A stretch of 64,000 nt of DNA, from positions 1-64,000 of the forward strand of contig JAHJAA010000091.1 of assembly GCA_018814305.1 (NCBI GenBank), given 5' to 3'. How positions within the stretch are numbered: the first letter of the stretch is position 1; each line of letters starts with the position of its first letter. Below are positions 1 through 64,000 of the stretch, in pieces. A program made the translations under genes and the position numbers. The notes beneath the pieces are model-generated. The model had not been told where the DNA came from, made no database searches, and worked only from the letters and a program-made list of their open reading frames with translations. The DNA is from Pseudomonadota bacterium (lineage in GTDB: Bacteria; Desulfobacterota; Desulfobulbia; Desulfobulbales; JAGXFP01).

Positions 1-96
1 ATGAAGAGCGTAAAAGCGTTGTTGAATTAGATGAATAACCATCAAAAGTCAACAAATTCAACAACGTCCTGCCCCCGCTCTAGGCACAATTTGTTT

Positions 97-393
97 TTAC
101 ATCAAACGACTGTGCCACTTCTTGGGGTTCTGGGATGTATGGAATATGCTGTAAACGGTCACCTGCTCAAAGGTGCATTCGTAAAAGAATGTGGGAAACC
201 GCCTCACTAACGCCCGCCGAAACTCTTCGTGATCTACCGGGTAGAGATCCGGCGTACGACAAATTCCCTGAATACAAGCATCTAAACAGCTGAGAAACTC
301 TTCCCCCAAACCAGGCCGACGATCTTCGTACCAACAATAAGCCTCATCTACATCCTGTTGCGCTTCTGGTGCGATTATTAGTTTAGCGGCCAT
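97..393 (-). CDS. RelE/ParE-family toxin
   Basis: A 98-residue protein of the RelE/ParE toxin superfamily. The N-terminal pattern (LIIAPEAQQDVDEAYCWYED) is typical of the ParE-like first strand and helix, and the end (TVYSIFHTSQNPKKWHSR) matches the usual terminal strands with a conserved Arg. Family members inhibit gyrase (ParE) or cut mRNA on the ribosome (RelE); which applies here cannot be told. It starts inside the end of the upstream antitoxin gene, an 11-base overlap typical of translational coupling. The antitoxin-first order and the small sizes support a type II toxin-antitoxin module. Family assignment is good; target is unknown. Confidence 0.85.
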   Translation of the reverse strand: MAAKLIIAPEAQQDVDEAYCWYEDRRPGLGEEFLSCLDACIQGICRTPDLYPVDHEEFRRALVRRFPTFFYECTFEQVTVYSIFHTSQNPKKWHSRLM

Positions 394-607
394 AACGGCT
401 TCGGGCCTTGAGTTTTACCTCGTCCCATGAAAGTCCAGAAGCCGGGTTGTTCATTAAGTTAGCCTTTCGTCGAGCCAATTCCTTCTTCTGCCATTCATAA
501 ACTGGAACCTCTGACGGTGTCGCTGCCAGATCATCCCAGAGATCTTCTACCAGTTGAAGCTTCTCTGGTGGACTCAGCTCAAAGACGGAAACAGTATTAG
601 CACTCAT
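383..607 (-). CDS. Antitoxin, addiction-module component family
   Basis: A 74-residue acidic protein of the addiction-module component family (the TIGR02574 type that pairs with ParE/RelE toxins). The visible pattern is LSPPEKLQLVEDLWDDLA near the N-terminus and a C-terminal SWDEVKLKARSRYGR. I placed the start at the ATG at 607, because GGAGGT lies directly upstream of it; a longer frame to 643 has no comparable ribosome site. It is the first gene of a two-gene operon with the overlapping toxin and is expected to neutralise it and repress the operon. Confidence 0.85.
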   Translation of the reverse strand: MSANTVSVFELSPPEKLQLVEDLWDDLAATPSEVPVYEWQKKELARRKANLMNNPASGLSWDEVKLKARSRYGR

Positions 608-1335
608 CGCTACCTCCTCAGAAATGGAAAAAACAAGAACCACAGTGGCCCCTGCCTCAAACTGGCTACTTTTTCTTTATATTTGCCCCTATGTAGGGGG
701 GGAGCAAACGGGAGCAGTCCACGATAAAACCTCCATTAAGGGTAACGGGGGGGCATCCTTAAATAATCAAATAACTTTATTAGGTGACAATTAACTTGGC
801 CGGTTGACGACAAGCCGTCACGGATGAGAATATTGAATATAATAAACGATTAATGAAGACATACAAATATATCTCGTGAGGGGATGGGGACATCTTATAC
901 TCCTCCTGTCAATAGATAGAAAAATATCTTTAAAATCATTAGGTTGAAGGTTTTATGGCTTTCGCGGACGAACCACGCCCCCGTCCTTTTCATAAGGCAT
1001 TGGGGCATCCATTAAAAGGCCCTTGTCAAGAGATAGTCCTTTCCCGTCTTTTGGAAAATCGGCCTAAACTGCCATTCTTTCGATCAAGGATGATTGAGAG
1101 GAAGATGGAGGGGCTTCGGATTTAGATGCATTGATAATAAAAACCCCACAGACCGCATATCGGAGCGATTTGTGGGGTTGAGGGATAGCCATGTAGGGTG
1201 CGTACCACGCACCATTTCTCTGTGGGTGGCGCGGGCTTGACTTGTTGACTTCCTCTTAAATCACTCCAATTTTTACGAAGCCTCTTCTTTTCTGGTACGT
1301 AATGCCGTACGGTATAGGGGGGAGGTGAAAATATT
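608..1335. other. Intergenic region without a recognisable gene
   Basis: No open frame here resembles a known protein. The stretch holds one copy of an 85-bp dispersed repeat (1104-1188) and, just after it, a small perfect inverted repeat GGTGCGT-ACC-ACGCACC at 1197-1213, a palindrome type often scattered in proteobacterial genomes. A ribosome site (GGAGGTG) before 1336 belongs to the next gene. Confidence 0.6.
1104..1188. repeat. Dispersed 85-bp repeat, copy 1
   Basis: This sequence recurs in the same orientation at 4729-4813. The core is a stem CCCCACA (1144-1150) pairing with TGTGGGG (1171-1177), with an inner CCG/CGG pair, followed in both copies by a shared AGGGATAGC tail. The core is nearly identical in the two copies while the left part is more diverged. 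Confidence 0.75.
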
Positions 1336-1578
1336 ATGACAACACTCACGATTTTAGAAGCAAGAGTAAAACTTTATGGGTCAGTTGATACAGTCGCATC
1401 TGAGCATAAGCCGATCATAATAAAAGGCAAAAGAGCCAGTGCCGTATTAGTATCAGAGCATGATTGGGAGGCAATCCAAGAAACCCTTTACCTTACCTCA
1501 ATACCGGGGATGAGGGAATCTATCAAAGAAGGTTTGGTGACTCCTGCTGGAGAATGTTCTGAGGAGTTGGATTGGTGA
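1336..1578 (+). CDS. Phd/YefM-family antitoxin
   Basis: An 80-residue protein with the Phd/YefM layout: an N-terminal DNA-binding half (TTLTILEARVKLYGSVDTVA), a strand region HKPIIIKGKRASAVLVSEHDWEAIQETLYL split across the middle, and an acidic C-terminal tail that would wrap the toxin. A GGAGGTG site lies 8 bases before the ATG. The stop overlaps the start of the downstream toxin. It is expected to neutralise that toxin and autoregulate the operon. Confidence 0.88.
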   Translation: MTTLTILEARVKLYGSVDTVASEHKPIIIKGKRASAVLVSEHDWEAIQETLYLTSIPGMRESIKEGLVTPAGECSEELDW

Positions 1579-1838
1579 GTTGGAGATTCGTCTTCACCGA
1601 AATGGCTCAAAAAGATGCAAAAAAAATTAACCGAGCTGGTTTGAAGTTTAATGCAGAGGAGCTGCTTTCTATCATCAAGGAAAACCCTTTTCAGAATCAA
1701 CCTTCATCCGAAAAACTTATTGGAGATTTAAGTGGGGCCTATTCCCGCAGGATCAACATTCAACACAGGTTGGTATATCAAATTCTTGTAGAAGAAAAGG
1801 TAGTAAAGGTTATTCGTATGTGGACCCATTATGAATAA
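1575..1838 (+). CDS. Txe/YoeB-family mRNA interferase toxin
   Basis: An 87-residue RelE-superfamily protein of the Txe/YoeB type. Family features are the N-terminal WRFVFTEMAQKDAKKINRAG, the central ENPFQNQPSSEKLIGDLSG and the C-terminal YSRRINIQHRLVYQI followed by a terminal RMWTHYE, which keeps the histidine and tyrosine typical of YoeB ends. I prefer the GTG at 1575, which overlaps the antitoxin stop as GTGA; a TTG at 1572 is possible. Relatives cleave mRNA in the ribosomal A site. Pairing with a Phd/YefM protein is the standard arrangement. Confidence 0.9.
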   Translation: MSWRFVFTEMAQKDAKKINRAGLKFNAEELLSIIKENPFQNQPSSEKLIGDLSGAYSRRINIQHRLVYQILVEEKVVKVIRMWTHYE

Positions 1839-2105
1839 ATAAAGGGAAAATGATTTGCGATTTCCCTTCTTTTTTCTACTCCTTTCGGATAGCACATGTG
1901 GTTCGCTGAGCGCACCCTACTGTTGCTGTGGTCCCAGGCCGGGCTGCCAATAGCGCGGCTTGGTTGGTTCAAGAAGGTCTTGCGTCGGTCCGGGATTCAC
2001 TATGTCTTTGTGGCGGAGGCCGGCGTGCATGACTCAGGACTCAAGAAAAGAGTTGTAACCGAACGGCTTATCTTTCATTGATTCGCATAACCAGAGGATA
2101 ATCTT

Positions 2106-2564
2106 ATGTATTATGGTAGAAAAAAAATGAGGGTTTCCTGTCTCATAATCTTTGCGGTGCTGTATTGTGTCCCGCCGGTGGCACTGGCGGGTTCCTTTGC
2201 CGATAACGGGAATGGAACTGTCACCGATAACGATACCGGTCTGGTCTGGCAGCAGCATGATGATGGGACAACCCGGCAATGGGAGGCTGCCATCAGCTAC
2301 TGCAAGGTCTTTTCTCTGGCGGGAGCAGGTGACTGGCGTTTGCCTAATATCAAGGAGCTGCAGGCTATTATTGATGAATTCACTTACTCTCCGGCGATTG
2401 ACCCGGCTTATTTTCCGGGGACAAATTTGTCCGGGTACTGGTCGTCTACGGCCAGCTCCTTCAGTAGCTCTCTCGCGTGGGGCGTCAATTTCAGCAATGG
2501 CTACGTTCACAACTACGATAAGTCCAACAACTACTACGTTCGGTGCGTTCGAGGCGGACAATGA
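2106..2564 (+). CDS. Secreted Lcl C-terminal/DUF1566 protein
   Basis: A 152-residue protein with a signal peptide (about residues 1-29, ending ALAG) and one Lcl C-terminal (DUF1566) domain: DNGNGTVTDNDTGLVWQQ, GDWRLPNIKELQAI and the terminal YVRCVRGGQ are the family signatures. The fold is C-type-lectin-like and probably binds a ligand at the surface or in the periplasm; the function is unknown. A GAGG lies 8 bases before the ATG. The last 45 codons are rich in Asn, Ser, Tyr, His and Asp encoded mainly by AAY, AGC, TAC, CAC and GAT, the pattern expected of a retroelement-diversified variable region. No reverse transcriptase is in the window. Confidence 0.8.
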   Translation: MYYGRKKMRVSCLIIFAVLYCVPPVALAGSFADNGNGTVTDNDTGLVWQQHDDGTTRQWEAAISYCKVFSLAGAGDWRLPNIKELQAIIDEFTYSPAIDPAYFPGTNLSGYWSSTASSFSSSLAWGVNFSNGYVHNYDKSNNYYVRCVRGGQ

Positions 2565-2800
2565 TCTGGTATTTTTGGCCATATCGTACCTCCATTATTA
2601 ACGAATTGGTTTAGCTTTTAATATTTATTGGTACAAATCAAGCAGGGAGATGCGTGACAAAACAGAAAAGCAGAGAAGGAATACGCATCAAGTCCGCTTG
2701 GGTGACCTATCTGCAGAAGCAGATTGATACTTGATCTCACAGGTGTTAGTGTGTACAAGATAAGTGTACTCACTGACGATTCTGTAATTGAGGAGGCCCG

Positions 2801-3034
2801 ATGATTGAGGTAAACGTGAAGGAAGCACGCAGTAATTTCAGCTTGCTTCTGAATAAGGTGGGGCACGGAGAGGAAGTGGTTGTTTTGAGGCATGGCAAAA
2901 AGGTCGCCTGTCTTGTCCCGCCGGAACCATCTGGCCGCCTACCCAGTCTGAAAGCGTTCCGGGAGCAGATTTCGCTTTCCGGGGAATCTTTGGGGCAGAC
3001 AGTCATCAAACAACGAAACGAAGAACGGTTCTGA
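2801..3034 (+). CDS. Phd/YefM-type antitoxin of a VapC toxin
   Basis: A 77-residue protein beginning MIEVNVKEARSNFSLLLNKV, the standard Phd/YefM N-terminus, followed by GEEVVVLRHGKKVACLVP and a longer variable tail (LPSLKAFREQISLSGESLGQ) that would contact the toxin. It is preceded by GAGGAGG. Its stop and the start of the next gene share one base (TGATG). It is expected to bind the PIN-domain toxin and repress the pair. Confidence 0.9.
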   Translation: MIEVNVKEARSNFSLLLNKVGHGEEVVVLRHGKKVACLVPPEPSGRLPSLKAFREQISLSGESLGQTVIKQRNEERF

Positions 3035-3456
3035 TGGTCTACCTGGATACCAGTGTTCTTGCTGCCTACTACTGTCCGGAACCGATGAGCGATCAGGTTG
3101 AGAGTGTTATCCTGGCGGCGGACAGAACGGCAATCAGTTCCCTGAATGAGGTTGAGTTTGTTTCGGCGCTGGCCAGAAAAGTTCAAGAGAAGGAGTTGAC
3201 CAACGAGGTTGCCAACCGGATCTTGAATGAATTTCAGTCCCATGTCGATCACTCACTCTACCATCGGTTCACCATCGAACATCATCACTACCAGAAGGCA
3301 TTTCATTGGATCGCAGGGTTCAATACCCCCTTGCGAACCCTTGATGCTCTCCACCTGGCCCTCGCTGCAACTGAGTCTGCCGAATTGATGACTGCCGACA
3401 AGCAACTGGCCAAAGCGGCTAAATTTTTTGGCGTTAGCGCGGTCCTCATTGGCTGA
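3034..3456 (+). CDS. PIN-domain ribonuclease toxin (VapC family)
   Basis: A 140-residue PIN-domain protein. The acidic metal-binding residues are visible: Asp5 in VYLDTSVLAAYY, the Glu in SSLNEVEFVSAL, the Asp in TLDALHLALA and the Asp in LMTADKQLAKAA. VapC toxins are Mg2+-dependent ribonucleases, often acting on tRNA; this one's substrate is unknown. It is coupled to a Phd-type antitoxin, a pairing also common for VapC. This is the third toxin-antitoxin pair within 3.5 kb. Confidence 0.92.
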   Translation: MVYLDTSVLAAYYCPEPMSDQVESVILAADRTAISSLNEVEFVSALARKVQEKELTNEVANRILNEFQSHVDHSLYHRFTIEHHHYQKAFHWIAGFNTPLRTLDALHLALAATESAELMTADKQLAKAAKFFGVSAVLIG

Positions 3457-3587
3457 AACTAAGGCGAGGAGATGCCCTTAAGATTTTAAGTTTTGTAACC
3501 GCAGAAGAGGGGATATTGTTTAATTGTTAATTTTGGCATGGTCCGTGAGGGATCCATCCACTATTTTCCTTCCACATTCGGGATGAT

Positions 3588-4721
3588 ATGGCTTTTAGAG
3601 TTGTCATAACCTGTCTAGCATTGATCAGTTCTTTCTTTGTTTGTGCCTCTGTTGAAGCAAACCTGATTATTCATTCCCAATCATCGGTAAAAGTTGAATT
3701 GATCGGGTTCGACGCCCTGGTCGATCAGGTTCTTTTTCAGGATGAAATCGCTGCTGATACTATGGTTGAGATCGTGACCTCGTATCGCGGTCTTGCCCTC
3801 CTGGTTTTCACTGGAGGTCAGAGCTATCCGATTCTTCTCGGAGCGAAGTCATTTACCCTCAAGATTGAAAATCCCACGGTCCCCCCGACGTTTATCGACA
3901 GTGGTGAAAACGATTTCTTTTACCGGGTTTTGGCTGGGGCTGATGCTCCCTCGAATGAAAAGTATCAATTCGCCAACCTGATGATCCAGGCGAAAAATCT
4001 GCTGGAATCAACTTCTGCCGTCAAAACCCTTGAGGAACTTGGTGCCAAGAAAAATGAGTTTCACGAGTTTGTCCAAAAGAATTACGTAAATCTTCGATCT
4101 AGTGATATGGTCAGGCGGTTGATTGCCCAGTATTTCATGATGCATGAGTATGTCGATTATCACGTGAAGGGTGCTCCAGCGACCGATATCAAAGTGAAGT
4201 ATCAAAAAGAAGTCCTGGAGGGGGTGGGAAGCTGGTTGAAAACGTTACAACCCAATTTGCCGAGGTATGAAGTGTTGAACTATTGTGTCTCGCTCTATTA
4301 CCAGAGAGGCATGGTTTCTCTGGCGTCCCGAATAATCGATGAGTTCAGCGATGCGGCCTTTTGTCCGGGGAGTGAGCAGAAGTCGTTCCTTTTTCCTGGT
4401 GCGCTGAAAATTACCGATGCGGGCGGAAAAGAGGAAAGAAAACTGGCTGACTTTGCCGGTGAAAAGTTCATTGCCTTTGTCTCGGATGATTGTCCCGTCT
4501 CCATGGTTGAGGCGGTGGTCAAGGCCAGAAGCCTGGCTCATCAGAAAGCAACGATTCCCCTGATTGTGGCCCCACTGCAAAAACTAACTGATACGCATTT
4601 GGCCATGGCCAAAATGATCTCGGGTAGTACCCTTCTGTTTATGAAGGATGAGGAGTGGCGCCAGAAGAATCTGGCAAATCGGCTTAAATTGCCTTTGATC
4701 ATTTCGATCAAAAATAATTGA
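3588..4721 (+). CDS. Secreted protein of unknown function, thioredoxin-like C-terminus
   Basis: A 377-residue protein I do not recognise. It has a signal peptide (hydrophobic residues about 4-24, ending VEAN), so it is probably periplasmic. The N-terminal 100 residues are beta-rich, and the middle is helical. The C-terminal part (about residues 275-377) resembles a peroxiredoxin/TlpA fold: KLADFAGEKFIAFVSDDCPVS aligns with the usual strand before the active site, but only one Cys is present where CxxC would be expected. A redox-inactive thioredoxin-like or a carrier role is possible. It stands alone, with a dispersed repeat just after its stop. Confidence 0.6.
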   Translation: MAFRVVITCLALISSFFVCASVEANLIIHSQSSVKVELIGFDALVDQVLFQDEIAADTMVEIVTSYRGLALLVFTGGQSYPILLGAKSFTLKIENPTVPPTFIDSGENDFFYRVLAGADAPSNEKYQFANLMIQAKNLLESTSAVKTLEELGAKKNEFHEFVQKNYVNLRSSDMVRRLIAQYFMMHEYVDYHVKGAPATDIKVKYQKEVLEGVGSWLKTLQPNLPRYEVLNYCVSLYYQRGMVSLASRIIDEFSDAAFCPGSEQKSFLFPGALKITDAGGKEERKLADFAGEKFIAFVSDDCPVSMVEAVVKARSLAHQKATIPLIVAPLQKLTDTHLAMAKMISGSTLLFMKDEEWRQKNLANRLKLPLIISIKNN

Positions 4722-4728
4722 GAGGATG

Positions 4729-4813
4729 CTGGAGGGGACCTGGATTTTTATATATTGATAAAAAAATCCCCACAGACCGCATACCGGAGCGATTTGTGGG
4801 GTATAGGGATAGC
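4729..4813. repeat. Dispersed 85-bp repeat, copy 2
   Basis: Second copy of the element at 1104-1188, same orientation. The stem CCCCACA (4768-4774) pairs with TGTGGGG (4795-4801). It sits between two convergent genes, where it could also end transcription, although no clear T-run follows on either strand. Confidence 0.75.
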
Positions 4814-4846
4814 AGAAAATCTTGATCCGCATCGAGCGGATTGTAC

Positions 4847-5377
4847 TCACATGCCCATGCCGGCCTTGCCTTTTTGCTCCAGCTTCATCTTCTTCATCTC
4901 CCGCCTTTTCATGCGGATCATCTTGGTGTCCTGGTACATATCCTCGTAGGAGGCCTTGATGGCGGTCTCGAAATCGACAATTTCTCCCCCCTGTTTCCCG
5001 GTAAATTCCTCTGCGGCGGCCCGGTCGGCGAAGGCCCATTTGGCTCGGCCGGTCATGACCCCTTTGGCGGAACCGCCCAGCACCCAGGTTGCCTCTTCGG
5101 CGTCAATGAGTTCCTTTGAGTTATAATCACCGACCTTGATTGCCTGGGGCATTTTATCCATTTGGTTGGCCAGGTCGATGGACGCACAATGAAGGCTGCA
5201 CAGGCCTTTGCTGCTGTTATCATCATAGGTAATCAGCATGCGGCTGTGGGCGAATTTCTGGCGGTCCATCCCGCAGTAGGCGCATGAGGTGTGCTGGGTG
5301 ATATCGACCTGGGCCATGGCATAAGCCACGCCGCCGATGGAACAGAGCAGGGCACATACTAAGAGTATTTTTTTCAT
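4847..5377 (-). CDS. NosL-family protein
   Basis: A 176-residue exported protein of the NosL family. It has a signal peptide (residues 1-20), then the hallmark HTSCAYCGMDRQKFAHSRM with Cys32, Cys35 and Met37, likely copper ligands. Later blocks GLCSLHCASIDLAN and EATWVLGGSAKGVMTGRAKWAF are also typical. NosL proteins deliver Cu(I), classically to nitrous oxide reductase, but stand-alone copies occur widely. No nosZ or other denitrification gene is nearby, so its partner is unknown. The C-terminal tail is rich in Lys and Met (MIRMKRREMKKMKLEQKGKA), an unusual extension that may add metal-binding Met residues. Confidence 0.88.
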   Translation of the reverse strand: MKKILLVCALLCSIGGVAYAMAQVDITQHTSCAYCGMDRQKFAHSRMLITYDDNSSKGLCSLHCASIDLANQMDKMPQAIKVGDYNSKELIDAEEATWVLGGSAKGVMTGRAKWAFADRAAAEEFTGKQGGEIVDFETAIKASYEDMYQDTKMIRMKRREMKKMKLEQKGKAGMGM

Positions 5378-5586
5378 AATTTCTCCTTGGTCGAGTTGAA
5401 TGGTTTTTTGAATTTTATAGATGAAACACCACGTTCACTCCATGATATGGGGAAACAACTGCCAAAAGCAATGGACAAATTGTCGCACCTGGTGCTTTGG
5501 TGTAGTTTTAAGAAAGGTTGCTTTACTCTTGCTTGAGCTGAGCCCATTTACCTCACCGCTCAATTCAGGAGAGTCTTTGGTGGGAT

Positions 5587-6939
5587 TTAGTCACTGACCG
5601 CCCGGACAAAGGTGGGGCAGCTCATCTCCTGCCAACCGGCAAAGTTCATATGGATGGAGACAAACCATCCGGAGGTGTCGGAGCGGTGGTCACAGGACCA
5701 GAACCAGTCTTTTTCGGGATCGGTTACGGCATCACCTTGATCATTGGGGGAGGAGAGGAGCGTTGGTGCCAGGCTGCATAGTTCGTTGACCGTGGGCAGG
5801 CGCCAGTTGGAGTGTCCGCCAAAGTTTGTGCTGTTCAAGGTCTGGACGAAGGTTGTCGCCTCCGGGAGCGAAAGGGGGCGCGGGGATGCAGTTGCTTGCC
5901 AGATGAGCCCTGTGGCTCGGTCGGTAAGGGTGTTTCCCGGATCATTCATGATCAGGTCGGATCGGGGCCGGTGGACCGGCTGGAATCGATCATTAACCTG
6001 AAAGGCTTGCTGGGCATTTATTCCGGAAACCCTCAGCGGGGAACTTCTCAGGAGAGAGGACCTGGAGTTTGGGGGCTTGGCTAGGGCTTCGTTCTGCTTT
6101 TCTCTCTGCTCCCGGGAAGCATTGATTCGCAGGGTGTTGAGTTCCGTGAGCATTGTCGCGGCCTGGGGAAATCTCAGTTCGGGTTGGAGGCTGAGGGCCC
6201 GGGCGAAAAAACTGTCCCAGGGTTGATCATAGACGGGACTGACCATGCTCAGGGCAAAGTTTTTCATTCCGGGCAGTTCTCCGGTGAGCATCCGGTAGAG
6301 CAAGACCCCAACGGAATAGAGATCGGAGCGTTCATCGGCCTGTTCCGGGTGGTTAACCTGCTCCGGCGCTGAATAAAATGGTGAACCGATCCGAGCCCCT
6401 TCCGGCCGAATTGATCGCTCACCTCGGACTTTGGACAGACCGAAGTCGCAGATCTTTACGGTATCTTGGTCGGAAACCAGGATATTATAGGGCTTGATGT
6501 CCCGATGGATGATGCCCTCATGGTGCAGGCAGTCGAGGCCTTGGAGGATCTGGGTCCCGTATTGGATAACTTTTTTGGGGGGGATCAGGCGGGATCGGGC
6601 TTCCACCTGATAGGTTTCCCCGATCATGGTGCCCAGATTACGGCAGAGATAATCCATGGTGTAATACGGGGTCCCCCTTTCATCGTGGGCAAAATCCCAA
6701 ACCCTGACCACATGGGGGCAGCGAGTTTCGGCCATGATTGCAGCCTCAGTCGTGAAGGATTCGGTAATCCTGGGCAGGCCAACCACCTGGATCATCACTT
6801 CCAGGGGGTCGAGGATTTTTAAGGCGACGATCTCCTGGGTATCCGGAGTGACGACCTTGTAAACCGAACCCATTCCTCCCTTGCCGAGTCTGGCCAGGAC
6901 TACATACCGGCCGATCTTGTCGGGGAGTCCTCGTGGCAT
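5587..6939 (-). CDS. Hanks-type Ser/Thr kinase fused to an Lcl/DUF1566 domain
   Basis: A 450-residue cytosolic-looking fusion. Residues about 10-275 are a eukaryote-like kinase with all key motifs: Gly loop LGKGGMGSVYK (18-28), Lys41, catalytic HRDIKPYNIL (Asp147), DFG (Asp165) and SPFYSAPEQ. A linker follows, then an Lcl C-terminal/DUF1566 domain (about 318-450) with TGLIWQATASPRPLS, NWRLPTVNELCSL and the ending FVRAVSD. No membrane segment separates the two, so the lectin-like domain is probably cytoplasmic and may serve as a ligand or substrate sensor. The gene shares one base (TGATG) with the upstream phosphoesterase gene, suggesting an operon. Confidence 0.9.
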   Translation of the reverse strand: MPRGLPDKIGRYVVLARLGKGGMGSVYKVVTPDTQEIVALKILDPLEVMIQVVGLPRITESFTTEAAIMAETRCPHVVRVWDFAHDERGTPYYTMDYLCRNLGTMIGETYQVEARSRLIPPKKVIQYGTQILQGLDCLHHEGIIHRDIKPYNILVSDQDTVKICDFGLSKVRGERSIRPEGARIGSPFYSAPEQVNHPEQADERSDLYSVGVLLYRMLTGELPGMKNFALSMVSPVYDQPWDSFFARALSLQPELRFPQAATMLTELNTLRINASREQREKQNEALAKPPNSRSSLLRSSPLRVSGINAQQAFQVNDRFQPVHRPRSDLIMNDPGNTLTDRATGLIWQATASPRPLSLPEATTFVQTLNSTNFGGHSNWRLPTVNELCSLAPTLLSSPNDQGDAVTDPEKDWFWSCDHRSDTSGWFVSIHMNFAGWQEMSCPTFVRAVSD

Positions 6940-7673
6940 CAGAGCAGGGTCAATCGTTCGGCATTAAAATCTGGATAGTGGCGGTCTCTGAGCTTTTTTT
7001 GGGTTTCCCGGACATCGTAGGGGATGGATTTAAGAAGGATTGTTTCGGCCTCCGTATCCCAGATCAGATATTTAGCATGGATGTCGAGTCCGTCCCGGGG
7101 TTGACCGACACTGCCGGGGTTGATGATGTATCTGGTGTCAGGGGTCAGTTGGAAAAGGCCCGGTTGAAATTCCAGGGGTTGGGCAATTCCTCCCTGATCC
7201 TCATAGAGGGCAAACTCGTGGGTGTGCCCGAAAAAGCAGATTTTCTCAGGGAAGAAGGTGAATAATTTTCCCAAAAGGCGAGGGCTCGGGTCCATGAGGT
7301 AGGCGGTGGGTGAGGTGGGAGGACAGCCATGGACCAGGCGGGCCCCGTGGCTGCAAGCGAACTTCGGTAAAGCGGCAAGTCGATCAAGACTCCTCCGGTC
7401 CAGATCCTCAATATTCATGAGGAGTGATCTTCTGGGGCTTTGATTGAGCCGCTCCAGGTAGCCCGGCTTCACCAGCGCATATTCGTGGTTGCCTAATATC
7501 ATGGTCAGCGTTCGGGAAAACAAAGCCCGGCAGACTTCCTGGGGATCCGGCCCATAACCGATGATATCGCCCAGGGAAAATATATGATCGATTCCCACCC
7601 GGTCCATGTCGGCAAGGACTTCGGTGAGTGCCTGGAAGTTGCTGTGGATGTCGGCGATTACCGCGATCTGCAT
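6939..7673 (-). CDS. Calcineurin-like metallophosphoesterase
   Basis: A 244-residue metallophosphoesterase of the YfcE/DUF2437-like type. The metal-binding motifs occur in order: DIHSN near residue 8, FSLGDIIGYGPDP, GNHEYAL, a histidine in ACSHGARLVHG and FGHTHEF, plus NPGSVGQPRD near the end. Such enzymes are Mn/Fe phosphodiesterases or phosphatases acting on varied substrates. It is the first gene of a two-gene unit with the Ser/Thr kinase, so it might reverse or modulate kinase signalling, but that is inference from position; it is not a PPM-type phosphatase. Confidence 0.92.
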   Translation of the reverse strand: MQIAVIADIHSNFQALTEVLADMDRVGIDHIFSLGDIIGYGPDPQEVCRALFSRTLTMILGNHEYALVKPGYLERLNQSPRRSLLMNIEDLDRRSLDRLAALPKFACSHGARLVHGCPPTSPTAYLMDPSPRLLGKLFTFFPEKICFFGHTHEFALYEDQGGIAQPLEFQPGLFQLTPDTRYIINPGSVGQPRDGLDIHAKYLIWDTEAETILLKSIPYDVRETQKKLRDRHYPDFNAERLTLL

Positions 7674-7889
7674 GGAGTATTACCGATCTTCAAAGTTTGT
7701 CATGGGGTGAAGAGAGTATGCTATCCTGTTTGGTGTCATAGTTCAAGTGGCAGGTCAATCATGATTAACGTTTAAGCCGGGATAGTGGTCGTAAAGAATG
7801 AGATTGCCAAACCAGGGGGAATTGTCTAACATTACTTCATATTTATGGAATGAGATCGGAGTGCCAAAAAATTATTGAAGGGTTTCAGG

Positions 7890-8285
7890 ATGAGTCTTCA
7901 GGAGAGTATTCAAGCGGACCTAAAGGTATCGATGAAGGCCAAGACCGAGGCCCGAACCTCCGCGCTTCGAGTGTTGATCGGTGAATTTCAGCGTCAACCC
8001 GGTAAAGAATTGTCGGATCAGGATGTGCAGGGAATAATAAAAAAATTGATTAAATCTGAGCAGGAAACCCTGGCCAGATCCGGTGGGCAGAGTTCGGATT
8101 ATCTGGTCGTACTTGAGAGTTACCTGCCCCGACCGGTTGATGAGGATGAGATCCGACGATGGATCGGGGAGAATCTTGACCTGGCTGGCTTCGGCAATAA
8201 GATTCAGGCGATGAAGCCGATTATGGCCCATTTTGAGGGGGCGGCTGACGGGAATCTGGTTCGTAGGATATTGGAAAGCCTTTAA
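7890..8285 (+). CDS. GatB/YqeY domain protein
   Basis: A 131-residue YqeY-family protein beginning MSLQESIQADLKVSMKAKTE, with the conserved TSALRVLIGEF, DVQGIIKKLIKSEQE and ESYLPRPVDEDEI. The domain is shared with the C-terminus of GatB, the tRNA-dependent amidotransferase subunit, where it contacts tRNA; the free-standing protein may aid amidotransferase or tRNA handling. I start at the ATG at 7890, since an upstream TTG (7875) adds only five residues not seen in the family. It stands alone, 216 bases from the divergent phosphoesterase gene. Confidence 0.92.
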   Translation: MSLQESIQADLKVSMKAKTEARTSALRVLIGEFQRQPGKELSDQDVQGIIKKLIKSEQETLARSGGQSSDYLVVLESYLPRPVDEDEIRRWIGENLDLAGFGNKIQAMKPIMAHFEGAADGNLVRRILESL

Positions 8286-8435
8286 GGGCAACCCGGAAAG
8301 GTGCTCGCCAATAAGGTGACTGATAGTACTTGTGCTCCAAGTTCGCAGCAATAATGATACGTTTTGATTGCCGGTTTTGCTTGATCATATGATTGGATCC
8401 AAACGGGTATCAAATGGGGAAACGGGAGAAAGGGT

Positions 8436-9023
8436 TTGGGAAAGGTTGCTGATCTAAAATTGACCTTGGGTGAGACCACGATTCACGGTCTGGAGGCAGG
8501 GGCCGGACGGGATATTCTCCTGCTCCACGGGATGAAGTTCAAGTCGGAGACCTGGCGACAAACTGGAACCCTTGATCAGTTGGCAGATAACGGATTTCAT
8601 CCCGTGGCCATTGATCTGCCGGGTTTTGGCAAGTCACCTGCCTCTGAAATGTCTCAGGTTGAGGTGATTCGCCAGGTCATCAATCAGAAGTCGTTGCATC
8701 AACCGGTCCTCTTGGGACCGTCAATGGGAGGCCGTGTCTGTCTTGAATTCTGCCTCGAACATCAGGATATGGTTGGTGGGCTGATTCTGGTCGGCGCGGT
8801 GGGTGTGCCGGAAATCCGTTCCCGGCTCAGGGAAATTGAGGTTCCGGTTCTTGCCGTCTGGGGAAGTGCGGACACTGTTTCGCCCCTCGAATACGGTCAG
8901 GTTTTGAAACGGGAGATTAAGGGATGTCGTCTCCTGGTGATCGATGGAGCGCCCCATCCCTGTTATCTGTATCATGGGGAGATCTTTCACCGGGAAATCA
9001 TCGCTTTCCTGAAGGAACTATGA
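8436..9023 (+). CDS. Alpha/beta-hydrolase (CIB/CCG1-interacting-factor-B-like)
   Basis: A 195-residue single-domain alpha/beta hydrolase. The order LLLHGMKFKSETW, IDLPGFGKSP, nucleophile elbow GPSMGGR, VWGSADTVSP (acid) and GAPHPCY (His) gives a complete Ser-Asp-His triad. The short length and lack of a large lid resemble the CIB-type hydrolases. Substrate unknown. A TTG start at 8436 with GGGAGAAAGGG just upstream is the best choice, as there is no in-frame ATG nearby. The stop overlaps the next small gene by ATGA. Confidence 0.88.
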   Translation: MGKVADLKLTLGETTIHGLEAGAGRDILLLHGMKFKSETWRQTGTLDQLADNGFHPVAIDLPGFGKSPASEMSQVEVIRQVINQKSLHQPVLLGPSMGGRVCLEFCLEHQDMVGGLILVGAVGVPEIRSRLREIEVPVLAVWGSADTVSPLEYGQVLKREIKGCRLLVIDGAPHPCYLYHGEIFHREIIAFLKEL

Positions 9024-9193
9024 ATGATTTGTCGGATCAGGATTTGTCTTCGTCGGAAAAAGACCTCTGTGATGGTTGCGGAAGGTTTTGGCCTGTGAAT
9101 GAAATTAAGTCGACCTGTGGCAAGGGCTGGCTTTGCCCCCTCTGTCGGGCGGAGTTGGAGAGTTGCGGGTGTGAAGACGGGTCGGATCGGTGA
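9020..9193 (+). CDS. Small zinc-ribbon-like protein
   Basis: A 57-residue protein starting at an ATG that overlaps the hydrolase stop (ATGA), so it is probably translated by coupling. It has CDGC, a lone Cys, CPLC and a final CGC; the CxxC pairs at about residues 17-20 and 38-41 would make a zinc knuckle or ribbon. The Asp/Ser-rich N-terminus is likely disordered. I do not recognise the family. A role in binding nucleic acid or a protein partner is possible but unproven. Confidence 0.6.
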   Translation: MNDLSDQDLSSSEKDLCDGCGRFWPVNEIKSTCGKGWLCPLCRAELESCGCEDGSDR

Positions 9194-9282
9194 TGTCGGG
9201 GATGTTCCCCTGAAAGGCCCCGTACTGCTGAGCCAATCCGCTTAGATTGGCGGTGGTAAAAATACACCCGGAGACACCAATG

Positions 9283-9383
9283 AGGGGTCCCAGGGGTCGA
9301 ATGATTTGTGTGTTTGAAATACCCGCTATAGTCCGCTATGCGGGTATTCTCGAGCATGTAGAGATGCGGCTTCTGGGACCCCT
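9283..9383. repeat. Nested hairpin element at the mltB stop codon
   Basis: An outer stem AGGGGTCCCAG (9283-9293) pairs perfectly with CTGGGACCCCT (9373-9383), whose last base lies in the mltB stop codon. Inside it, AATACCCGC (9318-9326) pairs with GCGGGTATT (9340-9348), with an ATAG/CTAT pair near the tip. The same apex is seen in elements at 11764-11872 and 39503-39600. On the minus strand it may act as a terminator or as 3'-end protection of mltB mRNA. Confidence 0.7.
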
Positions 9384-10453
9384 TATTTTTTGAGGCGTGC
9401 CGCGAGTTCCGTCACGGCCATGGCATAGCGATTTGAGTTGTTCCATTTGGTGATTGCCTGGAAGTTGGGATACCCGGCCAGGTACCGCGTGGAACCGTCC
9501 TCCTGCTCCAGGCCGACGATGGTGAGCTTTTGGTCGGCAACTGGTTGTGGCAGGTCGATCCCTTGGGTTTCCGCCACTTCCTGCCAATCCAGTAGTCCTT
9601 TTCTCCCTTTCTGGTAGGCCTTTTCCAGGTTTTCCCCCTTCAATGCCGGTCCCAGATCGATGGTGGTCGGCATGCCCGCAGTCCAGTTATAACTGTGCAG
9701 ATAATTGGCAATACTGGCCAGGACGTCGGGGACCGAAGCCCAAACATCTCTTTTGCCGTCCTGGTCAAAATCTACCGCATATTCCCGGAAACTTGAGGGG
9801 ATAAACTGGGTCTGCCCGAAGGCTCCGCCATACGACCCGGAGACCTGTTGGGGGTCAATGCCGTTTTCCCTGCAGAGCAGCAGGAAATCAATTAACTGTC
9901 CTCGATAAAATTTGCTGCGGCGGGGATAGGCGTCAAACATGGTATTCAAGGTCTGGAGCATATTAAACGAACCCTTGCTTTGGCCGTATCGACTTTCGAT
10001 CCCCCAGATGGCCACGATGATTTCCCGTTCGACGCCGATCTCCTGTTCAACCCGGTCGAGAACTTTTTCATAGCGGGCCAGGTTTTTGCGGCCTTCACTG
10101 ATGGCCTTGGCTGTTATAAACCGTGGATAATATTCGTGCCAGGGTCGGGCCTCCCATTGCTTGTCCATGAGTTCAAGGACTCTTCGGCGAATGGTGATCC
10201 CGGTAAATATTTTGGTCAACTCTTCTTCTAAGAATTTGTGGTCATTCTGGAGTTCCTGAAACAGCTCTTGGTAACGGGGGCTTGTGAGATCGATGAGTTG
10301 CCCATCCTCAACCAGGTCGGCGGCGGCCGGTTTCTGATCTTTGGCCAGGGCCGCTACTGTAAAGAGACAAAGGGGCAGGAGGAACATCAAGGTCATAAAT
10401 CGGGGGGGCCTTCTGCGAAAGGTTGTTGATGGGGTGGTGGGGTGTCCGTTCAT
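9383..10453 (-). CDS. mltB: Lytic murein transglycosylase B family
   Basis: A 356-residue MltB-type lytic transglycosylase that cleaves peptidoglycan glycan strands to 1,6-anhydromuramyl products. An N-terminal basic stretch and a hydrophobic segment (about 19-37) export it; there is no lipobox Cys. The catalytic Glu is Glu153 in WGIESRYG, and the family blocks FNMLQTLNTMFDAYPRR, GSYGGAFGQTQFIPSSF and DFDQDGKRDVW are all present. The last 80 residues, with a GYPNFQAITKWNNSNRYA ending, are typical of the family. It overlaps the upstream DHH gene by 4 bases and ends at a nested hairpin. Confidence 0.93.
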   Translation of the reverse strand: MNGHPTTPSTTFRRRPPRFMTLMFLLPLCLFTVAALAKDQKPAAADLVEDGQLIDLTSPRYQELFQELQNDHKFLEEELTKIFTGITIRRRVLELMDKQWEARPWHEYYPRFITAKAISEGRKNLARYEKVLDRVEQEIGVEREIIVAIWGIESRYGQSKGSFNMLQTLNTMFDAYPRRSKFYRGQLIDFLLLCRENGIDPQQVSGSYGGAFGQTQFIPSSFREYAVDFDQDGKRDVWASVPDVLASIANYLHSYNWTAGMPTTIDLGPALKGENLEKAYQKGRKGLLDWQEVAETQGIDLPQPVADQKLTIVGLEQEDGSTRYLAGYPNFQAITKWNNSNRYAMAVTELAARLKK

Positions 10454-11421
10454 GGTAGAAAAATCTCCTTGAAGGCGCCGACGAAATCATCAGTCAGTTC
10501 GGCTGGGAGTCGGTTGATCCCGGCAGCTGCAGGTCTGCCGCCACCGGTGGGGAAACGCCGGCAGAGGTCGTCGGCCCCGGTTCGGCGGTTGATGGGGGCG
10601 CGAAGGCTGACCAGCCAGGTTCCGTCACCGTTGTCCACCAAGAGCGCATGGGCTTGGTCCTTCTGGTCTCTGGCCTGTTCATTCATAAAGACTCCTGCTA
10701 CCCGGCGGCTCCACGACGCATCCGGCAGGCGGTAGATCCGGCCGGAGGGTCCTTTTTCAAAGGGGGCGGCCTCCCTTGCTTTTTCCATATCATCGTGAAA
10801 TCCACGCCGGAGTTGTTGTAATAATTCCGAATCGGCCATGAAATCCAGAGGGTGAAGATAGGGTTTCAGGGCAGTATACAGGGCAGCGGGATGGAAATAA
10901 AGGTCTTCCACCGTTTTCCCATATCCGTTGTAATTCAATAATTCACCAAGTTCTCTGAGCAGATCGAGGTCGGTTGAGGAGAGCCTGAGGTCTGCGGCCG
11001 CTTCCTTGGCGGAACTGTGGAGGTTGTCGCCAAAGGCGCCCACTACGGCCCAGTCCCGGTATCGACCTTCGAGAAATTGGTCGACAATCAATGAAGTGCA
11101 GATTTCCGGATCGGGATTGATGTGGGTGGAGAGTTCGGTCGATATCGGTGGTTCCCCGCAGTAATGATGATCAAAATAAAGTGCTCGGTTACCTGACCCG
11201 GGAGTGAGGATTGTTTCCAGGGCGGTACGGTTGGTGTCCAGCGAGATATCAAAAACGGTAAGCTCACAGTCCCGGCAATCCGCTACCTTGGCCAACAGGT
11301 TGATGTTGCGTTTGACCCCGGTGATCAAAGTCGTTTCCTGGGGACAGGCCATCCGAAACTGGTGCAGGGCGCAGATCCCATCAGCATCCCCGTTAAAAAC
11401 ATCGATGGTCTGATTTTTCAT
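10450..11421 (-). CDS. DHH-family phosphoesterase
   Basis: A 323-residue DHH/DHHA1 protein. The first motif is FNGDADGICAL, the second FDISLDTN and the third ALYFDHHYCG, the DHH signature that binds two metal ions. The DHHA1-like C-terminus has RTGADDLCRRFPTGGGRPAAAG, which holds the GGG(H)-type substrate loop but with Arg where His is usual. Relatives include RecJ, NrnA and c-di-AMP phosphodiesterases, but the N-terminus here resembles the short uncharacterised acetyltransferase-like DHH group. A GAGGA lies before the ATG, and its stop overlaps mltB. Confidence 0.85.
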   Translation of the reverse strand: MKNQTIDVFNGDADGICALHQFRMACPQETTLITGVKRNINLLAKVADCRDCELTVFDISLDTNRTALETILTPGSGNRALYFDHHYCGEPPISTELSTHINPDPEICTSLIVDQFLEGRYRDWAVVGAFGDNLHSSAKEAAADLRLSSTDLDLLRELGELLNYNGYGKTVEDLYFHPAALYTALKPYLHPLDFMADSELLQQLRRGFHDDMEKAREAAPFEKGPSGRIYRLPDASWSRRVAGVFMNEQARDQKDQAHALLVDNGDGTWLVSLRAPINRRTGADDLCRRFPTGGGRPAAAGINRLPAELTDDFVGAFKEIFLP

Positions 11422-11510
11422 AAAATTCCTCTTTTGTTTAGGAAATCATCAGCCCTGCTGGTGGATCCTAAAAAGTTTCAATGATCCAGCGAGAGCAAAG
11501 TATGGGGTGT

Positions 11511-11760
11511 TCATTTTCTTTGCTTGCCCAAAGAAAACGAACCAAAAGAAAGGGCACCCCGGTTATTCGTCGCGCCTATGGCTGGATTTCCTGTGCTCCT
11601 CGGCAGTGACGTGATGCTGAAAAACTCGCCCAATGGGCTCAACAGTTTCAGGGTCATCCGTCACTGACTGCGGTGCTCGGCTGCGTGACAGGGGAAAGCC
11701 GCCCTCTCAGGGGACTTGCTGAGGCCTCCCGCTGTGCGGGAGGAGATAAGCTCCTATTGC
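11511..11760. repeat. Dispersed proteobacterial repeat region
   Basis: The block from 11511 includes TTTTCTTTG (11514-11522) pairing with CAAAGAAAA (11529-11537), followed by ACGAACCAAAAGAAAGGGC. This AAAGAAAACGAACCAAAAGAAA motif is a repeat I know from intergenic DNA of many proteobacteria. The rest up to 11760 contains further short inverted repeats (for example CCTCCCGC/GCGGGAGG) but no believable gene. Confidence 0.55.
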
Positions 11761-11763
11761 ATT

Positions 11764-11872
11764 GTTCAACGAGCAGAGGTGCCGCAGATTTGTGCGGCTA
11801 TGACCTTCCGCTATAGCCCTCTATGCGGATGGTCATAGCCGCGCGAAGATGTGGTGCCTCTGTTCGTTGAAC
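11764..11872. repeat. Nested hairpin element at the lptD stop codon
   Basis: The outer arms GTTCAACGA and CAGAGG (from 11764) pair with CCTCTG and TCGTTGAAC ending at 11872, the first base of the lptD stop codon on the minus strand. The inner arms GCGGCTATGACC and GGTCATAGCCGC pair perfectly and end in the shared apex TCCGC-TATAG-CCCT-CTAT-GCGGA. Architecture matches the elements at 9283-9383 and 39503-39600. Confidence 0.72.
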
Positions 11873-14238
11873 TATAGGCCGCTTTGATTCAATTCCAACG
11901 CCTTGCCGATCCCGGTGAGGCTGAAGACCAAGAGGACACGTCGGTCCTCGGAGTCTTCGGTGGCGGTCAGTTTCATCTCCCAGCATTGAGGGGTGTAGAT
12001 GAAGGAAAGCGATTCACCGGTTTTATGATTTTCCTGGAGGGAACGGGTGGTGGAATATCGTGTGGAGAATCGTTTTGACAGTCGCACCGTCGTGGCAAGG
12101 CTCAGGTCTCTGGAAACGTTTTTTTCGTAGGTGTAATCTATTGTCAAGCGGTTGCCGTTGGAGTCACGATAATTCCCGGTGAGTTCGTAGTGGGTGATCC
12201 CTTTGCCGTATACATTGAGTCCGGTCTGGTAGCGGAAGGATAAGGCCGATAGTGGGTACGCCTCCAGATCCAAGTCCAGATCGGTGAAAGGGCGGTGGTG
12301 GTCACCCGGGATGCTCAGATCCCGTCTTGCTTCGTTCAGGTCGAATTCCTGACTGAGTTTCAATGAACCGAAATGGCGACTAGCGAGAGAGGCGTTGGCC
12401 ATTGTTTCGGTGAGCAGAAAATTATTGTTAAGCTGCCAGGATATATTGTTTTTGGGATTGATCCTATCCAGTTGGTCAAGGTCGGGTAGGTTGTTCTGGT
12501 CACCTGGGGCAATAAAGGTATACCCCAGACCAGGCCGGAAGGTATGGGTCAGGCTGGTGGGGATCTCAGTGTCGAAGACCAAGTCTCTGGCCAGAGTGGT
12601 GGCGGTGGTGAGCTTTAATTCCCAGCTGTTGCGGTTCCCGTTGCCCCCCGGGAGGGTCGTGGTGTCGCCTTCCTCCACCCGATAAAATGTTTCATGGAGA
12701 CCGCCCTGGACAGCACCTTCCAGGTATCTGCCCATTGGGAGCGGGGTAATCAAGCGAGGGAAGATATCCAGTCGATGGATGAGGGTATCGTCAGATTGTC
12801 GGTACAGATCGTATTCTGAATCCCAACCGATACTCACCGGCAGATCTGCTATGGGATGCCGGTGACTTAATTTGATCCGGGGTAGGGTATGGGTTGCCGG
12901 GGCAAGGGAGGGAGCGTTGGCACCATTGGCAACATAGCGGGCTTCGATCCCGGCTGAGGTGTGATCTTTCTGACCGGCCAGTTGGATGATTGATTCCCGG
13001 AAGTTGAGACTTGCCTCTTGGATCCCTCGGTTGAAGGTATCGCGGAATTCCTGGTCGTTTTCTTCAAATCCGGCCATGCCGTCTCTGAATTCATGGAGAT
13101 AATCCTGGTCTGAAACAAAGTCTAGATCAAGGTGCATGACCAGTCGTTCGGAGAAACCATGGTCCATTTTGCCTCCGAGCCAGTAGCGGTCCTGGCGGGT
13201 TCGCAAGACCCCGTCTCCGCGGTAATCATTACTGCCGCCAGCTGGGAGCGTGTCTTCGGTGCGATCTTGAAGGGTGGTGAAGATTACGGTTCCCTTGGTT
13301 GAAGGGCTGGCGATGAATCGGGCTTCCAGACCGGTAAAGCCACCTCGTTCGCTGAAAAAACCGGGATACAAAGTGAGATCGCTACTGGGGGAGACGGCGA
13401 TAAAGAACGGGGTAATCAATCCGGAACCGTTACGGGTGGAGTGGGAGAATTCGGGGAACAGAAAACCTGTTTGGCGGGTGGTTTTGGCCGGCAGGGCCAG
13501 GAATGGAGTGTAGAGCACCGGGACGTCCCGGATGTCCAGGGTGGCGTGTTTCAGATAGGCCATGCCGTCAATGGTCACCTTGGCTTCACTGCAGTGGATC
13601 GACCAGTCCGGGGCGTGGTCGTCATGGGGGCGGCAGGCAGTGGCGGTGCCGTCATGAAAACGATAACTTGCCTCGCCGATTTTCTCTACCCGTTCACCGC
13701 TGAAACGGAGTTCGTGGTCGACCAGAAAGATGGTGGTGTTGGAGAGACTGCCGGTTCGTTGATTCAGGTTGATGGTGGCGGTGGAGGCCTCGACTTTACT
13801 GCCGCTATCTTCGAGGAAAACATGTCCTCTGGCGGTTATGGTGGCGTCCACGGGATAATAGGTAACCGACTCAGCCTTGATGGTTAAGGGGTCACCGGAA
13901 CCGGTCAGGCTGTCGGTTCGAGAAATGACCACATCTCCTTCCGCTTCGAATCGTTCGGGGTTGGTATAGGAGGTCAGCCGATCGGCCGAAATAGTCCAGG
14001 GCCCCAGGGTTGAGTCAGCTGCGAAGGCCTGGCCGCAGGAGAGGATCATGGTGATCAGGCCGCCGATGAACAGACATGTTGGTTTCCAGAGCGGACCGCT
14101 GGGGCCAGGTCCAAAACCTGTTGGTATGGTGCGTGCGCGATCCTTCACTTTACTTGGTTGTCCTGGATGTTGGCATGGGTCGCGGAGCAAGACCGAGTGG
14201 GCCGGAATTGGCAAGACAGTTTTGGTTGCACCAATCAT
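11872..14238 (-). CDS. lptD: LPS-assembly outer membrane protein LptD
   Basis: A 788-residue LptD. Residues about 85-190 form the OstA/LptA-like periplasmic jellyroll (FEAEGDVVISRTDSL, ITARGHVFLEDSGSKVEA), and the rest is the 26-strand barrel domain with the conserved AKVTIDGMAYLKHATLDIRD and PVLYTPFLALPAKTTRQTGF. It inserts lipopolysaccharide into the outer leaflet with LptE. The signal peptide lies only at about residues 50-73 (CLFIGGLITMILSCGQAFA), so the true start may be a GTG at 14148. Marks the organism as Gram-negative with LPS. It is transcribed alone between repeat elements. Confidence 0.93.
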   Translation of the reverse strand: MIGATKTVLPIPAHSVLLRDPCQHPGQPSKVKDRARTIPTGFGPGPSGPLWKPTCLFIGGLITMILSCGQAFAADSTLGPWTISADRLTSYTNPERFEAEGDVVISRTDSLTGSGDPLTIKAESVTYYPVDATITARGHVFLEDSGSKVEASTATINLNQRTGSLSNTTIFLVDHELRFSGERVEKIGEASYRFHDGTATACRPHDDHAPDWSIHCSEAKVTIDGMAYLKHATLDIRDVPVLYTPFLALPAKTTRQTGFLFPEFSHSTRNGSGLITPFFIAVSPSSDLTLYPGFFSERGGFTGLEARFIASPSTKGTVIFTTLQDRTEDTLPAGGSNDYRGDGVLRTRQDRYWLGGKMDHGFSERLVMHLDLDFVSDQDYLHEFRDGMAGFEENDQEFRDTFNRGIQEASLNFRESIIQLAGQKDHTSAGIEARYVANGANAPSLAPATHTLPRIKLSHRHPIADLPVSIGWDSEYDLYRQSDDTLIHRLDIFPRLITPLPMGRYLEGAVQGGLHETFYRVEEGDTTTLPGGNGNRNSWELKLTTATTLARDLVFDTEIPTSLTHTFRPGLGYTFIAPGDQNNLPDLDQLDRINPKNNISWQLNNNFLLTETMANASLASRHFGSLKLSQEFDLNEARRDLSIPGDHHRPFTDLDLDLEAYPLSALSFRYQTGLNVYGKGITHYELTGNYRDSNGNRLTIDYTYEKNVSRDLSLATTVRLSKRFSTRYSTTRSLQENHKTGESLSFIYTPQCWEMKLTATEDSEDRRVLLVFSLTGIGKALELNQSGL

Positions 14239-14253
14239 GCGAATGGAAGGCCA

Positions 14254-14281
14254 GGTGCCCCAGCGTTATTGCCGGGGCACC
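14254..14281. promoter_or_regulatory. Perfect hairpin upstream of lptD
   Basis: GGTGCCCC (14254-14261) and GGGGCACC (14274-14281) form a perfect 8-bp stem with a 12-base loop. It precedes lptD on the minus strand by 16 bases, so it would lie in the leader of that mRNA or, if translation starts at 14148, further inside it. A role is not shown; it may also be an ilvD-side terminator. Confidence 0.4.
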
Positions 14282-14323
14282 ATTTCGGTCGATATAAATG
14301 TACCCTTCGGGAGTATCAAACCT

Positions 14324-14498
14324 TGATGAACCCGTAAAAAGCCTCGGGATGGCTAAGCAAGGCTCTAAGGAGTAGTGTGTTTTTGAGCGAGAGGGCATAC
14401 AGGTGGTATGCCGAACGAACAAAAATACAGCCACCGCTCCGCTGTTACGACGGAGAAGATCGGACTTTTCGAAGTCTGGGTTATCTGCGACGCCATCA
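14324..14498 (-). mobile_element. MITE-like element, copy 2
   Basis: About 175 bp flanked by diverged terminal inverted repeats: TGATGAACCCGTAAAAAGCC at 14324 and the complement of TGATGGCGTCG at 14498. In the minus orientation it resembles the element at 37140-37302 along its length, sharing AAAAGTC, CATACCA(C)TGTATGCC and ACTACTCCTT blocks. One end coincides with the ilvD stop codon. No coding capacity, so it would need a transposase in trans. Confidence 0.65.
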
Positions 14499-16160
14499 AA
14501 TCTTGAGTATTGCTCCAGTGCTTCCCGAGGTGACCATCCGGGCATAGCGAGCCACATAGCCCGTGGTGATTTTCGGAGCTGGTGGTTGCCAGGTGGCCTT
14601 TCTTTTTTCCAGTTCCTCTGGGCTGACCTTGACCTCAATACTCCGCTGGGGAATGTCAATGGCAATCAGGTCTCCTTCGTTGACCAGGCCGATGGGACCA
14701 CCGGTGGCCGCCTCCGGAGAGATGTGTCCGATACAGGCTCCCTGGGTTCCACCACTGAAGCGGCCATCGGTGATCAGGGCAACACTCTTGCCGAGACCCA
14801 TGCCGATGATCGCCGAGGTGGGGGAAAGCATTTCAGGCATGCCGGGGCCGCCTTTGGGGCCACAGTTGCGGATGACGATGACGTCACCGGGATTAATGGC
14901 GCCTCCCAGGATGGCGGTTTGGGCCTCCTCCTCGGAATTGTATACCCGAGCCGGGCCCTCGTGGACCATCATTTCAGGGGACACAGCCGATTGTTTGACC
15001 ACGGATCCGTCCGGGGCAAGATTGCCGTAAAGAATGGCAATGCCACCTTCACGGTGGTAGGGAGCGTCCACCGGTTTAATGGTTTCACGATTTCTGATCC
15101 GGGCGGTCTTCAGGTTTTCACCGAGGGTCTGGCCGGTGACGGTCATGGCATCCAGGTGAAGACCGTCCTTGGTAGCGAGCAGTTCCTTCATTACGGCCTG
15201 CACTCCCCCGGCCTCGTCCAGTTGCTGGAGGCTGTGGGATCCTCCAGGAATCAGGCTGCAGATATGCGGGGTTTTCATGCTCACTTCATTGAACATCTTC
15301 AGTGGCAAATCGATTCCGGCCTCGTGGGCAATGGCCGGGACATGCAGGACGGTGTTGGTGGAGCATCCCAAGGCCATATCAACGGCCATGGCGTTTTCAA
15401 AAGCCTTGGTGGTGGCGATATCCCTGGGACGAATGTCTTTTTCCAAAAGATTCATCACCGCCATGCCGGCCTGTTTGGCCAATCGAATCCGGGCGGAGGA
15501 CACCGCCGGTAGAGTGCCGTTACCAGGCAGACCCAAGCCGATGGCCTCGGTCAAGCAGTTCATTGAGTTGGCAGTAAACATTCCAGCGCAAGAACCACAG
15601 CCGGGGCAGGCGGCATCTTCCAGTTCCAAAAGGTCCTCTTCGCTCATGGAGCCGGCCTTGACCCTGCCGACCCCTTCGAAGACACTGATCAAATGGACAT
15701 CTTTGCCTTGAAAGCGCCCGGTGAGCATGGGGCCGCCACTGACCATCACTGCCGGGATATTGACCCTCAGCATGGCCATCAGCATACCCGGGGTGACTTT
15801 GTCGCAGTTGGGAATCAGCACCAAGCCGTCAAAGGGATGGGCCTGGGCCATGATTTCTACGGAATCAGCGATGATTTCCCGGCTGGCCAGAGAGTACTTC
15901 ATCCCCTGATGGTTCATGGCAATGCCGTCGCAGACCCCGATGGTGCCGAATGCGATCGGGGTGCCCCCGGCCATTCGGATCCCGGTTTTCACGGCCTCGA
16001 GAATTCGGTCCAGGTGAATGTGGCCGGGGATGATTTCATTATGAGCATGCCCCACCCCGATGAGCGGTCGGCGGATTTCTTCATCGGTATACCCCATTGC
16101 CTTCATGAGGGAGCGGTGTGGCGCCCTTTCCAGCCCTTTTTTCATCAGATCACTGCGCAT
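14496..16160 (-). CDS. ilvD: Dihydroxy-acid dehydratase
   Basis: A 554-residue IlvD, which dehydrates 2,3-dihydroxy-isovalerate and 2,3-dihydroxy-3-methylvalerate in valine, leucine and isoleucine synthesis. The Fe-S ligands are visible in NCDKVTPGM and [19 protein letters not shown], and the later blocks [39 protein letters not shown] and [21 protein letters not shown] are all present. I start at the ATG at 16160 ([11 protein letters not shown]), the family's usual N-terminus, with GGAGG 8 bases upstream. It stands alone, and its stop is shared with one end of a MITE-like element. Confidence 0.96.
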
Positions 16161-16677
16161 CGGTAATGCCTCCGGAGGTAAGAATACAAGCACGAGATCT
16201 TCCGATGGAGAAACGTCGGGATGATGAGGTAATCATCGGAGATCATGGGGTTTTCTTCGCTGAATCGAATCCCTCAATCTACGACCGGCCCTGATTCGTG
16301 TCAAGGCAAAACCTTTTTTGATAATCCACGGGAGTTGATAAGGGTATGATTTTCAAACATTTCTTGCCAATAAAAAGAAATAGTAATAAATAGGTCATGT
16401 ACGAGAATGGCTTCATTTCTGGTTGGTTTTTTGCTACGTATGTTTTTCTCCGGTGAAATGTTCCTTTGAAAGTGCGCGATTGTTGCGCCTTGGGTCGGAA
16501 GCTTTTTTCTGAAGAATGGGGTGACGTTGGCCTGTAATACCTATTGAATATCTTTGCCCCTGGGTTTCAAGATGATCCTTTAAGGTGGGTAAAGTGTATC
16601 TGGTTTTTTGCCCAGTGATCTGTAGTCAACAGATCACTGTAGTTTCTATAAATCTTTAAAAACTGGTCGATTCTTGA
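16161..16677. other. Divergent intergenic region
   Basis: About 515 bases between the divergent ilvD and radical SAM genes, with no credible open frame. Notable is the perfect inverted repeat at 16613-16639. Both genes must have promoters here, but I could not pick convincing -35/-10 pairs. Confidence 0.5.
16613..16639. promoter_or_regulatory. Perfect 11-bp inverted repeat upstream of radical SAM gene
   Basis: CAGTGATCTGT (16613-16623) and ACAGATCACTG (16629-16639) are exact inverted repeats around the 5-base loop AGTCA, ending 38 bases before the ATG at 16678. The symmetry suits a repressor operator; it could equally form an mRNA hairpin. No T-run follows, so it is unlikely to be a terminator. 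Confidence 0.45.
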
Positions 16678-17625
16678 ATGGGTTATTTATTCGGACCGGT
16701 AAATTCCCGGCGGCTTGGCTTGTCGCTCGGGGTAGATCTGCTTCCTGCAAAAATCTGCAATTATGACTGTCTGTACTGTGAGGTGGGAAAGACCCTACGG
16801 TTGACCTGCGACAGGAGAGAGTATGTCCCAACCCGGGCGGTCATTGCGGAGCTGAAAGATTACCTGGCGGAAGTTACCTCTGGGCGCTTGGCTCGGCCGG
16901 ACTATATAACGATTACTGCCTCGGGCGAACCGACCCTCCATGCAGGCATCGGCGAAGTAATCCGATTTATCAAGAGTGAAACGGATTTTCAGGTTGCAGT
17001 TTTGACCAATGGCTCAACCTTTGCCGATCTCCAGGTGCGGTTGGATCTCCTGGCAGCGGACCTGATCATACCTTCTTTAGATTCGGCCAGGTTGGAAAGT
17101 TTTGTCGAAGTGAACCGTCCGGCCCCATGTTGTGTCTCCCTGGAAGAGATGATTGGTGGTCTGGCGGATTTTGGCGAGGAGTTCGGCGGGGAGGTCTGGC
17201 TTGAAGTCCTCCTGGTCAAGGATGTGAATGATGGGGCCGCCGATCTTGAGCAGTTACGGGCAGCTGTGGCCCTGATCAAGCCTGATCGTCTGCAACTGAA
17301 TACCGTGGTGCGACCTCCCGCCGAGGATCGCGCCAAACCCATGGAGCAGGGGCGGCTTTTGGAAATTGCCCGGAGTTTTTCCGGGACCTTTGTTGAGATT
17401 ATCGCTGAATTTCCCGAAAATCGATTTCGCAAGGAGAGAGAAGCAGCAGGGTATGAAATTTTTGAGATGTTGCAACGGCGGCCCTGCACCCACCAGGATA
17501 TCTGCCAGGCTCTTGGAATGGAGCCTTCAGCAGTAACCAAGATTATCAATGAGCTGTCGGAAACAGCCCGAATAAGAGAGACGATTTATGACGGAAGAAC
17601 GTACTACCAATCCACCAAAAGATAA
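16678..17625 (+). CDS. Radical SAM protein (COG0731-like) with winged-helix tail
   Basis: A 315-residue radical SAM protein. CNYDCLYCEVGK gives the CxxxCxxC ligands of the [4Fe-4S] cluster, preceded by GPVNSRRLGLSLGVDLLP, which is typical of the COG0731 group whose archaeal and eukaryotic members include the tRNA wybutosine enzyme Tyw1. ITASGEPTLH is the SAM-binding GGE-like motif. Residues about 255-315 (MLQRRPCTHQDICQALGMEPSAVTKIINEL in two parts) form a winged-helix domain, probably for nucleic acid binding. The bacterial function is unknown. The gene overlaps the RNase G/E gene by 38 bases, implying coupled expression and a possible link to RNA. Confidence 0.85.
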   Translation: MGYLFGPVNSRRLGLSLGVDLLPAKICNYDCLYCEVGKTLRLTCDRREYVPTRAVIAELKDYLAEVTSGRLARPDYITITASGEPTLHAGIGEVIRFIKSETDFQVAVLTNGSTFADLQVRLDLLAADLIIPSLDSARLESFVEVNRPAPCCVSLEEMIGGLADFGEEFGGEVWLEVLLVKDVNDGAADLEQLRAAVALIKPDRLQLNTVVRPPAEDRAKPMEQGRLLEIARSFSGTFVEIIAEFPENRFRKEREAAGYEIFEMLQRRPCTHQDICQALGMEPSAVTKIINELSETARIRETIYDGRTYYQSTKR

Positions 17626-19459
17626 TATTGAACCCAAAAAAAACGAACCTGCCGGGTCGGTTATTGCCCGTATTGGGCAATGGTTTTCCGGGGGACGAAA
17701 GAATTCTGAGGATAAACCAATGACTGAACCATCCGCACCCGAGGTGCGTGAAGAGAAGAAAGCTGAAACTGCTGAAGGGCGGTCGCCTGAGGGAGGGGCC
17801 CCTCGCCGTCGCCGATCCCGAAGACCCACTCGTTCAAAGCGTCCCAAGGAGATTAAACCGGATGCGGAGGTCGTTCTGGACGCGCCGGTGGAAGAAAAAT
17901 CGATCCCTGCCGTGAAAAAGGAAAAATCACCAGCGGAGGAGAGCGAAGGCGATGACAGTGCCCCTGCCGCAAATGTGTTGCGCAAACTCCTGATCAATAC
18001 AGATGAACCCGAGGAATGCAGGATCGCACTGTTGGAGAATGGTCGGATCGAGGCCTTTTTTGTTGAAACCGTCCTCCATACCCAGACCAAGGGTAATATT
18101 TATAAGGGGAAGATCGTCTCGGTCGAGCCCAGTCTACAGGCGGCTTTTGTTGACCTTGGCGAGGGGAAAAATGGCTTTCTGCCCTTTAATGAGATTCATC
18201 CTGAATATTATCATGGGGAGGTTGATCCCCAGGCCCATTGGAAAAGCCTGGATATGGAAAAGGTTCTGCGCAAGGGGAGTGAGGTCTTGGTTCAGGTGGT
18301 CAAGGAGGCCACCGGGAATAAGGGGGCCAATATGACCACCTATCTTTCTCTGCCCGGTCGGTATCTGGTTTTAATGCCGGGTAGTGACAGCGCCGGGATC
18401 TCCCGGAAGATTGAGAGCGAATCCCAAAGGACCAAGTTACGCAGTATGGTCGACAGTCTTACCTTGCCGGAAGGGATCGGGTATATCGTCAGGACCGCCA
18501 GTCGTGATATCACCAAGACCGCAGTGTCCCAGGATTTGAAATATCTTTTAAACCTATGGGAAGAGATCAAGGAGCGGGGCCAGAAACAGCCTACTCCATC
18601 CATAGTTTATCGGGAGCAGGATATTATCGCTCGTTTCCTGCGGGATCATTATACGCAGGATATTAAGGAGATCATGGTTGATAATGAGGAAGCCTTCCTC
18701 AAGGTGAAAAAATTTCTCAACCTGATCCCGACAGGGCAGAAAAAAACCGTGGCTCGCCTTCACAAGGGTACCCAGCCAATCTTTAACCATTATCAGGTTG
18801 AGGCCCAGATTGAACAGATCTTTCAGCCAACCGTCAGTTTGCCTTCCGGTGGTTCCATCGTCATCAATCCCACTGAAGCCCTGGTGGCTATTGACGTCAA
18901 TTCGGGGAGGACTTCCAAGGATAAGAATTTTGATGAATCCATCTTTTTGGCCAACATGGAGGCTGCCGAAGAGCTGGCGCGACAACTCCGTCTCCGCGAT
19001 CTGGGTGGACTGATTGTAGTGGATTTTATCGATATGCGTGATTCACGTCATATCCGTGAAGTGGAGAAAAAGGTCAAGACCAGTATGAAACAGGATAAAG
19101 CCCGGGTTGATATCAGCCGGATTTCCCGTTTTGGGCTCATGCAGATCTCCAGACAGAAACTGGCCTCACCGGTTCAGATGGGCAATTATAATGTTTGTGA
19201 GCATTGCAAGGGCCGGGGGGTTGTTCGCTCGGTGGAAACCCTTGCCCTGGTCTATCTGCGACTATTGCAAACGGAAGTGGTCCGGAAAAATGTCAAGCAG
19301 GTTACCTGTCGTCTACCCATTGCCGTGGCCCGCTATCTGTTGAACAAAAAGAGAGCGGATCTTCTGGAGATGGAGAACCGTTATCAGGTCATTATAGCTA
19401 TTGAACCTGATCCGACCATGTCTCCCACAGACCAGAAGATCGAAACCATTCGCGGGTAA
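17588..19459 (+). CDS. Ribonuclease E/G family endoribonuclease
   Basis: A 623-residue RNase G/E protein that cuts single-stranded A/U-rich RNA in mRNA decay and rRNA or tRNA maturation. The first 125 residues are a charged, low-complexity extension (RRRRSRRPTRSKRPKEIK) not present in short RNase G. Then come the S1 domain (KGNIYKGKIVSVEPSLQAAFVDLG), the sensor region, the DNase I-like catalytic Asp motif ALVAIDVNSG and VVDFIDMRD, and the zinc-link CEHCKGRG. The core ends at about residue 615, so the long C-terminal degradosome scaffold of E. coli RNase E is absent; the N-terminal extension might replace it. Confidence 0.94.
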   Translation: MTEERTTNPPKDNIEPKKNEPAGSVIARIGQWFSGGRKNSEDKPMTEPSAPEVREEKKAETAEGRSPEGGAPRRRRSRRPTRSKRPKEIKPDAEVVLDAPVEEKSIPAVKKEKSPAEESEGDDSAPAANVLRKLLINTDEPEECRIALLENGRIEAFFVETVLHTQTKGNIYKGKIVSVEPSLQAAFVDLGEGKNGFLPFNEIHPEYYHGEVDPQAHWKSLDMEKVLRKGSEVLVQVVKEATGNKGANMTTYLSLPGRYLVLMPGSDSAGISRKIESESQRTKLRSMVDSLTLPEGIGYIVRTASRDITKTAVSQDLKYLLNLWEEIKERGQKQPTPSIVYREQDIIARFLRDHYTQDIKEIMVDNEEAFLKVKKFLNLIPTGQKKTVARLHKGTQPIFNHYQVEAQIEQIFQPTVSLPSGGSIVINPTEALVAIDVNSGRTSKDKNFDESIFLANMEAAEELARQLRLRDLGGLIVVDFIDMRDSRHIREVEKKVKTSMKQDKARVDISRISRFGLMQISRQKLASPVQMGNYNVCEHCKGRGVVRSVETLALVYLRLLQTEVVRKNVKQVTCRLPIAVARYLLNKKRADLLEMENRYQVIIAIEPDPTMSPTDQKIETIRG

Positions 19460-19509
19460 GACTGGAACAATGTGGTGCCTCACTGCTTCTTTCAGTTTTG
19501 CATAACAGC

Positions 19510-19538
19510 TTGATTTTAAGATTAAATAGGCGTATACT
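19510..19538 (+). promoter_or_regulatory. Sigma70-like promoter
   Basis: TTGATT (19510-19515) and TATACT (19533-19538) are separated by exactly 17 bases and lie in an A/T-rich stretch after the RNase G/E gene. A transcript would start near 19545, about 295 bases ahead of the HD-GYP gene. Confidence 0.6.
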
Positions 19539-19544
19539 GTCTTT

Positions 19545-19690
19545 GTTGTTTTGAACTATTTCATGTGAACGGGCATGAGGGGGTTTAATTCAATTATCCC
19601 TGAGGGGGGAGGGTAGAACCTGGGGAAGGTTCTAGTTTAGGTACTATGTGATGGGAAGCCGGCAGCGGTTCCCATTGGTTCTTTTTCCAC
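19545..19690 (+). ncRNA. Candidate small RNA or structured leader
   Basis: A roughly 145-nt region bounded by a good promoter (19510-19538) and a terminator-like hairpin (19652-19674 plus T-run). Between them TAGAACC (19614-19620) pairs with GGTTCTA (19628-19634), and there are G-rich tracts. The order promoter, stable stem, terminator suits an independent small RNA; alternatively it is an attenuated leader of the downstream HD-GYP gene. It does not match any riboswitch consensus I can recall. Confidence 0.4.
19652..19690 (+). terminator. Rho-independent terminator candidate
   Basis: TGGGAA-g-CCG (19652-19661) pairs with CGG-TTCCCA (19666-19674), leaving a GCAG loop and one bulged base. A T-rich tract (TTGGTTCTTTTT) follows directly. 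Confidence 0.6.
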
Positions 19691-19838
19691 CTTTTCCTCC
19701 TTCAAATTTTTACAGTTAGTGTTTTCCCATCTGCTAGTGTCTGTGTTGGTCTTCAGGCCAAGCGGTTCAGGGAGTGTTGCGGGGGGACTCCTTTGAAATG
19801 AGTATGCGAATTTCATCCGGCGTTATAGGGCGATTGAA

Positions 19839-22580
19839 ATGATGAACATGCGGTTCCTGAAGGGTCTGATTCTCCTTATCTCCACAGTTATTCTCATCCT
19901 GCCCCTCTATATTTATTTCTATCTCGATCCTTCTTTGAAAACTTTCACCATCGACGGAACTGAAGATGAAGCCGTTCGGGTTGCTTCCCATCTCGCTTCG
20001 ATGCTTTATGGTGATAAGGAAATTTCCTCCGGTGCTTTACCTTCAGAAATGGCTGGGGGAATCGAAAAGGCCAGGACCGATTTTCATTTACTGAAAATTA
20101 AGATCTTTTCTGCCCTGGGAGAAGTGGTTTATTCTTCCGACAAGGAAGAAATCGGCACTGTTAATCGGAAAAGTTATTTTCATGAAGTGGTGGCCCTCGG
20201 GAATAATTTTTCGAAGGTGGTCAGGAAGGATACTCCAACGATGGAAGGGCAGATTGTCCATATGGATGTGGTGGAAACCTATGTGCCTTTCATGAGCAAT
20301 GGTAAGTTTCTTGGGGCCTTTGAGGTCTACCTCGATGTTTCTGCAGAGATGGCTTCATTACAGGGGATGGTCAACCGGCTCTATACAACGACCTTGCCCA
20401 TTGTTGGCGGTCTTTTTCTGTTCATGATTCTGATCATGGTGAAACTTCGGGACGGCTTTGTCCGGAGGTTGCAGACCGAGCGGCGGCTAAAGGAGAATGA
20501 GGAGCGTTACCGGTCCCTGTTCACCCATTCCAATGATGCCATTCTAATCAGCGACGCCAACGGGCAGATTCAGGAAGTCAACGAAGAGGCCGGGCACCTT
20601 CTGGGGTATGGCCCCGAAGGTCTTTTCGGGATGAATCTTCCGGAAATAATGAATGATCCGGAAGGAAGTGAATGGCCTGAACTCCTTCGTCAAACCATGG
20701 ATCAGGATTATGCCCGATTTGCCTCCCAGGTAAAGACCGTAGAGGGTGGGGTTCTTGACGTTGAGATCAGGACTAGTGTTGTGAGTAAAAAGAGTGGACT
20801 TGTTCAGGTATTATTAAGAGATGTAACCGAACAAAAGAACAATGAACTTGAAATCAGCCGAAGCTACCAGACCCAGACCGTTTTGAACAAGTTGTTACAT
20901 CTCTCCTTGGAAAATCTCAGCCTGGCTGAGACCCTTGAACTGTTTATCTATTACATTACTTCGTTTCCCTGGTTGGTTCTTGAGCCCAAAGGGGCGATAT
21001 TTCTGGTCTCTGAAAAGCCCGGAAATCTGGAACTCATTGCCCACCGAGGGTTGAATGATGCCCTGACAACCATCTGTGCGACGGTGCCGTTCGGGAAGTG
21101 CCACTGCGGCAAATGCGCCTTGTCCGGAGAATTGGTTTTTTCTAACTGTCTGGACCATTACCATGACAACAGGTATGACGGGATCGCTCCCCACGGTCAT
21201 TACTGTGTTCCCATTTTCTCCTCTGGGAAAAAACTGGTCGGGGTTTTTACCCTGTACATTAAGCCTCAGGCCAAGCGGGACCGGTTGGTAGAAGAGACCC
21301 TTGAGGCGGCGGCCAGCGTCGTCGCCGGGGTTATTCAGCGGAAACGGGCCGAGGAGGAGTTGCAGAAGGCCAAGGAAGTTCTTGAGATTCGAGTCCAGGA
21401 GAGGACCGTTGACCTGGAGGAGGCCAATGTCCAGTTGGAGCAGGAACTCCAGGAACGGCGGGAGGCCCAGAAGGCCCTGGCCAAGGCCAATCAGGACAAG
21501 GACGATCTCATCGTCAATCTTTTTGAAATCATGTATGAAATGTTGGCCAACCGCGACCATTCCACCTTTGAGCATGCCTTACGGGTCTCGGAAATCTCCC
21601 GGAAAATCGGGCTGGAGTTGGAGTTAAGCGAGGATGATCTGGAAATTCTCAAGCTTGGGTGTCTGGTTCATGATATCGGCAAGGTGGCCATCCCCGATGA
21701 TGTTTTGTTAAAACCCGGGTTGTTTGACCGGATGGACCGGAGCATTATGCAGGTCCATACTTTGGTGGGAGCGAGTCTCTTTGCCAAACATCACCACGAT
21801 TACCGGATCCGGCGGATCATTCTCCATCACCATGAGCGTCTAGATGGTTCCGGTTATCCGTATGGGTTGAAGGGTGACGAGATCGAGCTTCTGGAAAGGA
21901 TCGTTGCCGTTGCCGACGTTTTTGAAGCCCTGGTTTCCCGGCGCCCATACAAACGACCCATGTCACGCCAGCGGGCGCTTGATATCCTCGCCTATGAGGC
22001 CCAGGAAGGGCGTCTTGATCCGATGATCGTCGAGGTCCTGGTCAAGGTCACCGAGACCTGGAGTCCCCTGGAAATATCCTGTGAATTCAGGGCGGATTAC
22101 TCCAAGGATCTTGAAGTGTTCCGGCAGATGAGCTATTTCCGAGAGCCCTTGAGTGACTTCTATAATTATCGTTATCTGCTCTATCTTGATGATGCCAAGA
22201 TGATTGGCAAGAATAATCGGGCCTATCATCTTATCCTGACCAATTTCCCGGAAATTAAGGATTTTAATCGGAGTATGGGGTTTGTTAAGACCGATCAGAT
22301 TCTTGATGAGATTGGTCAGAAACTGCACCAGACCTCCGAGGATATCGGACTACGGTGTGCCAAGGAAGGCAACAACGTCATGCTGTTGCGCAAGGGTTCC
22401 GATTTTCTGATCTATACCGAATGCTCCGATGTGCTTTTGCAGGATCTTTTGGAAGAGATCGGGGTCCATCTGGATTCCGCGACCAGTGATTGGGGATTAC
22501 AGTCGAAATATCATTATTTCAAGTTCGATAGTGACTATCCTGCGGAAAAGGCTCTGAACCAGATTTTCTCTATTCATTAA
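19839..22580 (+). CDS. Membrane sensor with PAS, GAF, HD-GYP and degenerate GGDEF domains
   Basis: A 913-residue sensor. Membrane segments at about 8-30 and 185-205 enclose a periplasmic domain; PAS follows (about 225-330: ERYRSLFTHSNDAILISDANG), then a GAF-like domain with CHCGKCA and GHYCVP, a coiled coil (about 500-555), and HD-GYP (about 560-745) with intact HDIGK and HHERLDGSGYP, so c-di-GMP hydrolysis is likely. The last 150 residues begin EPLSDFYNYRYLLYLDD, the start of a GGDEF domain, but GGDEF is replaced by GSDFL, so synthesis is improbable; it may bind nucleotide or dimerise. It ends at a strong terminator. Confidence 0.92.
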   Translation: MMNMRFLKGLILLISTVILILPLYIYFYLDPSLKTFTIDGTEDEAVRVASHLASMLYGDKEISSGALPSEMAGGIEKARTDFHLLKIKIFSALGEVVYSSDKEEIGTVNRKSYFHEVVALGNNFSKVVRKDTPTMEGQIVHMDVVETYVPFMSNGKFLGAFEVYLDVSAEMASLQGMVNRLYTTTLPIVGGLFLFMILIMVKLRDGFVRRLQTERRLKENEERYRSLFTHSNDAILISDANGQIQEVNEEAGHLLGYGPEGLFGMNLPEIMNDPEGSEWPELLRQTMDQDYARFASQVKTVEGGVLDVEIRTSVVSKKSGLVQVLLRDVTEQKNNELEISRSYQTQTVLNKLLHLSLENLSLAETLELFIYYITSFPWLVLEPKGAIFLVSEKPGNLELIAHRGLNDALTTICATVPFGKCHCGKCALSGELVFSNCLDHYHDNRYDGIAPHGHYCVPIFSSGKKLVGVFTLYIKPQAKRDRLVEETLEAAASVVAGVIQRKRAEEELQKAKEVLEIRVQERTVDLEEANVQLEQELQERREAQKALAKANQDKDDLIVNLFEIMYEMLANRDHSTFEHALRVSEISRKIGLELELSEDDLEILKLGCLVHDIGKVAIPDDVLLKPGLFDRMDRSIMQVHTLVGASLFAKHHHDYRIRRIILHHHERLDGSGYPYGLKGDEIELLERIVAVADVFEALVSRRPYKRPMSRQRALDILAYEAQEGRLDPMIVEVLVKVTETWSPLEISCEFRADYSKDLEVFRQMSYFREPLSDFYNYRYLLYLDDAKMIGKNNRAYHLILTNFPEIKDFNRSMGFVKTDQILDEIGQKLHQTSEDIGLRCAKEGNNVMLLRKGSDFLIYTECSDVLLQDLLEEIGVHLDSATSDWGLQSKYHYFKFDSDYPAEKALNQIFSIH

Positions 22581-22607
22581 TTGTCTGCCCAATAATAAAA
22601 TTTTTTA

Positions 22608-22648
22608 TCTGCCCGCGTACTTTAAAGTATCACGGGCAGACTTTTTTT
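22608..22648 (+). terminator. Rho-independent terminator after the HD-GYP gene
   Basis: TCTGCCCG (22608-22615) pairs with CGGGCAGA (22633-22640), with an inner TACTTTAAAGTA palindrome, and is followed by CTTTTTTTAT. Confidence 0.9.
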
Positions 22649-22713
22649 ATGTATTTCTCGACCCACGCAGCTCAAAGGGGGTGAATGCCCCCATGTTTGG
22701 TGAAAGGAAACAA

Positions 22714-24918
22714 TTACTTGGTGGTATGGGTAAAGACTCCATCCCAATCGACGGGCGGCGGAGAAGTGAGGAATACCTGGCACCGCTCCTGGTAGAGGCT
22801 GTAGAGCCGGCGGTCGAGATGCTTTTCCCGTAACTGGGTAAACAGATCCAGGGCCTCCTGAAAGTGCTGGTGGCGGTATTTTTCAATGGCATTGCCATAA
22901 ATTTCAAGTTCAGCCATCTTGTGTTGGTCTTCGGTGATGGCAAACAACCCATAGATCGTCAAGGGCTTCTCCCGCCCTTTGACCCTGACCAGATCCAGTT
23001 CCTGTAAGGCGAAAGTATCCGGGATATGGTTCTGCAGGGTTTCACTGATGACGATTCTGACCCCGTAATATTTGCTTAATCCTTCCAGGCGTGAGGCCAG
23101 GTTGACGTTGTCACCGATGATTGTGTAATCAAAAAGTTCGGTGGTCCCCATGTTCCCGACCCTTACCTGGCCAGCATGGAGGCCAATGCCGATATTGATT
23201 TCAAAACCGTACTTCTGCACGAATATCTTATTCAATTTCCCCAATTCTTCAAGCATCATAATCCCTGACTTGACTGCCTGCTTTTTGTGATCTTTCACAT
23301 CGATTGGGGCATTCCAAAAGGCCATGATCGCGTCCCCGATGAATTTATCCAAGGTGCCGTTGTTTTCCATAATGACCCTGGTCATGGGGGTGAAATACTC
23401 CTGGAGCAGATGGATGACCTGGGTCGGGGTGAGGCGCTCGGAAAGTGAGGTGAACCCCCGGACATCTGAAAACATGATGCTGAGTTCTTTTTCTTCCCCG
23501 GCCAGGCTTAATTTTTCAGGGGATTCTGCGATTTGATCAACCACGCTCTTGGAGACATATCGAGAAAAGGCCTCACGGAAAAAGAGTTTTTCCTTTTCGG
23601 TCCGCCAGAATTTTAGCAAGGTGAGCAGCGAGAAGTTGCCCCCCAAGGTCATGAGGGGGAAAAGTGGCGAAATAAAGATCCGCGATTCGTTCATGAACCA
23701 GAATCCGCCCCACCAGATAGCAATCCCTGCTATTCCTGTAACCGGCAGGGTCCAGCGGGCGTCGGTTACAGTAATTAAGAGTGAGGTGATCAGTCCGCAG
23801 AGGATGACCAGGCAGAGCTCCAATCCTGGAGCCCAGTCCGGTCTGGAAAAAAAATCACCTCGAATTATATTGTCGATGATGGTGGCGTGGGCCTCAACCC
23901 CGGGGAATTGGTGGTCCAGGGGGGTGGCTCGAAGATCTTTGAGACCTGCGGCGGTGGTGCCGATCAGAACGATTTTCCCGGCCAGGGAGCCTTCGGGGAG
24001 CTGGTCTTCCAGGACGTCAGCTGCGGAAATATAGGGGAAGCTCCCCTGTTTCCCTCGAAAGTGGATGAGCATCCTGGCGCTTTTATCCACGGGGATGACA
24101 GTGGTACCGACCCTGATTGATTCAATCCCGCCGGGACTGGTTTTCAGGATGACCGGTGCCTTACCCAGTGCGGCCTTGAAGGTTGCCAGGGCGAGACTCG
24201 GGTAATAATGATTCTGCCAGGAGATCAGCAGAGGGGAACTGCGAATGATCCCGTCTTTATCCGGGTCTGTGTTGAAAAAACCTGAACCAGGCGCTGAAGA
24301 GAGCAGGGCGGGGAGTGGCGCTATTACATCGGTGGCTTTGAGCAGCCAATCTTCCGGTGGACCGGCCCCTGGAGTTTTGACCACGGCGAGATTGAACGGG
24401 GTAAGGCGCGGTTGATCAGAGGCGGGGAGGTCGGTCTGGCCGAATTGAAAAAAATAGCCCAGGACGTATGGTCCGTTTTTCAAGTTGTCGGCCAGGAGAA
24501 TATCATTGTCCATCAAGGCCGATGGTAGTCCGGTGAAACCAACGTCCACTTGGAGATCCCTTTTCAATTCCTCCTGGATTCTAAGTGGCGAGGAGCGGTC
24601 CGGTTCGGCCAGCAGGATATCGACGCCGACTGAGGCTGCCCCGGCCTGGGTGAGTTTGGCCAGCAGCAGGGCAATCCGGTAGCGAGGCCAGGGCCATTGG
24701 CCGAATTTTTTAAGACTCGTTTCGTCAAGGTCAACGATAACCGGAACCCCGCTGGTCTCGGTGCCATGGACTCTGGTCAGGATGATGTCATAGAGTTTAT
24801 TATCGAGGAATCGGCAAAACTCCGGTTGATGGACATAGGCAGCAGACAGGATGAAAGTCAGAAAAATTCCGGTGGCCAGGGTTGATAGGCTGATTTTCCT
24901 GCGGAATGATTTGAGCAT
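22714..24918 (-). CDS. CHASE2 adenylate/guanylate cyclase
   Basis: A 734-residue class III cyclase. A first membrane helix (about 10-28) precedes a CHASE2 sensor (about 35-330: VPVIVDLDETSLKKFGQWPWPR, GVDILLAEPDR, GKIVLIGTTAAGLKDLRATP), then three membrane helices (about 345-425) and the cyclase domain (about 480-660). LSIMFSDVRGFTSLSERL carries the first metal Asp and FIGDAIMAFWNAP the second, so it should be active; the final 70 residues hold a TPR-like helix pair. It converts ATP (or GTP) to the cyclic nucleotide in response to an extracellular signal. It ends close to a small GGGGG/CCCCC hairpin near 22680. Confidence 0.93.
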   Translation of the reverse strand: MLKSFRRKISLSTLATGIFLTFILSAAYVHQPEFCRFLDNKLYDIILTRVHGTETSGVPVIVDLDETSLKKFGQWPWPRYRIALLLAKLTQAGAASVGVDILLAEPDRSSPLRIQEELKRDLQVDVGFTGLPSALMDNDILLADNLKNGPYVLGYFFQFGQTDLPASDQPRLTPFNLAVVKTPGAGPPEDWLLKATDVIAPLPALLSSAPGSGFFNTDPDKDGIIRSSPLLISWQNHYYPSLALATFKAALGKAPVILKTSPGGIESIRVGTTVIPVDKSARMLIHFRGKQGSFPYISAADVLEDQLPEGSLAGKIVLIGTTAAGLKDLRATPLDHQFPGVEAHATIIDNIIRGDFFSRPDWAPGLELCLVILCGLITSLLITVTDARWTLPVTGIAGIAIWWGGFWFMNESRIFISPLFPLMTLGGNFSLLTLLKFWRTEKEKLFFREAFSRYVSKSVVDQIAESPEKLSLAGEEKELSIMFSDVRGFTSLSERLTPTQVIHLLQEYFTPMTRVIMENNGTLDKFIGDAIMAFWNAPIDVKDHKKQAVKSGIMMLEELGKLNKIFVQKYGFEINIGIGLHAGQVRVGNMGTTELFDYTIIGDNVNLASRLEGLSKYYGVRIVISETLQNHIPDTFALQELDLVRVKGREKPLTIYGLFAITEDQHKMAELEIYGNAIEKYRHQHFQEALDLFTQLREKHLDRRLYSLYQERCQVFLTSPPPVDWDGVFTHTTK

Positions 24919-25046
24919 AAAATTTTCCTTTGATAATTTATATTCCTTGTTAATATCACTTTATATGGGCAAGCTCAATGTTTCGTATTGACGAATTAAG
25001 TGGCGTTCGATCCCGGATGCCTGCAGTGAATTGAAAATGGAGAAAA

Positions 25047-26345
25047 ATGATGAAGATAAAATTCCATTGGCTGTTGGTCCCGGTTTTTTTCGTTGTTCTC
25101 CCCTCAAGTGTTTTGGCCAGAGAACTTGTTGCCTATCTTCCGGACCTTATGAATGACCATCACTTGGTCCGAGCTGCAGAGGCCGGTCGAGATGAAGCCC
25201 GGTTCCGCCAAGATGCCGCAGTGGGTGGGTGGTACCCGAGCCTTGACCTGAGCGCCGACGGTGGTCGGGAATGGGTGACCCGGGTCGATGAATCGGAAAT
25301 TGAGGAAAATACCAATTTTGCTTCCCTGCGGTTATCCCAGCTGGTAACCGACTTCGGGGCGACCTCGGGGCGGGTCAAGTTGGCCGATGCCACTTTTGAG
25401 CGAAGCAAGGTTGATATTGAGGCCGCCCGACAGAACATCTTGCTGCAGGGTATTTTTGCCTATCTCGGGGTGATCAAGGCTCGGGAAAAATTGGCCTATG
25501 CCGGAAAGTCCGAGGAGAATATCAGTAAGCAGACCGGTATGGAAGAGACCCTGGTCCAACGGGGCGCCGGGTTATCGTCGGATATTCTCCAGACCAAATC
25601 GCAACTGGCCCGAGCCCGGGCCTTGAGGGTCAGTGTGGAGGGGGAATTGGCCGAGGCGTTGAACCGTTTCCGGGCGGTTTTTGGGTTTACCCCCACCGAC
25701 GATGAAATTAAATCCTTCCGCTTGCCCGCTGATCCTGCGGGAAGTCTGCCGACAAGTCTCGAGGCGGCGGCTGCCCGGGCCATGGAAAATAATCCCTCTA
25801 TCCTGGCCGCCGAGCAGAACAATAAGGTCCTGAAATACGATGTTTCCGTCCAGTCATCCAGGTACTATCCCCGGTTGAGCCTGGTGGCCGAGCAGATCCG
25901 TAGGGAAAATGATCTTGGGGTCCATGGCGTTCGCTTGGAAGGGTTTGTTGGGGCTGAATTGACCTATAACCTGTTTCGGGGAGGCGGAGATCGGAATAGT
26001 GTGAAGGCCGCAGAGAAAAACCTGGTCTCCGCTGAAAGCATCCTGGCTAATACCAGGATGCAGGTTGAGGAGCGGGTGCGTAATGCCTGGCAGATTCTGC
26101 TTATTTCCCGTGAAAAGTACAAATATCTGAAAAACCAGGCGGCCATTGTCGGTGAGTTCCTCGAACTGGCTCGGAAGGAACGGAAACTGGGCAGCAGATC
26201 CCTGCTTGATGTGCTGACCGGCGAAGTGGAAGCGATCAATGCTCAAAGCCAGGCGGTGGCGGCTGAGGTCGAGACTGTCCAGGCGGTGTTTCAACTTTTT
26301 TTCACCATGGGTGATTTGAATATGGATCTAGTCAAGGCCCAATAA
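25047..26345 (+). CDS. TolC-family outer membrane channel protein
   Basis: A 432-residue TolC-like protein with a signal peptide (about 1-24). The two-fold helical repeat is visible, each half with a beta-hairpin and a long coiled coil (residues about 90-180 and 270-400); LAYAGKSEENISKQTGM and GAELTYNLFRGG are characteristic. It is the outer membrane exit duct for type I secretion. It lies directly before the RTX adhesin gene, with 145 bases between, and is most likely the export partner of the ABC and HlyD-type genes 8 kb downstream. It resembles the AggA/LapE-type channels used for adhesins. Confidence 0.92.
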   Translation: MMKIKFHWLLVPVFFVVLPSSVLARELVAYLPDLMNDHHLVRAAEAGRDEARFRQDAAVGGWYPSLDLSADGGREWVTRVDESEIEENTNFASLRLSQLVTDFGATSGRVKLADATFERSKVDIEAARQNILLQGIFAYLGVIKAREKLAYAGKSEENISKQTGMEETLVQRGAGLSSDILQTKSQLARARALRVSVEGELAEALNRFRAVFGFTPTDDEIKSFRLPADPAGSLPTSLEAAAARAMENNPSILAAEQNNKVLKYDVSVQSSRYYPRLSLVAEQIRRENDLGVHGVRLEGFVGAELTYNLFRGGGDRNSVKAAEKNLVSAESILANTRMQVEERVRNAWQILLISREKYKYLKNQAAIVGEFLELARKERKLGSRSLLDVLTGEVEAINAQSQAVAAEVETVQAVFQLFFTMGDLNMDLVKAQ

Positions 26346-26490
26346 TGATTGTGGTGCGAAAAAGGCACCAACCATTTGCGCAATATATGATAAAATATAT
26401 GTAAAAGATGCCGGTTTCCAGGAAGATGTTTTTCCATGGACAACGTGGTTCGTCACGGAGGACTGGCAATAGGAACGTTGTGGAGGCACT

Positions 26491-29400
26491 ATGGCAGAGA
26501 ACGGGATGCAGCAGGCTTCGGTCGGGACGGTTGTGGTTGCCTCGGGGGCGGTATTTATTGAAAACGCCTCCGGTGAAATGAAGGCTCTTGCCCTGGGAAA
26601 TCCGGTTTTTCGGGATAGTGTCGTGGTGACTCACGCCGGGGGCCAGGTTGAGATCAAATTTAATGACGGCACCGTGCTTTCTCAAGGGTCCGATAGCCGG
26701 ATGACCGTGGATGATTATGTCTTCGAGCCGGAAGGTGGCTCCCCCTCCAATCTGCTTTTTCAAATGAGCCAGGGGGCCTTTCGGGTGATCACCGGGAAGA
26801 TCGCCGAGCAGAATCCGGAAAATTTCAATGTCAAAACCCCGCTCTCCACCATCGGGATCCGGGGGACCGATTTCAGTATTGAAACCGGGCCTGACGGGGA
26901 TCTGATTTTGGTCGGCAAGATTTCCGAAAATCACATTCTGGTGGTTGAGGACCTGTTTGGCACGGTTCGGTTTATCAATTTCGGCGGCATGCAGGTCATT
27001 GTTGATGATACGGATGGCATCCAGGAAGTCCGGGAGGCAACCCCGGAAGAAATCGACCGGATCCAATCTCAGGTGCCGATCAGTGCCTTTATTCCTTCCG
27101 ACTCAAGTGATGACGACAGCGGTACGACTGGTGACCATAGTGAATTCAATTTCAACGGTCAGGGTGAAGAGGCTTTTACCGACAACTGGCAGGATTTGAA
27201 CGGTGATTTCAGTCTGAATGCTCTGGTTGGGGACAACAATGACCCGTTCAACAATTTTGATGGTCGGGTGGATGGGTACAATCCCTTCGGAAATGAGCCT
27301 TACCTGGACGATTTTATTATCGCGGATGACCGACCGGAGGGTTTACTTCCAACAGGTGACGACTGGCTGCCTGAGTCGGAGGTGGTTGACCTGGTTATGG
27401 CCGGTGGCGACCAGGATGATATTCTGACCGGCGGAGCCGGCAACGACTTGATTACCGGTGGAGGGGGAAATGATCTTTTGACCGGCGGGGACGGCAATGA
27501 CCTGCTCGATGGCCAGGACGGAGATGACCATTTGAGCGGGGGCTCCGGTGATGACGTGCTTCGGGGGGGAGGCGGCGCCGATTGGCTGGAAGGCGGCGAC
27601 GGCAATGACTCCCTAGTGATCTGGGGTGTTTTTGGCTCGGGTGTCTACAGCGGTCAGGACGTGGGGCGCGGTGATCTTATTCTTGGTAATCAGTTCAGTC
27701 ACCTGGCTCCGGGAGAAAGGGTTGATGGCGGGAGTGGATATGACACCTTGGTCACTTATGGCACCACTAATTATGCCAACACCACCCTTCTTGATATTGA
27801 GGCGGTGGAGATGCACTCCGACACTACCTTTGACGTAAACCAACTGAATGCCGCCGGGGTCGAGGTGATCTATGGTGAGGGGGGGGCGATCCTCCGATTT
27901 ACCGGCAGCGGCACTGTTGACCTCTCGGGGATCGATATGTCCGGGGTCGCCGTGCTCGATATCGGTCCCGATGTAACCGTCCTGGTGTCCCAGGCCAATC
28001 TGGATGGGCTGACCACGATCACCGGTAGCGGTCATCTGATGCCTGGTCCTGGGATTTTCACCCTGGATTTTTCGGGTCTGACCATCGACGGGGCCATCGA
28101 CACCTTTGAGAATGACGCGCCCTACGATATCACGATCTCCCAGACCACCGTGGCGGAAAACACCCCGGGAGCCCTTGGCGGCTCCTTGAGCGGTCTTGAT
28201 CCCGACGACGGCGACAGTCATACCTTCACCTTGATCAACAACGCCGGCCTGTTCGAACTGGTCGGGAATCAATTGAAGCTGATGGATGGGGTTTCGCTTG
28301 ATTACGAGAATCCGCCGGCCAACCTTACCATCACGGTTGAAGTGAAGGATCAGGATGGGGCGAGTTTTTCCCGGGATATTACCCTTGATATCGTTGACAC
28401 CAACGATCCTCCCACCGAGATACTGCTCTCCAATGTATCGGTGGGCGAAAACAGTCCCGGGGCGGTGGTTGGTCAACTGGATGCGGTGGATCAGAACGCC
28501 TCCGACACCCATACCTTTACCATCATCTCCGGGGGTAGCGACTTTGAGATTGTCGGCGATCAGCTTCAGTTGAAGGATGGGGTTTCCCTGGATTTTGAGA
28601 ACCCGCCGGGGGATCTGGATATCGTGGTTGAGGCCACCGACCCCTTCGGCGAATCAGTCCAGCAGACCGTGACGGTAGCGGTGGAAGACTTGAACGATGC
28701 CCCCACCTCACTCCTCCTTGATAATTCAAGCGTCAACGAAAACCAAGCCGGAGCCGTGATCGGTAATCTGACCACGATGGACGAGGATGCGGTGGACAGT
28801 CACTCCTATTCCATCGTTTCCGGCGATAGTGCGTTTGAGATTGTCGGCGATCAGTTGAAGCTTAAAGATGGCGTTACCCTGGATTATGAAAATCAACCGG
28901 CCAATCTTGATCTGGTGATCCAATCAACCGATTCCGGCGGCGAGTCGGTCCAACAGACCGTTACGGTTTCGGTGAACGATACCAATGATGCACCCACCAG
29001 CTTGTCCCTTGATCACCAGAGTGTCACTGAGAATGTGGCCGGGGCGGTGGTGGGAACCCTCTCCACCATGGATCCGGATGCGGTGGACCACCATACCTAT
29101 TCAATTGTCTCCGGCGGCAGCAATTTCGAAATCGTCGGCGATCACCTGCAACTTAAGACCGGGGTCTCCCTGGACTATGAGCTTCCACCCCAGGATCTGA
29201 CCATGATCATTTCCTCCACCGATCAGGGCGGAGCCAGGGTGGAGCAAAGTTTCACCGTGGATATTCTTGATGTTTACGAGGCCCCGGTCACTCCACCTCC
29301 GCCCATCATCCCCCCTCCACCCGCCAATAATGCCCCAACGGCAGTTGGCGACTCGGTGTCAACTTTGGCCGGGACCCCACTTTTGGCAATCAATGTCCTG

Positions 29401-30429
29401 GGTAATGATTCTGACCCTGATGGTGATATCATCAACGTCAGCGGGGTCAATACCACCGGGACCCTGGGAACCGTGGCCCAGGTCGGTAATACCTTTAACT
29501 ATGATGGTTCCACCGCCTTTTTTACCCTGGCTTCAGGAAGTACGGCGGTGGACACCTTCACCTATACCATTGTCGACGTTGGAGGTCTCACTTCTACTTC
29601 TACAGTTTCGGTAACCGTGACCGGTGAAGCCCTTTACGGGACTGCCGGCCCGGACAACCTGACCGGAACGGCTGCCAATAACTATATTGATGGATTGGCC
29701 GGCAACGACTTCCTTGATGGGGGGCTTGGCGCCGATACCTTGCAGGGCGGGGCCGGCAATGATCTCCTGAACGGGAGCGATGGGAACGATACCCTCATGG
29801 GCGGTTCCGGGAGTGATTATCTGCAAGGAAGTCTTGGTAACGATTCACTGACCGGCGGCTTGGGTAAGGATATCTTTGCCTTTGCCGAGCTGGGCTCGGG
29901 CAATGCCGATGTAATCAACGATTTTTACATCAACAGCGCCACCTACACGACAAATACTCCCACCGCCTCATCATGGGCCTGGGGAGGGGCCACCTTGTTT
30001 AATGATCGAATTTCTATTTTGAGTGATTTGACGGGAAATCAACTTTCCCACACTACCGGACCGGGGGGGGCGTTAAAAACCGGGGTGGTGCTGACTTTTA
30101 CCACAATTGCGAGTAATGGATTTATGACCGTCCCGGTCAATATGCCGGTCACGATGATACAGTATACATATGGCACTGCTATTACCCCGGGAATATTCAG
30201 TAATCCTAAGACGTTTTCAACCACAGTTAACTTTACCACCGGGACGATCCCCTCTACGGTGGTCCAGTTCACCACCTCCCATCCCTATGTCGCTTACAAC
30301 AGCGCTGACGGCAAATTATATTATGATTCGGACGGCGGTATGTTGAATCTCAGTGCCACGGTTGCAACCTTGATGACCACAGGTGGCGGCCATCCCTCAG
30401 GAGTGGGCTTGAACTTTGCCATCGTCTGA
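26491..30429 (+). CDS. Large FecR/cadherin/RTX type I secreted adhesin
   Basis: A 1312-residue protein without an N-terminal signal peptide. Residues about 25-135 are a FecR domain (VTHAGGQVEIKFNDGTVL, TPLSTIGIRGTDFSIE). RTX nonapeptides (GGxGNDxL) run at about 303-375 and again at about 1047-1130; between are four cadherin-like repeats of about 98 residues (starting near 547, 643, 742 and 837), a PPPPIIPPPP linker (about 935-948) and a Cadherin/Ig-like domain ending near 1045. The C-terminal 180 residues, hydrophobic and Thr/Val-rich, fit a non-cleaved type I signal. Calcium-dependent folding outside the cell is expected. A GGAGG precedes the ATG. FecR at the front of an RTX adhesin is unusual and may anchor it. 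Confidence 0.9.
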   Translation: MAENGMQQASVGTVVVASGAVFIENASGEMKALALGNPVFRDSVVVTHAGGQVEIKFNDGTVLSQGSDSRMTVDDYVFEPEGGSPSNLLFQMSQGAFRVITGKIAEQNPENFNVKTPLSTIGIRGTDFSIETGPDGDLILVGKISENHILVVEDLFGTVRFINFGGMQVIVDDTDGIQEVREATPEEIDRIQSQVPISAFIPSDSSDDDSGTTGDHSEFNFNGQGEEAFTDNWQDLNGDFSLNALVGDNNDPFNNFDGRVDGYNPFGNEPYLDDFIIADDRPEGLLPTGDDWLPESEVVDLVMAGGDQDDILTGGAGNDLITGGGGNDLLTGGDGNDLLDGQDGDDHLSGGSGDDVLRGGGGADWLEGGDGNDSLVIWGVFGSGVYSGQDVGRGDLILGNQFSHLAPGERVDGGSGYDTLVTYGTTNYANTTLLDIEAVEMHSDTTFDVNQLNAAGVEVIYGEGGAILRFTGSGTVDLSGIDMSGVAVLDIGPDVTVLVSQANLDGLTTITGSGHLMPGPGIFTLDFSGLTIDGAIDTFENDAPYDITISQTTVAENTPGALGGSLSGLDPDDGDSHTFTLINNAGLFELVGNQLKLMDGVSLDYENPPANLTITVEVKDQDGASFSRDITLDIVDTNDPPTEILLSNVSVGENSPGAVVGQLDAVDQNASDTHTFTIISGGSDFEIVGDQLQLKDGVSLDFENPPGDLDIVVEATDPFGESVQQTVTVAVEDLNDAPTSLLLDNSSVNENQAGAVIGNLTTMDEDAVDSHSYSIVSGDSAFEIVGDQLKLKDGVTLDYENQPANLDLVIQSTDSGGESVQQTVTVSVNDTNDAPTSLSLDHQSVTENVAGAVVGTLSTMDPDAVDHHTYSIVSGGSNFEIVGDHLQLKTGVSLDYELPPQDLTMIISSTDQGGARVEQSFTVDILDVYEAPVTPPPPIIPPPPANNAPTAVGDSVSTLAGTPLLAINVLGNDSDPDGDIINVSGVNTTGTLGTVAQVGNTFNYDGSTAFFTLASGSTAVDTFTYTIVDVGGLTSTSTVSVTVTGEALYGTAGPDNLTGTAANNYIDGLAGNDFLDGGLGADTLQGGAGNDLLNGSDGNDTLMGGSGSDYLQGSLGNDSLTGGLGKDIFAFAELGSGNADVINDFYINSATYTTNTPTASSWAWGGATLFNDRISILSDLTGNQLSHTTGPGGALKTGVVLTFTTIASNGFMTVPVNMPVTMIQYTYGTAITPGIFSNPKTFSTTVNFTTGTIPSTVVQFTTSHPYVAYNSADGKLYYDSDGGMLNLSATVATLMTTGGGHPSGVGLNFAIV

Positions 30430-30735
30430 CCAGAGGAGTGGTGGAGGCGGGTTGGTAACAGTAGAACAGTCAGTTTCTTTTGGTGGAACGAGTAATTTGC
30501 GGGAGAGGGCTCCGGTGACCCTGTACCCAAGATGTTATGAGAATGATGACCTCCCTTGAACAATTGCGGACAAAACCCGCCCTGACTTTGTTGGCAACAA
30601 AGGGGCAGATCCCGCAGGCAAGAGGTTTGATTTTATCCAACGTAATCAGCAATTCCGATCATTTATCGTGGGGATGGTTCCCTGTTACGACGAGTCTCAT
30701 CAGTTGATAACGGTCATCCTCCTGATTTCCTAGCC
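30430..30735 (+). other. Intergenic stretch with a doubtful 56-codon frame
   Basis: Between the adhesin and the TPR-sulfotransferase gene. An open frame from ATG 30537 to TGA 30707 (beginning MRMMTSLEQLRTKPALTLLA) has no clear ribosome site and no family I recognise, so I do not call it. No terminator hairpin is evident. Confidence 0.4.
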
Positions 30736-32928
30736 ATGCCGATTGATTCATTCTTCCAGATCAGAGCTCAGGTTGTCCGGGGTGATGTTGCCGGTGGCCG
30801 GGATGCACTTTACGCCTTGCTCAAATCGAATCCCGATCTGAGTGAAGAGCCTTCGTTTCAGGCCCTGCTGGGCTTTGCCTTACTTCGGAATGACGAACGG
30901 GATCCCGGCTGTGAATTGATGAGCCGAGCCCGACAAACCCCTCCCACTGATCCCTCCGGTTTAGCCGATCTCGGTGGCGGACTTTATCTCCTTGGGAAAT
31001 TTCGCAAGGCCCATGAATTCCTGACCCGAGCTGCAACCATGGTAGGGGCCGACGCCACTGTTTTCAGCCGTTTGGCCTTGGTAGAGCTTGCCCGGGGAGA
31101 GCTGGAGGTGGCGGAATCCCATTTACAAAAGGCAGTTGAACTTGACCCGGATCATCCCGGTCATTGGTTCAATCTTGCCAATCTTCACACCAATCGCGGC
31201 CATTTTGAACTGGCCCTCAGTCATGTTAGGGAGGCCCTGCAACGTGACCCGGCCATGGATAAGGCCCGGACCCTGCGCAATCAGCTCCTGGTCGGACTTG
31301 ATCAGGCAGCAGAGTTGATCGAGGAACTGGAAGCGCAATTGAAGGAAGCTCCTGATTCCATTGACCTTCGGCAGCAGTTGGCCGAGCTCTTGGATGCAGA
31401 TGGCCGTTATCCTGAGGCCTTGTCCCATTTGCGGGAAGCAATGGACCGCGACCCGAATAATGTTGCCCTGTTCCTTCAAATGGCCCGTTTGCACTCCAGT
31501 CGCCTCCGCCATCGGCTGGCGATCAAGGTCTTGATGCAGGCGGAGGAACTTGAGCCGGACAATCCAGACATTCAGGCCATGCTGGCCCGAAACCTGACCG
31601 AGGCCGGTGACCTTGAGCGGGCCGCCGATATTGCCCAGGAGTTGCTGAGTAAAAATCCCCAGGGATATCAGGCCTTGCTTACCAGTGCTCTGGTGAGGAT
31701 CGCGGCCGATGACGGAATTGGAGCGGAAGAGGAACTGCGCCTGGCCATTGAACTTCGTCCAGATGGTGTCGAGGCCTATTGTAATCTGGCCCATCTCTTG
31801 ATCCAGAATGGTCGGTTGGATGAGGCGGTTACTTTGTATAAAAAGGCAGCCGCCTTGAATCCCACCGTCCTAGCCAATTTGATTGAAGCTCGTTCCTATC
31901 CCGATGATCCGCGGGTGGTCGAGCTGATGCGGAAGATGGCGGATAATCCTCTATTGCCGAAGGGGCCACGGATTGCCATGTCCTTTGCCTTAACCAAGCT
32001 CTTTGATCAGCAGCGGGATTACGAAAGGGCCTTTCACTATGCCGGGCAGGCCAATGAGTTCTCCGGCAAGACGATTGTTCACCGGGGGAATTTTCATCAT
32101 CGGCTGGTGAGGCTTCTAGAGCAACATTTTACTCCCGAGTATCATGGCCGGTTACGGGGCGTCGGTTCTCGGTCGGAGCGCCCGGTATTCGTGGTCGGCA
32201 TGCCCCGTTCCGGAACGACTTTGACCGAACAGATGCTTTGCACACACCCGGAGGTGTTCGGGGCCGGGGAACTGGGCTATATCCCGACCATCACCCGTTT
32301 GATGCCCAAGGTTGTCGCAAAAAAAGTGCCCTATCCGTTCTGCCTGGGTGGGTTGCAACGGTGGATGCTTGCCCATGCCGCCTCCAACTATCTGCAGAAG
32401 ATTGACAAGTTGGACCATACTGCCAGTCGGGTGGTTGATAAGATGCCCCATAATTTCTTGAATCTGGGCTTGATCAACCTGATCTTCCCCCGGGCGCGGA
32501 TAATCCATGTGCAGCGGGATCTTCGGGATGTGGCTATCTCAAATTATTTCACCAACTTCAAGCACAAGCATGGTGGGATGAGCTATGCCTTCGATCTCAA
32601 AAATATCGGGCGTGAACTAAACGATTACCGACTGGTCATGGATCACTGGCGAGAAATTCTGCCTCCCGGGGTGATGCTTGAGTTCCATTACGAGGATCTG
32701 GTGGAAGATCCGGAAAGAATCGGCCGGCAGTTGATTGAGTTCATCGGTCTGGATTGGGACCCGGCCATGCTCGACTTTCACCGGACCGAGCGGCCGATCA
32801 AAACCGCCAGTGTCTGGCAGGTTCGCCAGCCCCTCTACAAAAGTTCTAAAGAACGGTGGCGTAACTATGAACAGTTCCTGGCGCCCCTGGACGAGATTTT
32901 AGCTGAGTATCCCCCTCTGTTCGGCTAA
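30736..32928 (+). CDS. TPR-repeat sulfotransferase
   Basis: A 730-residue protein. Residues about 1-430 are tandem TPR repeats (for example DPDHPGHWFNLANLHTNRGH, DPNNVALFLQMARLHSSR), a protein-binding scaffold. From about 480 there is a sulfotransferase domain with the 5'-phosphosulfate loop RPVFVVGMPRSGTTLTEQM and the later IHVQRDLRDVAISNYF 3'-phosphate motif. The domain pair is that of bacterial TPR-sulfotransferases, some near tyrosylprotein sulfotransferases, which use PAPS. Its place inside a type I secretion locus suggests the adhesin (or a surface polymer) is the substrate, which would need to happen before export. No signal peptide, so cytoplasmic. Confidence 0.88.
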   Translation: MPIDSFFQIRAQVVRGDVAGGRDALYALLKSNPDLSEEPSFQALLGFALLRNDERDPGCELMSRARQTPPTDPSGLADLGGGLYLLGKFRKAHEFLTRAATMVGADATVFSRLALVELARGELEVAESHLQKAVELDPDHPGHWFNLANLHTNRGHFELALSHVREALQRDPAMDKARTLRNQLLVGLDQAAELIEELEAQLKEAPDSIDLRQQLAELLDADGRYPEALSHLREAMDRDPNNVALFLQMARLHSSRLRHRLAIKVLMQAEELEPDNPDIQAMLARNLTEAGDLERAADIAQELLSKNPQGYQALLTSALVRIAADDGIGAEEELRLAIELRPDGVEAYCNLAHLLIQNGRLDEAVTLYKKAAALNPTVLANLIEARSYPDDPRVVELMRKMADNPLLPKGPRIAMSFALTKLFDQQRDYERAFHYAGQANEFSGKTIVHRGNFHHRLVRLLEQHFTPEYHGRLRGVGSRSERPVFVVGMPRSGTTLTEQMLCTHPEVFGAGELGYIPTITRLMPKVVAKKVPYPFCLGGLQRWMLAHAASNYLQKIDKLDHTASRVVDKMPHNFLNLGLINLIFPRARIIHVQRDLRDVAISNYFTNFKHKHGGMSYAFDLKNIGRELNDYRLVMDHWREILPPGVMLEFHYEDLVEDPERIGRQLIEFIGLDWDPAMLDFHRTERPIKTASVWQVRQPLYKSSKERWRNYEQFLAPLDEILAEYPPLFG

Positions 32929-33024
32929 AAGGGTGTCAGTGTTTAAATCACTTAGCTCAATTGAATCCTTTTGAAAAACCTGAAAGTTCTTTGCAGGAAA
33001 ATGAATCTCTTGTAGAAAAAGGCC

Positions 33025-34728
33025 ATGAAAGAATTTTGGAGAAGACTCGCTCAGCGACCGTTGTTGACCTTTGAGGTTGTGCTGGCCACCTTGTTTATCA
33101 CCATCCTTTCCCTGGCCTCGCCGCTCTTTGTCATTCAGATCTTAAACCGCTTCGTTACCTATGGGTTCAGCGGAACCTTGATTACCCTGACTCTGGGGAT
33201 GTTGGTGGCGGTGGTCCTCCAGTTTGTGCTGCGGGTGATCAGGACTCGACTGGCCGCCCTGATCAGCATTCGACCGGACCTGAATCTGGCCCAGCGGTTA
33301 TTAAATACCTTGACTCGGTCCAAATCCCTCCCGCTCTCCAATATCCCGAAACCCCGCCTCCATGAAGTTGCCAATGCCCTGCAGCAGATCAGAAACGCCT
33401 ACAATGCCGCCGGAATCACGGCGATTCTCGATGCCCCCTTTGGTCTGCTCTTTGTGGGGGCGGCCTTCTATTTGAGTCCGGTTCTGGCCCTGATCTCCCT
33501 GGCTGGAATTGTCTTTAGTCTGGTTGCGGCCAGTATCGCCATGGTGTACTCCCGGCGGGTGGCTGAGCCGCTGCAGAATGCCGTCCTTGCCCATCGCGGG
33601 CAGATGATGTCCCTGGTGAACAGCCCTGACTCGGTTCGGGCCTTCCAGGGAGAGGCCTTTATCAAGCAATCCTGGGAGGATCAGGCCGGGCTCGTCTCCC
33701 GGTTGTTTCAACGGGACGCCGGGATTAAGGAGTTCAATCAGTCCCTGACCATGAGTTTGAATGTGTTGATGACCGTGGCCCTGTATGCGATAGGGGCCAT
33801 GCAGGTGGTTCGGGGTGAACTCTCGGTTGGAGGTCTGATCGGTGCCAATATCCTGGCAGGGCGGGCCTTTTCTTCCACCACCCGATTTGTCCAGACCGTC
33901 TATCTGATCAATAAGGCCGAGCGGGCCTTTGGTGAGCTGAAAAAAATATTCCGCTTGCCGGTGGAGCGGGGTGGTGGCACGACCCTGAGCGCCTATCGTG
34001 GCAATCTGGAAGTGAGTAATGTCTTCTTCGCCTACCCAGGGAATCCGGTTTCTCTCTTTGAGCGGGTGCAGTTCCGGTTGCAGGGAGGGCAGAGTCTGGG
34101 AGTCATTGGGTATAATGGTTCAGGAAAGTCTACTCTGGCCCGTCTGCTGGTTGGATTAATCGAACCGGGGCGGGGCGAGGTTATGGTGGATGGGGTCAGT
34201 CTGAGGCAAGTCGCCCCCCATTGGTGGCGGAAGCAGATCTGTTACCTCCCCCAGGAACCTTCGTTTTTAAACGGGACAATCCGGGAGTGTATTACCATGG
34301 TCAATTCGGAAATTGATGATGGTGCCCTGGCTGAGATTGTCCGAATGTCCGGGCTCCGTTCCTTTCTTGATCGGAGTCCCAAGGGTATGGAGACCCCGGT
34401 TGTTAATGGCGGCAGTGAGCTGCCTGTGGGGATTCGGCGGCGGCTGGCTCTGGCCCGTTCCCTGGCCGTGGACGGCAAGTTGGTGATCTTTGATGAACCC
34501 ACCGAGGGGCTTGATGAAGAAGGGTGCCAGGCGGTCTATCAGGTCTTAAATCATCTGATCCGGTCAGGTAAGACCATTGTGGTGGTGAGCCGTGATCCGA
34601 AGATTTTAAAAGGGGTCGATTTTGTGCTGGACGTGGGGGTGAAACCGATTCCTCGTCTGATTGTGGCGAAAGGTCAGGGCTCGGGGCGGTTGGTCGAGCT
34701 GGATAAGAAAGCAACGGTGGTGGCATGA
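33025..34728 (+). CDS. Type I secretion ABC transporter (PrtD/LapB-like)
   Basis: A 567-residue exporter half-transporter with six membrane helices (about 1-300) and an ATPase domain. Walker A is GYNGSGKST, the Q-loop CYLPQEP is present, Walker B is LVIFDEPTEGLD and the H-loop region reads VVVSRDPK, where His is replaced. The ABC signature is not LSGGQ but GGSELPVGIRRRLALARSL, so it belongs to a divergent signature group. There is no C39 peptidase or CLD domain at the N-terminus. It overlaps the downstream adaptor gene by 4 bases (ATGA) and would drive export of the RTX adhesin through the TolC-like duct. Confidence 0.93.
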   Translation: MKEFWRRLAQRPLLTFEVVLATLFITILSLASPLFVIQILNRFVTYGFSGTLITLTLGMLVAVVLQFVLRVIRTRLAALISIRPDLNLAQRLLNTLTRSKSLPLSNIPKPRLHEVANALQQIRNAYNAAGITAILDAPFGLLFVGAAFYLSPVLALISLAGIVFSLVAASIAMVYSRRVAEPLQNAVLAHRGQMMSLVNSPDSVRAFQGEAFIKQSWEDQAGLVSRLFQRDAGIKEFNQSLTMSLNVLMTVALYAIGAMQVVRGELSVGGLIGANILAGRAFSSTTRFVQTVYLINKAERAFGELKKIFRLPVERGGGTTLSAYRGNLEVSNVFFAYPGNPVSLFERVQFRLQGGQSLGVIGYNGSGKSTLARLLVGLIEPGRGEVMVDGVSLRQVAPHWWRKQICYLPQEPSFLNGTIRECITMVNSEIDDGALAEIVRMSGLRSFLDRSPKGMETPVVNGGSELPVGIRRRLALARSLAVDGKLVIFDEPTEGLDEEGCQAVYQVLNHLIRSGKTIVVVSRDPKILKGVDFVLDVGVKPIPRLIVAKGQGSGRLVELDKKATVVA

Positions 34729-36035
34729 GCGACATACTCGAGATCAAATCACCGCAGCAGGTTATTGAGGAGGAGTCATCCCGGTGGAGCCATTTCTTTC
34801 TGGTGGCCTGTCTGGCCATGTGTTGCGGATTCCTTGGCTGGGCCTGGATCGGTAAACTCGATATTGTCAGCATGGCCGACGGGAGGGTGGTGCCAAGTTC
34901 CAAGGTCAAGGATATCCAGCATCTCGAGGGTGGAATCGTCGGTGAGATTCTGGTCCGGGAGGGAACCGAGGTTACGGCGGATCAGCCCTTGTTAATTCTG
35001 GAAGGGACGGCCAACGAGGCCAACGTTAAGGAAATTGAGATGCGGATTGTGGCCCTGAGAGTGGATATTGCCCGGCTCCAGGCCATGCTTGACGATCTTG
35101 CCAAGCCCGTTTTTCCCGAGGAACTGGTCAAGAGTCATGGCCGATTGATTGAGCAGGCCGCTGAACTTTTTGGTTTGCAGTTGACCAAGTTCAAGAGTGA
35201 TCAGGCCGGTCGGGAAGAGACCGTCAACCAGCGCCGGGAAGAGGTCAATGCCCTGGAAACCCGGATTGCCAATAATCAGATTAGCCTGGAGCTTTTACGG
35301 AAACAGATTGGGATAAGCGAAGAACTGCTCAAGGACCAGTTGGCCACCGAATACAAACACCTGAGTCTGCTGCGGGAAGAGGCCGGACTCAAAACCCGGC
35401 TCGATGAGGATCGCTCCATGCTGCGTAAGGGGTTGTCCCAGTTGGAGGAGGCCGAGGAGAGTTTGCGCTGGATTCGCTTATCCTTTCGGGAAAAGGTGGG
35501 CGAGGAGTTGAAGCTGGCCCGCCAGGAGTTGGGAGAGTTTGGTGAACGCCTTAAAAAATTCAAGGACAGCCAGCGAAGGACGGTTATTCGTTCCCCAGTG
35601 GCAGGGATTGTCAAAACCCTCTATGTTAACACCGTGGGCGGAGTGGTGGCCGCAGGGCAGATTGTCCTCTCCATCGTCCCTACTGATGATACCCTGGTGG
35701 TGGAGGCGCGACTGCCTGTCCAGGATATCGGCTATGTTCAGGAGGGACAGGAGGCGGTGGTCAAGCTTGCCTCCCATGATTCCAGACGGTTCGGGACCTT
35801 GAAGGGGATCGTGGTCGGGGTCAGTCCCGATGCGGTGACCACTTCCGATGGCCGGACCTTCTACCCGGTTCGGATCAAGACCGAGCGCGATCATTTTGCC
35901 TGGCGCGACGCCCGCTATCAACTGGTGCCGGGAATGCAGCTGTTGGCCTATATCCATACCGGAAAACGCACGGTCCTTGAGTATCTGCTCGATCCCTATG
36001 TTGATTCCATGGGCCAGGCCCTGCAAGAGCGATAA
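34725..36035 (+). CDS. HlyD-family type I secretion adaptor
   Basis: A 436-residue membrane fusion protein. One membrane helix (about 24-44), then a beta-barrel/lipoyl half (DGRVVPSSKVKDIQHLEGG, ILVREGTEVTADQPLL), a long coiled coil (about 105-280) that contacts the outer membrane duct, the second lipoyl half (RSPVAGIVKTLYVNTVGGVV) and the closing beta domain (PVQDIGYVQEGQEAVVKL). It bridges the inner membrane ABC protein and the TolC-like channel. The first gene of this pair overlaps it, so both are made together. Confidence 0.94.
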   Translation: MSDILEIKSPQQVIEEESSRWSHFFLVACLAMCCGFLGWAWIGKLDIVSMADGRVVPSSKVKDIQHLEGGIVGEILVREGTEVTADQPLLILEGTANEANVKEIEMRIVALRVDIARLQAMLDDLAKPVFPEELVKSHGRLIEQAAELFGLQLTKFKSDQAGREETVNQRREEVNALETRIANNQISLELLRKQIGISEELLKDQLATEYKHLSLLREEAGLKTRLDEDRSMLRKGLSQLEEAEESLRWIRLSFREKVGEELKLARQELGEFGERLKKFKDSQRRTVIRSPVAGIVKTLYVNTVGGVVAAGQIVLSIVPTDDTLVVEARLPVQDIGYVQEGQEAVVKLASHDSRRFGTLKGIVVGVSPDAVTTSDGRTFYPVRIKTERDHFAWRDARYQLVPGMQLLAYIHTGKRTVLEYLLDPYVDSMGQALQER

Positions 36036-36141
36036 TCGCTTAACCCTGGATTCTGGCGTTTATTCATGCCGGTAGTTCTCGATCACTTCTGCGGGCAATC
36101 TTTTTTTCGTTCGGTCCACCCGCCTCTCTGATTCATCTCCA

Positions 36142-36951
36142 TTAGAGGCACGTTTCAGTGGCTGTTGCCAAAAACGCAGTCAGTTCTTCCTGGTCGTAAA
36201 AGGCCTGTTCAAAAAAGAGGCCTGAAGGTGGGGCGGTGAATCTGGTCGGCACTTCCAGCGGGTTGTTCAGGAATTCACTGATCTGATCAGGGGTGAGGTT
36301 GCCCCGCCCCACTTCAATGAGCACCCCAGCCATCTTCCGCACCATCTTCCAGAGGAAGTGCGAACCGACGACCCGTAATCGCAGGATCTCTCCGTCATTG
36401 TAGAGAAACACCCCGTTGAGCATGACCTTGGTTGATTTCTTGAGTTCCTGTTTTTCAGCAAAGGAGGCGAAGTCGTGCATGCCGGTAAAGCGTCGGCCGG
36501 CGTCGGCCATGGCCTCCAGGTTTAAAGGCTCCCTGATCCACCAGACATATTTTTTGTGAAAGGCATTCTTGCGAAGGGCGAACTGGTAAAGATAACTCCG
36601 ACCGATACAGTTATGACGGGCATGGAAGCGGGGAGAACATCCGGTAACGTCCAGGACCACAATGGCCGCCGGTAGCAGTTCGTTGAATTTTTCTAGGATT
36701 TCGAAGGGCGGCAGCACGGTGTTTGTTTCCAGATGGGCCGTATAGGACAAGGCATGAACCCCTGCGTCGGTGCGGCCATGCCCCTGGATGTCCAGATTGA
36801 GGTCGTGAAAAATCTCAGTTCCAGCCTTAAGCAGGCTGCCCTGGATGGTTCTGGCATCATCCTGCTTCTGCCAGCCACTGAAGCCGTTACCGTCGTACTC
36901 CAGGGTCAGCCGATATCGGTGCCGTTTGCTCGCCGTGATGTTTTTTTTCAT
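36142..36951 (-). CDS. truA: tRNA pseudouridine synthase A
   Basis: A 269-residue TruA that forms pseudouridine at positions 38-40 of many tRNAs. RLTLEYDGNGFSGWQKQDDARTIQG is split across the usual start, and the catalytic Asp lies in GHGRTDAGVHAL; LRKNAFHKKYVWW, HDFASFAEKQE and FLWKMVRKMAGVLIEVGRG are conserved. I prefer the ATG at 36951 (MKKNITASKRHRY); an ATG at 36963 is also possible but its ribosome site is too close. It stands alone, on the opposite strand to its neighbours. Confidence 0.95.
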   Translation of the reverse strand: MKKNITASKRHRYRLTLEYDGNGFSGWQKQDDARTIQGSLLKAGTEIFHDLNLDIQGHGRTDAGVHALSYTAHLETNTVLPPFEILEKFNELLPAAIVVLDVTGCSPRFHARHNCIGRSYLYQFALRKNAFHKKYVWWIREPLNLEAMADAGRRFTGMHDFASFAEKQELKKSTKVMLNGVFLYNDGEILRLRVVGSHFLWKMVRKMAGVLIEVGRGNLTPDQISEFLNNPLEVPTRFTAPPSGLFFEQAFYDQEELTAFLATATETCL

Positions 36952-37139
36952 AGTGTCTGGCATCCTTTCAGTTTTTGAAGGGGATTGATTCGAGGAGGGT
37001 AGCGGGGAAGGAACCAGTCAGCAAGAATTATTTTGTCCCGTTGAATTGATCAGGTGCCATCGTTCGAATCAACGGGTCTTGAAAAAATAATTACAAAATA
37101 TCCATTGAATCAGTCAACCTGTGTGATAACAATTAAGTA

Positions 37140-37302
37140 TGATGGCGTCGTAAAAAGTCGCTCTACTGCGTCGTAGCGGGTTCACGAAATGCTCGACATA
37201 CCATATGTATGCCTCCGCTTTCGCGACACCACTACTCCTTGTATACCAACTTTTTACTTAGCCATCTCGAACCAGTACTATGGACTTTTTACGAGTCCAT
37301 CA
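37140..37302 (+). mobile_element. MITE-like element, copy 1
   Basis: 163 bp with imperfect terminal inverted repeats: TGATGGCGTCGTAAAAAGTC at 37140-37159 and, at 37283-37302, the complement of TGATGGACTCGTAAAAAGTC. A direct repeat AAGTATGA overlaps both outer edges, as expected of a target duplication. No protein is encoded. It is similar to the element at 14324-14498 in opposite orientation. Such TGATGG(A/C)-ended elements are frequent in Deltaproteobacteria. Confidence 0.75.
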
Positions 37303-37386
37303 AGTATGACAGAAGAGCTACTCTATTAAAAAACGGTCCTGGCATGTCCTCACTCGGGGAATCCTGGCTCCGAATGGTGTTGAGGT

Positions 37387-37989
37387 GTGCTGGTGGAAAG
37401 TATTCATTTTGAGGATTTTGTGGTTGGTCAAGGGCCGAAGTTATTGTTCCTTCTTCTGCTTGTGGTAGCTGGGATCATCGTTTATCTCTCGGTAAGCCGG
37501 TTTGTTTTGATGTTGTACCGGCGAAATGCCATATCTGAGTCTTTTTCCCAGGTTTTTAAGAACATCACAAAATTTATAATTCTCGTGACGGTTTTTCTTT
37601 TTACCCTGCAACAATTGGGAGTGACGATATCGACCATCGTGGCCTCGCTTTTGACCATGGCGGCAATGATTGCCATTGGCTTCATCGCCGTCTGGAGTGT
37701 CCTCAGTAATTTCCTTTGTTCTTTTCTGGTGATTCTGTTCACCCCTTTTCGGATTGGCGATGAAATTGAAATAACCGAGGTTGTCGGCGGCCCCGGGCTT
37801 CGTGGTCGAGTGGTTGATTTCAATATGATGTACACCGCCATCCTTGAAAGCGGTGTTATCCCTGAGGAAGAGCGGGCTCTCATCCGCATCCCCAACAACA
37901 CTTTTTTTCAGAAGGCGATTAAACGTTGGAAAGGGGATGAGCGAAAGAGCATTGAAAAATATCTCCTGGATAAATCATTATCAAAGTAG
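37387..37989 (+). CDS. MscS-like small mechanosensitive channel protein
   Basis: A 200-residue MscS-family protein with three hydrophobic segments (about 17-35, 55-75 and 85-120). The pore-lining helix and beta-domain start are clear in AIGFIAVWSVLSNFLCSFLVILF followed by FRIGDEIEI, split here across the family signature. It is shorter than E. coli MscS (286), lacking much of the C-terminal domain. A GTG start is used (37387 or 37393). It lies 145 bases before the N-ATPase operon on the same strand. A role in releasing solutes on osmotic downshock is likely. Similar small proteins accompany N-ATPase operons in some genomes, which I recall but cannot check. Confidence 0.8.
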   Translation: MLVESIHFEDFVVGQGPKLLFLLLLVVAGIIVYLSVSRFVLMLYRRNAISESFSQVFKNITKFIILVTVFLFTLQQLGVTISTIVASLLTMAAMIAIGFIAVWSVLSNFLCSFLVILFTPFRIGDEIEITEVVGGPGLRGRVVDFNMMYTAILESGVIPEEERALIRIPNNTFFQKAIKRWKGDERKSIEKYLLDKSLSK

Positions 37990-38098
37990 AGTTGTTCTCG
38001 AGGGAATGGGGCGCAGAAAAAAATATCCTTTAACATGTCAGCCCATTTCGGATGACCCTTTTGATTGTTTGATGAGTTAAGGGTTCAGTTTGTTATAA

Positions 38099-39502
<1,404 letters not shown>

Positions 39503-39505
<3 letters not shown>

Positions 39506-39600
39506 TCATAGGTAACGCATCTTTGAACGCTCAGCCCTGCCCGCATAGTGTGGCTATAGCGGGCAGGGCTGAGCGTTCAAATCTACGCCACCTGTGATCA
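39503..39600. repeat. Nested hairpin element between atpD and atpC
   Basis: The outer arms TGATCATAGGT (39503-39513) and ACCTGTGATCA (39590-39600) pair with one mismatch. The inner arms at 39522-39544 and 39559-39581 are a perfect 23-bp stem whose tip is CCGC-ATAG-TGTGG-CTAT-A-GCGG. The left edge begins with the atpD stop codon. The element sits inside the operon, so it is more likely a processing or stability signal that changes the ratio of beta to epsilon than a terminator. Confidence 0.8.
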
Positions 39601-39625
39601 TTTTTAAATTAGAAGGTTGTGTCCC

Positions 39626-40012
39626 ATGATGATGTTAACCATTCAACTCCCGACCGACCGATTTCTTGAAAAGAAGGTTGGGAAGGTTAAGGGAGAAGGG
39701 CCTGCCGGGGAATTTTGTTTAAAACCGAAGCATCTTGATTATGCCACGGTCCTTAGCCCGGGGGTTTTGTCCTATGTAACTGCCGAGGGCCGGGAAGAGT
39801 ATCTGGCCGTTGACCGTGGTATCTTAGTCAAACAGGGCGAGCAGATCATGGTTGCCACCCGACGGGCGGTGGCCGGTGAATTGGGTCAACTGACCGTAGA
39901 GATTGAGAAAATGCTCCAGGAAGGCGATGAGCGGGAAAAGCAGAACCGTTCTGCGGTGGCGAAACTTGAGGTGGGTTTTATTAAACGATTTCTTGAGTTC
40001 AGCCATCGATAA
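39626..40012 (+). CDS. atpC: N-ATPase epsilon subunit
   Basis: A 128-residue F1 epsilon subunit: the beta-sandwich (TIQLPTDRFLEKKVGKVKGEGPAGEF in two pieces) is followed by a helical C-terminal half. It links the rotor to F1 and inhibits hydrolysis. Second gene of the N-ATPase operon, in the atpC position immediately after atpD. The ATG at 39626 is first of three tandem ATGs, preceded by AGAAGG; the frame allows a TTG start 9 bases earlier. Confidence 0.9.
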   Translation: MMMLTIQLPTDRFLEKKVGKVKGEGPAGEFCLKPKHLDYATVLSPGVLSYVTAEGREEYLAVDRGILVKQGEQIMVATRRAVAGELGQLTVEIEKMLQEGDEREKQNRSAVAKLEVGFIKRFLEFSHR

Positions 40013-40162
40013 GCGGGCTTTTAACCATTTTGAAACCATCCATTTTTACGGTGGAGCGCTGTCTCTGCTATCGCGGGAGCACTCCCTATGCTTACCGGCA
40101 GTTAGGTGCAATTCCGCATAACTGTTTATCGGTGGCACTGAACCACCAAAGTGAATTCTCTT

Positions 40163-40474
40163 ATGAAACGACAAGACGATTTCCCTAAACGTGTTGATGG
40201 TCGGGAGCAGAAGAAACTTGCCTCCCGTCAGGAAGGGAAAAAGGTCTGGTTTGGGTTGGGGATGTTCGGTATGGTCGGCTGGTCGGTGGCGCTGCCCACT
40301 GTGGCGGGTGGTTTTCTGGGGATCTGGCTTGATGCCCATTGGGTCGGCCGCTATTCCTGGACCTTGATGCTGATCCTCGGAGGACTGGGGTTTGGGTGTT
40401 ATAATGCCTGGTATTGGATTCAGAAGGAAAGGCGGGATCCAGACAATTCGCTGAACTCAGGAGAAGGAAAATGA
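40163..40474 (+). CDS. atpQ: N-ATPase accessory membrane protein AtpQ (AtpI-like)
   Basis: A 103-residue protein with two hydrophobic segments separated by a short loop (GLGMFGMVGWSVALPTVAGG and YSWTLMLILGGLGFGCYNAW), the AtpI topology. It is in the atpQ slot of N-ATPase operons; AtpQ and AtpR are specific to that type and are thought to help c-ring assembly. An ATG at 40163 or a GTG at 40151 could start it. The stop overlaps the next gene by 4 bases. Confidence 0.8.
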   Translation: MKRQDDFPKRVDGREQKKLASRQEGKKVWFGLGMFGMVGWSVALPTVAGGFLGIWLDAHWVGRYSWTLMLILGGLGFGCYNAWYWIQKERRDPDNSLNSGEGK

Positions 40475-40746
40475 TGGTCGGCTTGCCCTTGATTGGGGGA
40501 CTTCTCGGCGGGATTATCGCCGGGCTCTATTATTTTTACGGGCTCTTGCTGACTGTCCGGCGGGTTCCGCTGAGTCCCCAGCCCAAGCGGCTTCTGTTCA
40601 TGAGTTATCTGGGCCGGTTGGTCCCGGTGGTACTGGTCATGATGTTCCTGGCCCGGCGGGATCCGGGGGGATTCGTGGCCTTTATCCTCGGTTTTTTTCT
40701 GGCCCGGATGGTGCTGACCCGAAAGATCGCCCGGCAGAGAGGGTAA
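40471..40746 (+). CDS. atpR: N-ATPase accessory membrane protein AtpR
   Basis: A 91-residue membrane protein with three hydrophobic segments (GLPLIGGLLGGIIAGLYYFYG, LVPVVLVMMFLA and GFVAFILGFFLARMV). It has the AtpR pattern of N-ATPase operons. I start at the ATG at 40471, overlapping the AtpQ stop (ATGA). It has no counterpart in ordinary F-ATPase operons. Confidence 0.8.
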   Translation: MMVGLPLIGGLLGGIIAGLYYFYGLLLTVRRVPLSPQPKRLLFMSYLGRLVPVVLVMMFLARRDPGGFVAFILGFFLARMVLTRKIARQRG

Positions 40747-40750
40747 GGTC

Positions 40751-41461
40751 ATGCATTTGAGCCCGGACTCCATCATCATTTTTCAGGTTGGCCTCGTGAA
40801 GGTTAATGGCACCTTGGTGTTTACCTGGCTGGTGATGCTCCTTCTCTCCTTTGGTTCATGGCTGGTAACCAGACGTCTGTCAACCGGGGCGGAGGTTTCC
40901 CGGTGGCAGAGTTTGCTCGAAAGTGTCGTCACCTTAATCCTTGGACAAATCAAAGATGTAACCAGGCAGGATCCCCGGCGTTTTCTTCCGTTTCTGGGCA
41001 CCCTCTTTATTTTTGTAGGAACCTGTAATCTGTTGTCGGTGATTCCTGGATTTCTGCCGCCCACCGGGTCCCTGTCCACCACCACGGCCCTGGCCTTATC
41101 CGTTCTGGTGGCGGTACCCATCTATGGCATAGCCGATACCGGATTTGGCGTCTACCTGCAGAACTATGTCAGGCCGACTCCTCTGATGCTTCCGTTTAAT
41201 ATCACCGGTGAAATCAGCCGGACCCTGGCCTTGGCGGTGCGGTTATTCGGCAATGTCATGAGCGGCTCGATGATCGGTGGGATCCTGTTGGCCATAGCCC
41301 CGCTGTTTTTCCCGGTGATCATGCAACTCTTGGGGTTGCTCACCGGGATTGTTCAGGCCTATATCTTTGCCATTCTTGCCGCGGTCTATATCGCCGCCGG
41401 TTTAAAGATCCATGAAAGTCAGGTGTCGCCGGAAAACAATGCGACGCCGGAAACCCAATAA
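40751..41461 (+). CDS. atpB: N-ATPase a subunit
   Basis: A 236-residue Fo subunit a with about five to six helices. The functional Arg is in RTLALAVRLFGNVMSG, facing the c-ring carboxylates, followed by the conserved GLLTGIVQAYIFAILAAVYIAAG in the last helix. It forms the ion half-channels between the membrane phases. The spacing is 4 bases from atpR, and the next gene is 11 bases downstream. Confidence 0.95.
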   Translation: MHLSPDSIIIFQVGLVKVNGTLVFTWLVMLLLSFGSWLVTRRLSTGAEVSRWQSLLESVVTLILGQIKDVTRQDPRRFLPFLGTLFIFVGTCNLLSVIPGFLPPTGSLSTTTALALSVLVAVPIYGIADTGFGVYLQNYVRPTPLMLPFNITGEISRTLALAVRLFGNVMSGSMIGGILLAIAPLFFPVIMQLLGLLTGIVQAYIFAILAAVYIAAGLKIHESQVSPENNATPETQ

Positions 41462-41472
41462 GGAGTGAAAAA

Positions 41473-41751
41473 ATGGACAGTTTAGCACTTGTTGCGGTCG
41501 CCTCGATTATCTCCGCAGGGCTCTGTATCGGACTTGGCGCCATCGGTCCGGCTCTGGGGGAAGGGCGCGCCCTGGCCCAGGCCCTGGCCTCTATCGCCCA
41601 GCAACCCGATGAAACCAATACCATCACTCGAACCCTGTTTGTCGGACTAGCCATGGTCGAATCCACCGCGATCTATTGTTTCGTGGTCTCCATGATCCTG
41701 ATCTTTGCCAATCCATTCTGGAACTATTTTTTAACCAGGGTAGGGGGATAA
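41473..41751 (+). CDS. atpE: N-ATPase c subunit with Na+-type site and second carboxylate
   Basis: A 92-residue two-helix c subunit. Glu63, Ser64 and Thr65 (VESTAIY) with Tyr68 give the Na+-type ion site of helix 2, like Ilyobacter tartaricus. In helix 1, Glu30 (GPALGEGR) stands where Na+ enzymes have Gln, giving the double carboxylate reported for N-ATPases. A Shine-Dalgarno AAGGAG precedes the ATG. Na+ transport is inferred from residues, not measured. Confidence 0.94.
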   Translation: MDSLALVAVASIISAGLCIGLGAIGPALGEGRALAQALASIAQQPDETNTITRTLFVGLAMVESTAIYCFVVSMILIFANPFWNYFLTRVGG

Positions 41752-41754
41752 TCA

Positions 41755-42492
41755 ATGCTCATTGACTGGACCACAGTCATCTTTCAGCTCATTAATTTTT
41801 TGATACTGATTGTCCTGTTGAAACGGTTTCTCTATGGGCCGATTATTCGGGCCATGGATGAACGGGAGCGGACCATCGCCGCCCGGCTGGCCGAGGCCTC
41901 AAGGGCCGAACAGGAAGCGCAGGAACATGCCCGGGTTCTCGCTGCCGAACAAAAGGAGTTTGCCGATCGGCGGGCGGTATTGCATGATGAGGCCCAGCAG
42001 GAGCTCGATCGCTGGAAGGATCAAAGCCTGGATCGTCTGAAGGAGGAGGTAGCCGCCAAACAACAGAGCTGGCAACAGACCCTTGATGAAGAGCAGGAGA
42101 CCTTTCGCAAAAAGTTGAAGGTCGTCATCGGTCAGCAGGTGTTCTCTGTTTCACGGAAGGTGCTGGCTGACTTGGCCGATAATCGTCTGGAAAGACGCCT
42201 CCTTGAGGTCTTTCTGGAAAAAATCAGCCGGGAAGCCGAGGGATTTTCCGGAGATCAGGGCTCAGTGACCATCCGCTCCGGCTTTCCCTTGGTGGATGAG
42301 GAGAAAAAACGCCTGGATGAGGGGCTCGATAAAATCTTTCCCGGCCATGGCGCGCTCGATTTTCAAGAGGATCCGGCCTTGGGGTTCGGGCTGCGATTAT
42401 TGACTGGAGATCGGCAATGGGAATGGAATCTCAGTCGGTATCTTGATGATATGGAAGAAGATATTATCCAAACGCTACGCAGGTCCCCATGA
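41755..42492 (+). CDS. atpF: N-ATPase b subunit (extended)
   Basis: A 245-residue b subunit. An N-terminal membrane helix ([21 protein letters not shown]) is followed by a long charged coiled coil (about 35-150). It is much longer than the usual 156 residues, and the C-terminal 80 residues ([37 protein letters not shown]) resemble the delta-like end seen in N-ATPases, which have no separate delta gene. None occurs here. It overlaps the atpA start by 4 bases. Confidence 0.88.
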
Positions 42493-44051
42493 ATACTCCC
42501 AAAACCCTTACGGACGTCCTCGACGAAACCTCCAGTCAATTGACCAAAGATCTGGCCGCCTATGATGCCTCGGTTTCAAAAGAAGAAATCGGCCAGGTCT
42601 TTTCCGTGGGGCAGGGGATTGTCTGGGCCCATGGGCTGGCCTCGGTCAAATCTGAAGAACTGGTGGTTTTTCCCAGTGGGGTGCTGGGGGTGGTTCTAGA
42701 CATTTTGCCGGACCGGACCGGGATCGTCCTGCTGGGGTATGACCAGGGTTTGGCTGCAGGCGATCAGGTTACCCGAACCGGGCGGATACTTGAGGTCCCG
42801 GTTACGGATTCATTGCTTGGCCGGATTGTCGATCCCTTGGGCAAAGCCCTCGACAATAAAGGAGCGGTTAAGGCAACCGATTACTTGCCGGTGCAGCGGG
42901 AGGCCCCGCCGATCATGGCCCGGGGGCCGGTTAACCGGCCTTTACAGACAGGGATCAAGGTGATTGACGCCCTGATCCCCATCGGTCGCGGACAGCGGGA
43001 GTTGATTCTGGGTGATCGGCAGACCGGCAAAACTGCGGTGGCCTTGGATACCATCATCAATCAGGCTGATAAAGATGTGATCTGTATATACTGTGCCATC
43101 GGGCAGCGCAGTTCAGCTGTGGCTAAATTGATAGCCCACCTTAAAGAGCACAAGGCGCTGGATTATTCCATCGTGATGGTGGCGGAGGGCAGTGATCCCC
43201 CTGGATTACAGTATATCGCCCCCTATGCCGCAACCTCCATGGCAGAATACTTCATGGCCCAGGGCCGGGATGTATTGGTGGTTTACGACGATCTCACCCG
43301 CCATGCCATCGCTTACCGGCAGATCTCTTTGCTGTTGCGGCGGCCGCCCGGGCGGGAGGCCTTCCCCGGGGATATCTTTTATATTCACAGCCGGCTACTG
43401 GAACGCTCCACCCGGTTGCGGGACGATGCCGGCGGCGGTTCCATCACCGCGCTGCCGATTATTGAAACTGAGGCCCAGAACCTTTCGGCCTATATCCCGA
43501 CCAATCTCATCTCCATCACCGATGGACAGATCTATCTGTCGCCAGAGCTTTTTCAAAAGGGTTTTTTCCCGGCGGTGGAGGTGGGTAAATCCGTCTCTCG
43601 AGTCGGGGGTAAGGCGCAATTGACCGCCTACCGCAAGGTTGCCGGTGATCTCCGCCTGTCCTATTCCCAGTTTCAGGAATTGGAATCATTTGCCCGGTTC
43701 GGTACCCGCCTGGATGAGGCCACTCGTAAGACTTTGGCCCATGGCCGCTGCGTCCGGGAGGTGCTTAAGCAGCAACAGTTTTCCCCGATGCCCGCCTTCG
43801 ACCAGGTGGCGATTCTCATGGCGACCAACCTGGGAATGCTCGATGCCATCCCTTTGGACGGGATCTCGGCGATTGAAAAGCGGATCAGTGATGAGTTGCG
43901 GAAGATTTCCGGCCTGAGTGAGCGGCTGAGTAGTGCCGCCAAGGATGATCCGGTTTGGAGTGAACTCCGGGAGATGCTGGCGAAGATCATTGCTGAGGTG
44001 CCCTCTCCTGTCGTTCCTGATTCTGAACCAGCGCTATCGGCGGAGGAGTAG
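42489..44051 (+). CDS. atpA: N-ATPase alpha subunit
   Basis: A 520-residue F1 alpha subunit, the non-catalytic nucleotide-binding partner of beta. It has the P-loop [15 protein letters not shown] (about 175-189), the [24 protein letters not shown] block (split) and [22 protein letters not shown] near the end. It overlaps the atpF stop by 4 bases and is followed by atpG after 3 bases. Beta-first order of the operon is unlike the housekeeping order. Confidence 0.96.
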
Positions 44052-44054
44052 CCG

Positions 44055-44927
44055 ATGGAAACCATGGAGAGTCTCGGCAGGAAGATCAAGACATCCCATG
44101 ATCTGTTGTCGGTGGTCAAGACCATGAAGAGTCTGGCTGCGGTGAATATTCGGCAGTATGAAGCTGCTGCTGAGGCCATGGATGGCTATATTGAGGTGAT
44201 TGAAAAGGGCTGGCAGGTCTTTTTTAAAAACAGGCCGCTCTTGGGTCGACGAAAAAAGGTGTCCCAGTCGGTTTTTCTGGTCATCGGGTCGGATCAGGGG
44301 ATGTGCGGTCAGTTCAATGAAAATATCATCCGCTATGCCCTGGCGGAGGCCGGTTCCGCCGGACTGACCGGCTTTGACAAGATATATTGGTCCGCCGGTG
44401 ATCGTTTACGGGCCGGACTGGTGGAAGAGGTCCCTGTCCAGGAGCATTACGGGCTGCCGTCATCTCCGGGCGCCATCGGTGATCTGATGTATGAGATCAT
44501 TGAAAAATTCGCGGACCTTCACGATAGTCAAGGAATTGAAACCTTTCATCTCTTCTATAACCGCCTGGAAAAGGGCGCCACCTATGATTCTACCACCGAA
44601 AGGGTTCTGCCTCTTGCTCCGCAATACGGTGATGAAAAACGTCGCGAGTCCTGGCCCAATCGATGTCTGCCGATGATTGGAGTTGAATCCTCTGTGTTTT
44701 TTGAGCAACTCTTTCAGCAGCACATCTTCGGGATGATCTTTAAGGCGTTTTCCCAATCCCTGGCCAGTGAGAACGCGGCCCGCCTCGCCGCCATGCAGGC
44801 TGCCGAAAAGAATATTCTGGAGATGGAAGAGCGGCTTCAGGGCCGGTTCCGAGAAACCAGGCAGAACACCATCACCGCCGAACTCCTGGATATCATTTCT
44901 GGGTTTGAGGCGTTATCACCCGCTTAG
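44055..44927 (+). CDS. atpG: N-ATPase gamma subunit
   Basis: A 290-residue F1 gamma subunit, the rotor shaft. The N-terminal helix (SLGRKIKTSHDLLSVVKTMKSLAAVNI) and the C-terminal long helix ending in NILEMEERLQGRFRETRQNTITAELLDIISGF, given here as its parts, are the family hallmarks, and SDQGMCGQFN is the conserved central turn. It is the last gene of atpDCQRBEFAG and is 24 bases before a cotransporter gene on the same strand. Confidence 0.93.
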   Translation: METMESLGRKIKTSHDLLSVVKTMKSLAAVNIRQYEAAAEAMDGYIEVIEKGWQVFFKNRPLLGRRKKVSQSVFLVIGSDQGMCGQFNENIIRYALAEAGSAGLTGFDKIYWSAGDRLRAGLVEEVPVQEHYGLPSSPGAIGDLMYEIIEKFADLHDSQGIETFHLFYNRLEKGATYDSTTERVLPLAPQYGDEKRRESWPNRCLPMIGVESSVFFEQLFQQHIFGMIFKAFSQSLASENAARLAAMQAAEKNILEMEERLQGRFRETRQNTITAELLDIISGFEALSPA

Positions 44928-44951
44928 ACTGATTTTGGAGTATCCATTTTT

Positions 44952-47210
44952 ATGGTCATGACTGACGCAGAAAAGAGAAATCAGGGCCGAAATCAGTTCG
45001 GTACCTTCGGGGGGGTATTCACCCCGGCTATCCTGACCATTCTCGGCGTCATTATGTTCATGCGCGCCAATTTTGTGGTTGGGGAGGCCGGGATCATCGG
45101 TGCCGTCGCCATCCTGGTGATCGCCAAGTCGATCACCCTGATGTCCTCGCTCTCCATTGCAGCGGTCAGCACCAATATCCAGGTCCGGGGAGGTGGCTCC
45201 TATTTTCTGATTTCCAGAGTCCTGGGTGTCGAATTCGGGGGGGCCATCGGTATTGCCCTGTTCTTTGCCCTCTCCCTCTCCGTTCCATTTTACATCCTGG
45301 GTTTTGCCGAGGCGTTGACCACCTCGTACCCCCAGATTACCCCATATTTTCTGATGATCTGCCTGGCCACCGCCACGGCGCTCTTCCTGATTGCCTATTA
45401 TGGCGCGGGGCTTGCTCTTAAGGCCCAGTTTGTGATTATGGCATTTTTGATGCTGGCTATAATCGCCTTTCTGGGCGGTGGGTTGCTGGATTTTTCCGTG
45501 GATCGGTTCGTCAATAATTTGTCTCCCGCTTATGGCCTTGATATTGGCCGTTCCGCAACCGGAGTTCGTTTCGGGTTCTGGATGGTCTTTGCCCTCTATT
45601 TTCCGGCGGTAACCGGGATTGACGCTGGGGTCAATATGAGCGGTGACTTGAAGGACCCCGGCGTCAGCATTCCCCGGGGAACTTTAGCGGCGGTCGCTGT
45701 CGGTTTTCTGGTCTATCTGGCTCAGATCATCATCTGTGGCGGGGCCTGGGATCGGGCCGATCTTATCCATAACCCCTTCGGGTTGCTCAAGGAAAACGCC
45801 CTGTTTGGCCTATCCTGGCTGGTGGTTTCCGGGGTGGTGGCCGCTACCCTTTCTTCGGCCCTGGGCAGTCTGTTGGGCGCCCCCCGGGTGCTCCAGGCGG
45901 TCTCTCGAGATCGGATTATGAAGTTTCTGATGTTTTATGCCAAGGGGGCCAAGAAGGGTGATGAGCCAAGGCGGGCGCTCATTCTGACCTACCTGATCAC
46001 CGTTCTGGTGTTGCTCTGGGCCGGTAATGCCAGCGGCGGTGGGGCTTTGAATGCTATTGCTGCCATCATCACCATGTTTTTCCTGTACAGTTACGGGATG
46101 ATCAATCTGGCGGCGTTCATCGAGGACTTCGGGGATAACCCCTCCTTCCGCCCCCGGTTCCGTTTTTATCACTGGTCATCGTCTCTCCTTGGTGCCCTGG
46201 CCTGCGTGGCGGTCTCGATCCTGATTAACTGGATCGCCTCCATCGCCGCAATTTGTATTATCATCATATTCTTTTGGCACATCAGGACCAGAAACCTTAC
46301 CGCAGCCTTTGGCGACGCCCGGCGGGGTTTTGTTTATAACGCCATTCGAAAGAACCTTCTCCGGCTCAGCCGAATGCCTGAGGACACCAGAAATTGGCGA
46401 CCGACCATGCTGGTCTTTTCCGGGATACCGGCCCTGCGCGAACCATTGGTGACCTATGCCATCTGGATTGCTGCCAAGCGGGGGCTCGTCTATCTGGCCG
46501 ATATTTTGGAGGGTGATTTTATGGAACTTGCCCCCCGTCGACCGGGGGCGCTCCGCCAACTGGAGAAGTTCTGTCAGGAAAAGGAGATTGAGGCCTTTCC
46601 TGCAGTGGTCACCGCCGATACCATCGAACATGGGGTTTCCATGCTGCTGCAGGCCACGGAAACCGGGCCGATTCATCCCAACGTTGCCATTTTTGGCTGG
46701 TCATCGGAGTACGACCATCTCTCCGCGTACCTTCGACAACTGCGCATTGCCGCCGTCCTTGAGATGAGCATCTTTCTCTTTTCGGTTCGGGGGTTGCCCA
46801 GGCCGGGCCTGCATAAACGGATCGATATATGGTGGCGTGGTCGGAAAAACGGCGAGATGATGCTCCTGGCCGCTCATCTGATGACGGAAAACTGGGAATG
46901 GGAGAACACCGAAATCAGATTGCTCCGGGTGGTGGAAAATGAGGAAGGTCAACTGCCCGCCAGCGATGCTCTGGCTGAGATCATCAAGCTTTCCAGGGTT
47001 AAGGCCTATCCTCAGGTTATCGTGAGTCAGGATCTTTTTGAAACTATTTTCCGAGAATACTCCGGAGAAGCGGATTGTATTTTTCTGGGTTATGAATTGC
47101 CGGAATCAGAAGATGAAAAGAAATGGCACGGATTCTATCAGAAACTCCTCTATAAGATGCCGACCACGATCTTGGTGAATTCGAAAATCAGTGAGCTTAT
47201 CGAAGCTTGA
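44952..47210 (+). CDS. SLC12-type cation-chloride cotransporter
   Basis: A 752-residue membrane protein of the cation-chloride cotransporter family in the APC superfamily. The opening FGTFGGVFTPAILTILGVIM and MFMRANFVVGEAGIIGA are family signatures, followed by 12 helices to about residue 450 and a large soluble C-terminal half with a USP-like nucleotide-binding look. In animals these move Na+/K+ with Cl-; bacterial homologues are poorly known. The gene is only 24 bases from atpG and shares its direction, so a link to Na+ or osmotic balance together with the N-ATPase is likely. It ends at a strong 14-bp hairpin. Confidence 0.88.
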   Translation: MVMTDAEKRNQGRNQFGTFGGVFTPAILTILGVIMFMRANFVVGEAGIIGAVAILVIAKSITLMSSLSIAAVSTNIQVRGGGSYFLISRVLGVEFGGAIGIALFFALSLSVPFYILGFAEALTTSYPQITPYFLMICLATATALFLIAYYGAGLALKAQFVIMAFLMLAIIAFLGGGLLDFSVDRFVNNLSPAYGLDIGRSATGVRFGFWMVFALYFPAVTGIDAGVNMSGDLKDPGVSIPRGTLAAVAVGFLVYLAQIIICGGAWDRADLIHNPFGLLKENALFGLSWLVVSGVVAATLSSALGSLLGAPRVLQAVSRDRIMKFLMFYAKGAKKGDEPRRALILTYLITVLVLLWAGNASGGGALNAIAAIITMFFLYSYGMINLAAFIEDFGDNPSFRPRFRFYHWSSSLLGALACVAVSILINWIASIAAICIIIIFFWHIRTRNLTAAFGDARRGFVYNAIRKNLLRLSRMPEDTRNWRPTMLVFSGIPALREPLVTYAIWIAAKRGLVYLADILEGDFMELAPRRPGALRQLEKFCQEKEIEAFPAVVTADTIEHGVSMLLQATETGPIHPNVAIFGWSSEYDHLSAYLRQLRIAAVLEMSIFLFSVRGLPRPGLHKRIDIWWRGRKNGEMMLLAAHLMTENWEWENTEIRLLRVVENEEGQLPASDALAEIIKLSRVKAYPQVIVSQDLFETIFREYSGEADCIFLGYELPESEDEKKWHGFYQKLLYKMPTTILVNSKISELIEA

Positions 47211-47232
47211 TATCATCGTGGTCGGAAGAGAG

Positions 47233-47275
47233 GAGTGTAGATCTCCTGGGAGACGCCACCTGGAGATCTACACTC
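47233..47275. terminator. Hairpin between convergent genes
   Basis: GAGTGTAGATCTCC (47233-47246) pairs perfectly with GGAGATCTACACTC (47262-47275) around a 15-base loop. It lies between the stops of the convergent cotransporter and peroxiredoxin genes and could end both, though no long T-run follows on the plus strand. Confidence 0.6.
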
Positions 47276-47282
47276 AGGCCAA

Positions 47283-47759
47283 TTATGTTTTTTTCATGTT
47301 TTCAAGATATTCAAGAACCTTGCCTGGATGGTCAGCTGGTTTTGCAATTTTGGCCCAGTGCTTCAGGACCAGACCTTCTTGATCAATGAGTACTGTGGAT
47401 CGGATGACCCCCTGTACTGACTTGCCGTACATCTTTTTTTCACCAAAAGCCCCGTAGGCCTTCATGATCTCAGTGTCGGGATCAGAGAGCAGGATAAAGG
47501 GCAGGTCGTATTTTGTGATAAAATTATCATGGGAGGCCAGGGAGTCCCGGGAAATCCCAAACAGGGTGACATCATATTTGGTCAGTTCGGCATTCAAGTC
47601 CTTGAATGCGGTGGCTTCCTTTGTTCAGCCGGGGGTGTCATCTTTGGGATAAAAAAACAAAACCACAGTTTTTCCTCGATAGGAGGCGAGGGTATGTTCT
47701 TGGCCATCGCTCCCAGCGAGGCAGAATTCCGGGGCTTTTTTCCCTTCCAGTTTTGACAT
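47283..47759 (-). CDS. bcp: Selenocysteine-containing Bcp-type peroxiredoxin
   Basis: A 158-residue Bcp/PrxQ peroxiredoxin if the in-frame TGA at codon 45 (47627-47625) is read as selenocysteine. The frame starts at ATG 47759 (MSKLEGKKAPEF), preceded by AGGAG, and runs through FFYPKDDTPG-U-TKEATAF; the U replaces the peroxidatic Cys of the family's TPGC motif. Beyond it the family blocks VTLFGISRDSLASHDNF, LPFILLSDPDTEI and GVIRSTVLIDQEG continue without a break, so this is not a decayed gene. The residue five positions later, where many Bcp proteins have a resolving Cys, is Ala; only Cys13 remains, so reduction may involve an external thiol. It reduces peroxides using thioredoxin or glutathione-like partners. 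Confidence 0.93.
47590..47627 (-). promoter_or_regulatory. SECIS element with UGA-Sec codon
   Basis: The UGA codon is 47627-47625. After 15 bases the mRNA reads GCATTCAAGGACTTGAATGC (47609-47590), a perfect 8-bp stem with a GGAC loop. A stem-loop just after UGA with a G in the first loop positions is the bacterial SECIS consensus, recognised by SelB. The loop lies about 24 bases from UGA, in the accepted range. Confidence 0.85.
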
Positions 47760-48005
47760 GTGTTCTCCTATAATGTTGTTTTTGTCTCGGATCGGCTAAG
47801 ATTGTTTTTTCCAAAAAGCATTATTCTTTTGTGCTGTATATAGAAGTCTTCGGGGGGGATCGTTGCTAGGTAAGCCAGAAAGCAATGATATGTGGAATAG
47901 GCTCATATCTATTAACGGTAGTATAATTAGATTGTCCCCTTCATTGTACTTCTGTTCCTGACGAGCAAATGGTATCAGTTGTAAGTCGTGAAGTCTTTCA
48001 TTTTG

Positions 48006-49298
48006 TCACATCTGGGCTAACCGTTTATATAACTCTGTCTGGACACCATGCTGCCAATCTTCATATACTTTTTTTGATAACTCCGGAGATAACGGTAAGG
48101 CTTTAGCGTTGCTTTCCCTGAACAATTTCAGAATATCACCGGAATAATGTTCACACAACCATGAGGTGCCAGGTTTGGCAAAGACCTGTCGCATCGTGCC
48201 ATAGATTTCGGCAAAGTCGTCTGAGGCAATATTTCCAAAAGATATATTGAGGAATTCACAGGGCTGAACATCCCCTTTAGAATTAATATAGAAGCGATCT
48301 GTCCCACCGGCGGTGCAGCCAAAAACCGCTTTATCCTCTTCAATGATTTGGGCCGAAATTGCCGGGTAGTGACGATGGGACGGACTGTTATTATAGAGGT
48401 TTATCTTGGTCTTAACAAAATCCAGATCCTGATCGCTAAAGCGATCTGCACCACTTTCAAGCCAGCCTCCAGCCGGTTTTGGTTTTATCAGTTGGACAAT
48501 TACCGCGCCCAATTTTAAGGCATGTTCCATAACCTGCTCGAACCGACCGTTGCTGTAATCATTCTTCAAGAGGCAACTATTTAAGGCAACGGGCATATCT
48601 GCAGCATGACAGGAGGCAACACCTTTTGTCATAATATCCCAGGCATTTTCGTTACCCATAAAGATATTTAACTCTTCAGGTTCAGGACTGTGCAGGGAAA
48701 ACATGACAGCGTTTACCCCTAGTTTTTTCAGCTCTTTGAGTCGCTCGACCGATATTTGGTAACCGGTAGAGTTGATCCAAATCTCCGAGCGGTCGTCGAT
48801 CGCCATACAGAGTTTTTTTAATCGTTTATAGGCCATGAATGGTTCCCCTCCCTCAATGTTAAAGAAGGCAACTCCACGATCCTGTAGCCACCTGGCGACA
48901 TCAACAAGTTTATCAATATCGACATCGGCCCCGGCAAGTCGATCAAACTTTTGATAGCAGTGCTTGCACTTGAAGATGCAGCCGGCGGTGACTGACATCA
49001 ATACCGTGGTGCATGGCAATTTTTCGTTAAAGGTCATGAACTTCCGGCAGGAAGAATAAAAGGCACTTGACGGGAAACCGGGAACATAAAGATCAATCCG
49101 ACTTCGTCCCCCAATACAGACAAATTTGTTATGCTGCATGGCCTTCATAAAGAAAAGAAGTCGTCGAAGGAATCTATAGAAATGACTCAGGCTAATCTTT
49201 CCACGCAGTAGTTCCGGCAGAAAATATACAAAGACGGTTAGTTTAACCCGTATATTAAAAAGGACCTTGCCTAGCCCTCTGATGGTATGTATTTTCAT
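48006..49298 (-). CDS. Radical SAM/SPASM-like enzyme, last gene of the nine-gene operon
   Basis: A 430-residue radical SAM protein. The cluster ligands Cys107, Cys111 and Cys114 are in AGCIFKCKHCYQ, followed by FFNIEGGEPFM (SAM binding). After the barrel, FGCTAGGTDRFYINSKGDVQPCEFL and a later SWLCEHY hold further Cys that may bind an auxiliary cluster (SPASM-like). The first 90 residues are a basic, partly amphipathic extension. It starts four bases after the epimerase gene stop. It probably carries out a radical modification or carbon-carbon bond step in the product of the operon, but the reaction is unknown. Confidence 0.85.
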   Translation of the reverse strand: MKIHTIRGLGKVLFNIRVKLTVFVYFLPELLRGKISLSHFYRFLRRLLFFMKAMQHNKFVCIGGRSRIDLYVPGFPSSAFYSSCRKFMTFNEKLPCTTVLMSVTAGCIFKCKHCYQKFDRLAGADVDIDKLVDVARWLQDRGVAFFNIEGGEPFMAYKRLKKLCMAIDDRSEIWINSTGYQISVERLKELKKLGVNAVMFSLHSPEPEELNIFMGNENAWDIMTKGVASCHAADMPVALNSCLLKNDYSNGRFEQVMEHALKLGAVIVQLIKPKPAGGWLESGADRFSDQDLDFVKTKINLYNNSPSHRHYPAISAQIIEEDKAVFGCTAGGTDRFYINSKGDVQPCEFLNISFGNIASDDFAEIYGTMRQVFAKPGTSWLCEHYSGDILKLFRESNAKALPLSPELSKKVYEDWQHGVQTELYKRLAQM

Positions 49299-49302
49299 GG
49301 CC

Positions 49303-50337
49303 TCAGATTAATCCCTTTTCTTTATACCATTGCACAGTTCGACGTACCCCCTCTTCCAGGGAATAGCGGCTTGTAAAGTTAAGCAAACTTGATGCCTTTG
49401 ATGTTGAATATTTGATGTTATCATACATCATATTGAGACGCCCCCTGGTCAAAAGAGGAGCTGTCCCGCTATGGCAAATGCCATAGGCCAACTCTAGAAA
49501 GAAGGCGACGGGATAGAGCGGCCATTTAGGCATATGGCGAGGCCTGACAAATCCAGCCTCCCTACAAAAAAGTGTGTGGGTTGTCGCCATCAACTCGGAT
49601 TCTCTATTGCCGATGATTATTCGTTCCACCCCTGGAATTTTCTGTTGATAGGCCAGGAAGTATGCCCTGGCGAGATCTTTGGCATAAATGACATGGAACT
49701 TATTTGTCGCTGAGCCGGGGAGAAAGGGCACTTTACTCCGGGCTGTTTGCAGGTATTCATAGAAGCCACTATGAAACTCCCTCTCTCCATAGACCCAAAC
49801 CGGTTCCAGGATTGTGCAGTCCAGTCGCTGTTCCATTGCATATTGGCTGGCCTCTCTGACCGCTTCAGCTTTGGAATCGCGATAATAGTTCATCCCACAG
49901 GGGAAGAGATGGTCCAGAAAATAGGCATAATGGGACCGAAAGGGGGACGATTCATCTTTAATCCCGGAACAATCTTCCTCTCCATAGACGGAAATGGAAC
50001 CGGTGACGATTACCTGTTTAATTTTATTGAAGACGGATGCCTTGAGGACATTGAGAGTTCCCACCACATTTGTCTGAAAAAAATGTTCATATCTCCCCCA
50101 ATCCCGCACCAAACCGGCGGTGTGAATAATGGCTGAGCACTCTTTGGATGCCGCAACCATTTGCGCAAGATCGCAGATATCGCCATACCTCAATTCAATG
50201 GGCATGGACTCAAGAAAGGAAATATCACTACCCGGGCGGACGAGACAGACCGGCTGCAGATTCTGCTGACAAAAATACTCAACCACATGACTGCCAATGA
50301 AACCACTGGCGCCGGTTATCAGGATCTTATTATTCAT
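49303..50337 (-). CDS. NAD-dependent epimerase/dehydratase-family reductase
   Basis: A 344-residue extended SDR protein. ILITGASGFIGSHVVEYF is the nucleotide-binding GxxGxxG motif, with YxxxK in NYYRDSKAEAV. I place the start at MNNKILITG (50337), because this ATG overlaps the ketoacyl synthase stop by 8 bases; a longer frame adds 20 residues unlike the family. Members reduce a ketone or epimerise a sugar; the bacterial ceramide pathway uses a related reductase (CerR), which suggests reduction of a 3-keto intermediate here. Substrate is inference from context. Confidence 0.86.
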   Translation of the reverse strand: MNNKILITGASGFIGSHVVEYFCQQNLQPVCLVRPGSDISFLESMPIELRYGDICDLAQMVAASKECSAIIHTAGLVRDWGRYEHFFQTNVVGTLNVLKASVFNKIKQVIVTGSISVYGEEDCSGIKDESSPFRSHYAYFLDHLFPCGMNYYRDSKAEAVREASQYAMEQRLDCTILEPVWVYGEREFHSGFYEYLQTARSKVPFLPGSATNKFHVIYAKDLARAYFLAYQQKIPGVERIIIGNRESELMATTHTLFCREAGFVRPRHMPKWPLYPVAFFLELAYGICHSGTAPLLTRGRLNMMYDNIKYSTSKASSLLNFTSRYSLEEGVRRTVQWYKEKGLI

Positions 50338-51595
50338 AGCGTCGCATGAGTAAAGCGCCGTTATGGCCGCCAAAACCATAGGAGGTCGAGACGGCAAAGT
50401 CTATTGCAACCGCCTTTTTTCCCGTTGCCAGATTAAGATCGGCTATCGGATCTGGAATAAAATTGCCATGGACGATGCCGCTCTTGATGGATAAAGCGGT
50501 AACCGCTGCCTCCAGGGCCCCGGAGGCGCCGATGCTGTGCCCGAGAATCCCTTTACTGGCGTTGATGGTTGGTTGCCTGGAGTTGGGACCAAAGAGTTCC
50601 TGTAGTATCCGGGCTTCAATTGCATCATTAACGACCGTGGCCGTGCCGTGGCTGTTGAAGTAGTCTATCTTGCGATTGCCAATAAGCTTGGCTAAAAGTT
50701 GCCGGATCCATTGCCCCGATTGCTCTGGGAGGACGATGTGCCTCGCATCACAATTTGATTCATAGCCGACTATTTCAGCATAAATATCGGCACCACGGGC
50801 TAGAGCATGTTCGAGTTCTTCAAGCACCAGCAGACACCCCCCACCTTCAGAAAATAGGAAGCCGCTTCGTTTTTCTGAAAAAGGCATCGGCACCCCGTCT
50901 TCAGCACTTGTCAGGGTGGATAGCACATCAAAGCCCCGCATGATCGCGCCATGTTCTTCCTTCAGGGCCTCAACCCCACCTGCCAAAATAAGCGGACAGA
51001 GACCTTCTGCCACTTTTTGATATGCCTCGCCGATGGCGTAAGTACCGGAGGCGCAGGCGGCGTTAAGAGTATAGTCGGTTCCATGCATTCCAAAGAGAAT
51101 TGCCACCCACGCTGCCGCAGAATTGGGCATGACCATGGGGATAATCATGCGATCAAATTGACTCTTCTTCTGGTTTCGTGAGTCATCTGCTTGAATCCCA
51201 AGGTGGGCGAGGTAGGAAGAGTAGCTTGACTGCAAAGAACCAATACCAATGCCGATGATAACACCACTTTCTTCAAGTCCGGTCGTTCTCTCCGGCAAAT
51301 CGTCGGATAAAGCGGCTAGGCCGGCATCTTGCAATGCCAGATGGGCACACAGCACAGAAATTATTGCCGGATCTCCCATGAGCTTAATCAGGCGATGCGG
51401 GACCCCATACTCTGCAAGTGAAAACTCCGGCATGGGCACATAGTAACGAGATTTAAACCGATAATTTTTTTCGAAACGAGACGGAATGGGCTTGATACAG
51501 GTACGATTTTCCAACATCCCTTGCCAAAATGATTGTCTGCCGATGCCACTGGCTGTCACCGGACCAATCCCGCTTATAACCACGCGTCGTTTCAC
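50330..51595 (-). CDS. Beta-ketoacyl-ACP synthase (KAS I/II-like)
   Basis: A 421-residue thiolase-fold synthase that extends acyl-ACP with malonyl-ACP. The Cys-His-His triad is Cys181 (NAACASGT), His316 (NSHGTAT) and His353 (KGILGHSIGASG). A GTG start at 51595 overlaps the previous stop (GTGA) and has GGAG upstream, in line with the other 4-base overlaps of the operon; a TTG at 51610 is less likely. As a dedicated copy next to a dedicated ACP, it probably builds an acyl chain for the pathway rather than bulk fatty acid. Confidence 0.88.
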   Translation of the reverse strand: MKRRVVISGIGPVTASGIGRQSFWQGMLENRTCIKPIPSRFEKNYRFKSRYYVPMPEFSLAEYGVPHRLIKLMGDPAIISVLCAHLALQDAGLAALSDDLPERTTGLEESGVIIGIGIGSLQSSYSSYLAHLGIQADDSRNQKKSQFDRMIIPMVMPNSAAAWVAILFGMHGTDYTLNAACASGTYAIGEAYQKVAEGLCPLILAGGVEALKEEHGAIMRGFDVLSTLTSAEDGVPMPFSEKRSGFLFSEGGGCLLVLEELEHALARGADIYAEIVGYESNCDARHIVLPEQSGQWIRQLLAKLIGNRKIDYFNSHGTATVVNDAIEARILQELFGPNSRQPTINASKGILGHSIGASGALEAAVTALSIKSGIVHGNFIPDPIADLNLATGKKAVAIDFAVSTSYGFGGHNGALLMRRYE

Positions 51596-52602
51596 GATTT
51601 CTCCAGCCAATCTTTCAGGGCCTGAAGGTAGCCTTCGGCATCGACAAAGTCCCGCCCCCTTATGTTGAGACCTTTGAGATCAAATTCATGGTTACCTTGG
51701 CGTAATAGTCTGGTGTCGGCTTTGGCTACCATGCCAAGACGGTAGAAACATAATCCCTGTTGCTCTGCCGCCAGAAGGAATCGGTCTTCATCTTCTTCCT
51801 TGATGGTAAACAGCAGTTCGTACTCACCGGCTTCTCCGAGAAAGAGTAATGGGGCAGGGAGAGATAATAGTTTGGCTGCCCATAGACCGCTTTTAAGATA
51901 GGGGGGGGTCTCGATGAGGTAGCCACTGTTGTTTATCTCAGCCATGCAGTCGAGACTAACCCTCATCCCGTCGCTGGTATCGATACAGGAAGTGGCATAC
52001 TGCCGGAGCAGATTTGCCTCTAACAACCGCAACGGCAACCTGGTTTTGATTTTGGCGGTAATTTTGGCAACGACCTCTCTTCTCTTACTGAAGAGGTTCA
52101 GGGCGGCCTCGAGGTTGCCAAGACCTATGCGACCACTCAGATAGATAATGTCCCCTATACTTGCTCCACGTCGCAAAAGTGGGCGCCCCTCAGGAATCCC
52201 GATAACCGAGGCGGTGTAACGCCATGTTTCTGTTGAGCCGAAATCCCCCCCCATAAAACCTACTCCGGCCCGGACCAGGACATCGGCTACACCCTGGGCA
52301 AACTGTTCGATATAGTTGCTTGACCAGTCATGGGCCACGGTCATACTGTGTCCGTACCAAGTCGGCACTCCACCGGCGGCCAGTATATCGCTAATGGCGC
52401 CCACCGCACAGTTCCAGCCGAGACTATAGGGATCATGGTCACGAAAGAGATCTTCAGCAGAAAATTCATCTATGGTGAACAACAACTCTTTATCTGAAAC
52501 CTTGATTATTTCGGCATCACACTCAAATGCTCTATTGCCCCGCTGGTGCTCCGTAGGCATTATTGCGGTTATCTTCTTGATGAGCTCAACTTCTCTATTC
52601 AT
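51592..52602 (-). CDS. ThiL/AIR-synthase-like protein
   Basis: A 336-residue protein of the thiamine-monophosphate kinase/AIR-synthase superfamily. The N-terminal half has DEFSAEDLFRDHDPYSLGWN, AVGAISDILAAGGVPTWYG and GFMGGDFGSTETW, the Mg-ATP site pattern of ThiL; the C-terminal half has CIDTSDGMRVSLDCMAEINN and GEAGEYELLFTI. ThiL phosphorylates thiamine phosphate, but its place between a lipid-kinase-like and a ketoacyl synthase gene suggests another phosphorylation or an ATP-dependent amidation. Stop overlaps the next gene by GTGA. Confidence 0.8.
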   Translation of the reverse strand: MNREVELIKKITAIMPTEHQRGNRAFECDAEIIKVSDKELLFTIDEFSAEDLFRDHDPYSLGWNCAVGAISDILAAGGVPTWYGHSMTVAHDWSSNYIEQFAQGVADVLVRAGVGFMGGDFGSTETWRYTASVIGIPEGRPLLRRGASIGDIIYLSGRIGLGNLEAALNLFSKRREVVAKITAKIKTRLPLRLLEANLLRQYATSCIDTSDGMRVSLDCMAEINNSGYLIETPPYLKSGLWAAKLLSLPAPLLFLGEAGEYELLFTIKEEDEDRFLLAAEQQGLCFYRLGMVAKADTRLLRQGNHEFDLKGLNIRGRDFVDAEGYLQALKDWLEKS

Positions 52603-53564
52603 AAGACGACCAGATCTAACAGATCCTTAGCCGGCTCGATCCGACAAGGTAAATATCCGGCAGGATCACCATCAAACTCTACTTCGACACTATGTGGCCC
52701 ATCAATTTGCAAGACCTCAGCGTATTCAAAAGTAATACTCTGGCTACTTACAATCGGTTTGCCGCTGTAAATGGCTTTTAAAATCATGGGAAGTCGGTGC
52801 ATCTTAAGACTGTGTACTGCAAGGGAGTAGAAGCGAGGCTCGTCCGCTTTGAGGTCGTTATGAACTTTGATGCCGGATGCCAGCCAGGTTGTTCGTCCTA
52901 TGGAGATATTATGGACCTGATTCAGGTTTTTACAACAACCGTCCGTCTGCACAATGAGATCCACCGGCTGGTAGCAGGCAAGCGTTCGGAGAAGAGAGAA
53001 GAATGTTCCCGCTGAATCGCCTAAATATTTACGAATACCACCATTGGCATAACGGGCAAGAGTTGCGCCGAGGCCGATATTGGCGCAACATCCGAAGTAA
53101 GCCGTATGCTGATCCCTCTTTTCGGATATGGCCTTAGGCGAGGGCAATTGAGTCACCGGGGATTTTGCGTAGCTGATCCGCCCCACCCTGATGGAGACTC
53201 TTTTGTCGGCCGCAAGAATCTTTACGGCCGGCTCAATTTCGATGGGAATATTATAACTTTTGCAGAAATCCGGGCTGGTGCCGGTGTAAATGATTCCCAG
53301 TGCGGCGGCTGAGATCCTCCCGCCGGCCTGATTGAAAAAGCCATTCAGGACTCGATTGATGGTGCCGTCACCACCGATTGCCACCACGACATCATAGCCA
53401 TTACGATTGGCCATCGACGACAGATCCTCAGCTTCTTGCAGGCTGTTAATAATTTTGCATTCATATTCAAGATTATTTTGCCTGAACAATATGAAGATCC
53501 GCTCAAATTTCCCTTTGCTGACCCCATGCCTGGAACCGGGGTTGCAGATCAGAAAATATCTCAT
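52599..53564 (-). CDS. Diacylglycerol/sphingosine kinase-family protein
   Basis: A 321-residue DAGK/YegS/SphK-family protein. VVVAIGGDGTINRVLNGF carries the GGDGT ATP-binding motif and VEVEFDGDPAGYLPCRIEP the second conserved block. The family phosphorylates a lipid hydroxyl (diacylglycerol, sphingoid base or related). Being next to an alpha-oxoamine synthase, the long-chain base or its amino alcohol is a natural candidate substrate. Overlaps both neighbours by 4 bases. Confidence 0.86.
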   Translation of the reverse strand: MRYFLICNPGSRHGVSKGKFERIFILFRQNNLEYECKIINSLQEAEDLSSMANRNGYDVVVAIGGDGTINRVLNGFFNQAGGRISAAALGIIYTGTSPDFCKSYNIPIEIEPAVKILAADKRVSIRVGRISYAKSPVTQLPSPKAISEKRDQHTAYFGCCANIGLGATLARYANGGIRKYLGDSAGTFFSLLRTLACYQPVDLIVQTDGCCKNLNQVHNISIGRTTWLASGIKVHNDLKADEPRFYSLAVHSLKMHRLPMILKAIYSGKPIVSSQSITFEYAEVLQIDGPHSVEVEFDGDPAGYLPCRIEPAKDLLDLVVL

Positions 53565-54745
53565 CTTCTTTGCTCCCGGCGGATTTCCTGAAAGACAGCC
53601 AAGGCCTTGGCAATACTATCTTCTTCCAGGTTGGCTCCGGCAATCAAACGAACTACCCCTTGCTGAGGGGGAACGGAAGGTTCTATAAAGGGTGTTGAGA
53701 AGACCCCTTTCTTGTAGAGTTCTCCGGCCAGGCGCAAGGTATCTGCAGCACCGCCGGTGACGATTGAGGTTATTGGGGCTTGCCCTCCGGCCAATTGATA
53801 ACCGCATTGACTCAATCCTTCGGCTAATTTAGCCTTGTTCCGCCACATCTTATCCGCCAGGACCTCGAACTCGCCGGTTATAATATCGATCACCCGAGAA
53901 ATTCCGCCAAGGACCGCCGGGACCAAGGCTGTTGAGTAAACCAGATGGGGGCAGTAATAGCGTAAGTAATCCAGCAAATCCTTGCGACCAGCGATAATCC
54001 CGCCACTGTTCGCCAGGGATTTACCGAGTGAAGCGGTATAAATCCCTGGAAAATCGTCAATGCCCTGCTCCTCAAGAATACCCCTGCCAGACTTCCCCAA
54101 GACCCCTATGCCGTGTGAATCGTCAATAATTGCTATGGCGTTATATTTACGACAAAGGACAAGGATATCGCTTAGAGGGGCGATATTGCCCGTGGTGGAG
54201 AACACCGATTCGGTAACCACAAAGATTTGGCGGTAGGCATGCGAACGTTGAAGTATCTTTTCAAGGGCATTGAGATTGTTATGAAGGAACGGTCGAATTT
54301 TACAGCCTGCGGATTTGATCCCCTGAACAAGGGAAGAATGGGCGTAATGATCAACGACAACAAGGTCGTCCCGGTTGGCAATGGTGCTGAAGAGCCCGGT
54401 GTTTGCCTGAAAACAGGAGGGAAAAATGGCCGCCGCCTCCAGCCGGATGAATGCCGCTAATTTTTTTTCCAGAGAGCAAAGGAGATCGGCATAGCCGGAG
54501 GCGATCGGAGTGCCGCAGAGGGATGCCCCATAACGATTGACGGCGGCGATCATCGCCTCTTTGACCCGTGGGTCATCGGCAAGCCCCAGATAGTTGTTGG
54601 CGGCCAGGTTGATGCACTCCTTGCCGGCAACCTGAATGGGATCGGCAAGGGACGACTGGATTTGGAGGTAATAGGGATTAAAACCAAGGTCGGAGACCAG
54701 ACTGGTGTCCAAGTGGAGCCGATTGTAAAACTCTTCCCGGCTCAT
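53561..54745 (-). CDS. Alpha-oxoamine synthase (AONS/SPT family)
   Basis: A 394-residue PLP enzyme of the alpha-oxoamine synthase family, which joins an acyl thioester to an amino acid with loss of CO2. The PLP Lys is Lys242 (TASLGKSLANSGG), with DDSHGIGVLG (Asp208, His211) and the N-terminal NNYLGLADDPRV. The family includes KBL (glycine), BioF (alanine), HemA and serine palmitoyltransferase (SPT). Overlap with a dedicated ACP by 4 bases argues that an acyl-ACP is the acyl donor, as in bacterial SPT. The amino acid used cannot be told; SPT activity is the leading possibility. Confidence 0.88.
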   Translation of the reverse strand: MSREEFYNRLHLDTSLVSDLGFNPYYLQIQSSLADPIQVAGKECINLAANNYLGLADDPRVKEAMIAAVNRYGASLCGTPIASGYADLLCSLEKKLAAFIRLEAAAIFPSCFQANTGLFSTIANRDDLVVVDHYAHSSLVQGIKSAGCKIRPFLHNNLNALEKILQRSHAYRQIFVVTESVFSTTGNIAPLSDILVLCRKYNAIAIIDDSHGIGVLGKSGRGILEEQGIDDFPGIYTASLGKSLANSGGIIAGRKDLLDYLRYYCPHLVYSTALVPAVLGGISRVIDIITGEFEVLADKMWRNKAKLAEGLSQCGYQLAGGQAPITSIVTGGAADTLRLAGELYKKGVFSTPFIEPSVPPQQGVVRLIAGANLEEDSIAKALAVFQEIRREQRR

Positions 54746-54993
54746 TGCCGGCCTCCTTCTACCTCAGGAAAGTCTTTAATAAGTCTTTCCGAGATATCAG
54801 CGACCTTCTCCAGCCCACTGAAGTTGTTTTCATCGATAACAATGGAGAACTCTTCCTCTATATCATCTACTATCATCAACATCGTGAACGAATCTACCCC
54901 CAGATCGTCAATCAGTCGACTCTGACTTGTTATCTCGCATTTTATTTCCAAGTTGCGAGCAATGATCTCCCTGATTGTATTCTCCAAGGTCAT
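54742..54993 (-). CDS. Acyl carrier protein
   Basis: An 83-residue ACP with the phosphopantetheine-attachment serine at Ser35 in DLGVDSFTMLMIVDDIEEEF. The length and acidic profile are typical. It overlaps both the oxidoreductase (ATGA) and the alpha-oxoamine synthase, so it is likely the acyl donor for the condensation and the substrate of the ketoacyl synthase. It is a second ACP, distinct from the fatty acid synthesis copy expected elsewhere. Confidence 0.92.
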   Translation of the reverse strand: MTLENTIREIIARNLEIKCEITSQSRLIDDLGVDSFTMLMIVDDIEEEFSIVIDENNFSGLEKVADISERLIKDFPEVEGGRQ

Positions 54994-56198
54994 ATATTTC
55001 GTCCTTTGCCATAGCAGCGGGTAGGATATTTTGAGTCACACATTACTGCACATATATTGCAGTTACAGCAGCGAGAAACGTAGTCCGGATCATTTTTTAA
55101 CTCGGTCACAAAGCCAGGTTCACAGAGCAGCGGTCGACTAAGGGCAACAAAATCGGCCCGGCCTTTCTCAACAGCTAAGTGGATCTCCCTTCCCTGCCGA
55201 AATCCACCGACACTAATAATTGGGATATCCGTATAGCGTTTGGCAAATTGTGCGGAGTCAAGGTTGTAACAGGAGGTAAATGGTTTAACCCGGCGTCTCA
55301 ATATCGGTAAAACAAATACTTTCCAGCAATAGCGAAGCAGTCTGCTTTTTACTCTATAGAAGGGATTAAACTTGAGGATTTGTTCTATCGGGATATCGCC
55401 CCGGAAAATATTGAGCGCCTGGTCCATGGTGCCGTAACTAATCTCTATTCCAGCGACTTGTTTTCTATCCAGAAAACCAATGAGACGACTTAGCTGTTCA
55501 CGGCCAAATGGTTGCCGATTATCATCAGCAGCACTGATTTTGACCAGAACCGGAAAGTTTGGGCCACATCGCCGCCTGACCTCGTCAATGACAGCCTCGA
55601 AGAAGCTTGTGCCAATGCCGGTTTGAGAATCGATGCCATAACGGTCTGTTCGATCATTGACCGCCGGCAGAATGAATTGATGCAGAAGATAGCCATGGGC
55701 CGCATGAAGTTGTATGCCATCAAAACCGGCTTGTTGGGCAAAAAAAGCTGAATCGGCAAATCGAGTAATGACTCTTTCCGCCTGAGATGTACTCAATTTT
55801 TTGGGCTGCACCTTAAAATATGGTGATTTCTTGTGAGATACCCCTACGACCGCCCCTTCGACCGCCTCTTGGCTTGTCTGCCGACCAGTGTGGGCAAGTT
55901 GCATGAATATTTTGCTGCCGTAACGATGGACCGCTTCTGTGGTAACTTGAAAGGGACCCACCTTGTCGGTACCATCCATGCCGGCTTGACCGGGCTGCAT
56001 GGCTTTGCCATCAGCGGAAATATAGGTAAAGCCGGTGATAATAGCCCCGACGTTTTCTTTGGCAAGATTGCAATACAAATCGGTGTAAGCAACGGTTGGG
56101 CAACCGGAATCATCACACATCCCTTCAAAGGTGGCAGATCGAATGATCCTATTTTTGACAGTGACCACCCCTAACTTCGCTGACTCGAAAACAAGCAT
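54990..56198 (-). CDS. Old-yellow-enzyme-type flavin oxidoreductase with Cys-rich tail
   Basis: A 402-residue FMN-binding TIM-barrel enzyme (NADH:flavin oxidoreductase/OYE). VKNRIIRSATFEGMCDDSG opens the barrel, FDGIQLHAAHGYLLHQFILPAVN is the substrate-binding block and GGFRQGREIHL with FVALSRPLLCEPGFV bind phosphate. The last 26 residues carry six Cys (377, 378, 380, 383, 387, 395) in CCNCNICAVMC, like the [4Fe-4S] linker of dienoyl-CoA reductase but placed at the end. It may reduce an enone or enoyl intermediate. It precedes the ACP gene by an ATGA overlap. Confidence 0.86.
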   Translation of the reverse strand: MLVFESAKLGVVTVKNRIIRSATFEGMCDDSGCPTVAYTDLYCNLAKENVGAIITGFTYISADGKAMQPGQAGMDGTDKVGPFQVTTEAVHRYGSKIFMQLAHTGRQTSQEAVEGAVVGVSHKKSPYFKVQPKKLSTSQAERVITRFADSAFFAQQAGFDGIQLHAAHGYLLHQFILPAVNDRTDRYGIDSQTGIGTSFFEAVIDEVRRRCGPNFPVLVKISAADDNRQPFGREQLSRLIGFLDRKQVAGIEISYGTMDQALNIFRGDIPIEQILKFNPFYRVKSRLLRYCWKVFVLPILRRRVKPFTSCYNLDSAQFAKRYTDIPIISVGGFRQGREIHLAVEKGRADFVALSRPLLCEPGFVTELKNDPDYVSRCCNCNICAVMCDSKYPTRCYGKGRNI

Positions 56199-56209
56199 CT
56201 GTTTAACCG

Positions 56210-57208
56210 CTATGCCCGATGGTTGGTATGCAGATTAAAAAGAAAACCGATAAAGATATATGAAACCAAAAAAAGGAGCATCGCAAGTTCTGTATTGAAA
56301 AGGGCTATGAAGGTTGCCTGACCACAGGTACAGGCTCGAAAGTTCGTGGCAAGAGAGTCATATGTTGTCTTGCCTTGCGGATTTCGGTAGTAGAGAACAC
56401 CGGTCCATATTTGCAAGAAAAGAGTCAGGAAAGCCAGAATAACAAAGGTTTTATTTAGAGGGGCTACAATGAGCCCATTACTGTAGATCCCGATAAAGAG
56501 AAGCGATGGTAAAAATGAAGAGACAATGGCAATTTTTCTGGACCGTTCAATGCCGTACTTGACAATGATTGTCCGTTTTCCAGCGGCCATATCACCAGTA
56601 TAATCCTTGAAATAGGTATAAAATGTCATTAACCCATTCATAACCCAAATCAGAATTAAAACAGATACTCTACTTGAAGAGAAAAAGGGGGGGGCCGTCG
56701 GCCCAGCCGCCAGAAATCCAAAGATCGAGGACATGGTTATCATCAATCCGAAGATAATATTGCCCCAGATTCCGTAGCCCTTGGCATATTCATAAACCAC
56801 ATTAAGCAAAACACCTATGATCAGTGGAATAAGAGCAATTGGCTCAAGGTATTTCCAGGTGATTAGTCCAGTAACTGCCATCAAGAAAAAGGAAACCGTC
56901 AGAGCTCCTTGCGGATGTAATGCCCTCGTAACCATTGGTCGTTCTGGAGCGTTAATTTTATCCTCTTCAAGTCCGAGGTAGTCATTTATGATTTGGTTAA
57001 CACCCCAACTAAGAAAGAGGAGAACCAGTATTAACCCCTTTTTCTCGGTCGGCGGCAAAACTTCCACAGTCTGGAAGTTAGTGGCTATATGTTCATAAAA
57101 AGCGAGGCCAAGCCAACCGGCAATTCCTGTGATAAATGCATAGTAGAGCCGCATCGATTTAACATAGGCTCTTGAGAAGAGAAAAAGATACTCATAGGAA
57201 ATGGACAT
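56210..57208 (-). CDS. UbiA-family prenyltransferase, first gene of the operon
   Basis: A 332-residue polytopic membrane protein of the UbiA superfamily with seven to nine helices. Two Asp-rich motifs are seen: NDYLGLEEDKINAPERPM (first) and FKDYTGDMAAGKRT (second), which bind the Mg-prenyl diphosphate. These enzymes transfer a prenyl chain to an aromatic ring or a glycerol or lipid acceptor. It is the promoter-proximal gene of the nine-gene unit and would tether the pathway to the membrane. An acceptor made by the downstream enzymes is an attractive idea, not shown. Confidence 0.87.
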   Translation of the reverse strand: MSISYEYLFLFSRAYVKSMRLYYAFITGIAGWLGLAFYEHIATNFQTVEVLPPTEKKGLILVLLFLSWGVNQIINDYLGLEEDKINAPERPMVTRALHPQGALTVSFFLMAVTGLITWKYLEPIALIPLIIGVLLNVVYEYAKGYGIWGNIIFGLMITMSSIFGFLAAGPTAPPFFSSSRVSVLILIWVMNGLMTFYTYFKDYTGDMAAGKRTIIVKYGIERSRKIAIVSSFLPSLLFIGIYSNGLIVAPLNKTFVILAFLTLFLQIWTGVLYYRNPQGKTTYDSLATNFRACTCGQATFIALFNTELAMLLFLVSYIFIGFLFNLHTNHRA

Positions 57209-57649
57209 GATCTGCTTTGAATGCTCCTAGAAATGAGATGAGGGAAGATCTCCTTAGGCGGTCGTGTGAGAGTGGGTGATATTGACAAGCCCCTCAAGGA
57301 TTTCCCTATTAAAGTGTTCTGTCTGCTCTTGGCTTTTGCCTTGCAAGATTGACTTTCAGGTTTCTTTACAGCCAATTCAAATATCAGTGAACCACATCAC
57401 TTGATGTTGTACGTTTCCGGTCAGCAAGACAGCTTCAAAACGTATTGATTTTGTAATGTATCGACAGGTTCATTCCTGTCAATCGCTTTGTCCTGTTTGG
57501 CAAAATTATCGGGGGTAAAAATTGATTTAATGGTTGTAGTTAATCGTACTTGATCAACTTCTAACCCATGAGCGTCAGCCCTTTTTGGTTCGAGCGCAGT
57601 GTTTTATTAGTCGTTATTTGTAGACTGGATAACAATTATCTACTCCCAA
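57209..57649. other. Intergenic region upstream of the nine-gene operon
   Basis: About 440 bases between the chemoreceptor and the UbiA gene, both on the minus strand. It must hold the operon promoter, but I see no convincing -35/-10 pair. No hairpin with a T-run was noticed after the chemoreceptor stop either. No open frame here resembles a protein. Confidence 0.5.
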
Positions 57650-58975
57650 TTATTCCGAGATCATAATACCTTCGAGATTTTTAGAGAGCTTGACCATATC
57701 CCGGGTGATTTTTGCTGTTTGATTCAGGGCGGTCGAATTTTCTTCTACACCTACCATAATTTCGCGTATGGCAGCGGCAACTTGGTTGCTGGCGGTTTCC
57801 TGTTGCTGAGTCGCAGTTAATATCTGTCGACCGAGTTTCACGTTTGTCCTTGCTTCCTGGTATATTTCCCTCAACAACTCCTCCGCTACTTTCGAACTCG
57901 ATGCAACCTTTTTCATTTTCTCGGTACTTGAATCGGAAGAAATCACCAGCGATTGCACGGAGTCTTGAATTTCCCCAATTCTGTTTTCAATTTTCTCGGT
58001 GGATTCCATGACGCTATCGGCAAGAGAGCGGATTTTTTCCGCCACGACCCTGAACCTTTTCCCTGTTTCTCCTGCCATGGACGCCTCAATGGACGCATTG
58101 AACGAGATAAGTTTTGTCTGGTCGACGACGCTGTTGATGATTTTCATTATGTCGCCGATCTCTTCCGATTTATTTTTCAGTTCGATGATTCGATTCCGAT
58201 TCTCTTCGATATCCAAAAGCGTCACATTGATTTCGCCGACCAGGTGTCCTATGGAAACTGCTCCCTGGTCTGTTTTCGACAGACTGTCGCCTGCGGCCTG
58301 GGCGACTTTCCTTGAACTATGGGCGATCTGCTTGGATGATGCGGTCAGCTCTTCTACTGTGGCTGAGATCTCGGCAATCGAACTTACCTCTGTGCTCGCG
58401 ATAAACGATTGTTCTTCAACGGTAGACGAAATTTCCATTGAACTTAAATTTACTTTCTCGGTGGCCCCCGCGATTTCACTCAATAATTTCTGAAAGCTAT
58501 TGGCCATTACATTCAATGACGACCCGATGGCACCGAATTCATCATTGACATTATAGAGCTCACAAGTCTGGCAATCCTCACCTTTCATGGCCCTCGGGCA
58601 TTCGGGTTCTTTTTTCTGAGATCCAGCAACGACCCAGCAAATCGTTTTTTGCCCGTATGCGGGACAATCCCTTCGCCCGCATTTTTTTATCTTCGAGCAA
58701 TTGACTTTTTTGCCCATTTCAACCCTGTGGGAGATATTTTTGATTCCGATCTCCAGGGCAAATTTGTTCAATATGTCCAAAGGGTTGGTGATTTTAAATG
58801 TAATGAAAAAATATACGGGAATCGCGAAGACCAAAAGCATTGTGCATATAATGGCAAAAATGGTCTCGTTAGAACTGGACGTTCGGACAAACAACAGGTA
58901 AACCACCGAAGCGGTTATGATGGCGGGAAGCATGCTGCTGATCATCAGTTTTATTCGGATGGATAATGAAGCCAT
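57650..58975 (-). CDS. Methyl-accepting chemotaxis protein with Cys-rich insert
   Basis: A 441-residue chemoreceptor without a large periplasmic domain: two membrane helices (about 10-30 and 38-62), a HAMP-like region and, at residues 93-138, an insert with seven Cys (93, 99, 104, 113, 126, 135, 138) in the order CSKIKKCGRRDC, ICWVV, ECPRAMKGEDCQTC. The insert matches a pattern common in Deltaproteobacteria sensors (with CW and C-x2-C motifs) and may bind iron, zinc or heme. The signalling hairpin (about 260-330) contains IMKIINSVVDQTKLISFNAS. It would report an intracellular signal such as redox state to CheA. Confidence 0.9.
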   Translation of the reverse strand: MASLSIRIKLMISSMLPAIITASVVYLLFVRTSSSNETIFAIICTMLLVFAIPVYFFITFKITNPLDILNKFALEIGIKNISHRVEMGKKVNCSKIKKCGRRDCPAYGQKTICWVVAGSQKKEPECPRAMKGEDCQTCELYNVNDEFGAIGSSLNVMANSFQKLLSEIAGATEKVNLSSMEISSTVEEQSFIASTEVSSIAEISATVEELTASSKQIAHSSRKVAQAAGDSLSKTDQGAVSIGHLVGEINVTLLDIEENRNRIIELKNKSEEIGDIMKIINSVVDQTKLISFNASIEASMAGETGKRFRVVAEKIRSLADSVMESTEKIENRIGEIQDSVQSLVISSDSSTEKMKKVASSSKVAEELLREIYQEARTNVKLGRQILTATQQQETASNQVAAAIREIMVGVEENSTALNQTAKITRDMVKLSKNLEGIMISE

Positions 58976-59180
58976 TTTTCCCTCCCATTGATTTAATGCA
59001 ATTATTCCAGTTCTTCAATCCAGTCGGGATTGACATCCAATATATCGACAGACCTGCTCCTTCCCCTATTTTAGGGACACCGCGCTAAACCATTTTTTAC
59101 ATACAGAGTAAGTGATTAGTATTCATTCGAGGAATGCGTCGTCTCCGTTTGTAATATGCTTCAATGGATCGGATAAGCTC

Positions 59181-61535
59181 TTATTGGGCATAGTAGTAAT
59201 AACGATTCAAGTCTAAAAGGCCACCCTGGACCGGTTCATCTTGATAGAGTCGCTGTTGGAACCAGTCGTAGGTGTCCCAGAATTTATCGTCCGCCCGATT
59301 GACTCCGTACTTGGCGAGTCGCTCCAGATCATGGGGGCTCTTGGTGAAATTGGCCAGAAGATCAAAAAAATCAGGAAGATCTTCCTCGCGGACATCAACA
59401 AAGTAGTTTGGATAGGAGCCAATAAGCCCGGGGATGAAATCAGCGCTGTCCAGGGCCGTATTGAATCGTCTTTTTTCTCCGAGCAGGAAAGCGACATTGT
59501 CATGCCAGCGATTCACCACAATTGACCCAGCTATATCCGCTCCATTTTTCAGGCGGATCCTCACAAAGGCGAGATTGGAATTGTGGTGATCCATCAGGGT
59601 AAAGAATTGGGTGCCTGGTTGGGAAAGAGCAGTGAAGGCCTGCTGATAATCAGCCTCTGATTGGTATTTTTCAGGCAGGGGAGGATAGACTCCTCCAGGT
59701 GGCAGATAGTTGATGGGATCAAAGGTAATCCCGGTGGTCGGCAGCAGATGGTGGTTGACAATGTACTCCACGAATTCTCGTTTCGGTTCATCGGTGACAA
59801 AGGATATCTTGGCCGGCATGATTGATGGATAATAGTTAATGTCTTTAAGCTTCATGCCCAGATACCACGATTGCATCAACTCAAGGCGATTTTCGGGAGG
59901 AAGGAAATCGAGAAATGAACTTTCTCCTTCGATGCGAAGTCTGTCCATATACAGGCGAAGAGACAGCTGATGCCCGGCCGTGCCGAACACGTCGAAGCCG
60001 GCAACCAGACCGTAATAAATTCGTTCGAACAACGGGTAATCCAAGACCCACAGGGACTTCGGCAGATTGCCCAGCACTCCCTTGTGAACTGAGGCGCTGT
60101 TAAAGTGGCGATAGACGGTGAGAATTGGTGCATCAGAGGGACGGTTGCCTTTCCAGATAAATTCGTAGTCAAGTCCGTTATAGTTGTGGGATGCATAAAA
60201 ATCCTGACGAGCCTGGTAAAATTCAATTGCCGTTTTTTTGTATTTATTGGTAAGCGCTGAAAATATGGGTTGGCCGCTTCCCTGCTCGATGGGCAGCCTC
60301 AGCATGTCATTGTATACCTTGAGAAAGCCAGGATATTTCACGCTGAGATCATGATCGGGGTCGAGGAACATGACCCAGAAGTTATCATTGATCACATTGA
60401 GGGCTACCTGTCCTTTGCAGACCGGGCCGTGGATAAAGGTCATGATGGTGTAGAGCGCGTTGTCCAGCAGAAACTGATACCGTGAGCGCGGTGGGATCTG
60501 CTCGAAAGCTGCAAACGGATTGGCGCTTAAGGTTGGGTCATAACCTATTCGGTGCGGAACCTGCAACCACTCCGGGCGGATGAAAAGTTCGTTGAATCGT
60601 TCCAGTTGGGCATCGTCAAGATTGAAGACCATATGGGTCTTATTGACGATGGTGGAGTGAATCTTGCGGAAACGATAGTAAAACCGGTCAGTTTTGGGGT
60701 CATCATAGGGGCGGACGGTGGGGATCAGCTCAATGGGGTGGCCGGGCGGGCTTTTTGAACGAACCAGTTCATAATATTCGTTGGTCGGCGTGCCGAATTT
60801 CAGATGGGCCAGAAAAAGATGCTCATAAAGATAGCGGGCCGTCATGGCGTGCTTGGCATCATCCTGATTGAGAAAAGCCTCCCATCGCTCAATGGCCTGA
60901 GCGTCACTTCCTTTCGGGGTGGTTAGCGCCGCCTGCTCCATGGCCGTGGGGCCTTTAGCTCCCTGCGCTAGCCAGCCGGCAATGATTCCGAATTCTTCTT
61001 GCTTAAGTGGTGGAAAGCCATAGGGCATGCCTCGGTTCGGGTGCTTTTCCAGGTACCCGGCCAGTTCATTCTGGTTTTCTGAGCAGCTCAGTTCATCAGT
61101 TTCGGGACTGTACTCTCCCAAACTTTTGGGATTGTTGATCTTATGCGACAGCAGTTGAATCATGATTGAATCATTCAAGCCGTTGGCAACAGTACTCTCG
61201 GTTACACTGAAGAAGCTCTTTCGGCGCCACTCTTCGGTTGATTGGGCATCGGTAAAAAGGCGGGTCGGGTCCATGGGTTTGAGGCGGGTGGCGCTGTAGA
61301 CCGCCTGCTTGGTGGCCCCACGATCCATACCCTCAAAGGAATCGAGTTTCAATTGACAGGGCGAATTGTAGCAGGAATGGCAGACCGTACAGCGCTTGTC
61401 GAGGATGGGTTTGACTTCCGCCAGATAATCAATGGCTCGGGTTGGAAGCGTTATTTGAACCGGTGGCAGCGGCTTGGCAGCACATCCTGCAAGGAAAGTC
61501 GCCATGAGCAAGGATAAAACGGTGGTATATTTCAT
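59181..61535 (-). CDS. cti: Fatty acid cis/trans isomerase (heme c type)
   Basis: A 784-residue Cti. It turns cis unsaturated fatty acids of membrane phospholipids into trans, making the membrane less fluid under solvent or heat stress. The N-terminus is a lipoprotein signal (lipobox ending LAGC, Cys18); a CxxCH heme c motif is Cys49-Cys52-His53 (RCTVCHS). Conserved blocks include LKPMDPTRLFTDAQS, RGMPYGFPPLKQEE and TRYLYEHLFLAHLKF. The ATG at 61535, with GGAG upstream, is preferred over an earlier GTG. It acts in the periplasm and needs heme, unusual for a strictly anaerobic profile. Confidence 0.93.
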   Translation of the reverse strand: MKYTTVLSLLMATFLAGCAAKPLPPVQITLPTRAIDYLAEVKPILDKRCTVCHSCYNSPCQLKLDSFEGMDRGATKQAVYSATRLKPMDPTRLFTDAQSTEEWRRKSFFSVTESTVANGLNDSIMIQLLSHKINNPKSLGEYSPETDELSCSENQNELAGYLEKHPNRGMPYGFPPLKQEEFGIIAGWLAQGAKGPTAMEQAALTTPKGSDAQAIERWEAFLNQDDAKHAMTARYLYEHLFLAHLKFGTPTNEYYELVRSKSPPGHPIELIPTVRPYDDPKTDRFYYRFRKIHSTIVNKTHMVFNLDDAQLERFNELFIRPEWLQVPHRIGYDPTLSANPFAAFEQIPPRSRYQFLLDNALYTIMTFIHGPVCKGQVALNVINDNFWVMFLDPDHDLSVKYPGFLKVYNDMLRLPIEQGSGQPIFSALTNKYKKTAIEFYQARQDFYASHNYNGLDYEFIWKGNRPSDAPILTVYRHFNSASVHKGVLGNLPKSLWVLDYPLFERIYYGLVAGFDVFGTAGHQLSLRLYMDRLRIEGESSFLDFLPPENRLELMQSWYLGMKLKDINYYPSIMPAKISFVTDEPKREFVEYIVNHHLLPTTGITFDPINYLPPGGVYPPLPEKYQSEADYQQAFTALSQPGTQFFTLMDHHNSNLAFVRIRLKNGADIAGSIVVNRWHDNVAFLLGEKRRFNTALDSADFIPGLIGSYPNYFVDVREEDLPDFFDLLANFTKSPHDLERLAKYGVNRADDKFWDTYDWFQQRLYQDEPVQGGLLDLNRYYYYAQ

Positions 61536-61862
61536 GGACGTATGCTCCACAATGGGATGACCGGCAGGATACGACTGAACCCTTCAGTTGAGTGGGTTAC
61601 AGATAAACCCCAACCCTTGTATGATTATCAGAAACATTGGAATTGTCTACAATTAAGAGTTCTCCTCTGTCGGCAATCTTTGTACTATGAACGTAAAGTG
61701 CTTTTGATTCTCGGCTGGAGGTATGGTCCCATCCGGTATGTTTCATGGGGTGCTGAAAATCATGGGATCAGGGTTGCTGTCGTCTGATTCATGGATTGGT
61801 AGTCTTCATCAACGTGACCATTGTTCTTCGGGCCGGTTTTTATGGTGTTTGGGGATTAAATC
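61536..61862. other. Divergent intergenic region
   Basis: About 325 bases between cti (minus strand) and the next plus-strand gene. I see no gene and no strong hairpin. Promoters for both should be here but I could not identify them with confidence. Confidence 0.5.
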
Positions 61863-62522
61863 ATGTTCATCGGTCATTTCGGGGTTGGATTCGGTGCAAA
61901 ATCGGTTGCCCCCAAAATTTCATTGGGCACCCTGTTTGTCGCCGCCCAATTTATTGATCTGCTCTGGCCAACCTTGCTTCTGCTGGGGGTTGAACGGGTC
62001 CGGATCGTGCCGGGGGCAACTGTGGTCACCCCCTTGCTCTTTGAACAGTATCCCATCTCCCACAGTCTGTTGGCCGTCGCAGGATGGGCGCTGCTGGTGG
62101 GGCTTATCTCTTTGGTTCTGTGGCGCCAGCCCCGTAGAGCCTTCGTTCTTGGTGCGCTGGTGATCAGTCACTGGGGGCTTGACGCCATCGTCCATCGGCC
62201 GGATCTACCGTTGTATCCAGGCAGTGAGATACTGATCGGTATGAAGGCCTGGTCTTCACTGCCCTTGACATTGGCTATCGAAGTTCCGATTTTTGCCCTG
62301 GGGGTTTGGCTCTATGGCCGGGTAACACGACCCGATGATGCCATTGGTAAGTGGGGATTCCGGTGGTTGGTGATTTTTATGGGAATCGTATATGGGGGCA
62401 ACCTGTTCGGTCCTCCACCTCCCAGCACCACGGCGATTGCCTGGTCAGGACAGCTCCAATGGCTGCTGGTCCTCTGGGGGTACTGGATTGATTCTCATCG
62501 TCATGTCCTGGGACATGGCTGA
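61863..62522 (+). CDS. YdjM-like membrane metal-dependent protein
   Basis: A 219-residue membrane protein with five to six helices. The pattern HFGVGF, AAQFIDLLWP, YPISHSLLAV and SHWGLDAIVHRPDLPL is that of the YdjM/metal-dependent hydrolase family (PF04307): several His and Asp lie near the membrane surface and could bind a metal. Activity is unknown, although some relatives bind LexA or act on lipids. The location between cti and a heme-sensing kinase hints at membrane or stress response. It starts at ATG 61863. Confidence 0.78.
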   Translation: MFIGHFGVGFGAKSVAPKISLGTLFVAAQFIDLLWPTLLLLGVERVRIVPGATVVTPLLFEQYPISHSLLAVAGWALLVGLISLVLWRQPRRAFVLGALVISHWGLDAIVHRPDLPLYPGSEILIGMKAWSSLPLTLAIEVPIFALGVWLYGRVTRPDDAIGKWGFRWLVIFMGIVYGGNLFGPPPPSTTAIAWSGQLQWLLVLWGYWIDSHRHVLGHG

Positions 62523-62602
62523 CATTGTTCGATTCGAGGGCGTTTTGGTTTATTACCTTTTTGTTCAAAGGTCTTTTTCTTTTTTGGTAAGGGACTAAGT
62601 CC

Positions 62603-64000
62603 ATGTCGAAACCATCCACCATATCCATTCGGGTTTTTCTCTATGTCGTGCTCATCACCCTGATGGGCAACGTCCATGGGATGATGGACCTCGTCCTGCA
62701 ACCGGAGATCCCCTATCTCGACCTTGAGCATATGGTGGTCGGCGGGATGATGGCGTTTCTGACCACTATCCTCTGTTTTATCATCGAGGCAAATTTTCGG
62801 ACCTTCGATGAAATCAATTCATCCCGGTTGGGTGGCTATGTCTGGTTCATGGCCATTGTGTGGTCGGTGATCGTTTTCGCTTCCCTAGGGTGGGATATTG
62901 TTCGTGAGCGTCAGGCGAGCATGGAGATCGCCCTGCAGGAGGCCCGGGCCATTTACGAGAAGGATCTCACCTATTATCGCTGGGCCACCGGTCATGAGGG
63001 AGTCTTTGTCCCGATTACCGAACGGACCCGGCCCAACCGGTACTTGCGGCATATACCGGAGTATATGGTTGAGACTGTCTCCGGCCTCAAATTGACCCTG
63101 GTAAATCCGGAATATATGATCCGCCAGGTATATGAGATGCAGACCACAAAATTCGGCATACTGGGCCATATCACGAGCCTTGACCCTATCCGCTCGGAGA
63201 ACGCTGCTGATCCTTGGGAGCAAAAAGCCCTGGAGGACTTTGAGGAAGGGGTGACCGAAGTGAGTTCCGTGGAGGATATCAAGGGTGAGCCCTACCTGAG
63301 ATTAATGCGGCCCATGATCACCGAAACCGGATGTTTGAAATGCCATGCCCTGCAGGGTTACGAGGAGGGCGATATTCGGGGCGGAATCAGCGTCTCTGTG
63401 CCCATAACCCATCTGTATGCCTTGTCCCGGAAAGATATCCTGGTTTTTTCCTTTGGCCATGTCTGCTTGTGGATTTTGGGATTGCTCGGCTTGTTTCTTG
63501 GGGCGAACCGGGTCGGATCATCGATCAGGGAAAGGGAAGAGGCCGAGGCCCGGCTCAGGGCGATTATTGATCATATGTTCGATGGTCTGGTCATTCTGGA
63601 CGACAACGCGGTGATCGATTCGGTCAACATTGCGGCAGCCGGGATGTTTGGCTGTAAACAGGAGGATTTGATCGGTAAAGGCGTTGAGGTGCTGTCGGAA
63701 GGGCTGGTGGGAGGAGGGCGCCCCGATGATGCCGGGCAGTCCGGTGGGCGAATCGTTATCGGTGGTCCCCGCGAAATCAGGGGCAAGCGCAGTGATGGGA
63801 GCAGGTTTCCCTTGGAGGTATCGGTCAGCAAAATGCAGTTCGGAACCAAGGATTTTTATATCGTTATGGTGCGGGATATCAGCGATGAAAAAATCAGAAA
63901 ATCCGAGGCCCTGCAGGCCGGTAAATTGGCCGCCATCGGTGAACTGGCGGCAGGAGTGGCCCATGAGATCAACAACCCCATCAATGGGGTAATCAATTAT
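62603..64000 (+). CDS. Heme-binding PAS sensor histidine kinase (3' end cut by the window)
   Basis: At least 466 residues, running off the window end. Helices at about 10-30, 45-65 and 80-100 are followed by a periplasmic Tll0287-like (DUF3365) domain with a c-type heme motif Cys244-x-x-Cys247-His248 (GCLKCHALQGY), another helix (about 292-312), a PAS domain (about 325-430) and the start of a dimerisation domain with His454 (VAHEINNP). The kinase is of the HisKA type. A periplasmic heme suggests sensing of redox state or gas ligands. A start at ATG 62603 follows GGGACTAAG. Confidence 0.86.
   Translation, partial: MSKPSTISIRVFLYVVLITLMGNVHGMMDLVLQPEIPYLDLEHMVVGGMMAFLTTILCFIIEANFRTFDEINSSRLGGYVWFMAIVWSVIVFASLGWDIVRERQASMEIALQEARAIYEKDLTYYRWATGHEGVFVPITERTRPNRYLRHIPEYMVETVSGLKLTLVNPEYMIRQVYEMQTTKFGILGHITSLDPIRSENAADPWEQKALEDFEEGVTEVSSVEDIKGEPYLRLMRPMITETGCLKCHALQGYEEGDIRGGISVSVPITHLYALSRKDILVFSFGHVCLWILGLLGLFLGANRVGSSIREREEAEARLRAIIDHMFDGLVILDDNAVIDSVNIAAAGMFGCKQEDLIGKGVEVLSEGLVGGGRPDDAGQSGGRIVIGGPREIRGKRSDGSRFPLEVSVSKMQFGTKDFYIVMVRDISDEKIRKSEALQAGKLAAIGELAAGVAHEINNPINGVINY

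Follow-up and report, generated by a model that had tools for sequence, protein, structure and literature searches.

A nine-gene operon shared across two phyla, with a proposed role in the synthesis of an unusual amino lipid

The window analysed here, a 64,000-nucleotide stretch of DNA, carries on its minus strand an operon of nine open reading frames (57208-48006), which we propose, at a probability of about 0.4, to encode one dedicated pathway for an unusual amino lipid whose substrates, order of steps and product we infer. From promoter to end, the genes encode a UbiA-family transferase, an OYE-type flavin oxidoreductase (OYE), an acyl carrier protein (ACP), an alpha-oxoamine synthase (AONS), a DAGK-family kinase, a ThiL-like kinase, a beta-ketoacyl-ACP synthase (KAS), an extended SDR and a radical SAM protein. 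That the nine form one functional pathway, as the first-pass annotation had held, is strongly supported, because the phyla have the blocks of the set in common, although differently arranged, and because, of about 200-250 genomes sampled from one Bacteroidota order, the same three contain both the radical SAM and the UbiA protein.

Organization and conservation of the operon

The overlapping operon described by the first-pass annotation is present as it had been laid out, with all nine reading frames in the given order and every protein above its Pfam family cut-off. Its junction figures proved exact upon recomputing: UbiA and OYE are separated by a gap of 11 bases, the OYE/ACP, ACP/AONS, AONS/DAGK, DAGK/ThiL-like and ThiL-like/KAS junctions each overlap by 4, KAS and SDR overlap by 8, and a gap of 4 precedes the radical SAM gene. 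The likeliest start of the KAS is GTG 51595 and that of the SDR is ATG 50337, in agreement with their homologues. The features are as follows.

57455..57482, minus strand: best promoter-like site upstream of the operon, TTGACA-16-TACATT, 10/12 matches, weak
56210..57208, minus strand: UbiA-superfamily membrane transferase, 332 aa, first operon gene (PF01040, 85.8 bits; cut-off 34.2)
54990..56198, minus strand: OYE-type flavin oxidoreductase (Oxidored_FMN PF00724, 165.7 bits)
54742..54993, minus strand: dedicated ACP, 83 aa, with a conserved D-S (PP-binding PF00550, 36.1 bits)
53561..54745, minus strand: AONS of a separate clade, PLP lysine K242 (Aminotran_1_2, 147.2 bits)
52599..53564, minus strand: lipid kinase of the DAGK/YegS/sphingosine-kinase family (DAGK_cat PF00781, 70.1 bits; PF19279, 31.3 bits)
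51592..52602, minus strand: ThiL-like kinase, a dedicated ThiL paralogue (AIRS, 53.4 bits)
50330..51595, minus strand: FabF-like KAS with a likely GTG start (ketoacyl-synt PF00109, 119.5 bits; PF02801)
49303..50337, minus strand: extended SDR, HpnA/OleD/3beta-HSD-like, with a likely start at ATG 50337 (Epimerase PF01370, 102.5 bits)
48006..49298, minus strand: radical SAM protein, last gene (PF04055, 70.8 bits; SPASM PF13186, 27.7 bits, cut-off 21.5)

Promoter and terminator scans of the region returned numbers of sites near chance level, including sites like the one listed, and an Rfam search of the window gave no matches.

The operon is not a chance grouping, since its genes are contiguous in four other cases. 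Specifically, all nine lie together in two Bacteroidota genomes (L059, L060) and eight in a third (L037), whereas in a further member of the order to which the window belongs seven genes are contiguous (L035) and the radical SAM gene lies on a separate contig (L051); this count is a lower bound, coming from a single contig scan with two narrow peptide patterns. An outcome that would have counted against the first-pass proposal, a cluster conserved nowhere else, thus did not occur. Protein identities between clusters are 31-65%. The Bacteroidota order is ThiL-KAS-SDR-rSAM-UbiA-(OYE)-ACP-AONS-DAGK; the window has the same two blocks, [UbiA-OYE-ACP-AONS-DAGK] and [ThiL-KAS-SDR-rSAM], in permuted order, as would be expected of one pathway. 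Across the homologous clusters ACP, AONS and DAGK are always adjacent, with ACP next to AONS in 6/6 loci, and KAS, ACP and AONS occur together in each cluster where visible. The whole genome G638 contains no cluster-type OYE, so at least the OYE step is not universal; in genome G637, whose cluster contig is short and begins inside OYE, neither UbiA nor the radical SAM protein was found.

The gene set is rare and patchy in distribution, the GC content of the operon is below that of its surroundings, and the window AONS is closer to the Bacteroidota AONS than to that of its own order; on these grounds the cluster probably moved between phyla. The plasmid collection contained only distant AONS matches, at most 35% identical. 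Joint retention of nine genes across two phyla at 31-65% identity shows that the set is selected as a unit; hence there is probably an undescribed metabolite, which can be sought. No account of a cluster with this gene content turned up in the literature searched, which does not in itself prove absence.

Predicted active sites of the nine enzymes

Judged from alignments, KAS, SDR, OYE, ACP and the radical SAM protein have intact catalytic motifs, and AONS, UbiA and the ThiL-like protein carry altered residues. The C-H-H triad of KAS (C181, H316, H353) is invariant in four homologues of 46-51% identity; the protein lies below the fabF cut-off (281 against 494 bits) and weakly matches the PigJ model. 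The SDR, 49-53% identical to its homologues, retains YxxxK and TGS motifs and scores 125.4 bits against NCBIfam HpnA (cut-off 367.65). OYE aligns with YqjM-like enzymes and carries an invariant HAAHGYL, in agreement with the H-x-x-H-x-Y motif; it also has five conserved C-terminal cysteines (C-x2-C-N-x-C-x3-C-x7-C) and a stretch, about 264-309, that is unaligned in solved OYEs. In the radical SAM protein, which has N-terminal hydrophobic segments, CxxxCxxC is invariant among homologues (51-57% identity), and the SPASM-type region is partial, with only three further conserved cysteines seen in the C-terminal part. Its AlphaFold2 model, built from two sequences, places helices at 7-31 and 37-55 with low confidence; its mean pLDDT of 49.5 does not allow a fold search.

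The AONS is 50-57% identical to its cluster homologues and no more than 36% identical to any other match. In the tree it belongs to a distinct clade (100% SH-aLRT) outside KBL, BioF/ALAS and SPT, away from the branch that holds the S. multivorum SPT and SPT-like matches, and in the alignment T-P of the substrate loop replaces an Arg conserved in nearly all relatives compared. It falls below all NCBIfam cut-offs, among them those of the three SPT models (258 against 640, 234 against 500 and 184 against 670 bits), BioF (287 against 426) and KBL (293 against 460). Because the AONS lies outside the SPT clade, serine is at most a candidate substrate.

The UbiA assignment of the first-pass annotation stands, and the altered active site had escaped it. 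The protein is 57-65% identical to four cluster homologues, and its nearest solved relative is DGGGPS, a lipid enzyme (42.8 bits). Relative to MjDGGGPS, catalytic D66 is replaced by an invariant Gly79 and D180 by an invariant Tyr199, whereas N62, D70, D183 and D187 are retained as N75, D83, D202 and D206. All five UbiA proteins therefore lack two of the five aspartates that are catalytic in DGGGP synthase, and none has complete DGGGPS-like Asp motifs 1 and 3. In MjDGGGPS, alanine mutants of D66 and D180 have strongly reduced activity (PMC9385802), and the loss of both in the operon protein could mean either lost or different chemistry.

The DAGK-family kinase (46-51% identity to cluster homologues; nearest solved structure, DgkB) keeps GGDGT and has GTSPDF in place of GTxNDF. 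The ThiL-like protein matches ThiL best (129 bits), rather than SelD (50) or HypE (32), and scores 128.8-129.3 bits against the thiL model, below its cut-off of 184.15. It keeps the predicted ATP/Mg-type acidic motifs of the ThiL-type kinase superfamily, as D29, D45, D72, D120, D208 and D211 align to ThiL residues and do not vary among five homologues, and has lost the substrate loop GxHF. A role as the thiamine gene is ruled out by a true ThiL at another locus (297.2 bits). The other ThiL-model match examined, C86, is HypE.

Proposed pathway and competing explanations

In the proposed amino-lipid pathway, the dedicated ACP would carry an acyl chain, possibly extended by KAS, and AONS would condense it with an amino acid to an alpha-aminoketone; acyl-ACP is indeed used by SPT in Rhodobacteria (PMC9386255). 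The extended SDR may then carry out a reduction like that of CerR in the bacterial ceramide pathway, turning the ketone into an amino alcohol, and the DAGK-family kinase may phosphorylate a hydroxyl, for which the ceramide kinase CC_1160 (PMC11324152) and the dihydrosphingosine kinase PG1348 (PMC9045371) are precedents. The ThiL-like kinase would add a second phosphate to the resulting phosphomonoester, just as ThiL does with TMP. With its phosphate or diphosphate, the lipid could serve as donor or acceptor for the UbiA transferase, which would link it with an isoprenoid; the Asp site of this transferase would be rearranged for a non-standard partner. Diphosphate and phospho-lipid substrates are known for UbiA enzymes (PMC9385802). 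OYE would reduce a double bond, and a further change would fall to the radical SAM protein. The product named by the first-pass annotation, a prenylated or phosphorylated acyl-amino-ketone lipid, likewise remains an inference. The nine-gene set holds no N-acyltransferase, acyl-ACP synthetase or phosphatase.

More tentatively, the product may represent a new lipid class, a sphingoid-isoprenoid hybrid in which two kinases in succession turn an AONS-derived amino lipid into a diphosphate that UbiA, with its re-built diphosphate site, joins to an isoprenoid; its gene cluster would have spread horizontally between Desulfobacterota-type and Bacteroidota bacteria. If so, it would join two otherwise separate lipid worlds and give amino lipids a further route, activation as diphosphates, and orphan amino lipids of anoxic waters and sediments (e.g. 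PMC11334938) could gain a genetic marker; the candidate marker is the nine-gene set with the AONS loop CxTP and the UbiA motif NDYLGxxED.

The constant company of KAS, ACP and AONS, the intact KAS triad and the weak PigJ match are also compatible with a prenylated product built on a pyrrole or a comparable ring. PigH chemistry, on the bipyrrole side of prodigiosin synthesis, yields an amino-diketone that cyclises to a hydroxypyrrole. By analogy, a beta-ketoacyl-ACP from KAS and an amino acid would be joined by AONS, and prenylation by UbiA, a family that often prenylates rings (PMC9385802), would give a quinone-like redox lipid or antibiotic. We regard this as doubtful, because two lipid-type kinases and the extended SDR find no clear place in it and the nearest solved UbiA is the lipid enzyme DGGGPS. 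It is unlikely, too, that the kinase pair acts on the isoprenoid side, DAGK and the ThiL-like protein converting a prenol stepwise into a prenyl diphosphate for UbiA, like the plant phytol kinase pair, and AONS and SDR making the acceptor. Two kinases of the right chemistry do accompany UbiA in one set, and stepwise prenol activation (GGK/GGPK) has been described (PMC9385802), but DAGK always adjoins AONS, not UbiA. Moreover, acylglycerols and sphingoids are the known substrates of DAGK_cat proteins, and the known prenol kinases belong to other families.

As for sphingolipids, the parallel drawn by the first-pass annotation holds in outline (AONS, ACP, extended SDR and lipid kinase) and fails in that the AONS is not of the SPT clade and the set contains no ceramide synthase or acyl-ACP synthetase. 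The dedicated ACP that canonical synthesis demands lies beside AONS, and the extended SDR with its intact YxxxK may be a counterpart of CerR. However, neither bCerS nor AasR is among the nine genes or conserved in the flanks read for L037, L059 and L060, and the operon is not the canonical sphingolipid route. A variant of sphingolipid or sulfonolipid synthesis, with N-acylation genes elsewhere and the extra genes modifying head group or chain, seems quite improbable: AONS, ACP, extended SDR and lipid kinase do parallel Spt, AcpR, CerR and CpgB (PMC11324152), but the AONS fails all three SPT cut-offs and has lost the substrate-loop Arg, no cluster includes bCerS or AasR, and the only other AONS match in the genome is BioF-like (its matched stretch scores 423 bits, 3 short of the cut-off). 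That separate gene, the low BioF and KBL scores and the AONS clade of its own also rule out BioF or KBL as the identity of the AONS, whose placement within those clades would have spoken against the earlier proposal. An ordinary biotin or threonine locus is accordingly most improbable, and none of the nine is a gene of either pathway, even though the best solved AONS relative is E. coli KBL (281 bits).

Relation to known systems

The operon shares single elements with several known routes. Its UbiA belongs to the same superfamily as DGGGP synthase of archaeal ether lipids but is devoid of the D66 and D180 equivalents, and the GGGP synthase gene of that route is absent from the operon. The ThiL-like protein has in common with ThiL the fold family, N-terminal Asp, motif-2 Asp, SD(I/V), GGD and DxSDG, and differs from it in the lost GxHF, the score below the curated cut-off and the coexistence of a separate true ThiL. 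With the MBC branch of prodiginine synthesis (PigJ/PigH), the operon shares the logic of KS, ACP and AONS, but it has separate small proteins instead, plus kinases, UbiA and a radical SAM protein. The bacterial ceramide pathway of Caulobacter (Spt, AcpR, AasR, CerR, bCerS), together with CpgB, likewise combines an AONS and adjacent ACP with a reductase and a lipid kinase; unlike it, the operon has an AONS outside the SPT clade, neither bCerS nor AasR, and additional UbiA, OYE, ThiL-like, KAS and radical SAM genes. Finally, SgaAB(C) of Pseudomonas fluorescens MYb115 (PMC12134224) also couples chain-building ketosynthase logic to an AONS and a ketone-reducing SDR, but whereas in that system the PKS is iterative and of type I and the AONS has SPT activity, the operon has a single FabF-like KAS with a free ACP, an AONS of another clade and five further enzymes.

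Operon anatomy and flanking genes

The nine genes run from UbiA on the promoter side through an old-yellow-enzyme type oxidoreductase (OYE), ACP, an alpha-oxoamine synthase (AONS), a DAGK-family kinase, a ThiL-like protein, a beta-ketoacyl-ACP synthase (KAS) and an SDR to a radical SAM protein (rSAM). The first-pass annotation had placed nine ORFs at 48006-57208; their positions and order were borne out exactly, on the minus strand, and profile matches agree with its family assignments for all nine. The recomputed junctions from UbiA to rSAM are +11, -4, -4, -4, -4, -4, -8 and +4 bases, with GTG 51595 and ATG 50337 as the most likely starts of KAS and SDR, respectively. The nine genes almost certainly constitute one pathway. 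The operon has a GC content of 48.2%, against 52.2% in the remaining window, and its GC3 lies below that of most neighbours checked. Its flanks hold:

57650-58975, chemotaxis receptor, upstream of the operon
47283-47759 (minus strand), AhpC-TSA peroxiredoxin, 129 bits, immediately downstream

At residue 45 the peroxiredoxin reading frame has an in-frame TGA (PKDDTPG-U-TKEA) in place of the Cys that would be expected, and its product is probably a selenocysteine protein. A further membrane-lipid gene, encoding a fatty acid cis/trans isomerase (CTI), lies nearby (59181-61550, minus strand, 846 bits), and plus-strand positions 38135-47210 hold, judged by eye only, N-type ATPase operon-like genes and after them an SLC12-like cation-chloride transporter.

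Homologous clusters and their distribution

One of the 257 other genomes of the window's order has an AONS at 51% and a DAGK at 46% identity. The 7.9-kb contig of this genome, a Desulfobulbaceae MAG (L035, same record as L038), carries UbiA-OYE-ACP-AONS-DAGK-ThiL-KAS in the window's gene order and stops within KAS; the C-terminal half of rSAM lies at the end of a different contig (L051) of that genome. A GTDB genome scan added two Bacteroidetes MAGs, with the orders ThiL-KAS-SDR-rSAM-UbiA-ACP-AONS-DAGK (L037) and, on a short contig, OYE-ACP-AONS-DAGK (L036). The genome of L036 yielded no UbiA and no rSAM, so that its cluster may be truncated or the MAG incomplete; an ankyrin-like gene follows this cluster (3464-4060). 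Searches around these MAGs yielded two further genomes, L059 and L060; in both, the nine genes lie complete on a single strand in the order ThiL-KAS-SDR-rSAM-UbiA-OYE-ACP-AONS-DAGK. The window thus permutes two blocks that it shares with these clusters. L060 (positions 1074-4807 and 12045-13088) has one additional gene between KAS and SDR, without a Pfam match and resembling an outer-membrane protein, and its cluster is flanked, as judged by eye, by a peptidase/ABC transporter-like gene and an HlyD-like gene. Identities to the window proteins are 57-65% for UbiA, 51-57% for rSAM, 50-57% for AONS, 49-53% for SDR, 48-54% for OYE, 46-51% for KAS and for DAGK, 42-47% for the ThiL-like protein and 31-50% for ACP.

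The cluster is rare. Among 394 sampled genomes of the phylum, no AONS exceeded 36% identity. One class sample (n=395) and one family sample (n=108) each had the cluster AONS in the seed genome only. In the sampled Bacteroidota order, rSAM occurs in 3/247 genomes and UbiA in 3/198; these are the same three genomes, and all contain the cluster. The six cluster genomes are a lower bound, because the scan patterns were narrow. A tree combining the six cluster AONS proteins, 33 other AONS and references for KBL, SPT, BioF and ALAS places the window protein with the Bacteroidota proteins, to the exclusion of that of its own order (95% SH-aLRT). This grouping, the patchy occurrence of the cluster and its lower GC make transfer between phyla likely.

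Catalytic residues and substrate sites

In the same tree, the six cluster AONS form a single group with 100% support and a long stem, separate from the branch holding S. multivorum SPT and SPT-like hits, from KBL and from BioF/ALAS, the exact root being unsure with a quick method, few references and long branches. The window protein scores under every NCBIfam cut-off. The PLP lysine K242, the stacking-type H136 and the C-terminal R366 are kept, whereas a substrate-side loop reads C-x-T-P in 6/6 cluster AONS at a position occupied by Arg in KBL, SPT, BioF, ALAS and all other compared proteins except L041, another AONS, which has His. Because the catalytic residues are kept and the loop Arg is replaced, these proteins are probably active enzymes whose preference for the amino acid or the acyl group has changed.

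Catalytic motifs are likewise present in KAS (C181, H316, H353), SDR (TGS and YxxxK) and rSAM (CxxxCxxC). A poor model of rSAM suggests two N-terminal helices in a hydrophobic region, which would fit contact with a membrane. OYE (54990-56198, minus strand) keeps HAAHGYL, but residues 264-309 (~45) are unalignable to solved OYEs, and its C-terminus has five conserved Cys (C-x2-C-N-x-C-x3-C-x7-C). This spacing is unlike the iron-sulfur motif of 2,4-dienoyl-CoA reductase, and the Cys could possibly carry an unusual metal cluster. A search of one whole genome (G638) found no OYE counterpart, and the OYE step is therefore dispensable or substituted there.

UbiA was aligned to M. jannaschii DGGGP synthase (MjDGGGPS) and realigned, and residue numbers are from the realignment. 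N62, D70, D183 and D187 correspond to N75, D83, D202 and D206, whereas D66 and D180 are replaced by Gly79 and Tyr199 in 5/5 cluster proteins; D183 is not universal, being Ser in chlorophyll synthase among the compared solved relatives. In MjDGGGPS, changing D66, D70, D180, D183 or D187 to Ala strongly lowers activity, and mutations in motifs 1 and 3 impair GGPP binding less than that of the phosphate-bearing acceptor (PMC9385802). From these substitutions we infer that cluster UbiA must either handle the phosphate ligand differently or use another ligand.

With the ThiL model (cut-off 184) the ThiL-like protein reaches 129 bits, compared with 50 for SelD and 32 for HypE, and the window's genome encodes a separate true ThiL (297 bits). 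Acidic positions common to ThiL are kept (D29, D45, D72, D120, D208, D211). In the cluster proteins, E-D-x-F takes the place of the ThiL segment G-x-H-F, G-x-G-N-x-E-A that of L-G-D-A-A-A-G, and E-C-G-E (E-A-G-E in the window) that of G-G-[ED]-D. The protein is most likely still a phosphotransferase with a different substrate.

Candidate pathway and known systems

The best reading, to which we give a probability of about 40%, is a dedicated amino-lipid pathway. AONS would catalyze the entry step and SDR a reduction, double phosphorylation would follow, UbiA would link the product to an isoprenoid, and OYE and rSAM would act in tailoring. ThiL converts a phosphomonoester to a diphosphate via in-line transfer (PMC6416309). 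Because of this chemistry and the DAGK-family partner, the two kinases suggest a putative relay from hydroxyl to phosphate to diphosphate, the group type that UbiA enzymes use. The same kinases might instead activate prenols, which we consider improbable; a prenylated pyrrole-type product is somewhat less improbable, though still unlikely.

Least probable of these main rivals, by a little, is a sphingolipid variant. The operon is alike in outline to the genes for ceramide synthesis in Caulobacter (Spt, AcpR, CerR and ceramide kinase; PMC11324152, PMC9386255), but its AONS lies outside the SPT clade and neither bCerS nor AasR is among the nine genes; membership in a Caulobacter-type ceramide pathway is rejected on these points. 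No published description of the nine-gene set was found in a search whose reach excluded most subscription literature. In outline the operon also resembles a P. fluorescens cluster of PKS, AONS and SDR genes (PMC12134224), from which it differs in having no type I PKS.
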